Source: Hydractinia symbiolongicarpus
Taxonomy: Eukaryota; Cnidaria; Hydrozoa; Anthoathecata; Hydractiniidae
DNA length: 64,000 nt
Reading direction: 5' to 3'
Assembly (NCBI RefSeq): GCF_029227915.1
Contig: NC_079881.1
Span: 13,987,501 to 14,051,500 of the forward strand
The position numbers were made by a program, and so were the translations under genes. A model generated the notes under the pieces. That model was not told the DNA's origin, ran no database searches, and saw only the letters and a list, made by a program, of their open reading frames with translations. This document shows, piece after piece, positions 1 through 64,000 of this stretch (position 1 is the first letter of the stretch; the number at the start of each line of letters is the position of its first letter).

Positions 1-1084
1 AAGGCAGCTGTACCCTTAAGGGCATACTTTTCCTTTTCTATCAAACGGTAGTATTTTTTGAGGTGCTTTCAGAGTGCGTCAACAGGCTAGCAACATATGG
101 AGCTTCACTTGGATTTTTATCTTCAATGATGGTGGATCCAGACTTTTAAAATATATTTGAAGTGATGTTTTTCCTCACTGGCGGATCGTTTTCACCATAA
201 ACACCGGACCTTTTCCAAGTGCTATTAATTTGTTTCGATATTGCTCCAGATTCTAACATCTTGCCATTATATGAAACAAAAACATTTTCAAAGTCACTGT
301 GTATCTGACTGCGAATTGAATCGAAAAAAATTAAGAGCTGTTGGTACAAGGTTTCTCTCGTACACAGATTAACAGGACCGTGTTTCCTAAATGTCTTGTG
401 ACGTTTTACTTTAATAATATATTTACCATCACGAAATACAGCAGCCTTCACCTCATCGATGTTCATGTTGCTAGGTACGCCAGACCTCTGACAATTAATT
501 ATAGTTATTTCCGTTATGAGAAAATCCCGTATACACGCATATTCTTGACGAGACAAGGTGTTTTCTCGGTAAGGGCTACGAAAATTTTTAATTATCGAGA
601 TAGCCTCCTTTGCACTGGCAGACTCCTCATACCGTTGGATCTGCTCAGGCGTGATAAGCACTTGTTGCCCCTCCATCTGTCTCTCAAGCTGCTGTATCTC
701 TACCGTTCCATTATTAGATTTGCTCCATCGAGATACACTAACTTTCATCCTTAAAATCATATCTGGTGCTATTCCAGGTAGATGGATCTCCTCAGTAAGG
801 AGAAAGTCATAGAAGTGTGGCAGTGACAAAATATACCGTTTAATGGTTAAAGCTTTGTATTCCTTTGTCTTTTCGGCATACGTTGTCAAAAAGGTGTCGC
901 GAATTTTATATTTTCTGACTAAATCACTGGGATTTGAGGAATCCAAAGCTGCCCAAATATCTCTCAATTGCTGCTTTGACTGAATAGCACTCTTTTGGCA
1001 ACTCTTCCCTCCATCAACTGAAATTTTATATGTCACAAACCTCTCTAAAATTTCAGCAGAGTCAACCACTTCGTCATCTTCCAT
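1..1084 (-). pseudogene. Tyrosine recombinase-like gene, broken near its 3' end
   Basis: From the ATG at 1084 an open frame of 312 codons runs to a stop at 146-148. The protein resembles the tyrosine-recombinase/integrase-like genes abundant in cnidarian and fish genomes. An N-terminal helical, SAM-like part is followed by a box-I-like arginine (QRSGVPSNM, about residue 200) and a KRHKT segment that could hold the catalytic lysine. The frame stops after NITSNIF, where relatives usually continue with Arg-Lys. Beyond the stop the same frame stays readable for about 35 codons and includes a THSESTS box. The KKYYR-like segment expected to hold the catalytic tyrosine is in another frame (near 45-60), so there is at least one nonsense change and one frameshift. 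The window edge cuts the gene. An in-frame TGA lies upstream of the ATG. It may be a remnant of a Crypton- or DIRS-like element; family assignment is from memory of motifs. Confidence 0.6.
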
Positions 1085-1760
1085 GTCACTATCCGAATCT
1101 GTTACTTCGGATCAGTGGCGATCATCAGTGGCGACATGCTTGGCAGGGATGGATGTCATATGTGTACTTCGTTGTTTGATGCAACGTCACACACCCTGGC
1201 TAATTTCAACATACTATAATAGTAAGGTCCTTTTGATAGTTTGTGGACGTCTTGGAGGTGCAAACTCATTCTTTTGTTTCGACAACCTAAAACCTAACAC
1301 CTGGTTTCCTCAATCCGTATATGCCAACGCAATATTTTGCCTTACTCTGGGGCCAATAGTGTACTTCTATCATGTGCCGAGATAAATTTGTAACACAACT
1401 ATCACATGACTGTAATGGACATTTTTTGCGGTTTCTATGAAACAATTCAAACAATTAAATTAACATAGTTTGAGACTGCAAGTAAACGGTGGGAAACAGA
1501 AATTTCTTCTTAGTATTTTAATTGCAATATGTCTTGCACAAGTTGAATTTCGCAGGAATATATTACATTTAAACTAAGATTTTCGGCAGAATGAAGCTTT
1601 TGCAGAATATTTTTGTTCGAATTTCTGGTTTAGCTAAATTTTTTTCTCTTTTACTTTCAAATAATAATTTGAATACATTAATAATATAATTCGAATAAAG
1701 GAGATACGAGAAACAAAAAATCTACATGTTGTAAATAGTATATGGCAGTAAAAATCATAC
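1085..1760. other. No gene seen
   Basis: AT-rich stretch. The 100-codon plus-strand frame at 1083-1385 has no recognisable motif and I do not call it a gene. Confidence 0.5.
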
Positions 1761-2344
1761 TTTTCTATAGGTAAGCTTGTAGAGTCTGTTGAAAGTTGGT
1801 TCTCGAGCTCTGAAATTTTCTTCTTCAACCTGATATTTTCTCTCATCAACATACTAAGGCAAGAATAAAAGAATTTAAGGAATCTAAAATTAGTAACAGT
1901 TAAGGCTGCAGACTCTTTCTTATATGCGCAACTTCAATTCTTAATTTAATCTTAAATTAGATGGTTATACAGCAATTTCAGTACATATTAAAAAAGAAAT
2001 GAACATACCTTTCTAAACTATTTGACGTAGACGATGTTTCAACCTGAAACAAACAATATCAAAACCTGATTATAGACCTGACAATAAAAGAAAGACTTTC
2101 ATCGTTTTTTCCAATGACTTTTAATTTGCAATGAAGCGCCTCAACATTTTTACTTCGTACCCTGATGTCACTATCAACATCACTATAAAATTTGACAAAA
2201 AACCTAGCTGAAAATTTCCTTATTTTTGTTATAAAAAATTATAATAAGTAACAATGTGTTTAGAAAATTGTGTGCCATACTTACTTTCCAATTGTTACCA
2301 TTTTTTTCCCAAGATAATAGGATGGGCCATGCCATCAGTCCCAT
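1761..2344 (-). CDS. Spliced coiled-coil protein, candidate exons
   Basis: Three minus-strand exons join in phase. Exon a is 2344-2285 (ATG at 2342-2344, donor AAA|GTAAGTA). Exon b is 2043-2009 (acceptor TTTCAG, donor AAAG|GTATGT, only 35 nt). Exon c is 1853-1761 (acceptor CCTTAG, donor AAAA|GTATGA). Exon c encodes RENIRLKKKISELENQLS, a clear leucine-zipper-like coiled coil. All junctions keep the frame. Further exons must follow below 1761 and were not found. Another exon-like piece lies upstream at 3112-3045 (acceptor TTTCTAG, donor AAA|GTAAGT), but I could not join it in phase. The start at 2344 is therefore uncertain. The gene family is not recognised; a vesicle or cytoskeletal coiled-coil protein is possible, but nothing shows it. 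Confidence 0.45.
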
Positions 2345-2534
2345 TCCTTGTAATAACTGTTATGGTACCAACCAATACAAATGATTCTTGAAGATTTCGC
2401 TATATAAAAATGTATACACATATATTTACCATTGTCAAAAAAAAATTCACACACTTTGTGCCAACTGTATTAAAAAGACATCCACACAGCTACATATAGG
2501 TTTAAAAATATGTTAAAAAGGTGAGTTGATACAA

Positions 2535-2655
2535 AGGAAGTTGAGTTTAGATCTAACACAGTCTAGATCAGATTGGAAGAGGGTCATTAATATACCCCGT
2601 CCAACCCATGCTAGCATGGAAAACGGACGTTAAGCCGAGAATGATGATGATGATG
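2535..2655 (+). mobile_element. LINE 3' tail, severely 5'-truncated copy
   Basis: About 120 bp nearly identical to the 3' end of the LINE fragment at 58.8-59.3 kb. It covers the last codons of the ORF, the CATGCTAGCATGG segment and a terminal (GAT)n run. Extreme 5' truncation with a shared simple-repeat tail is what target-primed reverse transcription leaves. Confidence 0.8.
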
Positions 2656-3540
2656 TGAGTATGGATTGTGTGATTCCATAATATGTGGAATATGATATTT
2701 CTGTATATAATTCAGTTTATATTAAATATATTAATAATATTAATTATATTAGCCAGTTAATATTAATTATATTAAAAATTACCTTCCGTAAAGAATAATT
2801 TTCACAAATTAGTCATTTTAAAAAATTTAAAAAATTTATTTTTGAAATAAATGTTTGAAACGAATAATTTCAACTTGCGTTGCAGTGAATTAGTTTGTAA
2901 TTTTAGTTTAGGTCCTTATAAATTATTTGGGAATTATATAGCTTTCAATTAAAGCTGCTTACAAGATTCAGAAATCTTTTTGTTTTGCTAAAAATTCATG
3001 TTGATTAATTTTAACAAATAAACCTTTTTGCAGGAAAGACTTACTTTCACAAATTGACTTTTGCAGAAATTGTACACGTATATATTTTCACTAATTGTCG
3101 ATACAAAACTTCCTAGAAATAAAAATATACTGTTAAGAACAAGAAAAAGGTATATAATAGTATATATATAATAGGTGTATACACACAAAAGACTGTTGTT
3201 TACCTTACTATTACCAAAACTCATGATAAAATATGCTTCCTACTTTTCTTGTGACCTGCTTTGACAATTCCAACTTGAAAAATGATTTTTTTTATTCTGA
3301 CAATGTAAAATATATATGAAATACTTGAGCAAAGCACAACTGCAGTGTGATATAAAAGAAAGCTTAATTGTGTACTTAACTAAATTATCATAATAAAAAC
3401 CGGTGATAGAAGTTCTTTGAAGGCATGGGTACAACAGACAACACACTTTTTTAACAATAATTTATAACAGCTTTTGTTATGATTTGATATCATTTTGATT
3501 AGGAATAATATATCTATAAACAACACTGGTTGTTTAAAAC
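2656..3540. other. AT-rich spacer with a possible exon
   Basis: No gene could be established. The exon-like segment 3045-3112 (minus) has good splice borders but could not be joined to a neighbour in phase. A short ATG-initiated piece at 3224-3204 with donor AAG|GTAAAC lies upstream of it. Confidence 0.35.
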
Positions 3541-3702
3541 AAGTGTGTGGGGTCTCCAGAAAAACAACTTCAAGCATGGTCATTATTTTTAAAAAACAAG
3601 AGAAAAATAAACAAAATGTTTTAAAAACAAATAGGTGTGAGTCTCTCGAAAAACAACTTCAAGCATGGCTATTGTCTTTAAAGAAACAAGAAAAAAAATA
3701 AG
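3541..3702 (+). repeat. Two-copy diverged tandem repeat with coding look
   Basis: Two related units about 89 bp apart (from 3547 and 3636) each read EKQLQAW followed by Leu/Lys-rich residues in one of the plus frames. The second ends in KKQEKK and a TAA. They could be duplicated short exons of an unrecognised gene or a diverged minisatellite. The first copy is out of frame with the second. Confidence 0.4.
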
Positions 3703-4185
3703 TAAGAATAAATTTAGTGAAAATAAAATGAGCTTTTAAACAAACGCTCAGAGGTCATATCAAAATACCAACATGAGAATAAGGACTATATAAAAACACA
3801 CTACAGCAATATACTTAACTACACAAAAAGACTACCAAGAAACATAATGCTATTGTTAAATGACCATAGCTATAGCTCTTTAATTCTACTAATGTTATTT
3901 CATTGAACAAACCTAAAAAGTTCAGATTGCTATTTGGGGTGTTACTAGCTACAAAACGTTAGCTAGCTATGCACTTTTGTTGCCCACAAAAAATATATTT
4001 ACATAAGCATTTACAACATTTAAAACTGTTAAATGACAAAATAAAACTTACCAAAGAAAAAAAGCTTTTCTGTTTCTTATATCTGATTGATATGATTAAA
4101 AAACAACAACAACAATCCTTAACTGAGAGTATCTTTCACGCCGCAAGCCGCCCTTATGATTTATTTTTAATATTTGCACATGCGC
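3703..4185. other. No gene seen
   Basis: AT-rich, with poly(A)-like runs and the short motif AGCTAGCTA around 3960. No coding signal recognised. Confidence 0.5.
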
Positions 4186-4318
4186 GTTGACGTAGAAAAC
4201 GTAACCGCCATGTCGTGGGTAACCGACGTAACCTAAGCGTAACCTACTGCTGGGTAGGAAACGTAACCGTCGTACGTAGGAAAGGTAACCGACGTAGAAA
4301 ACGCAACCTAAAACAGTA
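4186..4318. repeat. GTAACC-GACGTA degenerate minisatellite
   Basis: The words GTAACC, GACGTA and AAACGTAACC recur at least six times in about 130 bp at irregular spacing, directly beside the CTATC satellite. This looks like a degenerate short tandem array. Confidence 0.6.
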
Positions 4319-4358
4319 GGATTCGGTACTGTTTTCGGTCAGGAGAGTAACTGTGAAT

Positions 4359-5438
4359 ATATCTATCTATCCTATCTATCCTATCTATCTATTCTATCCT
4401 ATCTATCTATTCTATCCTATCTATCTATTCTATCCTATCTATCCTATCTATCTATCCTATCCTATCTATCTATTCTATCCTATCTATCTATTCTATCCAT
4501 CCTATCTATCTAATCCTATCTATCCTATCTATCTAATCCTATCTATCCTATCTATCTAATCCTATCTATCCTATCTATCCTATCTATCTAATCCTATCTA
4601 TCCTATCTATCCTATCTATCTAATCCTATCTATCCTATCTATCTAATCCTATCTATCCTATCTATCTAATCCTATCTAATCCTATCTATCTAATCCTATC
4701 TAATCCTATCTATCTAATCCTATCTAATCCTATCTATCTAATCCTATCTAATCCTATCTATCCTATCTATCTAATCCTATCTAATCCTATCTATCCTATC
4801 TATCTAATCCTATCTAATCCTATCTATCCTATCTATCTAATCCTATCTAATCCTATCTATCCTATCTATCTAATCCTATCTAATCCTATCTATCCTATCT
4901 ATCTAATCCTATCTAATCCTATCTATCCTATCTATCTAATCCTATCTAATCCTATCTATCCTATCTATCTAATCCTATCTAATCCTATCTATCCTATCTA
5001 TCTATCTATCTAATCCTATCTATCCTATCTATCTATCCTATCTATCTATCTATCCTATCTATCTATCTATCTATCCTATCTATCTATCCTATCTATCTAT
5101 CCTATCTATCTATCCTATCTATCTATCCTATCTATCTATCTATATCTATCTATCCTATCTATCCTATCTATCCTATCTATCCTATCTATCCTATCTATCC
5201 TATCTATCCTATCTATCCTATCTATCCTATCTATCCTATCTATCCTATCTATCCTATCTATCCTATCTATCCTATCTATCCTATCCTATCTATCCTATCC
5301 TATCTATCCTATCCTATCTATCCTATCCTATCTATCCTATCCTATCCTATCCTATCTATCCTATCCTATCTATCCTATCTAATCTATCCTATCTAATCTA
5401 TCCTATCTAATCTATCCTATCTAATCTATCCTATCTAA
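4359..5438. repeat. 1.08-kb CTATC/TATC satellite with higher-order units
   Basis: The whole segment is built from TATC, CCTATC and TAATCC blocks. It has zones: mixed short units at 4359-4500, then larger units including an exact 33-bp unit repeated about eight times near 4741-4990. A 9-bp TATCCTATC unit follows near 5150-5285, then 14-bp units to the end. The short flanks GTTTTCGGTCAGGA (left, near 4331) and GTTTTTGGTCAGGA (right, near 5465) resemble each other. Open frames across it are repeat artefacts. Confidence 0.95.
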
Positions 5439-5574
5439 ATCATTCTCCACTACGAAGACCAGGATGTTTTTGGTCAGGAAAAGGTTCATTGATTTTAAAA
5501 AGGTAATTCATTTAAGAGTAAGAATAAGAAGTTTTCGAGTCTAAATAGTCGACGTCAACTCGTCATAAAGTTTA

Positions 5575-6630
5575 TTAACCTTCAGGAGTGAGAAAGGACG
5601 TCGTTTTCTCAGCAGAATTGAACACGCTGATGAGATTTTTTGAAACAAGCGATTTCTCAATAGGTAACGTAACGTCGAAACTTTTCACATTACGTGATCG
5701 GTCGTGTCTCCCCTCCACACAACAGGGCACAGGCAACTCGGAGTGATGCGCGGGTAGAGGTTGATAAAAGAAATACTTATGAAGTAACGCGTGTTTTGCT
5801 GAAATTCGTTTGCTTGAAGAGTAGACGAGAAACGTCTTTAATAAATCAATGGCCTCTTCACAGGCGTCCGGTACAATCTTCTTGAATGGTACTGGATCGT
5901 TAGCCGGAAATGTTATCTTATTAAAATCCGGTAAATCCCTCATGCCGGGCCATATTTTTTCATTTGGTGTCCCAAGTGCACGAAGCACACAACATAATTG
6001 TTCGATATCACTTTCACCTGGAAATAACGGTGAATTGTTTAACATCTCGCCAAAAATTGTGCCAACCGCCCATAAGTCAACGCCCTGGTCGTAATGTTTT
6101 GCGCCGTATAGCAACTCAGGAGCGCGATACCAACGCGTGGCAACTTGATGGGAATACAACCGATTGCTACAATCTAGAAACACTCTCGCCAGACCAAAAT
6201 CAGCTATTTTTAAATGTCCCGAACTAGAGATCAGTAAATTAGCCGGCTTTAAATCTCTGTGCATGATATTCTTTTCATGGCAATACGCAACGCCTTTTAA
6301 AAGCATCAACATATAACTTTTGACATGCGATTGTAGCAAAGGCTGCTCGTAATTGCGCAGTACTTCCGATAGATCAGACAAAATGTACTCGAACACAAGC
6401 ACAAAGCCTGTACCATAGGCAAACACGTCATATAACTTGACAACATGCGGATGTTCTATTTGTTCTAATGCCTTAATTTCACGCAGAGCGGTGTTTGGTA
6501 CACCGTCCTCCAACCTTCGTAATGGAACTTTTTTCAAAGCAACGATTTCTCCGCTCTGGAGTTGCTTTGCCTTGAAAACGACGCCGTGTGCACCTTCTCC
6601 AATTCGTCCCAAGAAAGAGTAATTCTCCAT
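5575..6630 (-). CDS. CDK20: Cyclin-dependent kinase 20-like protein kinase
   Basis: Intronless frame of 351 codons, close to the usual length of about 346 for CDK20 (CCRK). It has the glycine loop GEGAHG (residues 11-16), the ATP-anchoring lysine in VALKK (Lys33), a PSTAIRE-like helix PNTALRE with Glu51, HRDLKPAN (Asp126 catalytic), DFG (Asp144), an activation segment ending ATRWYRAPE, and the CDK insert. All catalytic residues are present, so it should be active. In other animals CDK20 phosphorylates ciliary kinases of the ICK/MAK group and supports cilium length control and Hedgehog signalling. The ATG at 6630 fits the family start MENY. Single-exon structure in an animal is notable and could reflect a retrocopy or lineage intron loss. 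The next genes downstream of its start lie on the same strand. Confidence 0.93.
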   Translation of the reverse strand: MENYSFLGRIGEGAHGVVFKAKQLQSGEIVALKKVPLRRLEDGVPNTALREIKALEQIEHPHVVKLYDVFAYGTGFVLVFEYILSDLSEVLRNYEQPLLQSHVKSYMLMLLKGVAYCHEKNIMHRDLKPANLLISSSGHLKIADFGLARVFLDCSNRLYSHQVATRWYRAPELLYGAKHYDQGVDLWAVGTIFGEMLNNSPLFPGESDIEQLCCVLRALGTPNEKIWPGMRDLPDFNKITFPANDPVPFKKIVPDACEEAIDLLKTFLVYSSSKRISAKHALLHKYFFYQPLPAHHSELPVPCCVEGRHDRSRNVKSFDVTLPIEKSLVSKNLISVFNSAEKTTSFLTPEG

Positions 6631-7395
6631 TGACTAATCCATTAATTAATCCATTGTTTATATTTCTTTAACTAGGAAATAAAAGTGGGGAAAATAAGGT
6701 AAATAATTTACGAAACAAAGTAGCAGATGTGACATAAATCCTTTTTTTTCCGCAAAATGTACTGATGGGATGTTTTGCAGGTCAAGAAGAACAATGAAAA
6801 CCATGCTTTCAAATTATTGTCTCTTCGTACTAAAAACCACGTGTCACTTGTAACAAAATGCAAGAAAATTCAACACATGCTAAACAGATTCTTAAAACAC
6901 ATACTAAGATATTATAACCTATAATTCACACTTTAGTATAGCATATTAAGACTAGGATAAAGCCAATACGGTTGTTAAAAAACGTCGTGTGTGTACAAGC
7001 TCTAATGTTGAGTTAACAACAAATATCATGTGACAACAGCTTCCTTAGTCCATCTAAAAATATCCGTTATATATAGACCAATAGTTACAAAGTTTCATGA
7101 CTACCGAGAAAGTATTTCAAAAGATATATAAATTTACATTTGTCGCAGGTACATCATGGCCCCATAACAAATTGGGTAAAGTACAAAAACTAATGTAGAC
7201 CGCAGACACCGTGGTAGTATGTACGCATCAACGTGAATTTTACGACATCGGCTGGTTTATAATGAATTTTGCAACATATAGATTGGCGGTTTTTTTGTTG
7301 CACTTAGAAATTTGTGATATAAAAACAACTAAAATCAATATCTGAAAAATGTTTTCAGAATAACCTGAACAGTTTACATAAACATAAGTTTAAAT
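6631..7395. other. Intergenic region between CDK20-like and REXO2-like genes
   Basis: 765 bp of AT-rich sequence without coding signal. It should hold the kinase promoter and the REXO2-like 3' UTR, but I see no firm motif. Confidence 0.5.
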
Positions 7396-8289
7396 TCAAT
7401 TTTTAAATATTCTTTTTCTGTAGTACTGCAGCTCTTTGATACTTTCCTTGACATCTTGTAAAGCACGATGGCTAAACAATTTAGTTGGTGAGTTATCAAT
7501 TACCTCAGGATACCAACGCTTTGCAAGTTCTTTCATACTACTGACATCGATAATACGATAATGTAGTTGCGCCATAAAGTTCGGCATGTACTTATTTAAG
7601 AACTCTTTGTCACAATGAACAGAATTACCCGCTAAGCATGATTTCCCCTTTTTTGTGTGCTTCGTTATAAAGTCCAACATTGTTTGTTCGCATTCTTGTA
7701 TTGAAATTTGAGAATTTTTAACAGCCGCAGTCAAACCTAATTTAAACAAAAGTATCAAGAGAATACAACAATATAAATCTCATGCATTTACAATCGCCTC
7801 GCTCTCAGATTTGATTACACTCACTCATAGTAATGGTTGCAACAATTTAAAATTAGGAAAAATACTACACAAGAAGCATTGTGAAGTTACGGTTGAATCT
7901 TAAACAGTAACTTGATTGACAGAAAATTAAAAAGTGAGTATCTTTTTTAAATTTTTCTACCCTTTGAGATGTAAACAGATTCAAAAAAGCAACCATATAA
8001 AAGCAACCATCTGCATTCCTAGTGAAACTGGCAGTAGGAATGCCTAATGCAGACAAAGAAATGGATACGTAGGATCAAATTTAATCTCACCTGATTCACC
8101 ATGATGTTTCGTGCACCATTCATCCATACTATCCAGAAGATCGTCAGGTTGTTTGATCACGATGTCAGGACCTTCTTCAACGATATTTAATTGTCCGTCA
8201 GTAACAATACAAGCCATCTCGATGATATGATCTTTATTTATATCAAGTCCAGTCATTTCCAAATCAACCCACACTATGTTTTGTTCCAT
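7396..8289 (-). CDS. REXO2: Oligoribonuclease, REXO2-like (two exons)
   Basis: Exon 1 is 8289-8091 and exon 2 is 7736-7396. The donor is TCAG|GTGAGA, the acceptor AAATTAG, and the intron 354 bp. The joined frame is 179 codons. It has the DEDDh 3'-5' exonuclease motifs of oligoribonuclease: DLEMTGLD (Asp9/Glu11), LAGNSVH followed by the middle acidic residue, and the C-terminal SHRALQD with catalytic His and the final Asp kept. Human REXO2 has SHRALDD, so one non-catalytic position differs. REXO2 removes di- to pentanucleotide RNA leftovers, mostly in mitochondria. The start at 8289 gives [14 protein letters not shown] and lacks an obvious mitochondrial presequence. The frame is open further upstream, to 8340 (MNIFCAIL...), so a longer N terminus is possible. 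Confidence 0.92.
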
Positions 8290-8668
8290 TTCCTCAAAAA
8301 TATCACGGTATTTATATAAAATAGCACAGAATATATTCAAAAAGTCTTTTCAACCAATAATGTTTTAAACAAGGAAAAATATTTATGGACTTTGACCACA
8401 AGAGCTGACAACAGATATGGAAAATTTAATACAGAATATTTTAGGTAAATGAATCAGCAATTATTTTTTTCCTAAAAATGTAGTGGCTGCAATTATTGCC
8501 CTTATACAGATAAAAGAAACCGAAATTTCAATTAGGTAACTTATTTTAAGAACAGTTTGCATAAATACAATGGAACGAGTTTGTAATAAGATAAGCTAAA
8601 AACTATAAATAATATACACGGATAAAAAATAACCGAATTTGACTAAACTGCAGCCAAGCAAGATGGAA
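8290..8668. other. Short intergenic region
   Basis: About 380 bp between the REXO2-like start and the 3' end of the LRR gene. AT-rich, no coding signal seen. Confidence 0.5.
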
Positions 8669-10297
8669 TCAAAAATGTTCTGCTGCAAATGCTTTTGCAC
8701 TTTCAATGCGAGCTCGGCTAAAAAAATAACATTACAATATGGTTACCTCAACTGAATGAGCAAAAACAATCAAACCTTATATCTTATTCTTGAATCTACT
8801 CTTTCTTTCTTTTCAAATGATCCCATCAATATTTTTCTTCATGAAGATATTTCGCTTATTTGACTCGACTTGATTGGTAGGCAAATTATATTTTGCAGCA
8901 AAATAGGCTTACCTACTACATTGACTGACAAGTCTTCCACTTGAACTTCTACTTAATGCAAATGGACTTGGCGAAGTACCTTTTAAAGACAAAACTAACA
9001 AATAGCTACTATAAATTCAGTACCAGTTTATCGATAAAAAGTATCCTTATATGTACACATGAGTGGGTCTCTACATCTCATACTGCCATGACTGAGCAGT
9101 TAAAAAAGGATAACTATGCCATCAGGACGGTAAATTGATTTATATTATATACGTAAAAAATTGAAACAATTACTCACAATTTGATGCTTCTGAAGGAAGG
9201 TCTGAAAGCATGCTGTGAACTACTGCAAATTGTGACTTCAGACGATCTTCAAAACTGGTAATACAAATTTCAGAGTTATTCATTTGGTCTTCGATTAATC
9301 TGGTTGACACAAGCTGACTGGCTGTCAACGGTCGCATCACATTTGATTGTTTATTCTTAGCAGAAGTTTTGTTATTATCAACTTTATCAAATACTTCCAA
9401 ATTGAGTGAATTTAACATAGTAATGATATTTTGTTTGCCTTTGGCATCAGAAACCACAGGATTTCCATATAAAGACAGCTCTTTTAAAGTGGAAAAATTC
9501 AATAAACTTTGCACTTCCTTAAAATTAGAGATTTTGTTAAGGGAAATATCCAGGATTTCTAATTTCGGAAAAAGTCTGATAACATGAGTCAACCCACAAA
9601 CTTGATTTTTGGATATTCTTAAATCCTGTAACGATTTTAATAAACCAACTGATTCAAGTGTAGATATTTTATTACTGTCAAGAGTTAAAACTGACAAGTT
9701 GGGTAATGAATTTAATCCAGAAATATCAGTCAACTCATTATTACTGGCATCAAATTCACGGAGCTTCTTTAAAGAATGAAGGTTTAGAATCTTTGCAATT
9801 TGATTATGAGTGCAGTGTATTTCTTCTACATTAGTCAAAACATTAAGGCATGCAATGCTACTCAGATTATTACTACTCACATCAATATATCTCAAGTTGA
9901 TAAGTGGGCACACTTCATCAGTCTTCATCCGAGAAATTTTATTGCTGTCCAAACGCAATACTCGTAAATTTTTACTATACTTCAAATACGAGCCACACAA
10001 AGTGATCTTGTTGAACTGTAATTGCAATTCCTCTAATTTTGGTAACTTTCGGATGCATGGTATATTGTGTAAACGATTTGCATAAAGTTTTACTTCCTTA
10101 AGGTGCAGACACTCTGAAAATGTGTCTTCAGCAATGGATTCAATGTTATTGCATGACAAATTAAGAGATTTACAGTTTTTGTATTGGTTCAATGTTTTTG
10201 GAACTAATTTTAAGTTATGGCCTGAAAAATCAACAGTATATATGTCACTTGTATTTTTTTCAGCATCATTTTTATTTCTTCTATTTTTGCTTTCCAT
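8669..10297 (-). CDS. Leucine-rich-repeat protein, three exons
   Basis: The main exon is 10297-9174, followed by two tiny exons, 8951-8913 (39 nt) and 8717-8669 (49 nt). Splicing TGTGA|GTAAT to TTAAG|T, then TAG|GTAAGC to TTTTAG|CC, keeps one frame ending in AFAAEHF and TGA. The product is about 403 residues. A basic N terminus (KNRRNKND) precedes roughly ten LRR units of 20-24 residues with the LxxLxLxxNxI pattern (LKSLNLSCNNI-like, LRVLRLDSNKI, LSVLTLDSNKI, LEILDISLNKI). An LRR-cap-like segment, SLYGNPV, comes near residue 270 and a polar tail follows. This type resembles cytosolic SDS22/LRRC-type scaffold proteins; the exact orthologue is not recognised. The ATG at 10297 is chosen because a splice acceptor (TTTGTCAG) lies 3 nt upstream, implying a 5' UTR exon further up. 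Confidence 0.85.
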
Positions 10298-10841
10298 AGC
10301 CTGACAAATCAAGAATATAATAATAGGTAAATTTACGTAATCAACTCACAATATAAAGCAAATTGTAGTACCAGACAGAACTCTTTTTTCAACTTGAACT
10401 TCTACTTTATATGTGGCATTATACTATCAAACTGCACTACAAAGTCTTTTTTAGTTGGTTACGAGTGAAGCAAATATCCACAATTCTATTTTCACCAAAC
10501 CCTATATTCAAGTTTTTATTAGTCAGGTTATATGACTCTATCATATATCTTAAAATCAAAAATAAAATTTATATGCTTTTGCAAATGATTTTGAGCTATA
10601 TGAATTTACAAAAGTGGATCAATAAAATAGAGGCTTTATTAATAAGTATATATCTTGCAAAAAAATGTCAAATTCTCAACTTTCATTTTTTAAATAGGGG
10701 AAACCCAACATAGGCCCCCAGATTAAAATTTGTAACCACATCCCTGCTTTTATATATAAATTCTTAAAAAAGTTCATTGCTAGATGTGGATATTTTACAT
10801 GGCTAACCTCACAAATATGGGGGATACACACTACTACTACT
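10298..10841. other. No gene seen
   Basis: AT-rich spacer upstream of the LRR gene, probably containing its first non-coding exon and promoter. No clear donor could be tied to the acceptor at 10298-10300. Confidence 0.4.
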
Positions 10842-12125
10842 GGAGATCGGTCGATAGTTTCACATTTCGTCCATTTTCCAAGCTGGGATGACTTTCGCCA
10901 ACTTCCATTCAGTTGGTATAGTGGCTGTTTTTAGTGACAAGTTGATGATGAACGATAAGAGACTTGATAACGCTGTGGCTCCGTCTTTCAAAAGTCCTGA
11001 TGGTATTTGGTCATAACCTGTAGCTTTCTTGCGCTGCAAGCTCTTCAGCTGACTTTCAACAAATACATTTGAAACGTAAGTGAACGCAAAAACAGAATTC
11101 GTATTTTCATTCACTTCACTTGGCTCACCCCATATAAATTCCTTTATTGGCAGTGCAACAGATTTAAGTTTATTTGCACATGTGAAAAAATATGAACAAA
11201 AACTACCAGCTTTTGTTAAGTTTTTTTTGCAGCCGATGTACATGTACCATTGTTTTCCGACTTCCCTTTTGTTGGAAAAATGCTTTTAATAATTTTCCAA
11301 AATTTTCTTGGTTTATTCTTGTTCTTGATAAGGATGTTTTTGTGAAAACTGTTCTTTGCATTTCTTATCATGTTATTGCATCGGTTCTTTAGGTTTTTAT
11401 AAAGGCCCCAATTAGCACTGTTGCCTGATTTTCGTGCCTTCCTCAAGACAGTACCTCTCCGAGACATAAGTCTCCTAGCCTCCGTACCTAACCACGGGCA
11501 CTTGCCTCCCTTCACTCTCTTTTGTATGAGCGGCGCGTGTTTATCGATTACGGTTAACAAAATATTTTTAAAATAACTCCATGCACTAATTACATCAGCC
11601 AATGTGTACAAATGCTTCCAATTTTGTTTATTTAATTCTTTTGAAAAATCATTATGGTTGTGGTTGGTATAATTACGACGTGTCTTCGAACGCAAGTGAC
11701 ACAATAATGATTGCCAATACTCAAGCGTATAACTTTTTTAGAACGAATTAGCGATTGTTTGTATAAATCAAATCTATAAGGGTGCTTGATTCTCTTGTTG
11801 TTCTCGTAGCCGCTGTTACCAACTGGTTAAATTCCTGGACAGCCATTAGCTCTTTAAATTCTGAATAATCATTTTTATAGTTAACGTTAAAGTCGCCCAT
11901 AATGATAACTTCTAGCATCGTTAACGGTCTCAAGTGTGTATTGAAAATATTCTTTCCACTTCTTGTGTAAGTGAAGTGAATTGTCCGGGGGTCGGTACAT
12001 ACAGCAGGTTAGATAATGTTTCGCTTTTTCCGGGCATATTTCGATCCAAATGTTTTCTAAAAATTCACATGCCCTTGCTACGCCATCACGAGATAAGCCC
12101 TGACCATGCTTTAAAGACACAGGTC
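10842..12125 (-). mobile_element. CR1/L2-like LINE remnant (endonuclease to early RT)
   Basis: Several minus-strand frames line up in order. First come an endonuclease C-terminal part with IIMGDFNVNY (11880-11910) and STLIDLIYTN (about 11770). Then the linker region typical of CR1/L2 elements (HAPLIQKRVKGG..PWL). Then the start of reverse transcriptase with GYDQIPSGLLKD, PTEWKLAKVIP and NYRPIS near 10850. The frames are broken by shifts and stops. The RT catalytic boxes are absent because the copy ends at about 10842. Ending inside the RT on its 3' side is unusual for a LINE, so a later deletion or rearrangement removed the rest. Confidence 0.85.
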
Positions 12126-12638
12126 AATTTACTGACTCTAACCCTTGTTTTAAATGCAAGAAGAAATAAATTTTAATATCTTTTTTTAATTTGTCCCTGG
12201 AAAAAGAACAAGTGATACTAAAAAAACAAACTCTTTTTATCTCATATAGTACTTCCTCTGTTGGATTTGATCACATACTTACAACACACCCCTCTGGCAA
12301 CTATAATATGCGCATAAATTAAGCTCAACACAAGGTTTTTTTTGTAAAGATACAGAAAAATTCACAGGTTTGAGGCTTAGCAGGAATTTTTTGAAGAGAT
12401 ATTGAGTAATTTTAAGGCTGGAATTTACTTTAAGGGAAAAAACTTTTCCGATAGAAATAACCTCATCCCCAGGTTTTTAAGTTTTTTGTACGCTGGGGAG
12501 GAGAAATATGAACAAAAAACCTAACAAGCCCTGGACACGAGATTCTTGCTGGGAGGGAGAAACCTTTGCATTGCCAAAAAATTTCAGAAATTAACTTTTG
12601 CGGTCGACCAACACTTTAGGGTGAAGAAACTTTCCAAG
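12126..12638. other. No gene seen
   Basis: Spacer between the LINE remnant and the tandem duplication. No coding signal recognised. Confidence 0.5.
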
Positions 12639-14584
12639 AAATTAAGGCAGCCCATGTATTAATTTTTGGAAAATAATAAGTTACAAAAGTCGCAGGCAAA
12701 AGAGAAAGTCGTCTAATGCATAAAATCTTACTAATACCTTGTGACAAGACATTAGTTGCAAAAAACAACGAGAAGTTCAGAAGTTAGAAGTTCAGCAATT
12801 TTTTTATTTTTGCCTTTTTTAATTGTAAAAATAAGTTCTAGAAAATATTCTTTCCACAAAATTCTACCTTTTAATACAATCTGTTTAAGCTTTATTAAAC
12901 TGCCCTGTACCTTTTTGATTAGTGGTATGAGCTCATAATACAACTGCTCTCCCGAGATAAATAAACATAAGCAAAACCCTTTCTGTAAAATTTGTATCCT
13001 TTGATAAAATACAGATACTGCTTTTTCCAGAAAATTCAGGGGCTTTTTAAGTATGTATATAGTCATACGATTATTTCTTCTTACATTTATTGACAATTTC
13101 TGATCTCGGAATCGCCTGATGACGTCACATATTTAATATTGCATTTGCTCGCCGTTTAAGAATGGTCTAAAATGGTCTATAAATCAGGCTTTTAGTACTC
13201 ATTCAAAAAGGTCAAAAAATTTCTGGTTTTTTTTTTTTTGTTTGTGATACACAAAAAGCAGAATTAATATTTGATATTTCACAAAAACTGCTGTATGTTG
13301 AAAGTTAGTTTCAATATCTGATGGGAGAAATTTTTGCAAAACTAGAAATAAGAGGCATGAACAAAAAATTTTGTGAAACATTTTTGCAATTGGCATAACC
13401 ATTAAAAAAAAATAAAGTTTGCAATCAAAAAATTACACCTTGGATATTTTTCAAAAGGAAAATGATGACAGGAAAATGTTTTTATTTTTATTTATTTTTC
13501 ACAGTATATAAAGTCTATATCAGAAAAACATGTCATGGGGAAAAAACAATCCTATCACCTTGTTTTGTAGAATTTATTTCTGCAATTTTTGTGAAATATA
13601 ATTTTGTAAAACAGGTTAAAATCACAAAACAGTTACCCCAAATTAGGTTCCATCAAAACTTTCTTTTTATTCATAACTAGTCGAAAAGGCCCATGGAAGA
13701 ATTAGGTTGTTTTGCAGGTTTTGCTAACGTCAGCAGTGCATATACAAAAAAAATTGGCGAAATGTAGTTATCTGTTGCCTGTAATGCGTACAGATTGAAT
13801 GCGTACAGATCATATGTGTTCGCAAACACATAAGGAGATATGTTTTAAAATTTTAAAATTTTGCTGACGTCAGTAAAGTCCTCTAAAGTACAAAAAAAAT
13901 TTTTTTTAAAAAATTTGCACTGTTAAATCCACTTGGGCGGGAGTACATTGGAAAAGAGAATCGTAACTTGTATTTTGATGACGTCTGCCAGGACCCATCA
14001 ATACACAATATTTTTTCTTGAAATTTGTTGACACGTCGCTTCCAATGTGTAGAGCTTGAAACGCTAATCAAAATAATGTATAGAATCATGTACAACATCA
14101 ACAATAATAATAAAGTCACAAATCACACATCTCAAATATTTACATTGTATAAAGTGATTACGTTTGATTACATTGAAAACCTTTAATCAGAAGTGTCAAA
14201 AACATCAAATTTATATGTGGAAAATCATTTATTTGGTTGCATACTATCCTGTTCCCCCAAAATATACAAAAATGTGAAAAATTAACCGGTTAATAACACA
14301 AATTTTTTTTCTTAGCATGATGATCTGCAGTGACCTTTACCAACCATTTTAAACGAAATGCGAAAAAGAATAAGGAGTAAATTTTGAATCGACAAAGATA
14401 TATATTATTTTTGGAAAACATAGTGCAATGGTCCGTCCTCACAAAAGTTTATATACACAAAATGTAAAACAGATCGGTTTTTGAAGATCACATCCAAATC
14501 AACAAAAAATCAGTTTATTTAGCATGTTCTATATTGCCATTGCCCATAAATCTTCCACAAAAAGGTTTGAAACACACCAAATTA

Positions 14585-14800
14585 TTATCGCCGTTTCTCG
14601 TTTTTAAACTTTTAAAATGCGATCTAAAAAAAAGCTTTTCTATCGCCGTTTTTCGTTTTCAAACTTTTAAAATGGGATCTTAAAAATCTTTTCTATGAGC
14701 GTTTTTTGTTTTTAAACTTTTAAAATGTGTTCTAAAAATCTTTTCTATCGCCCTTTTTCATTTTTAAATTTTTAAAACGCGATCTAAAAAAGCTTTTATT
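14585..14800. repeat. 52-56 bp tandem array in copy 1
   Basis: Four units, each with TATCGCCGTTTTTCG, then TTTTAAAATGCGATCT and an A-run with CTTTTC. The array is repeated in copy 2 at about 17141-17357. Confidence 0.85.
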
Positions 14801-15344
14801 TTTAAAGTTTTAAGTAAAGTGAGTAAAAACAAAAAACCTTTGTTAAATTTTATTTTCGTTTGTGGATCTCTTGACGACTGTAGCAATTAAATACAACAAT
14901 GGGACACACACAGTTCACATGAGCTAAATAAATTTCGCGAACAAGACATGAACTCTATTGTTTTCAACATGTAAAAATAGCTCATGTATTTAACAATAGG
15001 TTAACAATAACAACGAAAGTTCTAAGGCTACCGAAAGCTCATGTGAAGGTGATAACTATCGCGTACATGTAAAGTTACACGCAGGCGGTACTGTAACAGT
15101 AAACAACAATTAAGAAAGATGAGAAAACTTTTTCATCTTTCCAGAAAAAAACAGTATTAGAAAGACAAATGTGTTTCATTTAACGACTTTTTGGTAATAT
15201 AAAGGGACATTTGGCGAAAAGGGGTGAAGATGCTGGTGAAAATACACAAAACTTTCGTGCGCGTGTACCCAATTTAATAACACTCTCCGTGACACCTATC
15301 CTAATCTCATAAAGCGTATTTGTTTTAAACAACTTCCTGTTGTT

Positions 15345-15625
15345 ACCTTCTCGCAATTTTTTTCCTTCTCGCAATTTTTTCTCTCTTTTTTACAACTGTT
15401 CGTTGTTTCTAACTTTTCGTTGTTTCCTTTCTGTCTTTTTTATTATAACTTTTGTTGTTTTCTTTATCTGTCTTTTATATAACTTTTGTTTTTTCCTTTC
15501 TCTCTTTTTTTACAACTTCTCATTGTTTCATTTCTCTCTTTTTTACAACTTCTTGTTGGTTCCTTTCTCTCTTTTTTTTTTACAACTTGTATTTGTTTTC
15601 TTTCTCTCTTTTTTAAAACTACTTG
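15345..15625. repeat. Pyrimidine-rich tandem array in copy 1
   Basis: About seven degenerate units of 35-40 bp with TTTCTCTCTTTTTTACAACTT and a GTTG step. One strand is almost pure pyrimidine. It is repeated in copy 2 at about 17901-18181. Confidence 0.8.
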
Positions 15626-15747
15626 TGTAAAATTGCCCTTATCTCATGAGTACGCACACACAACAAAACGAAGTCTGACGAAGGCAGCATCCCCCAAAAG
15701 TCCTATCACATAACATTGATTGTGTTTACAAATATAAGATACAGATA

Positions 15748-18300
15748 AAATTAAGGCAGCCCATGTATTAATTTTTGGAAAATAATAAGTTACAAAAGTC
15801 GCAGGCAAAAGAGAAAGTCGTCTAATGCATAAAATCTTACTAATACCTTGTGACAAGACATTAGTTGCAAAAAACAACGAGAAGTTCAGAAGTTAGAAGT
15901 TCAGCAATTTTTTTATTTTTGCCTTTTTTAATTGTAAAAATAAGTTCTAGAAAATATTCTTTCCACAAAATTCTACCTTTTAATACAATCTGTTTAAGCT
16001 TTATTAAACTGCCCTGTACCTTTTTGATTAGTGGTATGAGCTCATAATACAACTGCTCTCCCGAGATAAATAAACATAAGCAAAACCCTTTCTGTAAAAT
16101 TTGTATCCTATCACCTTGTTTTGTAGAATTTATTTCTGCAATTTTTGTGAAATATAATTTTGTAAAACAGGTTAAAATCACAAAACAGTTACCCCAAATT
16201 AGGTTCCATCAAAACTTTCTTTTTATTCATAACTAGTCGAAAAGGCCCATGGAAGAATTAGGTTGTTTTGCAGGTTTTGCTAACGTCAGCAGTGCATATA
16301 CAAAAAAAATTGGCGAAATGTAGTTATCTGTTGCCTGTAATGCGTACAGATTGAATGCGTACAGATCATATGTGTTCGCAAACACATAAGGAGATATGTT
16401 TTAAAATTTTAAAATTTTGCTGACGTCAGTAAAGTCCTCTAAAGTACAAAAAAAATTTTTTTTAAAAAATTTGCACTGTTAAATCCACTTGGGCGGGAGT
16501 ACATTGGAAAAGAGAATCGTAACTTGTATTTTGATGACGTCTGCCAGGACCCATCAATACACAATATTTTTTCTTGAAATTTGTTGACACGTCGCTTCCA
16601 ATGTGTAGAGCTTGAAACGCTAATCAAAATAATGTATAGAATCATGTACAACACCAACAATAATAATAAAGTCACAAATCACACATCTCAAATATTTACA
16701 TTGTATAAAGTGATTACGTTTGATTACATTGAAAACCTTTAATCAGAAGTGTCAAAAACATCAAATTTATATGTGGAAAATCATTTATTTGGTTGCATAC
16801 TATCCTGTTCCCCCAAAATATACAAAAATGTGAAAAATTAACCGGTTAATAACACAAATTTTTTTTCTTAGTATGATGATCTGCAGTGACCTTTACCAAC
16901 CATTTTAAACGAAATGCGAAAAAGAATAAGGAGTAAATTTTGAATCGACAAAGATATATATTATTTTTGGAAAACATAGTGCAATGGTCCGTCCTCACAA
17001 AAGTTTATATACACAAAATGTAAAACAGATCGGTTTTTGAAGATCACATCCAAATCAACAAAAAATCAGTTTATTTAGCATGTTCTATATTGCCATTGCC
17101 CATAAATCTTCCACAAAAAGGTTTGAAACACACCAAATTATTATCGCCGTTTCTCGTTTTTAAACTTTTAAAATGCGATCTAAAAAAAAGCTTTTCTATC
17201 GCCGTTTTTCGTTTTCAAACTTTTAAAATGGGATCTTAAAAATCTTTTCTATGAGCGTTTTTTGTTTTTAAACTTTTAAAATGTGTTCTAAAAATCTTTT
17301 CTATCGCCCTTTTTCATTTTTAAATTTTTAAAACGCGATCTAAAAAAGCTTTTATTTTTAAAGTTTTAAGTAAAGTGAGTAAAAACAAAAAACCTTTGTT
17401 AAATTTTATTTTCGTTTGTGGATCTCTTGACGACTGTAGCAATTAAATACAACAATGGGACACACACAGTTCACATGAGCTAAATAAATTTCGCGAACAA
17501 GACATGAACTCTATTGTTTTCAACATGTAAAAATAGCTCATGTATTTAACAATAGGTTAACAATAACAACGAAAGTTCTAAGGCTACCGAAAGCTCATGT
17601 GAAGGTGATAACTATCGCGTACATGTAAAGTTACACGCAGGCGGTACTGTAACAGTAAACAACAATTAAGAAAGATGAGAAAACTTTTTCATCTTTCCAG
17701 AAAAAAACAGTATTAGAAAGACAAATGTGTTTCATTTAACGACTTTTTGGTAATATAAAGGGACATTTGGCGAAAAGGGGTGAAGATGCTGGTGAAAATA
17801 CACAAAACTTTCGTGCGCGTGTACCCAATTTAATAACACTCTCCGTGACACCTATCCTAATCTCATAAAGCGTATTTGTTTTAAACAACTTCCTGTTGTT
17901 ACCTTCTCGCAATTTTTTTCCTTCTCGCAATTTTTTCTCTCTTTTTTACAACTGTTCGTTGTTTCTAACTTTTCGTTGTTTCCTTTCTGTCTTTTTTATT
18001 ATAACTTTTGTTGTTTTCTTTATCTGTCTTTTATATAACTTTTGTTTTTTCCTTTCTCTCTTTTTTTACAACTTCTCATTGTTTCATTTCTCTCTTTTTT
18101 ACAACTTCTTGTTGGTTCCTTTCTCTCTTTTTTTTTTACAACTTGTATTTGTTTTCTTTCTCTCTTTTTTAAAACTACTTGTGTAAAATTGCCCTTATCT
18201 CATGAGTACGCACACACAACAAAACGAAGTCTGACGAAGGCAGCATCCCCCAAAAGTCCTATCACATAACATTGATTGTGTTTACAAATATAAGATACAG
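15748..18300. repeat. 3.1-kb tandem duplication, copy 2 with 553-bp deletion
   Basis: Direct repeat of 12639-15744, offset 3,109 bp before the deletion and 2,556 bp after it. The bases matching 13001-13553 of copy 1 are missing. In copy 1 both borders of the missing part carry ATCCT, and a single ATCCT remains in copy 2. Three bases (ATA) separate the copies. Confidence 0.97.
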
Positions 18301-18854
18301 TTTTCAAATTTCAATCAGGGCACAAATAGAACCCTGTCCTAAAAATATGTACAACTTCCTTACAGGTATATACACTGTTAACAATGACACTCATAACGTC
18401 CAAACATAACTACAACAACATCATGGAAATGCTACACAAAAACAAATATTACAATGTTACAGGAATTGTGTGTCCCATAATTCAGTAACAACATTGAGGC
18501 ATGCCAAACAGAGTGGTCGCATCTAACTTACATTCTAGCAGTTAAAAAGAAGTAAACTTAAAAGCAAGCAAGATCAAATGTGAAATGTGTATTCCCTTAT
18601 AGTATTGACTAAACATCGCCCTTACCACCATGGATGTTGCCAATAAAGGAAGCCCATCATGTATGTAATGCATACATGATCAAATGTGGAATATGCATAC
18701 CATTTCTTTTAGAGAAACCCTAAATTAAAATTAATGCACATCGAAAGCTGGACCATATGAAAACTCCAACTCACTATGCATCGAGCGCCCGACAAAGTAA
18801 TGTGCTTTCCTTCATTTTAAAAGAAACCCCTTGCCACCAGAGCAGTGTTAAAGA
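18301..18854. other. No gene seen
   Basis: Unique-looking AT-rich sequence. The word TGTATGTAATGCATACATGATCAAA near 18659 contains a short imperfect palindrome. No coding signal. Confidence 0.45.
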
Positions 18855-19320
18855 GAAATAAAAGTTCTGAAAATAGAAACCTGTCCTTAATTATACCATT
18901 AATCACTCTAGGTGAAATGTATGCTCACTCTACATCAACACTTGATTAAATCTAATTTTTTGAAATTCTGCTAAATATGTGACAATTGCGGGAGAGAAAA
19001 AAAATAGATATTGTTATAAACCAGTGAACATAGCCGTAGAAAAAGAACCACCTGATAGAACAGTTTCATGTGAAAGAATTTATATGCAGTCCCTTCCTTT
19101 CGAAGAAGCCCCCGTCTTGTCATTATAGGTGTATGCCTAGGATAAATGGAACACCTAAACAATCGGAAGCCTAACCGTATTTATACCCCCAACCATTCTA
19201 CATTAAGGGCCCTGCCAATAAAAGTATTCCCAGATTTCCAAAATGTTTGAACAAAAGTATATAGCCTGATCGCACAATTTTTTGGGTATAATTAAAAAAT
19301 GCAGCTATGTGAAATGATCC
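18855..19320. repeat. Dispersed repeat, copy A
   Basis: Related along most of its length to 30135-30450. Shared words include ATCGGAAGCCTAACCG/ATCGGAAGCCTGACCG, GTATTTATACCC, CAACCATT and ATATAGCCTGATCG. Copy A has an extra piece around 18970-19120. Non-coding; probably a degenerate transposon family. Confidence 0.75.
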
Positions 19321-19891
19321 AAGCAACAAAGGAAGAATGCACCTTAATGGTCACCTGTGCAAAAAATAAATACTAACGAAACGCATTTACGAAATACCAA
19401 CGAAAAGCACTACTACAAAGGTGCATCAGGCCTGGGATGCTTTAAGTGCTCTATTTGCCATTTTGTTGGTAATTGGGGCTTTTTTGACAATAAAATCTGG
19501 ATGAACTTTTCGAGTTGCAGTTCATGTACAGCATTCAGAACTAATAATTCGACTTACTAACGGTCAAAGCCTTCTTGCTCTGAAAATCAATTTCTTTGGT
19601 TTCAAATTTTTGTCAGTGAACCTATTGCATTGAGAAACCATTTTGAAACTTTACATAAACTAAAAAACCACGGGAAACGGAACTGTTCTGCCCGGATAAT
19701 AAACGCTGCCCTGATTAAGTACGGCAGCTTGCTCCGGTTAAAAATTGGGCAGAAAATACATAATCAGGGCAATATAATCAAGACTTATTACTTAATACTT
19801 ATTACTCAAAAAATATTATTTGGCACTTATAAAAGGAACATAATCAGAGCCGACCGGCTTATATACGATATTTTTATATTATTTCTCACTT
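19321..19891. other. No confident gene
   Basis: Holds a short plus-strand frame with FKCSICHFVG (19436-19470), vaguely zinc-finger-like but without the His half. I do not call it. Confidence 0.4.
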
Positions 19892-20180
19892 ACTAGCCCG
19901 TTGAAAAGTCCACTGGTTCGCCCGTCCTTTTTATACCGCATTGCATGCGTCTCGCTACCTGCGCAGCTAAGCTAATATTTTGCGTGACAGACAGACGGGC
20001 GGGCGGACGCGTTCGCTCGTCCTTTAAATTTAACCGTCGCAACAAAGTGGATAAAAATATATCACATTTGATATTCGTGCGCATTTTAAAAGTTTCGTGT
20101 TTCCGTTACCGGAAGCTGCTTTCGCGGACACACAGACAGACGACGGCTATTATTAAAGAGATTACAGAACGCACATAATC
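19892..20180. repeat. Dispersed non-coding repeat with GACAGACGGGCGGGCGG box
   Basis: A GC-richer island in AT-rich DNA. It begins near TAGCCCGTTGAAAAGTCCAC and carries TGCGTGACAGACAGACGG. The related piece CCCGTGGAAGAGTCCACTG is at 24245-24264. This pattern fits a short dispersed (SINE-like or MITE-like) family; ends were not resolved. Confidence 0.5.
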
Positions 20181-20267
20181 GGGGAAGGCCGGCTTATGTA
20201 TGACAGCCAAATATTATTCGAGACTTATAGAACAAATATAATCGTACGGAAGCCGATGTGCAAAAAA

Positions 20268-20470
20268 TCTTTTTCAAAATTGTGTGAAAATGTTTTTCAA
20301 AATAGTAAAAATGTTATTCGAAATAGTGAAAATGTTATTCTAAATGGTAAAAATGTTTGCCGAAATAGTAAAAATGTTATTCAAAATAATAAAAATGTTA
20401 TTGGAAATGGTGAGAATGTTTGCCGAGAAATAGTAAAAATGTTTCCCGAGAGATGGTGAAAATGTTTCTC
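20268..20470. repeat. 24-bp minisatellite, in phase with codons
   Basis: About eight units of the form AAATAGTAAAAATGTTATTCG. The 24-bp period equals eight codons, so an open plus frame (20196-20459) reads repeated KNVIRNSE-like octapeptides. It is more likely a repeat than a gene, as nothing else supports expression. Confidence 0.75.
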
Positions 20471-20692
20471 TAAATAGAACTGGGACGAGTTAAGGTCTGG
20501 TGCCGAGTATAATGGCGATACCCTCAAGTTCCCTTTTTTAGCGGGAAAAGTAAATTAAATGGAATAAAATGGACAGTCCAGGGAATACTGCTAAAAATAA
20601 ACTATATAATACTCTTTCTCCTAGTTCAGCTAGCTATCCAATTAATGAATGTAGTTTAATTGGCAGTATTCCATAGAGAAATGTTCCTTCTG

Positions 20693-20724
20693 GCGCTCGC
20701 GCTCGCGCACGCGCACGCCACAGT
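20693..20724. other. Alternating purine-pyrimidine CG/CA tract
   Basis: GGCGCTCGCGCTCGCGCACG and its continuation form about 30 bp of nearly pure alternating CG/CA/CT steps, a possible Z-DNA-forming tract, in otherwise AT-rich DNA. Confidence 0.5.
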
Positions 20725-20854
20725 CAACCACAACAAATCCCTGATCATCCAAGACCTAGAGGGGTAAGCACTTACCATGCCGCGCTTAGTCATGCATATC
20801 AAGGTAAAGTCCCTATGATACTGTGCTTAGTCATGCATAGGTTGCATAGAACGT

Positions 20855-21660
20855 AGGAAACGTAGATTAGTGAGAAGGCGTTATAATGTAAGGTCCGAAC
20901 GATATGTGGCACGTAGATGTAGGTTTAGAAGTAGGTTACGATAAGTTAAAGCCGTATGGATTAACAAATCATGGTGCATTGACGGATATAGCCGAAAAAT
21001 CATATGGCTCAGAGCAGTACATTCGAATAACAATCCAGAAGTCATTGCACGGTTATTTTTAAATGCTGTCCGAGAAATAGGTGGATGTCCAGAGAAAGTG
21101 AGGAGTGATTGTGGTACTGAAAATGTAACTCTAGCTGTTATTCAACGTTATTTGCGGCGTAATCACAGTGATGAGAACGCAGGTACAAAGTACAGGTACA
21201 AAAATATGTACGGTCCTTCACACAGTAATCAACGGATTGAGGGATGGTGGTTATTTCTTCGCCGATATAGAAGCTCTTTTATGATAGATTTCTTTAAAGA
21301 AATAGTTAATGATGGATTATATAATCCTGCTAATAAGCTAGAGTTGTATTGCTTCCAGTACTGTTTTGCCTCCGTGTTACAGAAGGATCTTGACGAGGTA
21401 ACATTGGAATTCCCACCTCATTCGGAAGTCCAGGTATGACACGGTTTCTGGTATTCTTGAGGAATTGTTCCATTTCCCAGAAAAATTTGAAGGGGAAAGT
21501 CGTCTGAAATTATGTGATAGTGATGATTTGGATGAAATGGATGAACTCATCTCCGGTGACGATCAAGAAAATGAGGACGAGAATAATTTCTATGAATACT
21601 TCAAGGGGAAGTATGGGGAAGTGGGGAATGAAAAAAACTCTGGCCTTTTTTATGGTTAGT
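20855..21660 (+). pseudogene. Integrase-core (RVE-like) domain gene, decayed
   Basis: Across three frames the segment reads in order: an RRRYNV segment, DMWHVD (first catalytic Asp), GYDKLKPYGL, IDGYSRKIIWL, ARLFLNAVREIGGCP, VRSDCGTEN (second Asp), then MYGPSHSNQRIEGWW with the catalytic Glu, and an acidic tail ending near 21655. This is the metazoan integrase-core family typical of cnidarian and fish uncharacterised proteins (I believe Pfam PF24764). All three acidic residues are still encoded. Frameshifts lie near 20901, 20981 and 21428, so it is a pseudogene. Relatives are probably derived from a DDE transposon; no terminal repeats were found here. Confidence 0.75.
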
Positions 21661-21815
21661 AAAAATAACTACTCACCTCTGCTACCTGTAGTCCTAAATC
21701 AACGCGATGATTTTCGCTGCCAAATCTGAATCTGATATTGGCTTATCATCCTGGTAATTTGGCAATACAAAAGACACATCGATATTCTCTTCGCTAAACC
21801 AGGTCATTATTATTA

Positions 21816-22348
21816 CAGTGTTGGGCTTTGCATTGTAAGTGCGTAAGCCAAAACGATACGATTTGGCCATTTTTTTATTATCAAAGTTGAGACAATTGCT
21901 TGCTGCTCACCAAGGTCATTTAGACTTTTTTGCACCCTCTCCTAGCACTGGTCTGCCTTTGTAAAAGAAAAGACTTTCTTGTACCCTCTCTTAACACTGT
22001 GCTCTACGTGTTATGTTACAGCTATATGAAAGACAAAGAAAGGACTAATGGTTGCTTTAAGGTATCTTTTCTAAGTGTTGGGCTTTGCATTGTGAGTGTG
22101 TAACCAAAAACTATACGATTTGGTAATTTTTTTACTATCAAAGTTGAGACGATTGCTTGCTGCTCACCAAGGTCATTTAGACTTTGTTGACTCTCTCTTA
22201 GCACTGCTTTGCCCATGTCAAAGCAAAGACAAAGAAAAGACAAACACCCTTGTCCGCATATCAAAATACCAGCCAAATTATCGTAATCATGTATCATAAT
22301 TATAACATGCATCGCACAATGTATTCCGTTATTATTGCAAAGAACAAT
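21816..22348. repeat. Two diverged tandem units; the second matches 28808-29049
   Basis: Unit 1 (about 21816-21976) and unit 2 (about 22073-22348) share AAGTGTTGGGCTTTGCATTG, CTTGCTGCTCACCAAGGTCA and TTAGCACTG. Unit 2 from about 22119 is almost identical to 28808-29049. The frames on either strand are repeat-borne and not called as genes. Confidence 0.85.
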
Positions 22349-23770
22349 CATTGCATAATTTCCATTCCCCGAAAGGTAGTGGAATGTCAAAACATTTCAG
22401 TCCTAAATCGAGATTATCCGTAAAAAATTCAAAGGAGGTACAAAGTGCTAACAAAATATCAACCATAATTATCGATCATAACATTTTTAGTATTTATGTG
22501 TCAACCCATTTCAGTCTTGCATCGAAATGAGATATTACAAATGCCATTTATGTTCCATGCTGATTGTGGATATGGTGTTATTAATGCTGTTGATGCTATG
22601 GTAATACTAATGTTAGTTGTGTTGGTAGGCAATATAAATTAAAATGTCGTTAGCTCTATTATACGTGAGTGAGTATGTGAGAGAGAAAAATGCCTGTACT
22701 TATATTCAAATTTTATTTGTGGATTTCTGACAAACTTAATAGCAGAGGAAACTCTTACGTGTTACCTTTAATGACTTTAGTTTTTTGAGACATATTTTAA
22801 TTCTTCCACAGGGAAAGTATTATGTCGAGATAAAATTATAAAAACAAACGGTTCAGTTTTTTTTAAGGTAAGATAAAATAAAACAAATATTAATAATAAT
22901 AATAATAATAATATTGAAATAATAATATTTGCATATTTTTTAAGAACCTTCTTTTTTAAAGGAAATGTTTTCAACAATTCTGTTTTAAATTTTTTTAAAT
23001 TAATGTCATTAAGGTAACCATTCCTGGCATAATAAATAAATAAAAGCTTTATTAAATTTAATTTTTTTTATATTGCCCTTGTTGCACGGTATCATCGTGC
23101 AACCCTAGGAACAGGAATATTTTAACGACTTTTTCTTTCTGTTCTTAGGTAAAACTAAATACTGCACAGAAAAATAGCTTCATCTTCAGAATGTAAGTAG
23201 AAATTTAGTCTATTTAGTTTAAATTTTATCAGCTTGTTAATAAAAGTTAGTATATATAATTTATAAATAGTGGAGATATTTGGTTTATACGTCATTGACA
23301 ATTTTTTTTCCCGGTATTATTCAGTCATTTCTTATGGAAGCATTTCTTTCTACATTTTATCAGAGTACACTAAGCACCTTCAAAGTAGTTAGAGGAACTG
23401 AAGAGAAAGGTAATTCAATCCAAATACATTATCGATAGATGCGTATTTTAAAATCGAGTTCTTTTCTCTTTGTTACCATTCCTATGTGCTAATATAACAT
23501 TCCTATTATATATGAAGAACAAGAGACGGAAGATTTGTTACCGGAAGATGTCAAGCATTTTTACAAAGACAACCAGTTGGGCGTACGTGTCCGATCTAAC
23601 ATATATATAAAGATGGAATCTGACGCGAATTTCACTTATATACGAACCATGACTGAGTGAATGAGTGTGCTGCTTTTGTCGATATAAAACGAGACCTATT
23701 AACAGACGTTGGGAAATATTAAAATCAGACTGATGTTGTGAATAGCGTTGTTTAGAAATCACTTGCTGTA
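22349..23770. other. No gene seen; short (AAT)n run
   Basis: 1.4 kb of AT-rich sequence with an (AAT)n microsatellite at about 22889-22915. No coding signal recognised. Confidence 0.5.
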
Positions 23771-24126
23771 CACGCTTTTTTATATAAGAATATACTCTAT
23801 AAGAATATATAAGCTGAGGAATGGGTTAAAAATTAAGAATATCCTAAGAATATACCCAGGCTCGACCTTTCGTTTTAGATATGAAAAGTTTTATGATGCA
23901 CAAATTTTGATTAGAAGTTTAATTTCTTATACTGTATGTTTATTTTCTTGTCAGCTCACCTGTCTTTTACACTTTTTTTAATTAGGCACATTAAGGGTAA
24001 TTACATGCTTTCCGGCTGTAGCCATGTTAAGAATATCTTTAAGAATATTCGAGGCTGAGGTTTGTTAAAAAGTGAAGAATACTGTGGCTGAAACGAAAAA
24101 ACTTTACTCTTATATAAAAAAGCGTG
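23771..24126. mobile_element. 356-bp MITE with 19-bp TIRs and TA duplication
   Basis: CACGCTTTTTTATATAAGA at the left end is repeated in perfect inverse at the right end (TCTTATATAAAAAAGCGTG). A TA dinucleotide flanks both ends (23769-23770 and 24127-24128). Inside, the word TAAGAATAT or AAGAATA recurs at least seven times. There is no coding capacity. The TA target site suggests a Tc1/mariner-type or similar transposase acting in trans. Confidence 0.85.
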
Positions 24127-24690
24127 TAATTACCCGTTTCTGATTTCAGACGAGAATTCAATAATTTTTTAAACAAACTTGTAAACACTTGATAGTTGAT
24201 TTTATGAAAAAGTTAATAATAGTAATAATAAAAACTAGCTGTTTCCCGTGGAAGAGTCCACTGTATTCTCATTTAATTTATGTAGCAGATATACGTCCAT
24301 AAAAAAAAACAATACAGCAGTGCGCATCTTACATCTGCATTATTATATAAATGACCAAAAAAATGAAGGTGTCCAATTACTGCTCTGACCATCTGACAAA
24401 TGCGAAAATTCAGAAAGAAGTTTTCAAAAGCATTTTAACATACATCTCATCCATAAAATTTAAATCACTCAAAACGTCACATATATACAAAAAAGCAGAT
24501 CAATGTCAAACACAAATCTTTCTCATTGTATATGTTAAAGTCAGTTAGTTTATTGCAAACCCTGCCGAAGGTTGATACAAAATGTGAGAAATAAACAATA
24601 AATTGTGCCTAAGTAGAAATTTTTATCTAAGGTGTTAAATAGGGATTTGCAAGGATAAATTATAATGCAATAAAATGTTTTGATATATTG
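24127..24690. other. No gene seen
   Basis: AT-rich. Includes a fragment (24240-24275) related to the dispersed repeat at 19892. Confidence 0.45.
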
Positions 24691-26300
24691 CATACGGTCC
24701 TTCCTCACTAAACTTTAGACACTAAACTTTAATTTCAACAAAAAAAACTGTGTTTAAACCTAAAATTAATAAAGGCCTTTTAGCAACTTGCATGCTGTTT
24801 TACCATCAATAAAGTAAACAAAATTTCAAATCTCACATAGTATTCTGTCACAAATGTTTTCATAAAATATATATAAAAGTCATATATAAGAGTCATGTTA
24901 AACAACAGCAATCAATCTAAAAGTTCATTTTATGTCAATTTTTGCACCAAATTTGCAACAAAAAATACAAATTCTAAATAATACTAAAATCTCTTATTTT
25001 GGTCCTTCGCATACCAACGGTCTCCCACAAAAGTTTAATCAAAATGAAAAAAATGAGAGGTAACGACAAAATCAAAGTTTGCAGAATGTAATAATTTTGG
25101 TACATATATCTACTGCAAATGCCCTTAAAAACAATATTTTAATCCAAAATGCCTAATAAAAACAGTTTGCAACAAAAATCAGTTATTTCGATGATACTGC
25201 ATACACTCTTTCCCCACAAAAGCTTCACAAACTGTAAAAAAAAAATGGTTGTAGTGAGTGCTTCTGATTCAACAAAAATCAGGGTTTTTTGACATTTTGT
25301 ATCTTGTCCTTACCCATTAAATCTTACACAAAATTTCAAGGATCAGTCATTTCGGTATATTGCGCAGAGTCCTCCCCGGTAAGAATTTATACAAATTATA
25401 GAAAAAAAAAGCTTGCAAGGTGTAAAATCGAATTCTTCTTTTGTGTATATATGGTCCTTCCTCGCAAAATTAACATAAAATGTCAAAAAGGTTCAGATAT
25501 AACATCTAACACAACAAAAATCAGTTCTATCAGTATATGTCATGCCATTGTCTTACACAAAATGTTCCCCTTAAAGTTTCACAGACACAGCCTGTAAATT
25601 ATAAACAACTAAGATCAGGTATTTTAATCTATTTTATACCATTCTGTCCCAAATAATTTATATAAAATGTAAAAATTGAGTGGTAAACAGAAATTTATAT
25701 ACATATATATATAATGTCAGAGTTGAATTTCTTATTTTAATATAAAACATGAAAGGCTTGTAAGGTGTAAAGCCAAATTCTACAAAAATTAGTTCTTTCG
25801 GTATATTGCATGATCCTTGTGTCACAAAAGTTAACACAAAATTTCAAAAGAAAAGCAAAATAGTTTGTATATATTATATATACCATGTATAAACATAAAT
25901 GAAAAGTCACCCCAGTCTTCCCTGTACATTTTTTACCGTAAATGTAAAAAAACCATGTAAATAATTTCCCCGGCTCCCCCCTCCCTCCTAAAAAAAAATA
26001 AATAAAAAATTAAAAACCCATGTAAATACTGCAACAAAATCAAAAAATGTGAAAAAGCCTCGTAAATTTTTCCCATTATGTCACAAACCTCTATCAATTA
26101 AGAACTTTAAAAAACACAGGTTTTTCGGTGTTATAGCATGTAGTAACTTTCTCAAAAAGGTTTAAAGTTTTCCTAAATAACACGAAATGTCATAAAAAAA
26201 ACATTTGAGTAAGAACATCTAGAACATCAGAATTACTACATGTTAAATAAAAATCCTTTTGTCATATTGCATGCAACCGATATAAGTTTAGTTACACAAA
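24691..26300. repeat. Ancient degenerate tandem repeat
   Basis: The same ordered words recur throughout: CAACAAAAATCAGTT, TTTCGGTATATTGCAT, GGTCCTTCCTC, CACAAAAGTTTA and CACAAAATGTAAAA. Spacing is irregular, roughly 100-270 bp. The same order appears inside the 3.1-kb duplication at about 14410-14580. This looks like an old satellite or many nested copies of one element; no coding signal. Confidence 0.65.
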
Positions 26301-27198
26301 ATGTGAAAAATACATTATATATTTGCATAAAAAAGAGTCCTTAAACTATCCTGAAATATTATAAATACTTTCTTAAGATGTTGTAGCTTCTTATATCTTC
26401 TTATTTAAGCTTAAAAGGTCAAGTCAAATAAGTTACAGCCATAATCCTATCTATCTACCTAGCTACATGTAAAAGCAACATAAAATTCACAGGTTAGCTA
26501 GGTATACTGGGAATCTTTAGTTTAAAGCTAACATTAGCTAGCTACAGCAGCTAATAGCTGGTCAATTAAATATAAACTGGAGACTTAGCCAGGTATAAAG
26601 AACATGGCTACATAAAAATAAATTCCTAGCTAGCTGGTGGTTGGCTTTTTATGATGCTAGCTATAAAACATGTCTGGCATCATTAGTATCATCAAAACTG
26701 AAAAAACATGAAAAGAACTTACAGAAACCTTGCTATGATTAACTTATTAAACCATGCTCTTCTTCAAATGTTTTTTTAAAGATTTATGTTGAATGAAAGA
26801 GTAGAGAATACTCAAAAAGAACAGCCATCTTTTTCGTAAACAAAATTTCCGTTTTATGCTAGGAACTTCATTTAGCGGTACGTATCCTTTGTGAATATCT
26901 AATACCGTTTCGTATGTAGCGATACCTATATATATGCTCATATAGATTTTTTAGCATAAGGGTATATATATTTATATCGTTATTAGCTGCGGGTTATGTA
27001 TTTACACTTTATGTGCGATTTCTATGAAGTACGTGCCTAACTTTTTCAGTTAAATTTTAGCGTACAGCCACGTCATAAGTAAGTGACCCATGATTTCCGT
27101 GTCGTGGACTCACAGTTTTACTCACGCAAGGGAATTAATATATAAGATAACCAGTCTATAAGCTTGACGTCAAATATTCTTTTGTTTTAAGAGAGTAC
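26301..27198. other. No gene seen; AGCTAGCT-rich patch
   Basis: AT-rich. The palindromic word AGCTAGCTA and partial copies cluster at 26450-26660. No gene recognised. Confidence 0.45.
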
Positions 27199-27235
27199 AA
27201 AAGTGCACACTTCGGCGAGATTCTTCTTGACGTAA
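27199..27235. repeat. Left arm of a 3.6-kb-spaced inverted repeat
   Basis: CACTTCGGCGAGATTCTTCT followed by TGACGTAAC. The reverse complement of this word occurs at 30811-30845 and again at 30866-30893 (GACGTCAAGAAGAATCCCGC). Confidence 0.7.
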
Positions 27236-27610
27236 CAAATTCTTTTCTTTTAAGAGTTAAAAAAACATTTTAGGAAAGTTGATTTCCCGTTCCCATTAGT
27301 ATGGGGAGCTTACGGCGCTGATTAAAAATGTAGTGCTTTCGGGGAGATGTAGGGGTAAGATAGAAAGTATTGCGGAGCATGGGACAGAACTCCGTCAATC
27401 TTAATGTGCCTAGAAATTGTGTTTGCCCAAAATTTACGGTTTATTAAGTGTTTAGCTGGCCACTCTCAGAATTATTTAACGAGGTTCGGACGTCATGAAC
27501 CACGCGGACCGACCGTATTGGTCACATGAAAGATCGAAAACTTGACGGATAATCTACGTGACCTCAATTAATCGATAAGAATAGTTATAATAAAGATGAG
27601 CTAAGTCAAA

Positions 27611-28058
27611 AAGAAATAGGATCGAAAACTCCCGCCTTTTACGTTCAATTTTCATACAGGCTGATTTCATGCACGTCAGCATTTACTCTATTCAATAAAA
27701 AATAGGATCGAAAACTCCCGCCTTTTACGTTCGATTTTCATACAGGCTGTTTTCATACACGTTTACATTTACTCTATCCAATAAGAAATAGGATCGAAAA
27801 CTCCCGCCTTTTTTGTTCAATTTCGATCAGACTGTTTTCATTTACGTCTGCATTTATTCCATCCAATAAGAAATAGGATCGAAAACTCCCGCCTTTTACG
27901 TTCGATTTTAATACAGGCTGGTCTGCATTTACTCTATCCAATAAGAAATAGGATCGAAAACTCCCGCCTTTCTTGGTCAATTTCGATACAGGCTGTTTTC
28001 ATTTACGTCTGCATTTATTCTATCCAATGAGAAATAGGATGGAAAACTCCCGCCATTG
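27611..28058. repeat. 86-bp minisatellite, six units
   Basis: GGATCGAAAACTCCCGCC starts at 27619, 27705, 27791, 27876, 27951 and 28037 (the last with GGATGG), so the spacing is mostly 85-86 bp. Each unit also carries TCTATCCAATAAGAAATA and a CAGGCTG..TTCAT part. Minus-strand open frames crossing it are repeat-borne. Confidence 0.92.
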
Positions 28059-28807
28059 AAGAGTACTATATTAACTGTTCTTCCTAACGAAAAAGATTTC
28101 GTTCCGTCAATATTACGTTTAGTGTTACAAACTTTTTGTGTGATAAAGATGGCAAGCATTCATGTATGTATCCAGTTCCGTCAATGTTACGTTTCATTTT
28201 AAATGCTTTTTTTAACGCACGCCGTACTTCTAAAGTCTTCCTATGTTAATTAATTGTTATTTCTTTTTTATTTAATTAGAAAAGAATTATTCGCTGAACA
28301 GGTGGTAAAAGACTGCACGAGGACATAACCTCTTTAAAAAATGAACTGGTAAGTGTCATTAATCTTAAATAAAAAAACTATTTCGCAAAACAATTTTTTT
28401 GTTATGCCATTTTATTGCCAATACATTCGGTTTTTTCATTTTAATGTAGGCTTTTGTTAGAAGCACAATAATTAAAGTTGAAGAGGATTTAACCTCGTTA
28501 AAAAAACAATTGGTGAGTTCACATTTAGTATTTACATTTTTATTTGCAAATACAACAAAATGTTTTCACCTTAAGTATCAGCATAACAATTAAACCGAAT
28601 ATTTTATACCTTTTTAACGAAAATTTTTGTGGATAATTGTAGATATTTGATGGTACTTTCCTAATCAGAGCATAATTAACTCATTGTGCAGTATGTGTAT
28701 GACTAGAAAATATGTCTTAAGGATCATTTAAATCTAGCTACATAGCTAATTTTATGCCGGCCAAGTAGCCAGTTTTATGTCAGATAAGTAGCTAGTGAGA
28801 AAAACAG

Positions 28808-29049
28808 TTTTGGTAATTTTTTTACTATCAAAGTTGAGACGATTGCTTGCTGCTCACCAAGGTCATTTAGACTTTGTTGACTCTCTCTTAGCACTGCTTT
28901 GCCCATGTCAAAGCAAAGACAAAGAAAAGACAAACACCCTTGTCCGCATATCAAAATACCAGCCAAATTATCGTAATCATGTATCATAATTATAACATGC
29001 ATCGCACAATGTATTCCGTTATTATTCCGTTATTATTGCAAAGAACAAT
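28808..29049. repeat. Second copy of the 22.1-kb repeat
   Basis: Nearly identical to about 22119-22348. The main difference is an extra CCGTTATTATT (tandem slip) near the right end. Flanks of the two copies are unrelated. Confidence 0.9.
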
Positions 29050-30134
29050 TTTGTTTTGTCTCGCTCACTCAGATATTTACGAAAATTTACCAACAAATGA
29101 CCAGATAAAATTACTGGGCAACACTGATAAAATGGCAGAATTTTTTATAAATTTGATGTATAGGGACGAAATCGTATAGAAATCCTATATACTCTCCACC
29201 GTGCTTACTTTTCACTTCTATTTGGCTTATTTAATGAGGAAATGGGCTTCGCTACGCTCCGTGCGCTAGCGCGCACTCCGCTACTCTCCGCAATCAGAAA
29301 AGGCTCAAAATTATCAACCTGCAGCAGACCTAGTGCACAGGGATCTTCATCCATGATGTCCCAGCAGTCGTCTGGTAAGGAATTTGTTGATGTAGCGTTA
29401 TTTGAGTTAATTATTGTAGTTCCCAATAAAAACACAAACTTGGAGTAGAAAATTTATTTCAATTTTGTAAGAATAACTGAGGATAATTTGGCGGAATCGG
29501 GTGAGGATGCTAGGCTGGAGAGAATATATTGTCTCAAGCTTACGTGCGTGTTCCCAATAAATTCGCTCTTCTCCCCTACATCCCGGAGCTCTTCTCCTAG
29601 TAGTGTTAGCTCTTCTCCTAGTAGTGTTTTCTGGCTTAACTAATCTCTCAATCACATCCGGAGCTCCTCTCCTGTGATTCCATTTCTTCTATCATACCTC
29701 ACAAGAACCTACTCTTTATGAGGTTTAGCTTTTTTTGCATTTCACACCTGTTATTAACCTCTTGGTGCCCCAGCTCTGACTGTCAGCGCCGCATCCTCCT
29801 GCTGTTATTTCCCCAGTCATCTGTCCTGCTCTCGTGGTGCACCGTCGATCATCCCCTCGCACCTGTACTTAATTCACCATACTCTTCCAGGGGTACACGC
29901 ACATCTCTACAGCCCAGCACCCCCAAATCCCCCAAATGAAAATTCATTATCTATGAGGCAATATTTTTGACAAGAACTACGACGAGATAATTCAACATGC
30001 CATAACAGGCTTAACAAATTGACATAAAAAAGAAAACTACATGCAAGTGCCTATAAATTAGCCTTTTACAATCCGGGTAATAAAACGAATTGTAACACCT
30101 TCCTAAATGGAGCGGTTTGGATGCCTTGATGTTA
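29050..30134. other. No confident gene; CTCTTCTCC tandem pair
   Basis: A 21-bp unit AGCTCTTCTCCTAGTAGTG is duplicated at about 29588-29630. GC-richer pieces at 29240-29360 and 29760-29940 give short frames without recognised domains. Confidence 0.45.
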
Positions 30135-30450
30135 AATGCAAATAGCAGTTCTGAAAATAGAAGCCTGACCTTATTTATTATCGCTCCAGGGCAAATGTAT
30201 ACAGATTCACTCTACATTGACACGTAGTTAAATCAAATTTTTCGTAATTATCATGGATGTATGCCTAATATAAAGGGAATACCTAAAATCGGAAGCCTGA
30301 CCGTATTTATACCCTCAACCATTTTAAATTAAGGGCACTGACAATAAAAGCATTTCCAGATTTCCAAATTGCACAAAAGATATAGCCTGATCGAACAATT
30401 TTGGGTATCATTCAAAATGCGGCTATGTGAAATGTTTATAAAATTGATCC
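30135..30450. repeat. Dispersed repeat, copy B
   Basis: Partner of 18855-19320, same orientation, moderately diverged and shorter. Confidence 0.75.
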
Positions 30451-30773
30451 TAAAGACTGGACACATGTTGCAAAAAAAAAAATAAAAAAATTCCATGTTA
30501 AAGTGAGGTAGGATCGCCTAAGTAGAAATTGCCAATGAGAAGATCATGTGGATCTGAACTAGTAATCGGTTGAAAGAACGCATAATTTTATTATTGGCGT
30601 TTAATAAGGTTCCTGGCGCCCAGGAGTCGAGTTAAAATTTATCTCAACTACTCAAGAGTGTTTGACGAGGCTTAACTCTCTGGTTTCACGGTAGTCCAAC
30701 TACATTTTGCCGCAATTCGCCGATTGTTGCGCGACTCCTTGTTTTCTGCCGTAAAATAGTCGACTTCGGCGGC

Positions 30774-30893
30774 AGCCGAAGTGTGGACTTTGACCTTCTT
30801 AAACAAATAATTTTGATTTCAAGAAGAATCGCGCCGAAGTGTGGACTTTTGAAACGAAGAATATGTGACGTCAAGAAGAATCCCGCCGAAGTC
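30774..30893. repeat. Right arm(s) of the inverted repeat, duplicated
   Basis: Two head-to-tail units of about 58 bp (GCCGAAGTGTGGACTTT and onward to AAGAAGAATC-GCC). Each is inverse to 27199-27235. Confidence 0.7.
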
Positions 30894-31534
30894 GTCGAAA
30901 TTTACGGTAAAGAAAGATTGAAATTGGGTCATGGGTGCGTGCGGATAATTTACTCTACCTATTGTTATTGCCTCCCGGTAGCCGGTCGGTTTGATAGGGT
31001 CGAATTCAACATGTCTAAAGGCTAAGGAAGTTTTGTATTGACTTGCAACAAGTAAATGGAAGGCTTGAATATATGATTGCGGAATGAAGTTGAGCAATGT
31101 TGCTGAGAAGAAACATTACCGGAACACATTTATTCTCTGTGATTGCAGAAGAAAGCAGTTTTGCAAAAAAAAAACAGACTTTTTGAGTTAACAAAATCAT
31201 AGCATTAACTTTAATGACAACGTTTTCAGGTACATCTGTTTACTTTTAATTCCATTGATTTTTGAGCTTTCTATTGCTGTGCTAGCAAGTGTGAGCATGA
31301 AACTGTTTATAGTTTCACTTTCAACAAATCTAAAAGCCCTGTGTCAAATTCAAAGTTCTTGTGTTGTCTTGGGTTACCCACAAGTAACAAGACATTGGAT
31401 AGCAATACAATAAATCGAATAGCTGCATAACAACTTTGTGTGTTTACTTTGTAGATTCAAAGCTTCTGGCAATAGACACTTTTTAAACGATTTCTTAACA
31501 TGCCACAAGGCCACAGACGAGAACACAATCCTTA
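30894..31534. other. No gene seen; left flank of the Polinton
   Basis: I looked here for the left terminal inverted repeat of the Polinton and could not match it to sequence right of 44.9 kb. Confidence 0.4.
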
Positions 31535-31554
31535 GTTGGTTATTATAATAAAGG

Positions 31555-32153
31555 ATGTTCAAATTCTATAACGACTCCGTGGAGACAAGAGATTTTCATA
31601 GCGAGCCAACTGTGCTCGATATTGACGAGGTTCAAATTGAGAATATCGTACTTAGTGATCCAATTAAATCCAACAAAGGCAAAGATGCTAGATATGTTAT
31701 AGGCTATAAACATGGTAGCAAGATATCGTCATTATTGATCATAACGTCAAAGGGGCTGTATTCAAACGGTGCATCCAGATACGATGATGGATACTCCCTT
31801 ACAATGTCATTTGATATGTATAACCATCCTGATTGGCTGGAAAAGTACAAGTGTATCCTAGCCAGGATTGAGAAACTATATGGTAGTGAGTTCACGACCT
31901 CATCAGTGAAGAACGGTAGATACCTGAACACAAAAATTAAAGAATAGGATGGAAAAATAAACACGTATTTCTACGATCTTCCAATACCTATGCGACAACC
32001 ATGTTCCTGTATCTGTATACTAAAAATATCCAGCTGGGGAATAAGCATTACCCGCAAGTCTTGCTTGAGGAGTGTAAATACAAGCCTGTTCAACAACCCT
32101 TAAGGACACATCTTATTGTTTCAGATGACGAGAACTCGTTCGTTGTAGTGTAA
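31555..32153 (+). pseudogene. Polinton protein of unknown function
   Basis: The frame from ATG 31555 runs 130 codons to a stop at 31945-31947. The same frame continues readable (DGKINTYFYDLP), then shifts near 31990-32000 into YTKNIQLGNKHYPQ and LLEECKYK, ending in TAA at 32151-32153. One gene with a nonsense codon and a frameshift explains this best. It is the first plus-strand gene; ATAATAAAGG lies directly before the ATG. The LEECKYK-type ending is familiar from other Polinton hypothetical proteins. A nucleic-acid-binding role is possible but not shown. The TAA stop overlaps the AATAAA of the next gene. Confidence 0.6.
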
Positions 32154-32158
32154 TAAAC

Positions 32159-32412
32159 ATGAACGATCTGAAAAGAGACGCAAAGTCGTTGGGTACTAAG
32201 GGTTATTCAACCCTCAAGAGAGTTGATCTTCTCGCTGCGATTCATAAGGTAAAATATAAAGGCCTCATTGCAAGCCATGTCTAGAAATCACAGCTATAAA
32301 AATTTTAGAGCAATATATCAGAGGCCTCGAGACAAAACAGAAACGAACCATTATATATGAAGGTGACCTAATGATTGATGCAACTACCGGCGAAGTACTT
32401 GGTACCATCTAA
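32159..32412 (+). pseudogene. Small SAP-domain protein, frameshifted
   Basis: Starts MNDLKRDAKSLGTKGYSTLK and RVDLLAAI, a SAP-like helix-extended-loop-helix of about 30 residues (putative DNA binding). After 42 codons the frame ends. The reading continues in another frame from about 32297 (AIKILEQYIRGL) to TAA at 32410-32412. AATAAAC precedes the ATG with one base between hexamer and ATG. The stop lies inside the hairpin at 32407-32435. A related SAP segment begins the polymerase gene. Confidence 0.65.
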
Positions 32413-32435
32413 TTTGTTAATGAAACAAATTAGAT
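32407..32435. terminator. Hairpin between convergent genes (12-bp stem)
   Basis: ATCTAATTTGTT pairs perfectly with AACAAATTAGAT across an AATGA loop. It contains the stop codon of the SAP gene and lies between it and the end of the minus-strand gene 32536-32918. Confidence 0.8.
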
Positions 32436-32535
32436 TATGAATATTTAGGCGGTTCATCTAGGTATTTTTTACATAATGAGCAGATTGCAAGTTTTTTAAC
32501 AGTTCTTCTCTGGCTTCCTGTCTTCCCTGAGCGAC

Positions 32536-32918
32536 TTATTGATGCCTTTCTTGATTGTTAATCGTTTCCACAATCTCTTTAGTACGCTGGCGGATTTGCT
32601 CTTTCAATAGGAGATATCTTTGCTTCTCTTGCATAATAAGGGTAAATTCGTAGTTACTAATCACTCCATTCTCGATGCCTTTCGAAATCAAATCGACAAT
32701 ACTATTCAGCTTCGTTTCCGCTAATAATCTTATACTATCATGCTTTTGTGTTTATAATTCAGCTTCTTCCCACCTTGTTTTAAAGCAGTCTGCCCCAATC
32801 CAACGGCAATGCTGATACCTCCCATCGCGACGGATAGAGGAGCTCCGATGCCGCTGAGCATACTAGCGATACCTACGCCTGATGTTATCAGGCTTATGGC
32901 GAGCAATCCGTGGTCCAT
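32536..32918 (-). pseudogene. Polinton membrane protein with Gly-rich hydrophobic core, frameshifted
   Basis: From ATG 32918: MDHGLLAISLITSGVGIAS, followed by a second Ala/Gly/Ile-rich hydrophobic segment (GGISIAVGLGQTAL), then a polar helix. A one-base shift in the A-run near 32745 moves the reading into HDSIRLLAETKLNSIVDL, continuing as EYNGV/EFTLIMQEKQRY-like sequence to TAA at 32536-32538. The two-part layout, hydrophobic N half and alpha-helical C half, is common among Polinton and Polinton-derived hypothetical proteins in invertebrates. Possible membrane or particle component; function unknown. Its ATG is 3 bp from the ATG of the divergent gene at 32922. Confidence 0.65.
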
Positions 32919-32921
32919 ATA

Positions 32922-33704
32922 ATGGATCCATATAATGGATCCAGCTTTTCACAATACGATAACCGCTACTCCACCCCGGGGTATGCGCAGGTATGCCGTG
33001 AGTATGGTGCGGATCCCAACGCTTTATACAAGTTCAAAACCCTGACGTCATCGTTGTCGAGTGGTAGATGGTGGCCGCAGGTTGATGGGGATTGGGCCAA
33101 AGTCATCATCCCGAAAAGTCAAGGTCTGACATCAGAGGGCGTGACAAAATTGGGTGAAAGTATACGCGTCTATGTTGTCTTATTGCTAGGATCTCAAGCG
33201 AGTGCAAAGGCACCAATTCTAGGCTCTAATGCCGATAACTATACAGCAAGGCAAATATTATTGCAGAAATTCGAGGCCATGGTTCAACGCGACGAGAACG
33301 TAGGTCAAGACATCACCGAGTTTCAAAAGGTGTTACAGTACGCACGAACTCCATTAAATTTCGTCGTCATCTCCAGCGTCTACATGCTTCCTTCAAACAT
33401 GGATCTTCGCATTGGAAAAATTGTGGGGTATAATAACAACGTTCTAATAGCGCTCCCTAACATAGGTGTCGGTGTGGAGCTAGATCTGAATACCAAAGCT
33501 GTCAAGCATGATGCATCCTTCACTGCACCTTTTAGACAACATATCAAGAAAACCACGCCTGATACCAAGGAAGCCCACAGGCAGCATGATATACCCCTCC
33601 ATCCACCATCCTCTAAGGAAGCTGCTGTTCACGAGTATACCAAAGCCACGCTGGTTACGGTAGGAGTAGGACTTATCCTCGCTTTCATCTGGATGAACAA
33701 ATAG
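32922..33704 (+). CDS. Polinton protein with C-terminal membrane anchor, intact
   Basis: An uninterrupted frame of 260 codons starting MDPYNGSSFSQYDNR. The first ATG in frame is at 32922; the frame opens a little earlier without an ATG. Most of the protein is soluble (RWWPQVDGDWAKVIIP near residue 50). A Pro/His-rich linker and a single C-terminal hydrophobic segment, ATLVTVGVGLILAFIWM, follow, and it ends in NK. The layout suggests a tail-anchored protein facing the particle or cytosol. No domain recognised. Uninterrupted while most Polinton genes here are broken. It is followed by the hairpin at 33706. Confidence 0.7.
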   Translation: MDPYNGSSFSQYDNRYSTPGYAQVCREYGADPNALYKFKTLTSSLSSGRWWPQVDGDWAKVIIPKSQGLTSEGVTKLGESIRVYVVLLLGSQASAKAPILGSNADNYTARQILLQKFEAMVQRDENVGQDITEFQKVLQYARTPLNFVVISSVYMLPSNMDLRIGKIVGYNNNVLIALPNIGVGVELDLNTKAVKHDASFTAPFRQHIKKTTPDTKEAHRQHDIPLHPPSSKEAAVHEYTKATLVTVGVGLILAFIWMNK

Positions 33705-33705
33705 G

Positions 33706-33731
33706 TCTAGTATGTTTTTTAAAATACTAGA
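33706..33731. terminator. Hairpin between convergent genes
   Basis: TCTAGTAT and ATACTAGA form the outer stem; T- and A-runs can extend it with one bulged G. It begins 2 bp after the TAG of the upstream gene and ends 5 bp before the end of the convergent gene. Confidence 0.75.
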
Positions 33732-33735
33732 TTTT

Positions 33736-35027
33736 TCATCGATTCTTACTCCTTCCCTTACTTACATACGCAACAACAATACCCACAGCAATCGAGATGG
33801 CCAAATACAGATGTCTCGCCATATATTCCACGACTTTGGCAGCGACTCTAAAGTAATATGATAAGATGGTACCGATGATCCCAGGAAGAGCTGCCCCATC
33901 TTAACCAGCAAGGTACTTCAGGAATTTTCCCAACCTCTCCAGCTGCTTTTGAACAAACCCTTTGCTACCACCACTTCCTCCACCTGCTGCCCCACTACCT
34001 CCCGTGAGTGCTAGGACCAGGGTGGATATCATTACGCCAACAGTCGAAATAACGCTGGCGATAGTCAGGCCTTGTTCCTTGAACAAAATGGTCAATTTTT
34101 CTCGTAAGGATGTGTCATCCCCAGCGATCTTCATGAGGGTCTCCTTAATTGCCCTCAGCTGGCTATGGATACTTGATGTTAGTAAACCATGGGCTTCTTT
34201 GACAGCCTCCCTCTGATCGCGTAGTCTCTCCAGTTCATCCTTCGCCCTGGTAATGTCTCGATCCCAGATGTCTAACTGCTCCCTTGATACTCCAAGTGTG
34301 GCTCTTTTGCTATTGAGCCTTTTAATCTTGGCCTCTGCTTTGGCGATTTCACTTTCATGGAATATAATTCTACTTTTTAAATTTTTCAAGTTTCCACGTA
34401 AAGTTTGAAGCTCGCGGTTAAGCCCCCGTCTTTCGCGTTCATCGAATACATCCCCGCCAAAGAAAGTATCCTCCATGAGGCTCTTCGCATCATCTAGAAC
34501 ATTCTCTAGTAGCGGCAGCATCCCGATTTCCCAAGGGTTGTTATCGACCGTATCAATATCATTCAGAAGTTTTGAGCTCTCATTTTACTGCCTTTGTTGG
34601 GTGTAACATAGTCGGCAAAACCTAAGGCCTTCAGACGCGTAGGTCCTAAGGCCGTCTCTATAGCTGTAATAGCTCTTAACTCACCGGTCGCAGTCGTAAG
34701 CGCTATCTCTTTATATTCTTTACTCCCCAGCGTAACCGCCCTAAAAACAAGCTTTTTACCTTCATATAAATGATAATTTTTATCGGTTGACAGCTTTAAT
34801 CCTAAATGCTCGCTAAGTTTAGCATAAAGATCGTCGACGGTTTCCTCTAAATTCTGTTCCCCAATCCCAACATCCAATCGCCTACGCGCACCTCTCTGCT
34901 GTTGTCCTGGCGTTAGGCTGACATCAGGCTCGGGCCGAAGGATCTCGCTTTCGCTACTAAACTCCTCGGCTTCGTCTTGAATATCTTCCTCTGGCGTAAA
35001 GTCATCTTCGTATCCTGGATTATCCAT
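33736..35027 (-). pseudogene. Polinton coiled-coil/transmembrane protein (PX-like), broken
   Basis: Starts MDNPGYEDDFTPEED at 35027 with an acidic, disordered N terminus. A globular part (about 70-150) ends at a stop near 34563. The next frame continues NDIDTVDNNPWEIGMLPLL, then a long charged coiled coil (34200-34450), then TIASVISTVGVMISTLVLAL (membrane), a Gly/Ser linker and LGKFLKYLAG. An in-frame TAA at 33901 is followed by readable DGAALPGIIGTILSYYF and a second membrane segment to TGA at 33736. I read this as one gene of about 430 residues with one frameshift and one nonsense change. The same architecture is frequent in cnidarian and fish Polintons. Likely structural, role unproven. 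Confidence 0.7.
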
Positions 35028-35062
35028 AGTTTATTTCAACCCATGCACCGATATAAATAAAC
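35028..35062. promoter_or_regulatory. 35-bp bidirectional start region
   Basis: Only 35 bp separate the start codons of two divergent genes. Leftward, GAAATAAACT abuts the minus-strand ATG; rightward, TATAAATAAAC abuts the plus-strand ATG. The AATAAAC word is thus present once for each gene in mirror orientation. Confidence 0.7.
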
Positions 35063-36343
35063 ATGTCTAACATATTCGGAAATGAGCTAAATCCTAATAG
35101 GGAAATCAAGACTATGTTTTCTATGAAAGGCAAGAGGCAAAGGGTAAAAATCAGCCACGTGCCGTCTACCATTGGTGCCAATGAAGATTTTTACGTGGAT
35201 CTTCCTAATATGGGGGAAAATAACGTGTTATTTCCCGGCTCAATCAAGTTGCTTTTCGACCTCGAGCTGACTGGTACGAATACTAAACGAACTATAGTCT
35301 CTAATATCGGCAAAGCATTGAAACGAGGCTTACGGATTACGCTGAATGCTAACGAAATTCAGAATATCGCCGACTACGATGTATTAAGTGTGTACAAAGA
35401 CCTGTGGATTTCAAAATTCAATAGAGAGAATAACTTAATTTTGAAAGGGATTAATCCTAATGATGGTACAATTAGAGCTCTTCAGGTAGGGGCGTCTGAC
35501 CATGTTGGAACAAATGAAGAGCGTGCCATAGCCGCAGCGTATGGAAAGACCTTCGCAATACCTCTTGGCTCCATGTTCGAACTCACGAGGGATCTCCCAT
35601 TCTACCAACATGGCCTACACGATAGACTTAAATTTGTGATTCACTTCGCTTCATATGGTGACGTTATAAAGGATGCCGGAACCCCAGCGGCAGGCTCAAC
35701 AGTCGCGAAGGCAGCCGATTCTTCCTACAAAATAACAAATATTTGTTTGCAATTCGACAAGGTGACAAACGAAGAGCTCGCAAGTGCGATGATGTCGAGA
35801 TACTCGAGATTGGCTCTACCATACGAGCGTATACTTAGGAGCAAAGTGGTGACCATAAAAAAGGATTCCACCTCCTACAATCTACAACTCGATACGCCAA
35901 GCAAGAGCCTTAAAGGTGTCCTACTGCTATTTAAAGATATCAATGCAGATAAGCCATATTCTGGAAATAATGAGAAATTTTATAATCCAAAGATCGAGAG
36001 GATCTCTATTACCGTGGAAGGTGAGCTCTCGGTTTTATACTCCCATGGCATGATGCAAAGAGATCATCTGGAACAAATAGTTGAACTGTTCGAATGCCAC
36101 GATAGTGAAGTCACGATAGGCCAATATCTAACGGAACGATATGCATTATTCATTGATTTCAGATCAACACCTGATCACAGCTTACATGGTTCTGGGCGGC
36201 GCCTGGAAAGGTTATCGGACGGTATAACCCTCCACATCACGAAAAAAGCCGACGGTACAGGTGATATTAGATGCTATGTGTATCTCTTGATGGACGCGCA
36301 ATTGAATATCCTCGACGGTCGTTTTCATTCAGTAGAATATTAA
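35063..36343 (+). CDS. Candidate Polinton major capsid protein (double jelly-roll), intact
   Basis: Intact frame of 426 codons. It is beta-rich and has the features I know from Polinton capsid proteins. An N-terminal strand-rich part has LLFDLELTGTNTKRTIVSNI. The middle reads IADYDVLSVYKDLWISK, and LPFYQHGLHDRLKFVIHF follows later. The C-terminal half has LKGVLLLFKDIN and NPKIERISITVEG. The double-jelly-roll fold forms the icosahedral shell in related viruses; the fold here is inferred, not computed. Polinton capsid genes are often longer (about 500-650), so a penton-type or divergent capsid is the alternative. AATAAAC lies one base before the ATG. The small membrane gene follows 23 bp downstream. 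Confidence 0.65.
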   Translation: MSNIFGNELNPNREIKTMFSMKGKRQRVKISHVPSTIGANEDFYVDLPNMGENNVLFPGSIKLLFDLELTGTNTKRTIVSNIGKALKRGLRITLNANEIQNIADYDVLSVYKDLWISKFNRENNLILKGINPNDGTIRALQVGASDHVGTNEERAIAAAYGKTFAIPLGSMFELTRDLPFYQHGLHDRLKFVIHFASYGDVIKDAGTPAAGSTVAKAADSSYKITNICLQFDKVTNEELASAMMSRYSRLALPYERILRSKVVTIKKDSTSYNLQLDTPSKSLKGVLLLFKDINADKPYSGNNEKFYNPKIERISITVEGELSVLYSHGMMQRDHLEQIVELFECHDSEVTIGQYLTERYALFIDFRSTPDHSLHGSGRRLERLSDGITLHITKKADGTGDIRCYVYLLMDAQLNILDGRFHSVEY

Positions 36344-36366
36344 GAGCATTAAAAATTGTATTATAA

Positions 36367-36765
36367 ATGGCAAGCATTATGGTACTCGCAGGTGGAGCAA
36401 TAATTAATGCTCTCATGTTCTCGGGAAGCAATTACCTATTTTCAAAATTAAGTGGCCACGGTGAAGCGGAAAGGAAGCGGCATGATTTAGCGGTGGAGAA
36501 ATTACAAGCCGCTCAGACGCAGTGGGTGCGGGATCGTCAAGCAAAAATAGACTGGTATAACCGACGTCGGGAGGAACAGCGGGAGGCAGGGCAAAGTCTC
36601 AAAGAGCTCGACGAAAGTATGAGACAGTACTATATTGCGACGATCGAGAAAGCTCCAAAGCTCTCTGATTTTTATATACCCAGCAAACAGCAACAAGACG
36701 GTGTACTGACGTTCATTCTTAGCTCCTTAGCCCTTTTGGGGTTCGTGGCGTACAAGTATATGTAA
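36367..36765 (+). CDS. Small Polinton protein with two membrane segments, intact
   Basis: 132 codons. An N-terminal hydrophobic segment (MVLAGGAIINALMF) is followed by a charged helix rich in Arg/Gln/Glu (residues 35-85) and the conserved-looking LSDFYIPS. A C-terminal hydrophobic segment (LTFILSSLALLGFVAYKYM) completes it. Homologues directly after the capsid gene are common in cnidarian Polintons. A role in the particle or an internal membrane is plausible but unproven. The start context is TATTATAA-ATG, a weak form of the AATAAA signal. Confidence 0.75.
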   Translation: MASIMVLAGGAIINALMFSGSNYLFSKLSGHGEAERKRHDLAVEKLQAAQTQWVRDRQAKIDWYNRRREEQREAGQSLKELDESMRQYYIATIEKAPKLSDFYIPSKQQQDGVLTFILSSLALLGFVAYKYM

Positions 36766-36789
36766 TAACATTTTCGATATGTAATAAAT

Positions 36790-37800
36790 ATGTCAAAAGC
36801 AAAGCATGTTGTTACTCCAGAAGAAGCAAAAAAAATTAAGCAACATCTATTACCAACCGGAACATCTCTGGACTGGATGAAAAGCCATTAAGATACTCGC
36901 TGAAAGTTCAGGTCTATCAAAAAAGAAAATAATTCACTGGCTTAGTCGTCAGTTGCTCTGGTTAAGGCATATCAAAGGGCCTAAGCGCATTAATTATCCC
37001 CATTTCACTGTTACGAGGCCTAATCAAATCCACCAATTCGACCTTTTGTACATGCCCCATGACAAGCTGTATAATAATACGTACAAGTATATCCTCACAG
37101 GTATCGATGTTGCATCGCGCTTCAAGGTACCTCGGCCGTTACGTAGCAAGAAAGCCAATGAAGTTGCCGACATGCTGAGGGATATTTACAAAGCCGGACC
37201 TCTGCGTTATCTAAAGACTTTTTTTAATGCGATAATGGTAGTGAGTTCAAGTCGGATGTAACGAAGTTGCTGGAGGGTAAAGGGGTGGAGATTAAACGGG
37301 CTACCACAAAATACCAACATACATTTACAGCCTTCGTGGAGTCCTACAACAAAGTACTAGCACAAAAGCTATTCAAGCCCCAAGATGCGCAGGAGCTGGT
37401 CAGTGACGAACAAAGTAGTACCTGGGTCAAGCACCTGTACAATATCGTGAAAAGCATGAATAATTTCAGGACGGCTATGATAGATATGAAACCTTCAAAA
37501 GCAATTAAGCTTGATGACGTACCCCTTGCGAAAAGCGAGGAATATCCCGAGGAAAAGCCTTTGCCTAATGATGGACTTTATTTGTACTTACTGCAACCTG
37601 GTGAGGAACATGGGGATGCTCGGAGACGCGCTACGGATACTTGGTGGAGTAAGAAAACGTACAGGCTGGATCGGATCGTAACTGGTACGAGCTTTTTATA
37701 CTATTTGGAAGATGGGCCTGATCGAAGTTTCGTATCAGAGGAATTGATGCTAGTACCCGAGGGTGCTGAGGTACCGCCAGAATATGTTAAAAATTGGTAG
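36790..37800 (+). pseudogene. Polinton RVE integrase with chromo-like tail, broken
   Basis: Catalyses insertion of Polinton DNA in intact relatives. The N-terminal piece (MSKAKHVVTPEEAKKIKQ) stops at about 36889. The frame then changes to SSGLSKKKIIHWLSRQLLW (helical, zinc-binding-like region). The catalytic core follows with QFDLLYMP (first Asp) and TGIDVASRF. A frameshift near 37222 lies just before CDNGSEF (second Asp), and the core resumes with FVESYNK (Glu). All three acidic residues are still encoded. The C-terminal part has LYLLQPGEE and YYLEDGPDRSFVSEEL, a chromo/SH3-like segment. AATAAAT lies one base before the ATG. At least two frameshifts; not functional as one protein. Confidence 0.9.
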
Positions 37801-37808
37801 TATATATA

Positions 37809-37836
37809 TTTTTGTGGCTCATATGAGCTACAAAAA
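37809..37836. terminator. 28-bp near-perfect palindrome between convergent genes
   Basis: TTTTTGTGGCTCAT followed by its inverse with a single mismatch. It fills the 40-bp gap between the integrase stop and the end of the BRO gene. Confidence 0.82.
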
Positions 37837-37840
37837 CACC

Positions 37841-38633
37841 TTATGACATATCGATATCATACAACTCTTCGAATAACTCGCGCGTGACGTCATCTGGTAA
37901 ACTAAAATGATTTCGCCATCAATTCTCTATCCCAAGATTATCATCCCTGAACCTATTTCATGTATGTACGGCGTTTGGATCATCGCATATTGGATGTCTC
38001 TCGATGATATTAGGATACATCTCCCGTAGGGTGCGGAGCTGATCACTTAGAGATCTCCGTCAGCAACGAATAATGTAATGAGGGTGTTGGCCCTTTTTTC
38101 CACATTCATTAGAATCATTTTTATCAATAACACATAGTACATTATCGTATGGATAACCATTGGGAACGTACCGATCACGAAGCTCCGCATTTTCCAATGT
38201 TCGTAGATAGAGCTGTTTTCTCGCTCTTGAAGGTCATCGTTAAGCATCGCCAGGGCATTATCTCTCTCCTCGATGTATTGACGATGTAGTTGCTCACGGA
38301 TTTTTGGGAACATTGTATTGCAGCAATATTTTCTGAACCTTTTTGCTTTAGGCTGCTGGCTTCCAAACAACAACTCGTACATACCCTCTTCATTGATGTA
38401 GATGTCGTCTTTTCTCGAGTCCAAGGCCATTTTACCAAGTCCTCCGTAGCGGGGGACTTGCTCAATTGATACTTGTGAGCGTAATTTTCCAGGCTACAAT
38501 GGTTGCGGATTGTATCGGAGGTGTCCTTTCTATATTCTAATGCCTGGACTACTTCCTTAGCCCGAATCCAAGGGCGGTCGTTGATAGTTACGATATGTAG
38601 CTGGATATTATTAAATTCAACAAGCGAGGACAT
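37841..38633 (-). pseudogene. BRO-N domain protein, broken
   Basis: The N terminus VEFNNIQLHIVTINDRPWIR and AKEVVQALEYRKDTSDTIRN is a BRO-N domain, the DNA-binding domain of baculovirus-repeated-ORF proteins, also common in Polintons. Near 38440 the frame shifts into EGMYELLFGSQQPKAKRFR, continuing the domain. A polar helical middle follows, then breaks near 38150-38050. Readable C-terminal pieces (LREMYPNIIERHP, ELFEELYDIDMS) extend to TAA at 37841-37843. At least three breaks. BRO proteins bind DNA and are thought to modulate viral or host transcription; the role in Polintons is unknown. AATAAAA precedes the ATG by one base. Confidence 0.82.
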
Positions 38634-38662
38634 TTTTATTTAAATAATACTTCAACCAGGGT

Positions 38663-38830
38663 TCATATCATTAGGACAGATATGAAAAAATACTTGGTAT
38701 TCCTTTCCCCTTCTAATGTATCCCTTAGCTCTTCATCAAGAGCCTCTAATTGAGATTCCAGATAGGGTATTTTGTCCATTTCTTTATAACATTTTTCCAA
38801 TTGCTTTTCTAAGGTTTTGATATATGACAT
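38663..38830 (-). CDS. Small coiled-coil protein
   Basis: 55 codons from ATG 38830: MSYIKTLEKQLEKCYKEMDK and onward, a charged coiled coil over residues 5-45 with a short hydrophobic end (FFISVLMI). I chose this start, not the longer frame, because AATAAAT stands one base before it. It lies 2 bp from the ATPase stop, and the AATAAA overlaps that stop. Function unknown. Confidence 0.55.
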   Translation of the reverse strand: MSYIKTLEKQLEKCYKEMDKIPYLESQLEALDEELRDTLEGERNTKYFFISVLMI

Positions 38831-38832
38831 AT

Positions 38833-39366
38833 TTATTCTAGAACACTCCAGCCCCGAGGATGCTCGAGACGTATAAACAAACACGTGTGTTTTGATTTTT
38901 TTAGTTGAGCTTTAATTGTATCCCAATTGTCTATCAGGTTGGTTTCTTCATCGATCAGCTTCATATCAGATCGTTCACTAGGGTACCACATAAACAGCTG
39001 CTTTTTTTGACGTCTCAAATTTTTAGGCAAAGCGGTATAACTCTGAGTTAGGAGCCAGAGGTTGTGCCGACGATGTCTCCCAGAGATTGCGAGCTCAAGT
39101 AAGGGTTGCTTTTTTTATCGAGAGATTCATCAGCGATGATGTAAATTATCACCTGGATCAATAAGAAATACATAAGGATCTTTCCAAAGCGATGGTCTAT
39201 CGAGATAAGTCTTGTTCCACCGCAAGGTGGGACACAAAATTATGATGTTTTGGAAATGGTGTCGGTACTGATCCTCCAAAAGATCGAGAACACGCTGCGT
39301 CTTGCCACACGAGGTAGGTCCTGTAAATATTGTCGTGCATGGATCTCTAACAATATCAAGAGTCAT
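38833..39366 (-). pseudogene. FtsK/HerA-type (A32-like) packaging ATPase, frameshifted
   Basis: From ATG 39366 (MTLDIVRDP): Walker A GPTSCGKTQ near residue 20, then a beta strand IIILCPTL. A frameshift near 39130 follows. The reading resumes with the Walker B-like IIADESLDKK, then ELAISGRHRRHNLWLLTQSY (sensor region with Gln) and PKNLRRQKKQLFMWYP, ending HPRGWSVLE at 38833. This family pumps DNA into preformed capsids in related viruses. The start with AATAAA-ATG is preferred over the longer frame from 39408, which crosses a hairpin. One frameshift seen. Confidence 0.88.
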
Positions 39367-39373
39367 TTTATTC

Positions 39374-39400
39374 TTCGTATATACCCGTGGTATATACGAA
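39374..39400. terminator. 12-bp perfect hairpin downstream of gene 39413-39655
   Basis: TTCGTATATACC pairs with GGTATATACGAA over a CGT loop. It lies 12 bp after the stop of the upstream minus-strand gene and 7 bp before the ATPase start. Confidence 0.78.
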
Positions 39401-39412
39401 ATTTGCATGTGC

Positions 39413-39655
39413 TTACTTAGGTGGCATCATGGAACGCTTATACCAGCTTTGTTTAATGGCATAGTCATCAAATAGGATCGCTCCTGTCATATATCCAGCG
39501 AGCTTTAGTCCATCCTCTAGATCCATCTTCGCACCTGGTCGAGAAACGCCTAATGCTTTTTTGGCACCCAGTGCCAAGACGATTGTATATGAAACTAGTC
39601 TGACAGACTCCCATAAAGAATCTATAACCTCTTTCCGATATTCTTTACTTCTCAT
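39413..39655 (-). CDS. Small Polinton membrane protein
   Basis: 80 codons. Amphipathic N terminus (MRSKEYRKEVIDSLWESV), a hydrophobic stretch (VSYTIVLALGAKKALGV), then GLKLAGYMTGAILFDDYAIK. Small proteins ending in a Lys-Leu-Ala-Gly hydrophobic segment plus an acidic-Tyr motif recur in Polintons. AATAAAGC immediately precedes the ATG. Intact. Function unknown; a capsid or membrane component is a guess. Confidence 0.6.
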   Translation of the reverse strand: MRSKEYRKEVIDSLWESVRLVSYTIVLALGAKKALGVSRPGAKMDLEDGLKLAGYMTGAILFDDYAIKQSWYKRSMMPPK

Positions 39656-39777
39656 GCTTTATTATAGGGCTCATCGCATATGAAACACATCAATATCAGG
39701 CTTTGAAGTTTTTTATTGAACGTTGGTGCATGTGTTTCAGGAAGCTGCTGGGTACATGCGGGTCTCTTACGGAAAAG

Positions 39778-39999
39778 CTAGTAGGCACCTCCAATACATG
39801 CGATTATTGCAATAATACCTCCACCAATGTATACACTTCCCATGGACTTGGAGGAACCTGCAGCAGGTTTCTGACCCTCCGGCAAAGTACCTTTGACCAT
39901 GTTCTTTTTGTTGCGATTCCATTCCGCAAGTCTCTTACCAGCAGCAACACGTCCTTCGTTTTTCTTGGTAATTACTTGGTTAGTATTGTCTTCACTCAT
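39778..39999 (-). CDS. Small basic protein with C-terminal membrane segment
   Basis: 73 codons. A polar basic N part (RVAAGKRLAEWNRNKKN), a Pro/Ser linker and a C-terminal hydrophobic segment SVYIGGGIIAIIACIGGAY. Starts GAATAA-ATG, with the hexamer overlapping the start codon. Tail-anchored basic proteins of this size recur in Polintons. Intact. 10-bp inverted words TGAAACACAT/ATGTGTTTCA with a 39-nt loop lie downstream (39681-39739). Confidence 0.6.
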   Translation of the reverse strand: MSEDNTNQVITKKNEGRVAAGKRLAEWNRNKKNMVKGTLPEGQKPAAGSSKSMGSVYIGGGIIAIIACIGGAY

Positions 40000-40014
40000 T
40001 TATTCTGAGACATA

Positions 40015-40432
40015 TCAGTTGCCCTTTGACATATTCTCCTCCGCCCACATAGATTGCGTATTGGCGTAGTGCAGCCTTTTTGCTACCTCATCAAGCGATG
40101 GGACATTTCCATTTTCTCGATAATGTAGCCGGATTTTGTGGTCAATATGCCACTCTCCATAATTGTTCCATGTCATGCCCTCGGAAAACTGGGCTTCAAT
40201 ATGGGCCCGCAGTATAGCCATGTCGCACCCGACATATTTCTCGGAACTGAGCTCTTTATTTCCCTTTTTCCCTGGATCTTATCTTTTTATGATGGCATTT
40301 GTTTCGTTCCTTTGTCGCCTTCAAACGGTTGAGGCATTTTATACACCATTTTGTCCATTCGCCATCCCATTGGATCTTAAAATTATCCAAAGAAAGATAG
40401 TGCCTACATCTCGAGCATTTCTTGGTATCCAT
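40015..40432 (-). pseudogene. Zinc-finger/HNH-like nuclease, one frameshift
   Basis: From ATG 40432: MDTKKCSRCRHYLSLDNF then WCIKCLNRLK, a four-cysteine zinc ribbon. A basic linker follows, and a one-base shift in the A/G run near 40263. The last part reads NNYGEWHIDHKIRLHY and ANTQSMWAEEN, an HNH-like core (His-Ile-Asp-His with Asn further on). Such proteins, a Cys4 finger plus an HNH-like domain, are frequent in large DNA viruses and homing-type elements. The start lacks the AATAAA signal (context GTTAAC-ATG). Confidence 0.7.
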
Positions 40433-40438
40433 GTTAAC

Positions 40439-40466
40439 TCATGTTTACTCCTAGGAGTAAACATGA
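40439..40466. terminator. 28-bp perfect palindrome
   Basis: The half-site TCATGTTTACTCCT is followed by its exact inverse with no spacer. It lies 12 bp after the stop of the minus-strand gene ending at 40479 and 6 bp before the HNH-like start. Confidence 0.8.
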
Positions 40467-40478
40467 CTTGTGGACAGT

Positions 40479-40992
40479 TCAGTGCTTATTTAGACTGCTA
40501 CACGCGCTGCTCATCTTTTCTTTCTCTTCATCAACCTGCTCTTCACCACTCTTGGACGTTGAGATCTTAGTATGATTTATCGTGTGCGCCGCAACGAGCA
40601 AAGGCGCAAGGAACTTACCAAAGGCTGTATAGACGAGGATTCCAAGATCAGTCATGCTCTCCCTGATATTAGGATCGCTTTCTAAGTCATAATGAAGAGC
40701 CTCGGGACTATCGAGCGGCATAAGGTTACCGATAGCTTTGCTATATAGCCCAAGGGCGTGAGTTGACAATGCCTTTGCAGTCTTCTCTCCTTTCTCATGG
40801 AGTTCCTTTTCAACAAATTCAGCGTATATTTTTGATAACCTCAGGTGATGCTTTGTCCAGGAATGCCTCAGTACATTTTTTAGGCAGTAAGTGTGGCTTG
40901 GTCTTACGGATGTCTTTCAGGATTTGGCGTTTGTCTGTAGGTTGATCAACAGCCTCTGCTGGAGTATCGAAAATATCAACGAGATTTGACAT
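40479..40992 (-). pseudogene. Polinton protein of unknown function, one frameshift
   Basis: Begins MSNLVDIFDTPAEAVDQPTD at 40992, preceded by AATAAAG. Reads QILKDIRKTKPHLLPK and CTEAFLDKASPEV, then shifts near 40825 into FVEKELHEKGEKTAKALSTH. A hydrophobic ILVYTAFGKFLAPLLVAAH segment and a Lys/Glu-rich tail follow. About 170 residues. No family recognised. The same frame extends upstream into the tiny membrane gene at 41076 without a stop. Confidence 0.6.
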
Positions 40993-41076
40993 CTTTATTA
41001 TTACCCGTCTATATTTCAAATAACCGAGGATGATTAAAATATATGGGAGCAATATAGCGATAAATAGCAATTCCAT
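40993..41076 (-). CDS. Tiny membrane peptide, now fused in frame to the next gene
   Basis: MELLFIAILLPYILIILGYL followed by KYRR, about 24-28 residues with one membrane helix. It has its own AATAAAA signal one base before the ATG. It runs into the next gene because the bases CGGGTAATAATAAAG carry no stop in this frame; with one G fewer they would give stop codons at once. I infer an original separate mini-gene. Confidence 0.45.
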
Positions 41077-41087
41077 TTTTATTTCTT

Positions 41088-44000
41088 CTATCGGTAATGT
41101 CCCCTAGCCAGTGTGGTGATCTGATCCGCTTGTACGATCCTTTTGTCATCAGCTCTATTTAACGCGATTTTTGTGACTTCCTGCGTGTATATATTGTGAC
41201 CTTTGTTATTAATACACCTCCATGTTGTGTTTACATTGATACCTTCTTCAAACATCGCTGGTAGTCCTCGAAGGGTATACAATTGGTGACAGCTTTTTTA
41301 CACCCTTTGCTTTGCGATCTCCACCGTCTTTCGTGAGACTCTTGTATGCGTAGGCCTTAGGTCTCACAGTTATAAAGGAAGTCATGATCCTACCGCCTAG
41401 CTCATCCTTCATCAAGCCGACGACTTTCTTGTTCTTGCCAATGGGCAGGGGCCTATTGTCATTCTTGTCATAAGCACTCGTGTCAAAATGTGCCTCCACA
41501 TTATCGGCAACATCCCGATAAAAATCCTCTGTTCGGATGTGGTAAATAAAGCTGTCCGTGTCCATGTAACAGAGTTTAAGCTTGCTACCATACTTTGGCT
41601 GCATATAGTCGTATTGGAACTCGTACATAACGTACTTGGAGAGATCTATAATAGCTTGACCAATATATACGGGCTTATTCATCTTAATACCCGTTCTGAC
41701 CATCTCAATACCCATGAGATTCTTACCAAAGCATGTGCCGCTCTTAAAGTTTGGTTGCATTGTAAGCTTCGTATATGAGGCTTCATTCGTGACTAGCTTA
41801 ATATTGCGGTGATTGCGGATATTCTCCATCGTCTTTCCAAAGACCTAGAGGTTCATCAATTTGTAAAAGTCCTTCTCAAAGTCGTTCTTGGCGGCAGTTC
41901 TCAGCTTCGTGTTATGGTCTATATATGGCTTAAGCCATGCAGTATGTTTGAATTGTATAGCGCGGTGTACTTCCTTAAGCTCGAGCCCATGTTTCAGGGC
42001 TTGGTGAAGAGCCCCGATGTGTACCACGTATTTCCGCTTATGTTCGAGATTGAGTATCAATTTCTCGACCCTGTGGATCATCTTGCGCTCCGGTAGGAAG
42101 GGGAGCTCGTTATGTGTATCATGTAGGCTCTTTGGGTAGTCGACGTCAACTTCCAAGATATAGCCGTGCTTATTGTCAGCGACGAGTTTATCGATCTTCT
42201 TTTCATCGATTACCTCTATATTCGACACCCATTTGAAGCAATGAGTGGGTAGAGGCTGTTGCATGGCCCAGCCATAGAGATTGTTGGTGTCAAGGTACTG
42301 TAGGTAACTAGACTCAACATCCGGGTCGTATTGGTCTCCCATATATTTGTTGTTCGCCCTCGCGTACCGGTGTACAGACTGCGTAATACCCCCTCGTATT
42401 GCTCGTTCGAAGAGGATTAACATATCTGGATCAGTTAGGAGCTCCAGCTTGATTTCTGTGTACTTGAGTGCTGCTTTCCACGCTAGACCTGGTGCACTGT
42501 AGAAGTGAGCGGGGTCGAACTTGTAGTTCTCCTGGCACACTCTCCGAAAGCTTTGGAAGATGTCAGTCAATAGCAGGACATTCGTCACTAAATACGCATC
42601 ATGATAATCGCCCATGGTAGTTTCATCATCTTTTGGATTGATGACATTCCACACTTTTTGAGCGTGCTCGTATTCTTCATCGCTAATCCCCTTTATATTC
42701 AACTTGCTATAGGTGGTAGTAGCTCTGGTGGTAGCTCAGTCTCCTCGAATCGTCGCTAGCTATCCATATACTCATAGAGATATACACCCTTCCTTCGCAT
42801 AAGATGAAATGTATCCTCCTCAGGAAAATATCATCGGAGATGTTTGCACTGTTCATCATCAAGATTACTTGCCAATTTTTCTAATGAGGATGCCATAAAT
42901 CTACAGCTGTCTATGAACCTGATCTCAACCTTTTTATACGTTTCGCCGTCGCCATGCCCCATGCCTGCAATGGGTACGTTGATTTTTACATTGAACGATA
43001 TATACTTCTGGGTGTTTTCAGCGATACAACCGATATCCTGAGTATCATATTTTTCGCCCAATTCGCGAATGAACAAGTGGGCGTCATTGCCACTTAAATT
43101 GTGAAATATCACAGGTACGTGATTGGGAATCTTATACTTGATGTTGCATGTGTTATAGGCCGGACCCCTGTATAATCCGGAATAGTGACAGTGGTCCCTT
43201 ACTTTGCGATTTTTATCGCTGAACGACTTCATACATATGTGGCAAGTCTCCGCAGCATCATATGAATTCTTCTGCTTCTCCGTCAGTTCCGTCATAGGCT
43301 TCTGTGGGAAGGTAGCGTACAGCCGTTCTATCTCGTCTTCCAGGTGGTTGACAAATCGGGTTACACAGTCCTCGCCCCTGTATACTGTTAGAGGGTCCGG
43401 CACTTCTCCAGATGCAAAGGTACTGTATGTAGCCCAGCCGCATGGTTCATGTTTGCTCAGACTCTTGGTCTTAGTATCCCGAGCATTCTCTTTCATCGGC
43501 ATCAGCAAGCTTTCAAAGTCTGCGTATATCACGAACGGAACCATAAATTGCTGCTGACCATCCTGGTAGTATAGCCATTTTTCCTTCTCGCTTGCCATCG
43601 TAATCTTTACCGCTTCGTTGTCTTTGCAGTAGGCATAGTGGTTATCGCGGGATTCTATTGTTTGGAAAACCTGCAGGCAATTCAGACAGAAATGCATTTT
43701 CCCATGATTCTTCGATATCTCACGTCCTAGTAGTCTTGATAGATTTTTGATGGATACGTAATGGTTCCTCTCCTCATCGGTAAGTAGTAGTAGATTAACC
43801 TGAGTATCCGTTTCGTTAAATGCTGATCGCCGTAAGATATTAAAATTTTTACCTGTTACATACAGAACGTTCACGACAATGTTGGGATTGTTACGTTCAA
43901 ATTTTGTGATGTCCTTGATACTAGTAGGGAATTCTATACCATCCCAATTATACCGCTCCTCATATGGTCGAAGCTTGCTTATTCTCTGATGGTTTGTACC

Positions 44001-44912
44001 TATCTCTTCGTGATGTATGGCGGCGATAATTGACCATTTAAAGCACTCATCATCATCATTAATAGGGTTGATGATGGCTTTTTTCATCGAGATCCATTTT
44101 GGTGTTTCGATATATGATGAGCCTCGAGTCAGCTTAAGCTTTTGAAAGTCCACATCAAGATGCTGGATGCGACCTATACTAAACCCAGATTTGGGTAATA
44201 CGGATTTTCGATATGTGTTTTCATTTGTGCAAACATCGTATCCATAATTTCATCTATGATGGTTCCTTGAAATATTGATGTCATATTGCTATGAAAAACC
44301 TTATCAACCTCAATAAACTCGTTAGTACCATCGATTGATTTTTTCCATAGGATCCAGAGGGAGCATTGGATTTTCGCAGATCCCATTTCTTCCATTTGGT
44401 TTTCGATGAGTGTTTTTACACTTGATCTAACCATATCTAAGTACCCATTAATGTCTGTTCCATCTATGCCATATATACAATAACTCTTGAATGTCTTGTG
44501 TAAAGCATGCTTGTGTTGTTGAGGCGTAAAATCTTGCTTTGGTTGCTCTGAAGCATGATCTTCCCTCGCTTCTTCCTCGACCTTGCCAACCAGGGTCTTC
44601 TTGGCATCATCATATAGTGAAAGTATTCGTGATTTTATCGATGTATATATACTTTGCACTGGTTTCTTTATACTTTTCGGTACATGTGATAGTAACCACT
44701 CTGACCATTCTCGCAGCTTATTTTTGACTACTGAACGAGTTCTCTTCAGCTCCTGACGTTCAAACTCGTTCATTTCCTCAAACGTGGGAACGTAAGGCTT
44801 TATGTTCTTCTTAAGAAATAAGGTCTGCTTTGCGTAATTTTGAATAACCCGTAAGCCCACGGTTTTTCGCGATGACGTGTAATTGTTTTACGGTATTTGA
44901 ATTTAAATCCAT
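41088..44912 (-). pseudogene. Protein-primed DNA polymerase B of the Polinton, multiply broken
   Basis: Starts with a SAP-like segment (MDLNSNTVKQLHVIAK) at 44912, preceded by AATAAAGGAG. A shift near 44830 leads into a basic linker and a domain ending near 44174. A second shift enters the exonuclease part with YADFES (Exo I), HNLSGNDAHLF (Exo II) and a Cys2 pair/His zinc-like cluster (CLNCL, CHICM..HCHYSG). Next are breaks around 42840-42700, then the palm motif DTNNLYGWAM. An in-frame TAG at 41845 replaces a residue of the KLMN..VFGKT motif. YMDTDSF (catalytic Asp pair) follows, and a shift near 41280 precedes the end (IALNRADDKRI, LARGHY). At least five breaks over about 1,275 codons. It replicates linear genomes from a protein primer in intact relatives. 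Confidence 0.93.
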
Positions 44913-45010
44913 CTCCTTTATTATATATTTAATTTCAATCAGCAAAATTTCTAGCACGGTCATATTTTTTGAGTAAGGAAATTTCCCTTTACTCATACTC
45001 TGTATAATAG

Positions 45011-46322
45011 AATATCTATGCTATTGCGCATGACGTCATATGATTTCGTTTATATAATTTAATATTATATGCGCTAGTATTTAATATATCTATCATTTAA
45101 TATTATTTTGTGTTACTTATTGGCATAATCGGGAATTTCCCTTTGGTCGACGTCGTCTGTGCCAGAAAGAACATTTCTCTATCTCTAATTTTGCCATTTT
45201 TATTTTTTTTATCTGTTGTTGTTTATGGTGTACTATGATCTAATAATACAAATAAAGCCTATTTACAATGCAGTTTGTGTTGTTGTTGTTGCTTGTCTCT
45301 CTATCTGTCTCCTTTTTTATGTGATTAAATGCTTTAAATAGATTAAATATGAATGTTTTGCATGTCTTTTACAGAATCTAGTTTCTCCATATTGGCCCCA
45401 AAGCTATTATATTCACCCATAACTTACGAAAACAAGCCTGCAAATATTTTTCTGGATGTGGAAAAAAGAAGTTTTTCTGCCTAGCTAAGTATAGTCTAAT
45501 TCTTTGAAAACATTTGGCTGTAATTGAAAAATGTATTATAAGATTGCAAAGTGAAAACGCGAGGCCAAAATTTTATGCAGATACAGTTTACCATGTACAG
45601 GTTGGAGCAGGATCGTATCATGATCGTTTATCGCGGGGAATGAACATAAACAACACTGTACATAACATAACGAGTTATCATAATGGCAACCTGGCTACAA
45701 GGTTACTTGTATAAAAGCCATAATGGATCTAGGGTGGTTAAAAAGTGACAGTTTCTGGGCTCCTAACATGATGATATAATATATAAAATGAAACAAACCG
45801 ACCTGGCTACATGCAATATCTGTCCTGAAGAAATATCCGAAGGTTTCTCCAGGCACCAGAGGTACATGATCCAAAATTTGCTACAGTCATTGGATGCGCT
45901 GCCATTATAGTAATTGAAGCCAAAAGATAGAGTTGATATTAGTAGGTTGCAGTGATAGATGCTTCTTGAAAACGTGGAGCTAGCTTAAAATAATTTCAGT
46001 TAAGCAAGTTATTGCTACTACTGGTGAGAAGCTAAATCAGAGGAACTCTCTCCTAGCTATATATTGATTGGCTAACTTAGAACCTCCTAATATGGATAGA
46101 CTATACCCAAACCTTTAGTCCCCTACTCTAAAGTATCAACAACAAGAAAGTTGCTTCAAGTTATGACACATAGCTTTGATTTGGTTAATTGAGACAAAGA
46201 TGCCTTGGGTGAGCAAGACAACCTTGTGTACCCTTTCTGATGCATCTGCATAGCAACTATCAAGTATTGGCAACTGCAATTAACATGAGCTAAACTGTGT
46301 TTAGCTCCATATAGAGCCTCAC
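45011..46322. other. No gene seen; right flank of Polinton and 5' part of the DIRS element
   Basis: AT-rich and poor in coding signal. It contains TGTTGTTGTTGTTGC near 45275. No match to the left flank of the Polinton in inverted orientation was found. Confidence 0.4.
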
Positions 46323-47758
46323 ATGTGCACAGCTGACCAGTGGGCATCCATGGGGAAAGAAGCACTACCTCTCCTCGCAAACTCGCTAAACATACATACA
46401 AAAGGGAAAGCCATCCCAGAAATTATACAACTTTTAATGGCCCATTTTGAGTCCTCCAACCCGCCAGTTGAAGACGGTGGTGTCCCAGAAAGTCATGGGA
46501 AAACACACGTGTCATCCGACGAGGCTGACGTAAGCAGCAATGCCTCTGGCAATGAAGTACGTCAGTTACACAAAAACTTAGCAAGTAGAGTGACCAAATC
46601 ATCCAAAAAGCGCCTATCGTTCAAAAAGGACAATTTTGAAAGTTTAAAAAAGGACTTATATATTCGACTTTGTGAGAACAGAAATTAACAGCCAAGTAGA
46701 GGCAAACCACAAATTTTATTCAACAGGGCACGTCGTCTGGGCAGCGCCAACCCGCGCTATCTTTGTTGTCTTCTCGCTCTAGCCTTCAGCCCGCCGGTTC
46801 ATTGGACCCTGTTTCTATCCATGTTGACATGGATATGGCGGCGCTGGCTGAGGATGCCCCACTGATAGTCACCGAGCCCAATGAGGCTCCTTTTTCTTCT
46901 GGTGTTTTTTCCGCGGAATTTCCTTTGTCATCCCTCCCTGCTGTTCCTAAGGCTGTTCTTGATAAAATTAAGCTATTGGAGTACGTCAATCTAGACTTAT
47001 TCCTGCCCCCTTCCTTAAACTCGGTTTCCCTACCAGAAGGTGAGTATGACTTAAACATATGGACGGCAGCTGCCGTTCCACAAATTTCTTTAAGTAGGAA
47101 CACCGTAGGTAAGGCTAGGGTTAAGGATTTTTCCTCCTGGTGGCTAGCATGGAGTAACTACTTACGTTGTCTTCTCTATTTTTTCCCGCACCTTGCGTCT
47201 GAATTGGTTACCTACCAGGCACTCATTGCTCAATTTGCCAACCAATACATGTTCCCAGCTGTATGTGCTTTTGACCGACTGCATCTGTTGCAACTGGCAA
47301 ACGATCCTTCTCGTCGATGGGACCAACTAGATGACCTGCTTGTTATCCAGCACCTGCGGGAGGCTCCTGCATTACCTAAACTGCCTTCTTACTCCGCTTC
47401 CACACGCACCACTTATTCCTGTTTTTCTTGTGGTCAGAGGGGACATTTTTCTTATGATTGCCCTAGGAAGGTTTCCCATGGTATACGCAGTGGTGGATCT
47501 GAGTCGTTTCGGAATGCTTCCCACCAGAATGTCTCAGGAGGTTCCTACCAAAGGGTCAGGTTGTCACCTTGTATGTCACCTGGCTTTCGACCCCCTGCTG
47601 GAGGTTCAAGAAAGGCTTACTCTGCGGGAACAACTGCCCCTTCACACACAAATGCAAAGCATGTTTCAAAAGTCACCCAGAAACTCGCTGTTCATTCCGG
47701 CCCTCTCAACCAAGTGCCAAGTAATTTTTTCCTAAGTTTTCAGTGCATACTCCTGTAA
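46323..47758 (+). pseudogene. DIRS gag-like region
   Basis: A first frame (46323-46688) encodes a helical, Lys-rich protein of about 120 residues. A second (46763-47758, 331 codons) has a helical domain with WWLAWSNYLRCL (about 128-140) and FANQYMFPAVCAFDRLH. It ends with a CCHC knuckle CFSCGQRGHFSYDC (about residue 217). Between the two frames stops interrupt, so whether gag was one protein is unclear. Knuckle-type gag binds the genomic RNA. Confidence 0.75.
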
Positions 47759-49580
47759 ATGTTGCGTTATTAAGCAAATTGCTAGTTTCTCACCCCAATC
47801 TGATTTTGGTTAATTTTGTTCTTTCAGGGTTTACCCATGGTTTTAAATTAGGTTTTCACCAAGGTACGCTTGTGTTAGCAACAACTAATAACAAATCCTC
47901 CTATGAGAACTGACATAAAGTGGATGAGGCTATTTTAAAAGAATTGAATCTTATCATACAGTAGGGCCCTTTGATTACCCCACCATTGCTAATTTTCATT
48001 GCTCCCAGTTGGGAGCAGCACCTAAAAATGATGGTACTATTCGGGTAGTTTTAGATCTCTCCTCCCCACGTGGTTTTTCTGTTAATGATGGAATTTCTAA
48101 GGAAGACTGCTCAGTTAGCTACTCTTCCTTCGATGATGATATTGACATGGTATGTCTTCTTGGACGAAATTGCTTTTTAGCCAAACTGAATATTAAACAT
48201 GCATTTCGATTATGACCAGTCCACCAGGACGATTGGCACAGGATATAGATGGAAAGGACGATATTTTTTCGACTTTGTACTTCCTTTTGAGGGTAGGTCC
48301 TCACCATTTACATTCAATCATTTTGCGGAATTGCTACACTGGATTCTCCAGTGCATAGCATTTATTAAATATCTCCTTCACTACCTTGATGACTTTATCA
48401 CAGGCAATCAGTCTGATGTAAAATGCAGAGAACTTATCAAGCCATTAGCCCCAGACAAATTGTGGGACCATCACAGGTGATTACATATTTGGGCATAGAA
48501 ATTGATACAGTACAGTCCAGATGTAAGCGTACGCGTACGCTCAACTTGCAAAAATAATTGCTTTCATTAAAAAAAACAATAGGATAGCGAGTTCCTTTCA
48601 AATTGCGCGAAAATAATTGCTTCGTGTTAAGAACAAAAGCATAGCAAGAAACATTGTTATTTGTTTAATAAAAATATTAAACAATGGCTCTTCGTGTCAC
48701 ATTGATAGAGTTGATAACATTTGCAATTATGCTATTGGGAATAGTTATGTTAACACTATTTAACAATAGTTACGCGCAGTTATAATAAGCTATTTTTTCT
48801 TCGATAATCTTTTGTTTATTACGCGCAAGTTAATGACTTATAAAACTCGCAAGATAATTAAAAAGAACAAAAGACAAACAACTACCGCCTCCGAGAAAAA
48901 GGTGTGAAACTTGAGCGTCGCGTACGCTTACATCTGGACTGTACTGTACCATCCAATTTGAGGCCCGGTTACCACAGGATAAGTTTCAAGCTCTGTTGTC
49001 CCTTCTAAAAGTGTTGAAAGGCAAGAAAAAATGTACGAAAAAGGAACTCCTTTCTCTTATTGGTGGGTTATCATTTGCATGTAAGGTGGTTAAATGTGGT
49101 CGGATTTTCTTGCGTCAGTTGATCCACCTCTCCATTACTGTCAGTAGTCTTCACCATCACATCTCCATGACATCTGAATCTCAGAAAGACATTCAGTGGT
49201 GGTTAGAATTTTTACCCACTTGGAATGGCAGGGCAATAATTCAAAATCAACATTTCACATCTGAAAGCCTTAATATATTTACTGATGCTTCACAGCGTGG
49301 CCTGGGCGGTTTTTACAATGGGAAATGGTTTTCTATACCTTTCAATAACTCTAATAGTTACAGTGTTACATTCCTTGAGTTACTTGCAGTTGTAATTGCT
49401 GTGACTACTTGGGGTGCACAATTGGTTGATACCAAAATTACTATCTACACAGACAATGAAGCCATTGTACACATATGGAAAACGGGCTCTTGTAAGTGTA
49501 AGGATATCATCAGGCTTTTGCGGTTGCTGTTCTTCTTCATTGCTAACCATAACATAAATGTTCTAATGCATCATATTTAA
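47759..49580 (+). pseudogene. DIRS reverse transcriptase and RNase H, interrupted by a MITE
   Basis: Pieces in order: VLSGFTHGFKLG-type lead-in (about 47820), LGAAPKNDGTIRVVLDLSSP (RT box), AKLNIKHAFRL, GYRWKGRYFFDFVLPF, LLHYLDDF (catalytic Asp pair, about 48375) and YLGIEID (48486-48506). The MITE then interrupts. The sequence resumes as TIQFEARLP..KCTKKELLSLIGGLSF. RNase H follows with FTDASQRGLGG, FLELLAVV and YTDNEAIVHIW, so its acidic residues are kept. Frameshifts occur near 47930, 48215 and 48450. Confidence 0.9.
48508..48946. mobile_element. 439-bp Tc1/mariner-type MITE inside the DIRS RT
   Basis: Perfect 28-bp terminal inverted repeats start CAGTACAGTCCAGATGTAAG. A TA duplication flanks both sides (48506-48507 and 48947-48948). 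Removing the element and one TA restores the DIRS reading frame exactly at a Thr codon. There is no coding capacity. The CAGT ends and TA target suggest mobilisation by a Tc1/mariner transposase. Confidence 0.95.
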
Positions 49581-50634
49581 GGGAAATCAAATACTTACGC
49601 TGATTTACTCTCCGGTTTACAGGTCAACCAGTTCAAGAAGCAGTGTACATACGCTGAGCCGCATCCCACCCCTCTTTCGCCGTTAATCCTGGACCTCTTA
49701 GAGTATATAACCATGAATAATTTTCTTGATGTTCCGCTTTCACCAAATACCAGACTTACTTACCGCGGTGGACTAAAATCTTATAGAATGTTTTGTAATC
49801 AATTTCGGTTTCCGATGTTCCTGCTAGTTGAATTAAGACTCCAATTGTATGTCACCTTTATGTCAGCTCGTGTTGAATACTCTACAATCAAAGTGTACTT
49901 CTGTGGTATACAGTACCAAAGCTTGGTTTCTGGCTTCAGAGATAAAAAATTCAGACATGGGTATACTATTTTATGTGTTGAGGGGAATACGGCAAACAGA
50001 AAATACCATTACACAACAGAGAGCACCCATCACACCATCCCACTTACAGGAAATGTTAACATATATTTATAAATCCAGATTTACACCTTCTGATAAAGCT
50101 ATGTGGAAATGCCTAGTTTGTTCGCTTATTTTGGCCTTTTAAGAGTATCAGAGTATGTTTGCCCATCAAAAACAACATTTGATTCAAAAATTCACCTATC
50201 TCCATCTGATTTCAGCCTCTATTCATGTAATGGTACCCTTACCATGACAATTAGAAGCTCCAAGACTGACCCCTTTCGGAAAACATTTAAAATTCATTTT
50301 GGTTGAATTGGCGGTAGCATGTGCCCAGTGGCAGCGTTCTCCCAGTATCTTGTGTACAGGGGTACCCATACTAGTCCCTGGTTTGTCTTGTGCTTTTTTA
50401 AAAATTAGTGTTACAGACAGCCTTGACCTTAATACACATAGTTTTAGAATTGGTGGGGCGTTGGCAGCAACGTCCTGTGGTATACCAGATTCCGCAATTA
50501 AGATTATAGGAAGATGGTCCAGTGATTGTTACCGTCGATATATACATCTCCCATACAGAGTTCTTAAGAATTGGTGTTCAAACATGGCTAACCTAAAAGA
50601 CGTGCCCAAGTTGTGTGATATATGTTTTGTATAA
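49581..50634 (+). pseudogene. DIRS tyrosine recombinase
   Basis: Starts near NNFLDVPLSPNTRLTYRGGL (core-binding, SAM-like part, from 49713). It continues through two frameshifts with FAYFGLLRVSEYV (box I Arg). The C-terminal box reads HSFRIGGALAATSCGI (HxxR), GRWSSDCYRRYIHLP with the likely catalytic Tyr, and ends at 50634. These catalytic residues are still encoded. The enzyme would join circular cDNA to target DNA in active DIRS elements. Confidence 0.88.
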
Positions 50635-51319
50635 AAATTATAACAATTAACATTGTGTAGTTGTGTTGCTCTTTATGTGTATATTGTTGTTGATTATATG
50701 GAAACTTAGTTTTTCTAAAGATACTTAGATTTTGCCTGTGCCAATTTGGGGACAATTTCGGGATGTCGGGCTTCCTAAGTCAGCCAAAAATTTGGACAGA
50801 TACACGTATGTGGCCTGTTGATTATATCATTACTTGATATTATTACTGTATGCTATTATTTATTTATAATATTATTATTATTTATTTGAAGAATAGAAGA
50901 GAATAATGAGATATGAGGAAGTAATGCCGTGGGAGACATTCACAATTGCAGTACAGCCAAGATGTACATGTCATTGTGAGTGTGTCATACCATTAAAGTG
51001 CATTATGACGAAGAGAATAATGAGATATGCCGTGGTAGACATTCAAAGTGCCTATGCTGGGGTTAGTACTGTTTTTGCATCTGCACATGTATCTGTCCTG
51101 CCTGTTATTGTTTAATCTTATTGCCTGGCATCCCAATCCATGCCCCAAATATACAATTGCGCTCCAATGCGAAGGATGTTGTATAAATTTATTTTATAAG
51201 ACAATGTTCTCTACATTATGATGTGTGTTTACTGAGGAACCGGGAAAATTAATATATTGAATTCATTATTTTGTCATTACAACTTTATATCCTACTTTAA
51301 CGTTTCAGTATAATGTACA
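50635..51319. other. No gene seen; diverged direct repeat
   Basis: GAAGAGAATAATGAGATATG occurs at about 50896 and again at about 51010, each followed by a GTGG-AGACATTCA segment. It may belong to the DIRS 3' region. It should also include the upstream part of the WDR7-like gene; TTTCAG at 51304-51309 could be an acceptor for a coding exon that begins with 5' UTR. Confidence 0.45.
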
Positions 51320-54300
51320 ATGAGCAACTCAACTAGTATTGTTCCACTGGTATTGTGGGGGAAGAAGCCTCCAGCGCATACAATATCTGTAATTACATGT
51401 ACTTTTGACCAAAAGACAATTGTTACTGGCACTGTGCAAGGACAAATTGGTTTATGGGATTTACGACACAAAAGTGAAGGTGGATTGAAAGTATGAATTT
51501 GTTGTAGTTAGGTGTATTTAAGGTTACTGTAAAGGAAACAATTTATTTTTAGGTTTTTTGCAACAAAATCATGACATATAGAAAAAAAAAATTGTTTTTC
51601 GAAAGACATATTTTATATTCTATGAAAATATTTGAAGCATATCTTTTTTTTGAAAAAACTCACACCTTAGACAAAATATGTGCAAAATGAATTGAGCTTA
51701 TTTTTAGTGAAAGTTATGCATGATATGAAACTCCCATATAAAAATATGCATAAATATATTTTTTAGATAGTTTACTTTCGCCATCGATATGTATATATAA
51801 ATGTTGTCGTATAAAAAATTATAGAAAAAAAATAAAGTTAAGGGAATATGCATATGAGATCTAAAATAGTGAAAATTTTAAGCCAGCTGATGTACATAAT
51901 TGTCTTAGCAATAACGTAATCATCTGTTTAAAAAATAGCAAACAAAATCATTTAACAAATCGACATATGAAAATCTGTGTATTTAAAAGGTTATGTGCTA
52001 TGCTATTGGAAATCTGAATATTAAATTGAAATAATGTAAAAATATAGTTATAAAAGTAACCCTTTCCGTTCTTCGAGAAAGCGTGAAAGAAGTAACACTC
52101 AAAATTTAGCTTTGCCTACTAAAAAAAGATTATCTGGTATGTGTAAAGGGTCGTGGTTTGATGTTGTTGGTGAAAATACACATTCGATGAAGTCATCAGC
52201 AAGTCGGTATAAAATCTATGAATAGGAAGAACATAATTGTAACCCTGACTTCTGTCTTAATAATTCTGAACGCATGCACGCACATTCAGCATAAAGACAA
52301 AGTTCGCACTTCTATCATTTTTCTGCACACTCAGTTTACACATTTTCTTGACACCTACCTGAATGAAATCGTGCAAAAACGAGAAGTCTGCGACCACGCG
52401 TTCGGAAAAAGCAGCAATTTTAAAACGTACGGTGAAAAGAAAATGGTGTGTGTTTATTTAATTATATTTTCTTTTTGTAAAATCAACATCTCACAAAAAT
52501 AATGTTATCAAGTATGTCTTCCATTAAGGTGTGAGTAAGGAAAAAGTGATGTTTTAAAATAGCTTCTAATAAAATTACGTGAAAGTTGTAATTGTTGTTT
52601 AATATTTTCTGAAAGTTTATAAAGTTGCCTAAAAGATAATATGAAAATCATTGGAAATGAAATAAAATTTGAGACGTTAAAAGACGCCAAAAAAATTACA
52701 TCTCCTTTACTAATGCATTTCCATTTACAAAACTTTTAGTTTTTCATGATTGATGTTCACTGTTTTGTAATCACAACACATTGATCTAAAAACGATCTGA
52801 AAACTATAGTGTAATTATTTTCCGTTTTGAAGATATTTTCCATTAACTTTTTTTATCGAATTACAAACCATAATTCGCTTAAAAATACTTCATAACTCGA
52901 GATCTGTTCACAGTTACGAATTAAATTTAAAATCGTTTTTAGATATAACATGTCTTTAAAAGCTGCTCACCCTCCACCTTGTAGCTTTTATAGTTTTGTA
53001 AATGAATATGAAAAGGCTAGCAGTACTAACACAAAAAATGAACATGCGAAAAAAAGCTTGAAAGGTTTTTAAAAATATCATCACTTTCGTATAGTTAAAT
53101 GGTCGCTACAGGTGTTTTTAACAACTTCTGTACAACATATTCACAAGAAAGATGGCAAAGTAAAAATAAACAAAAAAGGAAAAGGAAAAAATGTTACAAA
53201 ATCTGATTGAATAGAGATTAAAGAAAATGATATGATAACATTAATGTCTGAGTCGTATTCGCTATCGCTGGATAAAACATCCATTATTTTCTTTCGACTT
53301 ACACTTTTGTTCAATTTGCTTATTATTTTTTATTTTCAATCTTCGCTTGTTAAAACACTTTCTTCTAATTTTTTTCCTCTTTTTTGAAGGGGCAGAAGCT
53401 TTATGACGATAAGTAGACATTTTTTAATATTTTATGTAGCTTGATGTTGTTAGTGTTGCTTGCTTGTAAAAAAAACTTTTTCCCAAAAAAGCATTAATGA
53501 AAGTGAAAAAAGTGATTTTAATTGATCGGATAAAAACAATCATTAAAAAAAAGCGATACAAGAAATTCAATGGTATCGTTTTTTACAACGTTGGTTGTGA
53601 TTACGTTATTGTTACAAAATATTCTCATATCACAGTTTATTCCCAAAGTGAGAAACATAAACATTTACACCTATATTTGATCTTTTTAGCACGTTCTGCT
53701 GGAAGACAAATGATTAGGATTGTGTTTTTGGAAAAAAAAGTCGCATTTCTATCCTATTTTATAAAAAAATAATTTCACCATTAAAAAGTTCACTTTTAAT
53801 ATTGTTATTTAATATTGATAAATTATAAGGGTTTTTCTGAGAATACTCATCAAGTGAGTTTTTTTCCTTTACAGTATCCTTAAAGCCTCAGACTTTTATA
53901 TCCTTTAAATTAAAATTATAGCCTTGTTAACATGATCTTTACAAATGTAGCAAAATTTGGTCAGGTGAAAGTTAGTGAAACTTTTCACAAATTATGCATC
54001 ACAAAGTAAATACACACAAATTTAAATAACACAAATATTAATAAGCATACTTTTTATAGGTAATCCCAAGAAATTTGCTTTTTGCTCATGGCTGTAAAGT
54101 GATGTCTGTGGCTTGTGCACTCGATGTTTCCTTGGAAAGGCCAAATGTTATTAGCCTTGCTGAAAATGGGTATGATCCAATTTTTGCTTATGTGTCAGGG
54201 TTCGAATTATGATATAAAAAATACTTTGCACATGTTATATTTGTACTAGTTCAGTGTCTCCCGAGTGCAGCCCATGGTAGGCACACAAGGGGAAATTTGC

Positions 54301-57300
54301 GATTTCAGGAGTTCAGGTTGGCGATTTCCAGCATATTTAAACACTGTAATGGTATGACATATTTGTATGATTTTATAGTTTATTTTCCATTTTTCTTCTC
54401 ACCAGCAATGGATTTATAACCAAAACAAAGTTCCTGAACCTGCAATCACCACACACAAAGTGCTCGATGATCACATTGTCTGGACATTTTATTTTTGTTT
54501 TCAGTTCTTATTGTGCATGCTTACTTTTTTACGGTGGACAAGTTACGAACTTCTTTTCCAGCTCCTCTGTTTCAACAAAAAAAATAACAATAAGAGAAGT
54601 AGCAATAAGTTGTGAGGAACTAAATGTCGGGGGAAAAATGAACCAAAAAGTCATCAAATAATTTTCTTTGTTAAAAGGTGAAATATGTGACATTTTCGAT
54701 GAAATCCTTATTCCCGCCCCAACAAAAAGTCATCAACATGTGTGGCCATTATTTCTGATAATTGTTGACTATGATGCCAGTAAAATATTGCAGGATCACT
54801 CCTGCTCACCGAGACATTAAGATTTATGAGCTCTTCTTTTGCACGCAAATACCAACAGCGAGAAGCATCCACCAACCCATAAATGCATTTCTTAAGCTTC
54901 CACAAAGAATTTCAATTATCAGCTTCTTTTGGAGGTTTCAGGTAAACGGTTCTTTCAATTTCCTTTCCTTGTAAAAATGAAGATTTGATATCAATAGAAT
55001 TGCATCTCCAATTATTGTAAGCAATGAGGCTGAGTGTCAAATGCAAACTTTCCTTCGACCAAGTTGGGAAGTCTTTTAAAATGTCATTTTCTCTCTCCTC
55101 AAAGCCCTGTGCAACTAATCTGCCTTTCATCTTTTTCTTCCCATTCAGAATTTTCTCAGTCACGACCCATCTCAAAGACAACGCCTTTTGTCCATGGTTT
55201 TCAACATTTTCATAAACCTTGTTCTTTTTTCATTTTTCCAATTCGTCAAATTTTAGCATCCAAGATGTCTGAATCTGCAAATTTTACATGTGTAAGAAGT
55301 ACCTCTTTTGTGTTTATTGGCTGCCAACTTTAAATTTCCTCCCAATCAACACATGAAAATGAATTACTATCTACATCTCGTATATTCTAATAGGATTTTT
55401 ATTTTCCAGTTGATTTACCACCTCTTGATATAATTTCCATATCTTTAACTGTATCACAGTCCTTGAACTTACACTTTGCAAATGACTTAGCTTTGGGTTT
55501 AACAGAACCATCAAACCACTTTTGGTCTTGTGTGTCACTGTTTGTTACATCTAAGGAAAGTCGCCTTATGCTACTGGTTAGATTATTTATGCCATTAATT
55601 TCATCTGATGCAACTTGTCTCTCCTTTCTAATGGCATCCCTTCTTTCTGGTTCATCACTTTCGAAGTTTTGCAAATCAATATCAGAATTTTTAGTACTGT
55701 CATCACTATCCCCATCACCTACTATTTCTTCATTCACAGGATTATCGGTGTCGGTTAAAGATATTATTGGTTTACTTCTGCAACTTTTTATGGGAGTAGC
55801 ATCTATCAGAGAAAAACCTGTGTCTCTTTGGACATGACAAGGGTCACACAGACATACGAACTGCCATGTTTTATTAAAACCTGTTTGCCATCTTGTCCTA
55901 TGACACTACCTGGGCCTTTCCAGGCATTGCTTGTGTTTCTTTTATAAAATACGTTGTCCCCAGTTTCAAATCTATCATCACCTGACGTTCTTGTTTGATG
56001 CCTTAATGCTCTTCTAACCTTTTCCGCTGATTCACTTATGAACGCCTTCCGTGCAGCGTTCATAGCATTTAGATTTGTTGCAACAATCTCACTGGAAGTC
56101 TTTCCTTCTAAAGCTGGTAACTTCGCATTATCACAGTTCGGAAGATTTGGGTTGAATCCAAAAACAAGTTGGTTCGGACTGTAGCCATTGACATTTTTCA
56201 GGGAATTTTTGCCGCTCACATGTCCAAATCGACTGTGACTTTATCTTCCATCATCTTGCTAACATTATAACCAAGAATAGCATTATGTCTTTCCACCAAA
56301 CCGTTGCTCCAAGGGCTTTCTGCAGCAGTTGTGCATATTCTGATGTTGGCATTTTCACACATCAATACAAAATCCTCATTTGCAAATTCTCCGCCATTAT
56401 TGACAAGAAATTTTTCAGCAGAACCAAATATGGAAATCCATATTTGAAAGATTCGTTTAATTATTATTTCTTCTTTCCTTTTTGTTTTGATGACGCACGA
56501 AGTACTGTAGCGAGTAAAATGGTCAAGTATATGCAAGAACCAAACCTTTGGCGAATCTAACAATTCTTTCAGATCTAATGCTACTGTTTCATTGAATCGT
56601 CTTGCCATTGGAAAACCTACAGTTGGGGTTGGCTTTGGCTTTTTGAATTTCAAACAAATTCGGCAGGAATTCTCAAGCTCATCAAGATGATAAAAGATCT
56701 CAGCATCATTAATATTTGCATCTATCGGCAACTGTTTTAGTCTTGAACTATTAGGATGACTAAACTGTCGATGAAGTTTGACTTCTTTGAACTTTCCAAC
56801 TCTTCCTATTGGAATACAGTAATGACCACAAGAACTGAAAGAAACTGGTATATCTGTGTTAGAGATAATTATTTTATCATTGGCAAAGTCTATTCTAGTG
56901 TTTGCCTTTTTCATAGCTTCCTTGATTAGCAATAGGGGTAATAGTATCTGCACCACATCTGTGGATAACATCACGCTTCGTCCAGCAATTATCGTAGGTA
57001 AAGTGACATTTTAACAGATGTCACTGAATATTGTTGCACTTTTTCTTTCAATCACAAACTTTAACTCTTCATCGTTCAATATGTTCAGATAACATTGCAA
57101 CCATTCTTTGCCACAAACTGTTTTGGTACACCCAGAGTCAAGTATCGCCATGCTTAAAGTTTCTCCAACAAGATTTGTCAAGCATTCTTCAATAAGGGTT
57201 ACCTGAACTTCATCTGGTGCTTGTTTTGTTTTGTTTTCCTGTCCCTGACGTGTATCTGAGCATAACTTTGCCCAGTAAAAAACTGATCCACAGATAGCAC

Positions 57301-58264
57301 ATCTACTAGGCTCACCCTTTCTATCTAATTGGTTCAATCTTCTATTTCCATCTGCAAATCTTTGGGTATATGTTCTTCTGTTATCTCTAAATCGACTTTG
57401 AGTTTTATTTTGTCTGTAGGTAGCTCAAATGTCTTCTGTCTTCTCAATTTAAATATCATCACCACCTTGACCAGTCATAAAATTTGAAGGATCACTAAAA
57501 ATCTTTTTTAGCTGCTCTTTGGCTTATTATTATAATTTTTAAGAAGTTAGATTTTAGGGTTGTTTGATCTTTATCTTGCAACAGTAGAAGTAAGGTAAAT
57601 CAGTTTGTAAAAGTTTATTAACAATGTGACTCACATTAACATTGTTGTCAAAAATGTTTTAAATTCTTTAGGCATTTTAAAGTTTGTAAACCTCTCCCCA
57701 TGAATCTATTAATAGTACTTATATTTTTGTAAATCAGTTGAGTTGAATTTTTATTTTTTGTTAATTAAAGTTGTTATAGGCTTTTATGTTAATTTCCTTT
57801 ATGTTAAAATTTGTGATCGTTAATTTAGTGTCTTGTTCATTTCCTGGAATAAGGTAGTAATTTTTGAGATATGTACGATGCCTAAAAATACCTATGTATG
57901 TTTAATGACGTAGCAAATTGAATAAAACATGCTGGGTTTACTATAAAATGTTACGTTTTAAGATAAATACGTTAGAAAAATCTACAAATTTTGTACATTG
58001 TCAATACAGATTTATCTCCACATAAGTACAATTGAGTTGATTTGTTAGGTCCTACTTAAAAATCCAGTTAGCATCGATTAATAGAAAATCTTTGTTTTGA
58101 ATTTCACCAGATCCACACAGCCTTGTGCAAAAACTAAACTTAAAGGCTCTTCTCTGATTTTATAAGATTTTTTTTTATTACTTAGCGAACTTTGTTTGTG
58201 GGATATTGAAGATGGACTGTGTCTACAAATGAATGTCATACCTGGATCTCATACTGCATTATAC
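51320..58264 (+). CDS. WDR7: WDR7 (rabconnectin-3 beta) N-terminal exons, gene incomplete
   Basis: Three exons join in phase: 51320-51490, 54060-54169 and 58186-58264. Borders are AAA|GTATGA, TATAG|GTA, GG|GTATGA, CTTAG|C and TAC|GTAAGT. The first exon encodes VPLVLWGKKPPAHTISV then GTVQGQIGLWDLR, the second NLLFAHGCKVMSV, and the third GELCLWDIEDGLC. This matches the start of WDR7 (LPIVLWGRKAPTH, GQICLWD, GEMCLWD). WDR7 partners DMXL proteins to assemble and regulate the V-ATPase. Later exons were not found in the remaining 5.7 kb; they may lie beyond the window or be too diverged to spot. The introns are 2.57 and 4.02 kb. Confidence 0.85.
51491..54059. other. WDR7 intron 1
   Basis: AT-rich. 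A minus-strand frame near 53420-53260 encodes a very basic 52-residue peptide (MSTYRHKASAPSKKRKKI) that I cannot assign. Otherwise no coding signal. Confidence 0.5.
54690..57380 (-). mobile_element. Ty1/copia-type retrotransposon, decayed, in WDR7 intron 2
   Basis: On the minus strand in order: Cys2 knuckle remnant CAICG and protease AILDSGCTKTVCG (57340-57010), GAG-pre-integrase HRQFSHPN..LKQLP and HCC-like CRICLKF (about 56760-56640), and the integrase core. Next come a chromo-like linker (56219-55806), an acidic spacer (55737-55399), then RT pieces RWVVTEK..GRLVAQGF, SIDIKSSFLQGKEI and CIYGLVDASRCWY, with THVDDFLLG (the copia YVDD variant). Frames are broken. LTRs and RNase H were not found, so the element is 3'-truncated or decayed. 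Confidence 0.9.
56216..56974 (-). pseudogene. Copia integrase core with lost catalytic Asp
   Basis: The first Asp is in ETVALDLKEL. The second site reads LVNNGGEFAN, where the family has SDNGGEF, so the catalytic Asp is Asn. The Glu is in SNGLVERHNA. The frame ends at 56216 in a spot where the next frame continues (SGKNSLKNVNGYSPNQLVFG). With the D-to-N change and frameshifts it is not an active enzyme. Confidence 0.82.
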
Positions 58265-58818
58265 GTAAGTGTTTAGATTGATTTGCAATGTCATAGTTAC
58301 CAATTTTACAACAATACAGTGCTGCATAAACAACTATACTAAAGTATACAAATACCAGTCGAAGTGCAGAACGGGTATTACTATGTGGTGTGTATAGAAT
58401 CTTATACACACAAGGTATAGCATAAGTACAATGAAATTGAATAATTTGTATGTGTACCATTATATCTTCAGGCCTTAGTGCAGACATAAACAATTACACT
58501 AGGGTTTTAGTGATTGTTTTAAAAATAATTGTTTCAATTCGTATAATATTTTATTTGAAACCATCTCTATACGATTTTAAAACGAATTTAAAAAAAAATT
58601 GCCAAAAATATACTTTCAAAATAGTCTCAAATCGCTTCAAAATATTTTTAAATCGCTTGTTGAATTGAAAATTGTGTTGTATTTGTTTCCAAAATTGTTG
58701 ATTTCCGCCAGCAAAGGCGGAATCTTTAAAGGTACTGTCCGGTAAAAAAATAAAACTTGATATTAGTTACATCTCGGCACAAAAGTAAAGAAAAAAGTAT
58801 TTAAATACAACCAAAATT

Positions 58819-59284
58819 GTCTTCCATATGTTATGTTATGTTGTACGGTAGTGAGACATGGGCAGTGAAGCAGGAAGATCTTGACCGTTTAGAAAGGAAT
58901 GATATGAGAATGGTTAGGTGGATGTGTAATGCCAGTCTGACAGACAGAAAGAGTTCAGATGAGCTAAGAAGCAGGCTAAGTCTCTGTAGAATTAAAGATG
59001 TTATCCAGATAAGAAGATTGAATTGGCTGGGGCACTTGGAAAGAATGGAGGAGGATAATTGGGTAAGAAAGTGTAGAGACTTGATAGTTCCTGGGGCAAA
59101 GCCCAGAGGCAGACCGAGAAAGACTTGGCAGGAGGTTATAAGGACAGACTTGATAGAGAGGAAGTTGAGTTTAGATCTAACACAGTCTAGATCAGATTGG
59201 AAGAGGGTCATTAATATACCCCGTCCAACCCATGCTAGCATGGAAAACGGACGTTAAGCCGAGAATGATGATGATGATGATGAT
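58819..59284 (+). mobile_element. LINE 3' end (RT C-terminal region and GAT tail)
   Basis: Frame 58817-59257 encodes the C-terminal part of a non-LTR reverse transcriptase: MLYGSETWAVKQEDLDRLE, MRMVRWMCN and LNWLGHLERME, then GRPRKTWQEVI. It ends with a short UTR containing CATGCTAGCATGG and a (GAT)n tail. It is 5'-truncated and lies in DNA downstream of WDR7 exon 3. The tail matches 2535-2655 almost perfectly. Confidence 0.92.
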
Positions 59285-59520
59285 AAATTTAAACTGAATT
59301 TGTTTACTTGACCATGCCATTTTTAATCGCCATCTTTACTGAACTTGAATGCGGGAAAGGACTGGGTAAAAACATTAATATGCGCAATTTATGCAATGAC
59401 TTATTCTTTGGGCTACCCCCGTGTAGAGACTGGCGCTGAAAGAAAAATAAAGAAAAAAAGTTAATGATATTCCCAACAGAATTCTTTTACGTTTATCAAT
59501 CATTTTCACAAGCAGAAATG

Positions 59521-60260
59521 TAAACATAATTGGATTTCAGTTTGAGCCAGAACGACCCAATAACAAACAACAAATTCCCTCTTATAATGACGTTGAACCA
59601 GACGCACCAGAATCACTCGCTGCTTCTCGCACACACAGATCGATGTCACTGAGTGGTGCTTATGTGAAAAGTGCAAGAGGATGCCTTCAGCTGTTGAGTG
59701 TTTGTGCTGTAACGAGGTGGACACTATAAAATACTTCCAGCTACGGTACCTAATAATTTGACCTCACATTTTTCTACTGGTTGTATTATAAATGAGCGCC
59801 TGGGTACAAGGTTTCTATTGTGTTTAAGATAAGAAATGTATAACAGAGCATACTAAACAGAGCGCGAAGATTTCAACGCGGTTGTAATTTTAAAGAACAC
59901 TTTGTGGACAGCATTAGTCGCTCTCCACGATCGGGAAAGCTGTGGATTTAAAAAAAAAGACGAAGTTTCAAACAAGTATGTCGCTAGCACTCTTGAATTT
60001 CTGTTGTCATAGTATTTCCAATCTTATTTGAGGATGATATTTTTAGATCTTATCGATATGCGGCATATCGCCAGTTCTGTTGGTTTGTTCATAACCACTT
60101 TGGAAAAGTCGTTCGTCGGGTTATACCATCTTGTGTCGTGTCTAAGATACGTAAAGAATATCCAAGTACGAATGGGGTGTATACTGGCTTCAAAGGAGGT
60201 GAAGAAATACCTGAAATTGATTTTTCTCGGAAAAATGAAGTTGAGGACAGGAATATTTGA
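59521..60260 (+). pseudogene. P2X7 intracellular-domain-like gene, fragmented
   Basis: An acidic N-terminal stretch reads PSYNDVEPDAPES (about 59560). In another frame follows the Cys-rich WCLCEKCKRMPSAVECLCC, ending near 59740. Then come a CITEH piece and DFNAV..LWTALVALHDRE, with EVSNK ending at a donor (GTATGT at about 59981). The last exon is 60047-60260 (acceptor TTTTTAG): SYRYAAYRQFCWFVHNHFG, then VVRRVIPSCVVSKIRKEYP and YTGF. This is the ballast-like domain of P2X7, which in cnidarians and fish occurs as a large standalone family. The last two pieces join in phase; earlier parts need frameshifts, so it is probably a pseudogene or a poorly resolved gene. Confidence 0.6.
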
Positions 60261-60282
60261 TTGTAAATTAAAAACAACAGTC

Positions 60283-60349
60283 TTTTTCAGGAGAGACGTG
60301 CGATCGCACGCGTACGCCGTGGCACACGCGTAATCGCACGCCTGAAAAA
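60283..60349. repeat. 67-bp foldback with CG-rich centre
   Basis: TTTTTCAGG at one end and CCTGAAAAA at the other are perfect inverse words. Inside are the palindrome CGTGCGATCGCACG and the words ACGCGTACG and ATCGCACG. It sits just after the P2X7-like last exon. Confidence 0.6.
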
Positions 60350-61248
60350 TAAATATTGAGTTTTAAAAATCAACCTATAAAATCCCATTTTATAGCCTGT
60401 GATGGCAGGCCTCGAAATAATATTTGGAGTCTCGTCAGACAAAATGCCTGCCACATTTCCAGTTTGGTCGGACATGTCCTTAGCTTGTTTAGAACTTTCG
60501 TCGGACAAAACGTTGATAGATTTCCGGCTTGGTTGGACACTTTTAGATCTTAGAATTATCGAATAGTCCTGGTCCTTTTCATCCACGAGCAAATCTATTC
60601 ATAGCCAACCTGACCATCCCAGCTAATTCACCGACTCCTGACTTAGTTAAAAGAACTACGTAGACATGAATCTCTTTTGCCTGGCCCTTCATCGTTGGTA
60701 ACCAGGTCTTACCAAGAAATCCGGTCATGCGGTTCTTAATTAATGTGGAGGTGAACGCCGACGGAGCACGGATGAATCAAGCCTGCAAAACTGCACTTAC
60801 AGACGGAACAGGCATTTTATCATGGATTTAATTGTATATAATTTCTTCATTTGACAAAAGAATTGGAAACCATAGCAGGTCCGAATTTACTGGGGTTTAT
60901 TCTTCATGCCCCAAGTGTTATTTAAACAATTTTAATCCACGTGTGGTTTAATCTTTTTTCTGGGGGCGTTTAATGGGCGTGTATTCGAAGCATTACGGTA
61001 TGAAAAGTACCGCTATGAATAACCTTGAACCAAGTATTTCTTTTTGTTCGCTAATTGAGGTAGCTTAGGTAATAGAATATGGGTATTGGGAACGAGGTTT
61101 ATAATTGTCGATAAAGTATAAAGGTACAAAAAACACAATTTATTTAATGCGTTTGTATTTTCTATACTTTCTTCTTTCGCTGGTCGGTTTTTCTGGAGTA
61201 TGATATATGCACGATATGACAATAACAGTTGATAGTTTTGTATATTAC
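60350..61248. other. No gene seen
   Basis: About 900 bp without recognised coding signal. The unit GTCAGACAAAATGCC/GTCGGACAAAACG recurs loosely near 60435-60510. Confidence 0.45.
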
Positions 61249-61362
61249 AAAAAATGATTCAGATTCCTCAAGGAATTTAACTTGTAATGTCGCGTCAGAT
61301 TTTTTCATTTCATCATCGCACGTTGCTGTCTGCATTTGAGCATCAGCCACTCCAACGGATAT
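61249..61362 (-). CDS. Possible isolated exon
   Basis: Acceptor TTTGCAG, then 38 codons (ISVGVADAQMQTATCDDEMK and onward, ending EESESFF) and a possible donor TTT|GTAATA. The sequence looks coding and polar, but no partner exon was found on the minus strand to its left. The gene is unknown. Confidence 0.3.
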
Positions 61363-62319
61363 CTGCAAATCAACAAATAAGAAAAGTGCAATTCAATTCA
61401 GGCTACTTTTTTATTATTATATGTTTACTGGACAGTACCTTTAAAATCGCCTGAGGAGATAGATAGAAAGATAGAGAGATAGATAGAGACAGCGCAGCTA
61501 GGATGGACGCCTGAAACTTATCCAGGCTGAACCCTAAATCCTCGTTTTGACAGATTTTTTTCTGAGAACGAGGCTACAATGAGTTTTAAGGCAATAAGAA
61601 TCCTAACAGTGCAACAAATTGTTTTATTATCCAATGAACATTACTTTATTTTAAAATTCATAATCGAAAGTTAAAGCTTGTGTAGTGTAGCATAATGAAG
61701 ATCGTCTTATAATGCGCCATCTTTGATGTTATTAACGTTTCCCTTTAATAATTTTGTCATTTCCTTCTGTACAATTTTGCAAGCAGTAGACTAAAGCTAT
61801 ATTCAGCAGAAGTAATTAATTATTCATGAATTTAAATTTAAAGAGGAATTGTTGAGGCTGAATATTTTTGGTGAAAGATAATGTATTATAGCTATAAAAT
61901 CGTGACAAGTGTGTTATAAAAGAAAAAAAAAGAATATGTAGTCTGAAAATAACCTTTCATAACTGATTTTGTAAAAAAAAAAATTGCTGCCACCTTTAAA
62001 GATATTTTCCAAGTTGTTTCTCAGAGAAAAAGAGAAAAGAAGTAAATTTTCAGCCTTGCCGTTGTTCCTATTTTGTTTTTATTGTTCATCATGGCGGAAA
62101 TCTTTACGCCGCAGGTCTTCTTGTTTGGCTTTCGTTTCCCAATCAATTCAAAAAACCCAAAATTAATTTGTTGCAACACTGTTTTAATTCCTTTCAGTTC
62201 AATTTGTCTTAGTTCAGTTCAAATCATTTCCAAGTCACTTTGTAACACGTGCTTTTCACACATTCACACTGATTTTTGAAGACATTTAATGGTCAAATTA
62301 CTAGTCAATAAGTCCTGTG
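61363..62319. other. No gene seen; short GATA run
   Basis: AT-rich. AGATAGATAGAAAGATAGAGAG lies at about 61456-61490. No coding signal recognised. Confidence 0.5.
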
Positions 62320-62490
62320 GGAAAATCCACTTAGGCGGGAGAACAATAACAAAGAGAACTGTCACTCAATTTCAAATGACAGCAGCAAGGAGCTGTCAAT
62401 ACAAAAAATTTTCAAAATTACCTGTTGCCTCCATTGTTTGTAGTTTGAAAGACTGGTCAAAATAATGTATAGGTTTATATTTCTGACATC
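62320..62490. repeat. Diverged relative of the 3.1-kb duplicated segment
   Basis: Shares with 13919-14095 the order AAATCCACTTGGGCGGGAG (here ATCCACTTAGGCGGGAG), AAGAGAA, GTCAATACA and CAAAATAATGTATAG. It shows the duplicated segment contains a dispersed family member. Confidence 0.6.
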
Positions 62491-63798
62491 ACCACCTCCT
62501 TTCCAAGTTATTTGCCCTCAAATGGCTTCATTAAATTAAATATGGACATTAAATTAGTGTTTTGACCTTGCAACGGTAAACTTGTCGATTAACAATAGTG
62601 ATGCTCTCTAGGAAAATCACTTCTCATTTAAAAGCATATTTTCAAAACAATAGAAGTGCGTATTTTATATTTTCAAAAATATGAATTTTCGATTTTTAAA
62701 AATACGAATTTTGTATTTTAAAAATGCGGAATTCATGTTTTTAAAAATAACAAATAATAATTTTAAATAATTTCGATATGTTTTGTTCGAAGCACAGTGT
62801 TATTTTTTAGCTTTGTAATATCCCCTTTTCTTGATTGTAAAACACAATCGATGTTACCGTTTATACAAGCATGTTGCAGTTTTGTAGAACGAAAAGCTAA
62901 TAAATCAATCAATACACCCATGCATGTCACATACAATGCCTCTATATATTGCCTCGTTTTCGTGCATGTGTGTATTGATTGATTTATTTAAAAAAAGAAG
63001 TATTCAGTGATAACTTTCTCTATATTTTGTAAATAAAATCTTGGGTCTAGGGAACTCAGGACTCTTTTGATTCTCGTCAAAAATACTTAAATTGGTGTAC
63101 TTTCAATCTGTCAACCAAAGGCCTTCAAGAATTAAAGGTGAATCAATTTGAAGAACTGGATTCCTCTGAACACAAAACCTTTTAAAATCATTTCAGCCCT
63201 TGCAATTTAGCAAAAAGCACCTTGGCAAAAAATTAGAGACAAAAATCAAAATTTCCTCTCAGCAAATACGAGGCTTTTTTTTCAGGCTGAGCTATTCCTA
63301 TTTTTTCATGTTGGACGCAAGTAGGACCTTTGAAACTTAAGAACTCCGAACACAAGAACCTAGCATGTGTGTTGAAATATTTAACAAAGACAATATTTCT
63401 TTTCTGATTTGATGTGTAGATTTGTTATGCTGAGATTTTCCTTTGAATTTACCTCAGCCGTTTAATTGCCAAGTTAAATTGTGAGGGTTTTTATTCAGTT
63501 TTTAAAATTAATCAATGAGTATTTGTTGCAATCAAAAGTCAAACTTTGTACATAATCTACTTTTGAACTCCTAATTTGTTCAATCTGCCTATCGAGTATA
63601 TACCATTGATTTTAAACGTCAGAATGTTTTTGGGTTATATGTGATCAATCCACAGTTGTGAATTACTATTCAGAGACAGATTTTATCAATATTCTGTCAA
63701 AAAAGCCTTGTGTAACAGGTCCATCTCGTGGCATTGTAACTTATGTAAAATTTAACATTTATGACTTATATTTCTTTGTGTAATTGCAAAACCACAGT
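62491..63798. other. No gene seen
   Basis: AT-rich sequence up to the hairpin near the right edge, with repeated ATATTTTCAAAAATATGAATT-like words near 62660-62720. No coding signal recognised. Confidence 0.5.
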
Positions 63799-63837
63799 AG
63801 TCCAGGAAGATGTACCAGACGTACATCTTCCTGGACT
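63799..63837. ncRNA. Perfect 17-bp hairpin followed by T-run (shRNA-like)
   Basis: AGTCCAGGAAGATGTAC pairs with GTACATCTTCCTGGACT over the loop CAGAC. Seven or eight T follow at once. The form matches a short hairpin ending at a T-run, the stop signal of RNA polymerase III. No A/B box was identified upstream, so transcription is unproven. A DNA foldback of transposon origin is the alternative. Confidence 0.5.
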
Positions 63838-64000
63838 TTTTTTCACTACTCGATAGTACAATTTGGTTTTTATATAAACACCACCTTTAATCTTCAGATA
63901 TTGCTTTTTAAACAACTTTTTCTTGCTGCCTCACGCACAATTACAACCTTCATTAAAAAAATTTAACCTAGCTCCTGTCCTTTTTGTACTATGTGACCTT

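Follow-up and report, generated by a model that had tools for sequence, protein, structure and literature searches.

An AATAAA box at start codons as the probable core promoter/initiator of a Polinton family in Hydractinia symbiolongicarpus

Results

Most of the genes examined in a Polinton of Hydractinia symbiolongicarpus carry an AATAAA hexamer directly at their start codons, and this box is probably the core promoter/initiator of the element's family, which would yield leaderless or nearly leaderless mRNAs. The positional signal persists in other copies despite changes in spacer and in ATG spacing, and is also present in distant relatives. From these patterns in the DNA we infer that the box acts as a DNA initiator and that the mRNAs lack leaders. 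The window, the whole stretch of DNA analysed, comprises 64,000 nt (GCF_029227915.1, NC_079881.1, 13,987,501 to 14,051,500, forward strand), and AATAAA was counted for the element at window positions 31300-45100, on both strands.

The type B DNA polymerase, presumably of the protein-primed kind of Polintons/Mavericks, is represented by a PF03175 match on 41848-42615:

41845 to 42615, minus strand: PolB fragment (PF03175, E 5e-14)

A retroviral-type integrase was matched in copy L035 (PF00665, E 9.7e-10), while the window's own integrase matched no more than a transposase profile, and that weakly (phrog_8463, E 0.0019). An A32-like packaging ATPase was matched in copy L114 (PF04665, E 1.6e-8), and the truncated ATPase frame of the window was without a match in profile searches. 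The product of ORF 35063-36343, which we take from its position to be the putative double jelly-roll major capsid protein, gave no Pfam or PHROG match, a best PDB match at E 0.23 (not significant) and a poor structure model (pLDDT 38). In the window copy the PolB gene is broken, as are some further frames. A search of 28500-48500 for a pair of terminal inverted repeats (20 nt or longer) flanking the element found none; the window copy may be truncated or decayed.

The motif at start codons of the window element

A first-pass annotation had reported that AATAAA abuts 13 start codons on both strands, and we found the motif at every one: in 12 cases a full hexamer stands 0-4 nt ahead of the ATG, and in one it overlaps the ATG as AATAAATG. 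These sites, and one variant, are as follows:

31547 to 31552, plus strand: AATAAA, 2 nt before ATG 31555
32152 to 32157, plus strand: AATAAA, 1 nt before ATG 32159
35030 to 35035, minus strand: AATAAA, 2 nt before ATG 35027; mirrors the motif of the putative capsid gene and is kept in copies
35056 to 35061, plus strand: AATAAA, 1 nt before ATG 35063 (putative major capsid gene); kept in copies
36357 to 36366, plus strand: motif variant TGTATTATAA, directly before ATG 36367; private to the window
36783 to 36788, plus strand: AATAAA, 1 nt before ATG 36790 (integrase gene)
38635 to 38640, minus strand: AATAAA, 1 nt before ATG 38633 (Bro-N protein)
38832 to 38837, minus strand: AATAAA, 1 nt before ATG 38830; identical in copy L117
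39367 to 39372, minus strand: AATAAA, directly before ATG 39366 (packaging ATPase); L114-L117 share start and AATAAA
39658 to 39663, minus strand: AATAAA, 2 nt before ATG 39655; L114-L116 have AATAAATG, L117 TATAATATAAATG
39999 to 40004, minus strand: AATAAATG, overlapping ATG 39999; L114-L116 identical
40994 to 40999, minus strand: AATAAA, 1 nt before ATG 40992, an internal start of ORF 41076
41078 to 41083, minus strand: AATAAA, 1 nt before ATG 41076
44917 to 44922, minus strand: AATAAA, 4 nt before ATG 44912 (PolB 5' end)

Because 41076 and 40992 share one reading frame, they represent alternative starts of a single ORF, which corrects the annotation. Among the exceptions that it listed, ATG 36367 indeed lacks AATAAA in the window, but the hexamer is at this position in 29/30 loci, the window being the sole locus without it. 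The starts 32918/32922 are genuinely without AATAAA: the CATATAATG junction recurs in copy L148, and no AATAAA was found at a start of the 32918 type in L143-L147.

In the element stretch, AATAAA occurs 20 times on both strands together and is followed by an ATG at a gap of -1 to 4 nt in 13/20 cases, compared with 24/148 in the rest of the window. The proportion of ATGs that carry the motif is 13/588 in the element stretch (2.2%) versus 26/1774 in the rest of the window (1.5%), so that the excess lies mainly in which ATGs carry AATAAA and less in the plain rate; the 13 motif-bearing ATGs are exactly the 13 annotated starts. Among first-ATG ORFs of at least 60 aa, 7/29 in the element and 1/64 outside have the motif; 39366, 40992 and 44912 are each not the first ATG of their ORF. 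When hexamers with 4 or more occurrences in the element were ranked, AATAAA was the most start-biased (13/20, base rate 0.126, p 6.5e-8), and the runner-up reached p 4e-5. No conserved core was detected in the 28 nt before the hexamer at 25 starts: only position -3 exceeds 0.45 bits, and beyond it the highest information is 0.31, at -20.

Other copies in the same genome

Positional enrichment in related Polintons, which the first-pass annotation had named as the check on its proposal of a Polinton promoter/initiator with very short or absent leaders, was observed both within the genome and across lineages. Within the genome, 51/74 distinct AATAAA contexts run into an ATG in 72 Polinton pieces (the window element and other copies), compared with 26/162 in DNA that lacks window-type Polinton genes (p 2.6e-15). 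Because the copies are related, raw counts across them overstate independence. In the stretch matching the integrase start at 36790, AATAAA-ATG is found in 24/30 loci. At the PolB 5' ends of 12 other copies, 23/24 PolB-strand AATAAA reach an ATG and the remaining one a TTG. A second box lies 39-45 nt upstream of the first at these ends, with ATG in 11/12 copies and TTG in the 12th. Within the small-gene cluster, gene-strand sites are at starts in 7/9 cases in the window and in 6/6, 6/6, 5/5 and 2/3 cases in L114-L117, with 0/4 on the opposite strand; copies L114-L117 also back the start of the packaging ATPase at 39366. A genome search with the PolB of L030 returned a different PolB set, with no window-type gene in L061-L090 or L091-L093.

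Between the putative capsid gene and the gene starting at 35027, two boxes face away from each other:

35028 to 35062, unstranded: putative divergent promoter, 35 bp between two ATGs, with two mirrored AATAAA

One search pattern recovered both mirrored hexamers in 45/50 loci, and the DNA between them varies, with 22 distinct spacers at a mean pairwise identity of 56%. The gap from hexamer to capsid ATG is -1, 1 or 2 in the copies, and the shortest distance between the two ATGs is 21 bp (L112). Three loci (L033, L034, L098) match the pattern through TATAAATAAA, and their spacers are 4 nt too short.

Relatives from elsewhere

Searches of viral contigs by capsid-protein and PolB homology confirmed no relative. 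The first PolB DNA pattern gave 0 matches and a looser one 26 stretches, among which 2 contigs were PolB relatives; profile scans recovered the same 2. Together with 11 contigs whose records are assigned to bacterial or archaeal MAGs, they make up a set of 13 PolB-related contigs. Starts were taken by a rule that drops ORFs <100 aa, overlapping ORFs, and starts without a preceding in-frame stop or near a contig edge.

AATAAA was the top hexamer at the starts of the 13 relatives (p 5.2e-8), being present at 14/51 starts versus 1.6 per 6-nt bin further up. It again ranked first in the 10 relatives with GC under 0.40 (14/40 starts, p 3.3e-8). The motif was at 0/11 starts in the GC-rich L125, L128 and L130, and by the ORF rule used at 0/5 in the AT-rich L121, L123 and L127; the L123 PolB start, which reads AATAAAATG, is left out by that rule. 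In L029 the motif is at 2/9 starts, and two others read TATATATA-ATG. Divergent pairs at 25 bp with mirrored AATAAA are present in L030 and L120.

Interpretation of the box

Read as a core promoter/initiator, the box would more fully be (T)(A)(T/A)AATAAA with the ATG at -1 to 4 nt, and RNA synthesis would begin in or beside it. An RNA start there would supply every gene with a separate mRNA whose 5' leader is absent or nearly so, even where the gene follows another's stop by a few nt or lies 21-35 bp from its divergent partner. Candidate readers would be the host RNA polymerase II aided by a factor that the element encodes, or a helper-virus polymerase.

The alternative that survives best, still an unlikely one, is that an AAUAAA leader before the AUG aids ribosomes and the promoters lie elsewhere. 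The location at the ATG would suit it, and poly(A) leaders aid translation of some viral mRNAs (PMC7163114, in part). However, the gap slides from -1 to 4 nt (25 starts) with no fixed register of the Kozak type, and the AATAAATG form places T at -3. The T of the hexamer is kept though plain A-runs might suffice, and the start bias of permutations such as AAAAAT and TAAAAA is much weaker. In divergent pairs 21-35 bp apart, promoters placed elsewhere would moreover extend into the neighbour's coding sequence.

It seems quite unlikely that, as with virophage promoters, a helper large DNA virus supplies the RNA polymerase that reads the box, with palindromes setting the gene ends. The box does resemble the late initiators of poxviruses (TAAAT) and ASFV (TATATA) (PMC5294985, in part). 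Palindromes with a stem score of at least 10 number one in the window's opening 30 kb; four others are placed at, or shortly past, stops of genes or gene remnants:

32407 to 32435, unstranded: palindrome overlapping the stop (32412) of the 32159 gene remnant
37809 to 37836, unstranded: palindrome just past the integrase stop (37800), where two genes converge
39374 to 39400, unstranded: palindrome between the stop of the 39655 gene and the ATPase AATAAA; a related one is in the same place in L117
40439 to 40466, unstranded: palindrome shortly past the stop at 40479

Against this, the family has no known helper, searches of a subset of the ORFs recognised no RNA polymerase gene, and only 2 palindromes of that strength were found in the contigs of 7 relatives. 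In its broader form, equally doubtful, Polintons would possess a deeply conserved gene punctuation of the cytoplasmic-large-DNA-virus type, an initiator fused to the ATG plus, in the window's family, palindromes at gene ends; this punctuation would exist because Polintons are, or formerly were, transcribed by a helper-virus-type polymerase, which would make them virophage-like.

That the hexamer is the poly(A) signal of the preceding gene, brought to the next start by tight packing, is very improbable. Tandem genes do have it between the stop and the next ATG, so a double role is possible there; AATAAA lies within 120 nt of 5/14 gene or fragment ends, with ATTAAA at a sixth, and one copy 8 nt after the stop of the 31555 gene (31947) is away from any start, with no ATG following. 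However, AATAAA is not found 3' of genes whatever comes next: 8/14 ends, including the convergent 33704, 33901, 37800 and 38047, are without AATAAA or ATTAAA in 120 nt, and the divergent starts 35027 and 35063 each have their own copy. As a sole role, poly(A) signalling therefore fits badly, in line with the annotation's view that the motif is not simply such a signal.

Least probable is an ordinary RNA polymerase II TATA box (consensus TATAWAW) with the start ~30 nt downstream inside the annotated ORF: the wider box resembles that consensus, TATAAA replaces AATAAA in copy L032 and in the relatives L030 and L120, and the second box at PolB 5' ends lies 39-45 nt upstream of the first. However, the starts themselves are conserved among copies, and in the window no second Met follows 39366 within the 78 readable residues of the ATPase frame, which means that initiating 30 nt further in would remove the GPTSCGKT segment.

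Significance and comparison with known systems

In the literature searched we found no description of an AATAAA start motif in Polintons, nor of how Polintons start their transcripts. In the vertebrate Maverick paper PMC8097293, the terms "upstream", "transcription" and "TATA" occur 0 times. Virophage-like roles or origins of Polintons have been raised as possibilities (PMC8097293, PMC10328495, both in part). A defined signal abutting the ATG allows 5' ends to be predicted, revises the gene starts of the ATPase and PolB, and may aid gene finding in decayed copies. It also makes the question of its reader testable with reporters of ~60 bp, and a shared start switch could help reveal the machinery that reads Polintons.

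Poxviruses encode their own RNA polymerase, unlike the element, where no polymerase was recognised among the ORFs searched. Their late promoters have a TAAAT(G/A) initiator that overlaps the transcription start and leaves no 5' untranslated region (PMC5294985, in part). The box is alike in being a short AT-rich element at the start, and AATAAATG, at many starts here, contains TAAATG. It is unlike in that poxviruses have an upstream core of ~20 bp (same excerpt), with no conserved core seen here, and in that one box here serves both PolB and the putative capsid gene. Late promoters of ASFV carry TATATA at -1 to +5, likewise an AT-rich element at the start site (PMC5294985, in part), and its late genes have short AT-rich 5' leaders (PMC7163114, in part); ASFV differs in having its own polymerase and in sequence, though L029 has TATATATA-ATG at two starts. 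In mavirus and endogenous mavirus-like elements, a TCTA promoter motif with AT-rich flanks similarly recurs upstream of genes in an integrating, Polinton-related element (PMC8547959, in part), but TCTA agrees with the late promoter motif of CroV, a giant virus, whereas the window's Polinton family is without a known helper. In microsporidia a conserved CCC motif lies no more than 15 bp from the start codon (PMC2685015, in part); like the AATAAA box it is start-proximal, but it is a C-rich motif of cellular genes with a separate TATA near -27.

The element and its genes

The stretch at 31.5-45.0 kb, in an assembly of 76 contigs (480.9 Mb total), is a partly decayed Polinton. L-numbers denote loci cut from the same genome, except L029, L030 and L120-L130, which are contigs of relatives from elsewhere. 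The element contains:

41845-42615(-): PolB fragment, match to PF03175; the PolB 5' end is at 44912(-)
start at 36790(+): integrase gene; the L035 copy matches PF00665
start at 39366(-): packaging ATPase; the L114 copy matches Pox_A32
among the element's ORFs: Bro-N protein

The ORF at 35063(+) is called the capsid gene from its position and is putative; it had no family match in our searches, and the fold model of its product was poor. A terminal inverted repeat of the element was looked for and none was found.

AATAAA precedes start codons in the window

The first-pass annotation had placed AATAAA beside 13 start codons, and all 13 sites were confirmed. Between 31300 and 45100, 13/20 AATAAA lead to an ATG at a gap of -1 to 4 nt (-1 being an overlap), compared with 24/148 in the rest of the window, and AATAAA is the element's top-ranked hexamer (p 6.5e-8, among hexamers occurring at least 4 times there). 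Of ORFs read from their first ATG and 60 aa or longer, 7/29 carry it in the element and 1/64 outside; for all ATGs, the counts were 13/588 versus 26/1774.

The motif recurs in genome copies

The expected positional enrichment was also present in related copies: after clustering of contexts by similarity to lessen relatedness, 51/74 led to an ATG; for L091-L093 together with the remainder of the window, the count was 26/162 (p 2.6e-15). For other A5T1 hexamers of the Polinton pieces that gave 51/74, the counts ranged from 8/130 to 31/74, the highest being that of AAATAA, which overlaps AATAAA.

A search of the same genome with the capsid protein yielded 98 matches scored from 2,492 candidates, 70-84% identical except for the window's own. 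AATAAA adjoins the capsid start in 29 of the 30 loci first cut out (TATAAA in L032), including L042 and L051, where the start codon is GTG and ACG, respectively. Among 20 further loci picked among the least similar (70-74%), 17 kept AATAAA; the start region is lost in L102 and L110, L104 has AGTAAA, and L106 keeps the hexamer with the capsid ATG reading ATA. The junction takes the forms AATAAATG, AATAAACATG, AATAAATATG, AATAAAAATG and AATAAAGCATG: the hexamer is fixed and the position of the ATG shifts.

Both mirrored hexamers of the divergent region between 35027(-) and 35063(+) were found in 45/50 loci by one search pattern, which accepted either AATAAA or TATAAA next to the capsid start; the misses were L099 and L113, with the partner hexamer altered or absent, and L102, L104 and L110. 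The spacer (9 to about 21 nt) occurs in 22 versions averaging 56% identity; the hexamers are thus far better preserved than the intervening DNA. In L112, the two divergent ATGs are just 21 bp apart.

The start at 36367, of the gene that follows the capsid gene, had been listed as an exception, which is true of the window, the sole locus without AATAAA, and does not stand as a general feature, given the hexamer in 29/30 loci. In the stretch holding the integrase start, an AATAAA-ATG was seen in 24/30 loci, the six others not being resolved. The small-gene cluster was compared in four 2.6-kb pieces (L114-L117, the first two nearly identical): gene-strand AATAAA led to an ATG in 6/6, 6/6, 5/5 and 2/3 cases, and opposite-strand AATAAA in 0/4; TATAAAA-ATG and TATAATATAA-ATG replace it at two gene starts of L117.

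At the PolB 5' ends of 12 other copies (L131-L142), 23/24 PolB-strand AATAAA sites run into an ATG, forming two AATAAA-ATG start modules 39-45 nt apart. The modules share a frame in 8/12 copies and are out of frame in L133-L135; L142 has lost the upstream ATG. Several copies carry a GTGACCC...GGGTCAC-type inverted repeat just upstream. Like PolB, the window ORF 40819-41076 has two AATAAA-ATG starts, 84 nt apart, possibly giving two protein forms.

On the left side of the capsid gene, six pieces were compared; 5/5 AATAAA run into the ATG of a newly seen gene (L143-L147), and L148 has no AATAAA. This gene, on the minus strand by the left end, encodes up to 222 aa, starts with AATAAATGG and was absent from the first-pass list. 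The genome also holds a second abundant PolB set (L061-L090), many with long open frames; window-type genes were looked for up to 1.5 kb from the PolB match, and none was detected.

The motif in relatives elsewhere

Thirteen contigs carry a PolB gene whose product shares 35-54% identity with that of the window: the IMG/VR contigs L029 and L030, and 11 (L120-L130) filed as bacterial or archaeal MAGs, probably through eukaryotic or viral contamination of prokaryotic bins. Enrichment extends to these lineages, with AATAAA at a gap of -1 to 4 in 14/51 starts of non-overlapping ORFs (minimum length 100 aa). Going further upstream, the counts in eight successive 6-nt bins were 1, 1, 2, 1, 6, 1, 2 and 1. 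AATAAA is the top hexamer at these starts (p 5.2e-8 for all 13; 2.7e-8 on a selected seven), and L030 and L120 each have one divergent pair with mirrored AATAAA, 25 bp apart. The motif was found at 0/11 starts in the GC-rich L125, L128 and L130, at 0/5 in L121, L123 and L127, and at 2/9 in L029. At 7820(+) and 12589(-) of L029, PolB among them, TATATATA directly precedes the ATG; this sister lineage may use another initiator.

Palindromes at gene ends

The element holds four palindromes with a stem score of at least 10, compared with one across the window's initial 30 kb. The four lie at or just downstream of the stop of a gene or gene remnant:

32407-32435: palindrome
37809-37836: palindrome
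39374-39400: palindrome
40439-40466: palindrome

Most gene ends examined in the element have none. At the convergent 33704/33901 junction (330 nt searched per locus), 21/30 loci have a palindrome scoring at least 8, in several differing sequences; the remaining 9, the window included, score 7.0 or less, and 24 control windows inside the capsid gene score at most 7.0. These palindromes recall the hairpins that set mRNA ends in Mimiviridae (PMC4402537). As a gene-end signal they remain a lead, because seven relatives' contigs together have just 2.

AATAAA as a putative initiator

The box common to 25 window and copy starts is (T)(A)(T/A)AATAAA, beyond which no column within 28 nt exceeds 0.31 bits. 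We infer that the AATAAA box is an initiator, with RNA starting in or beside it, which would explain its position and orientation, the variable placing of the ATG and divergent regions of 21-35 bp.

It had been argued that AATAAA is not simply a poly(A) signal, and this is borne out. AATAAA does occur at 5/14 gene ends and stands alone at 31947, so in tandem genes AATAAA may have a double role, at starts and ends; at 4 of these 5 ends, the hexamer of the next gene's start is within reach. Polyadenylation as its sole role is unlikely, since the motif is at divergent starts and is absent at 8/14 gene ends, four of them convergent. Were AATAAA instead a TATA box, transcripts would start inside ORFs, and the window's ATPase frame (78 readable residues) has no later Met as a fallback. 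Use as Kozak context is unlikely because the register of AATAAA to the ATG slides.

Read as an initiator, the Polinton AATAAA would work like the late TAAAT(G) initiator of poxviruses (PMC5294985) and like the TATATA initiator of ASFV (PMC5294985, PMC7163114).
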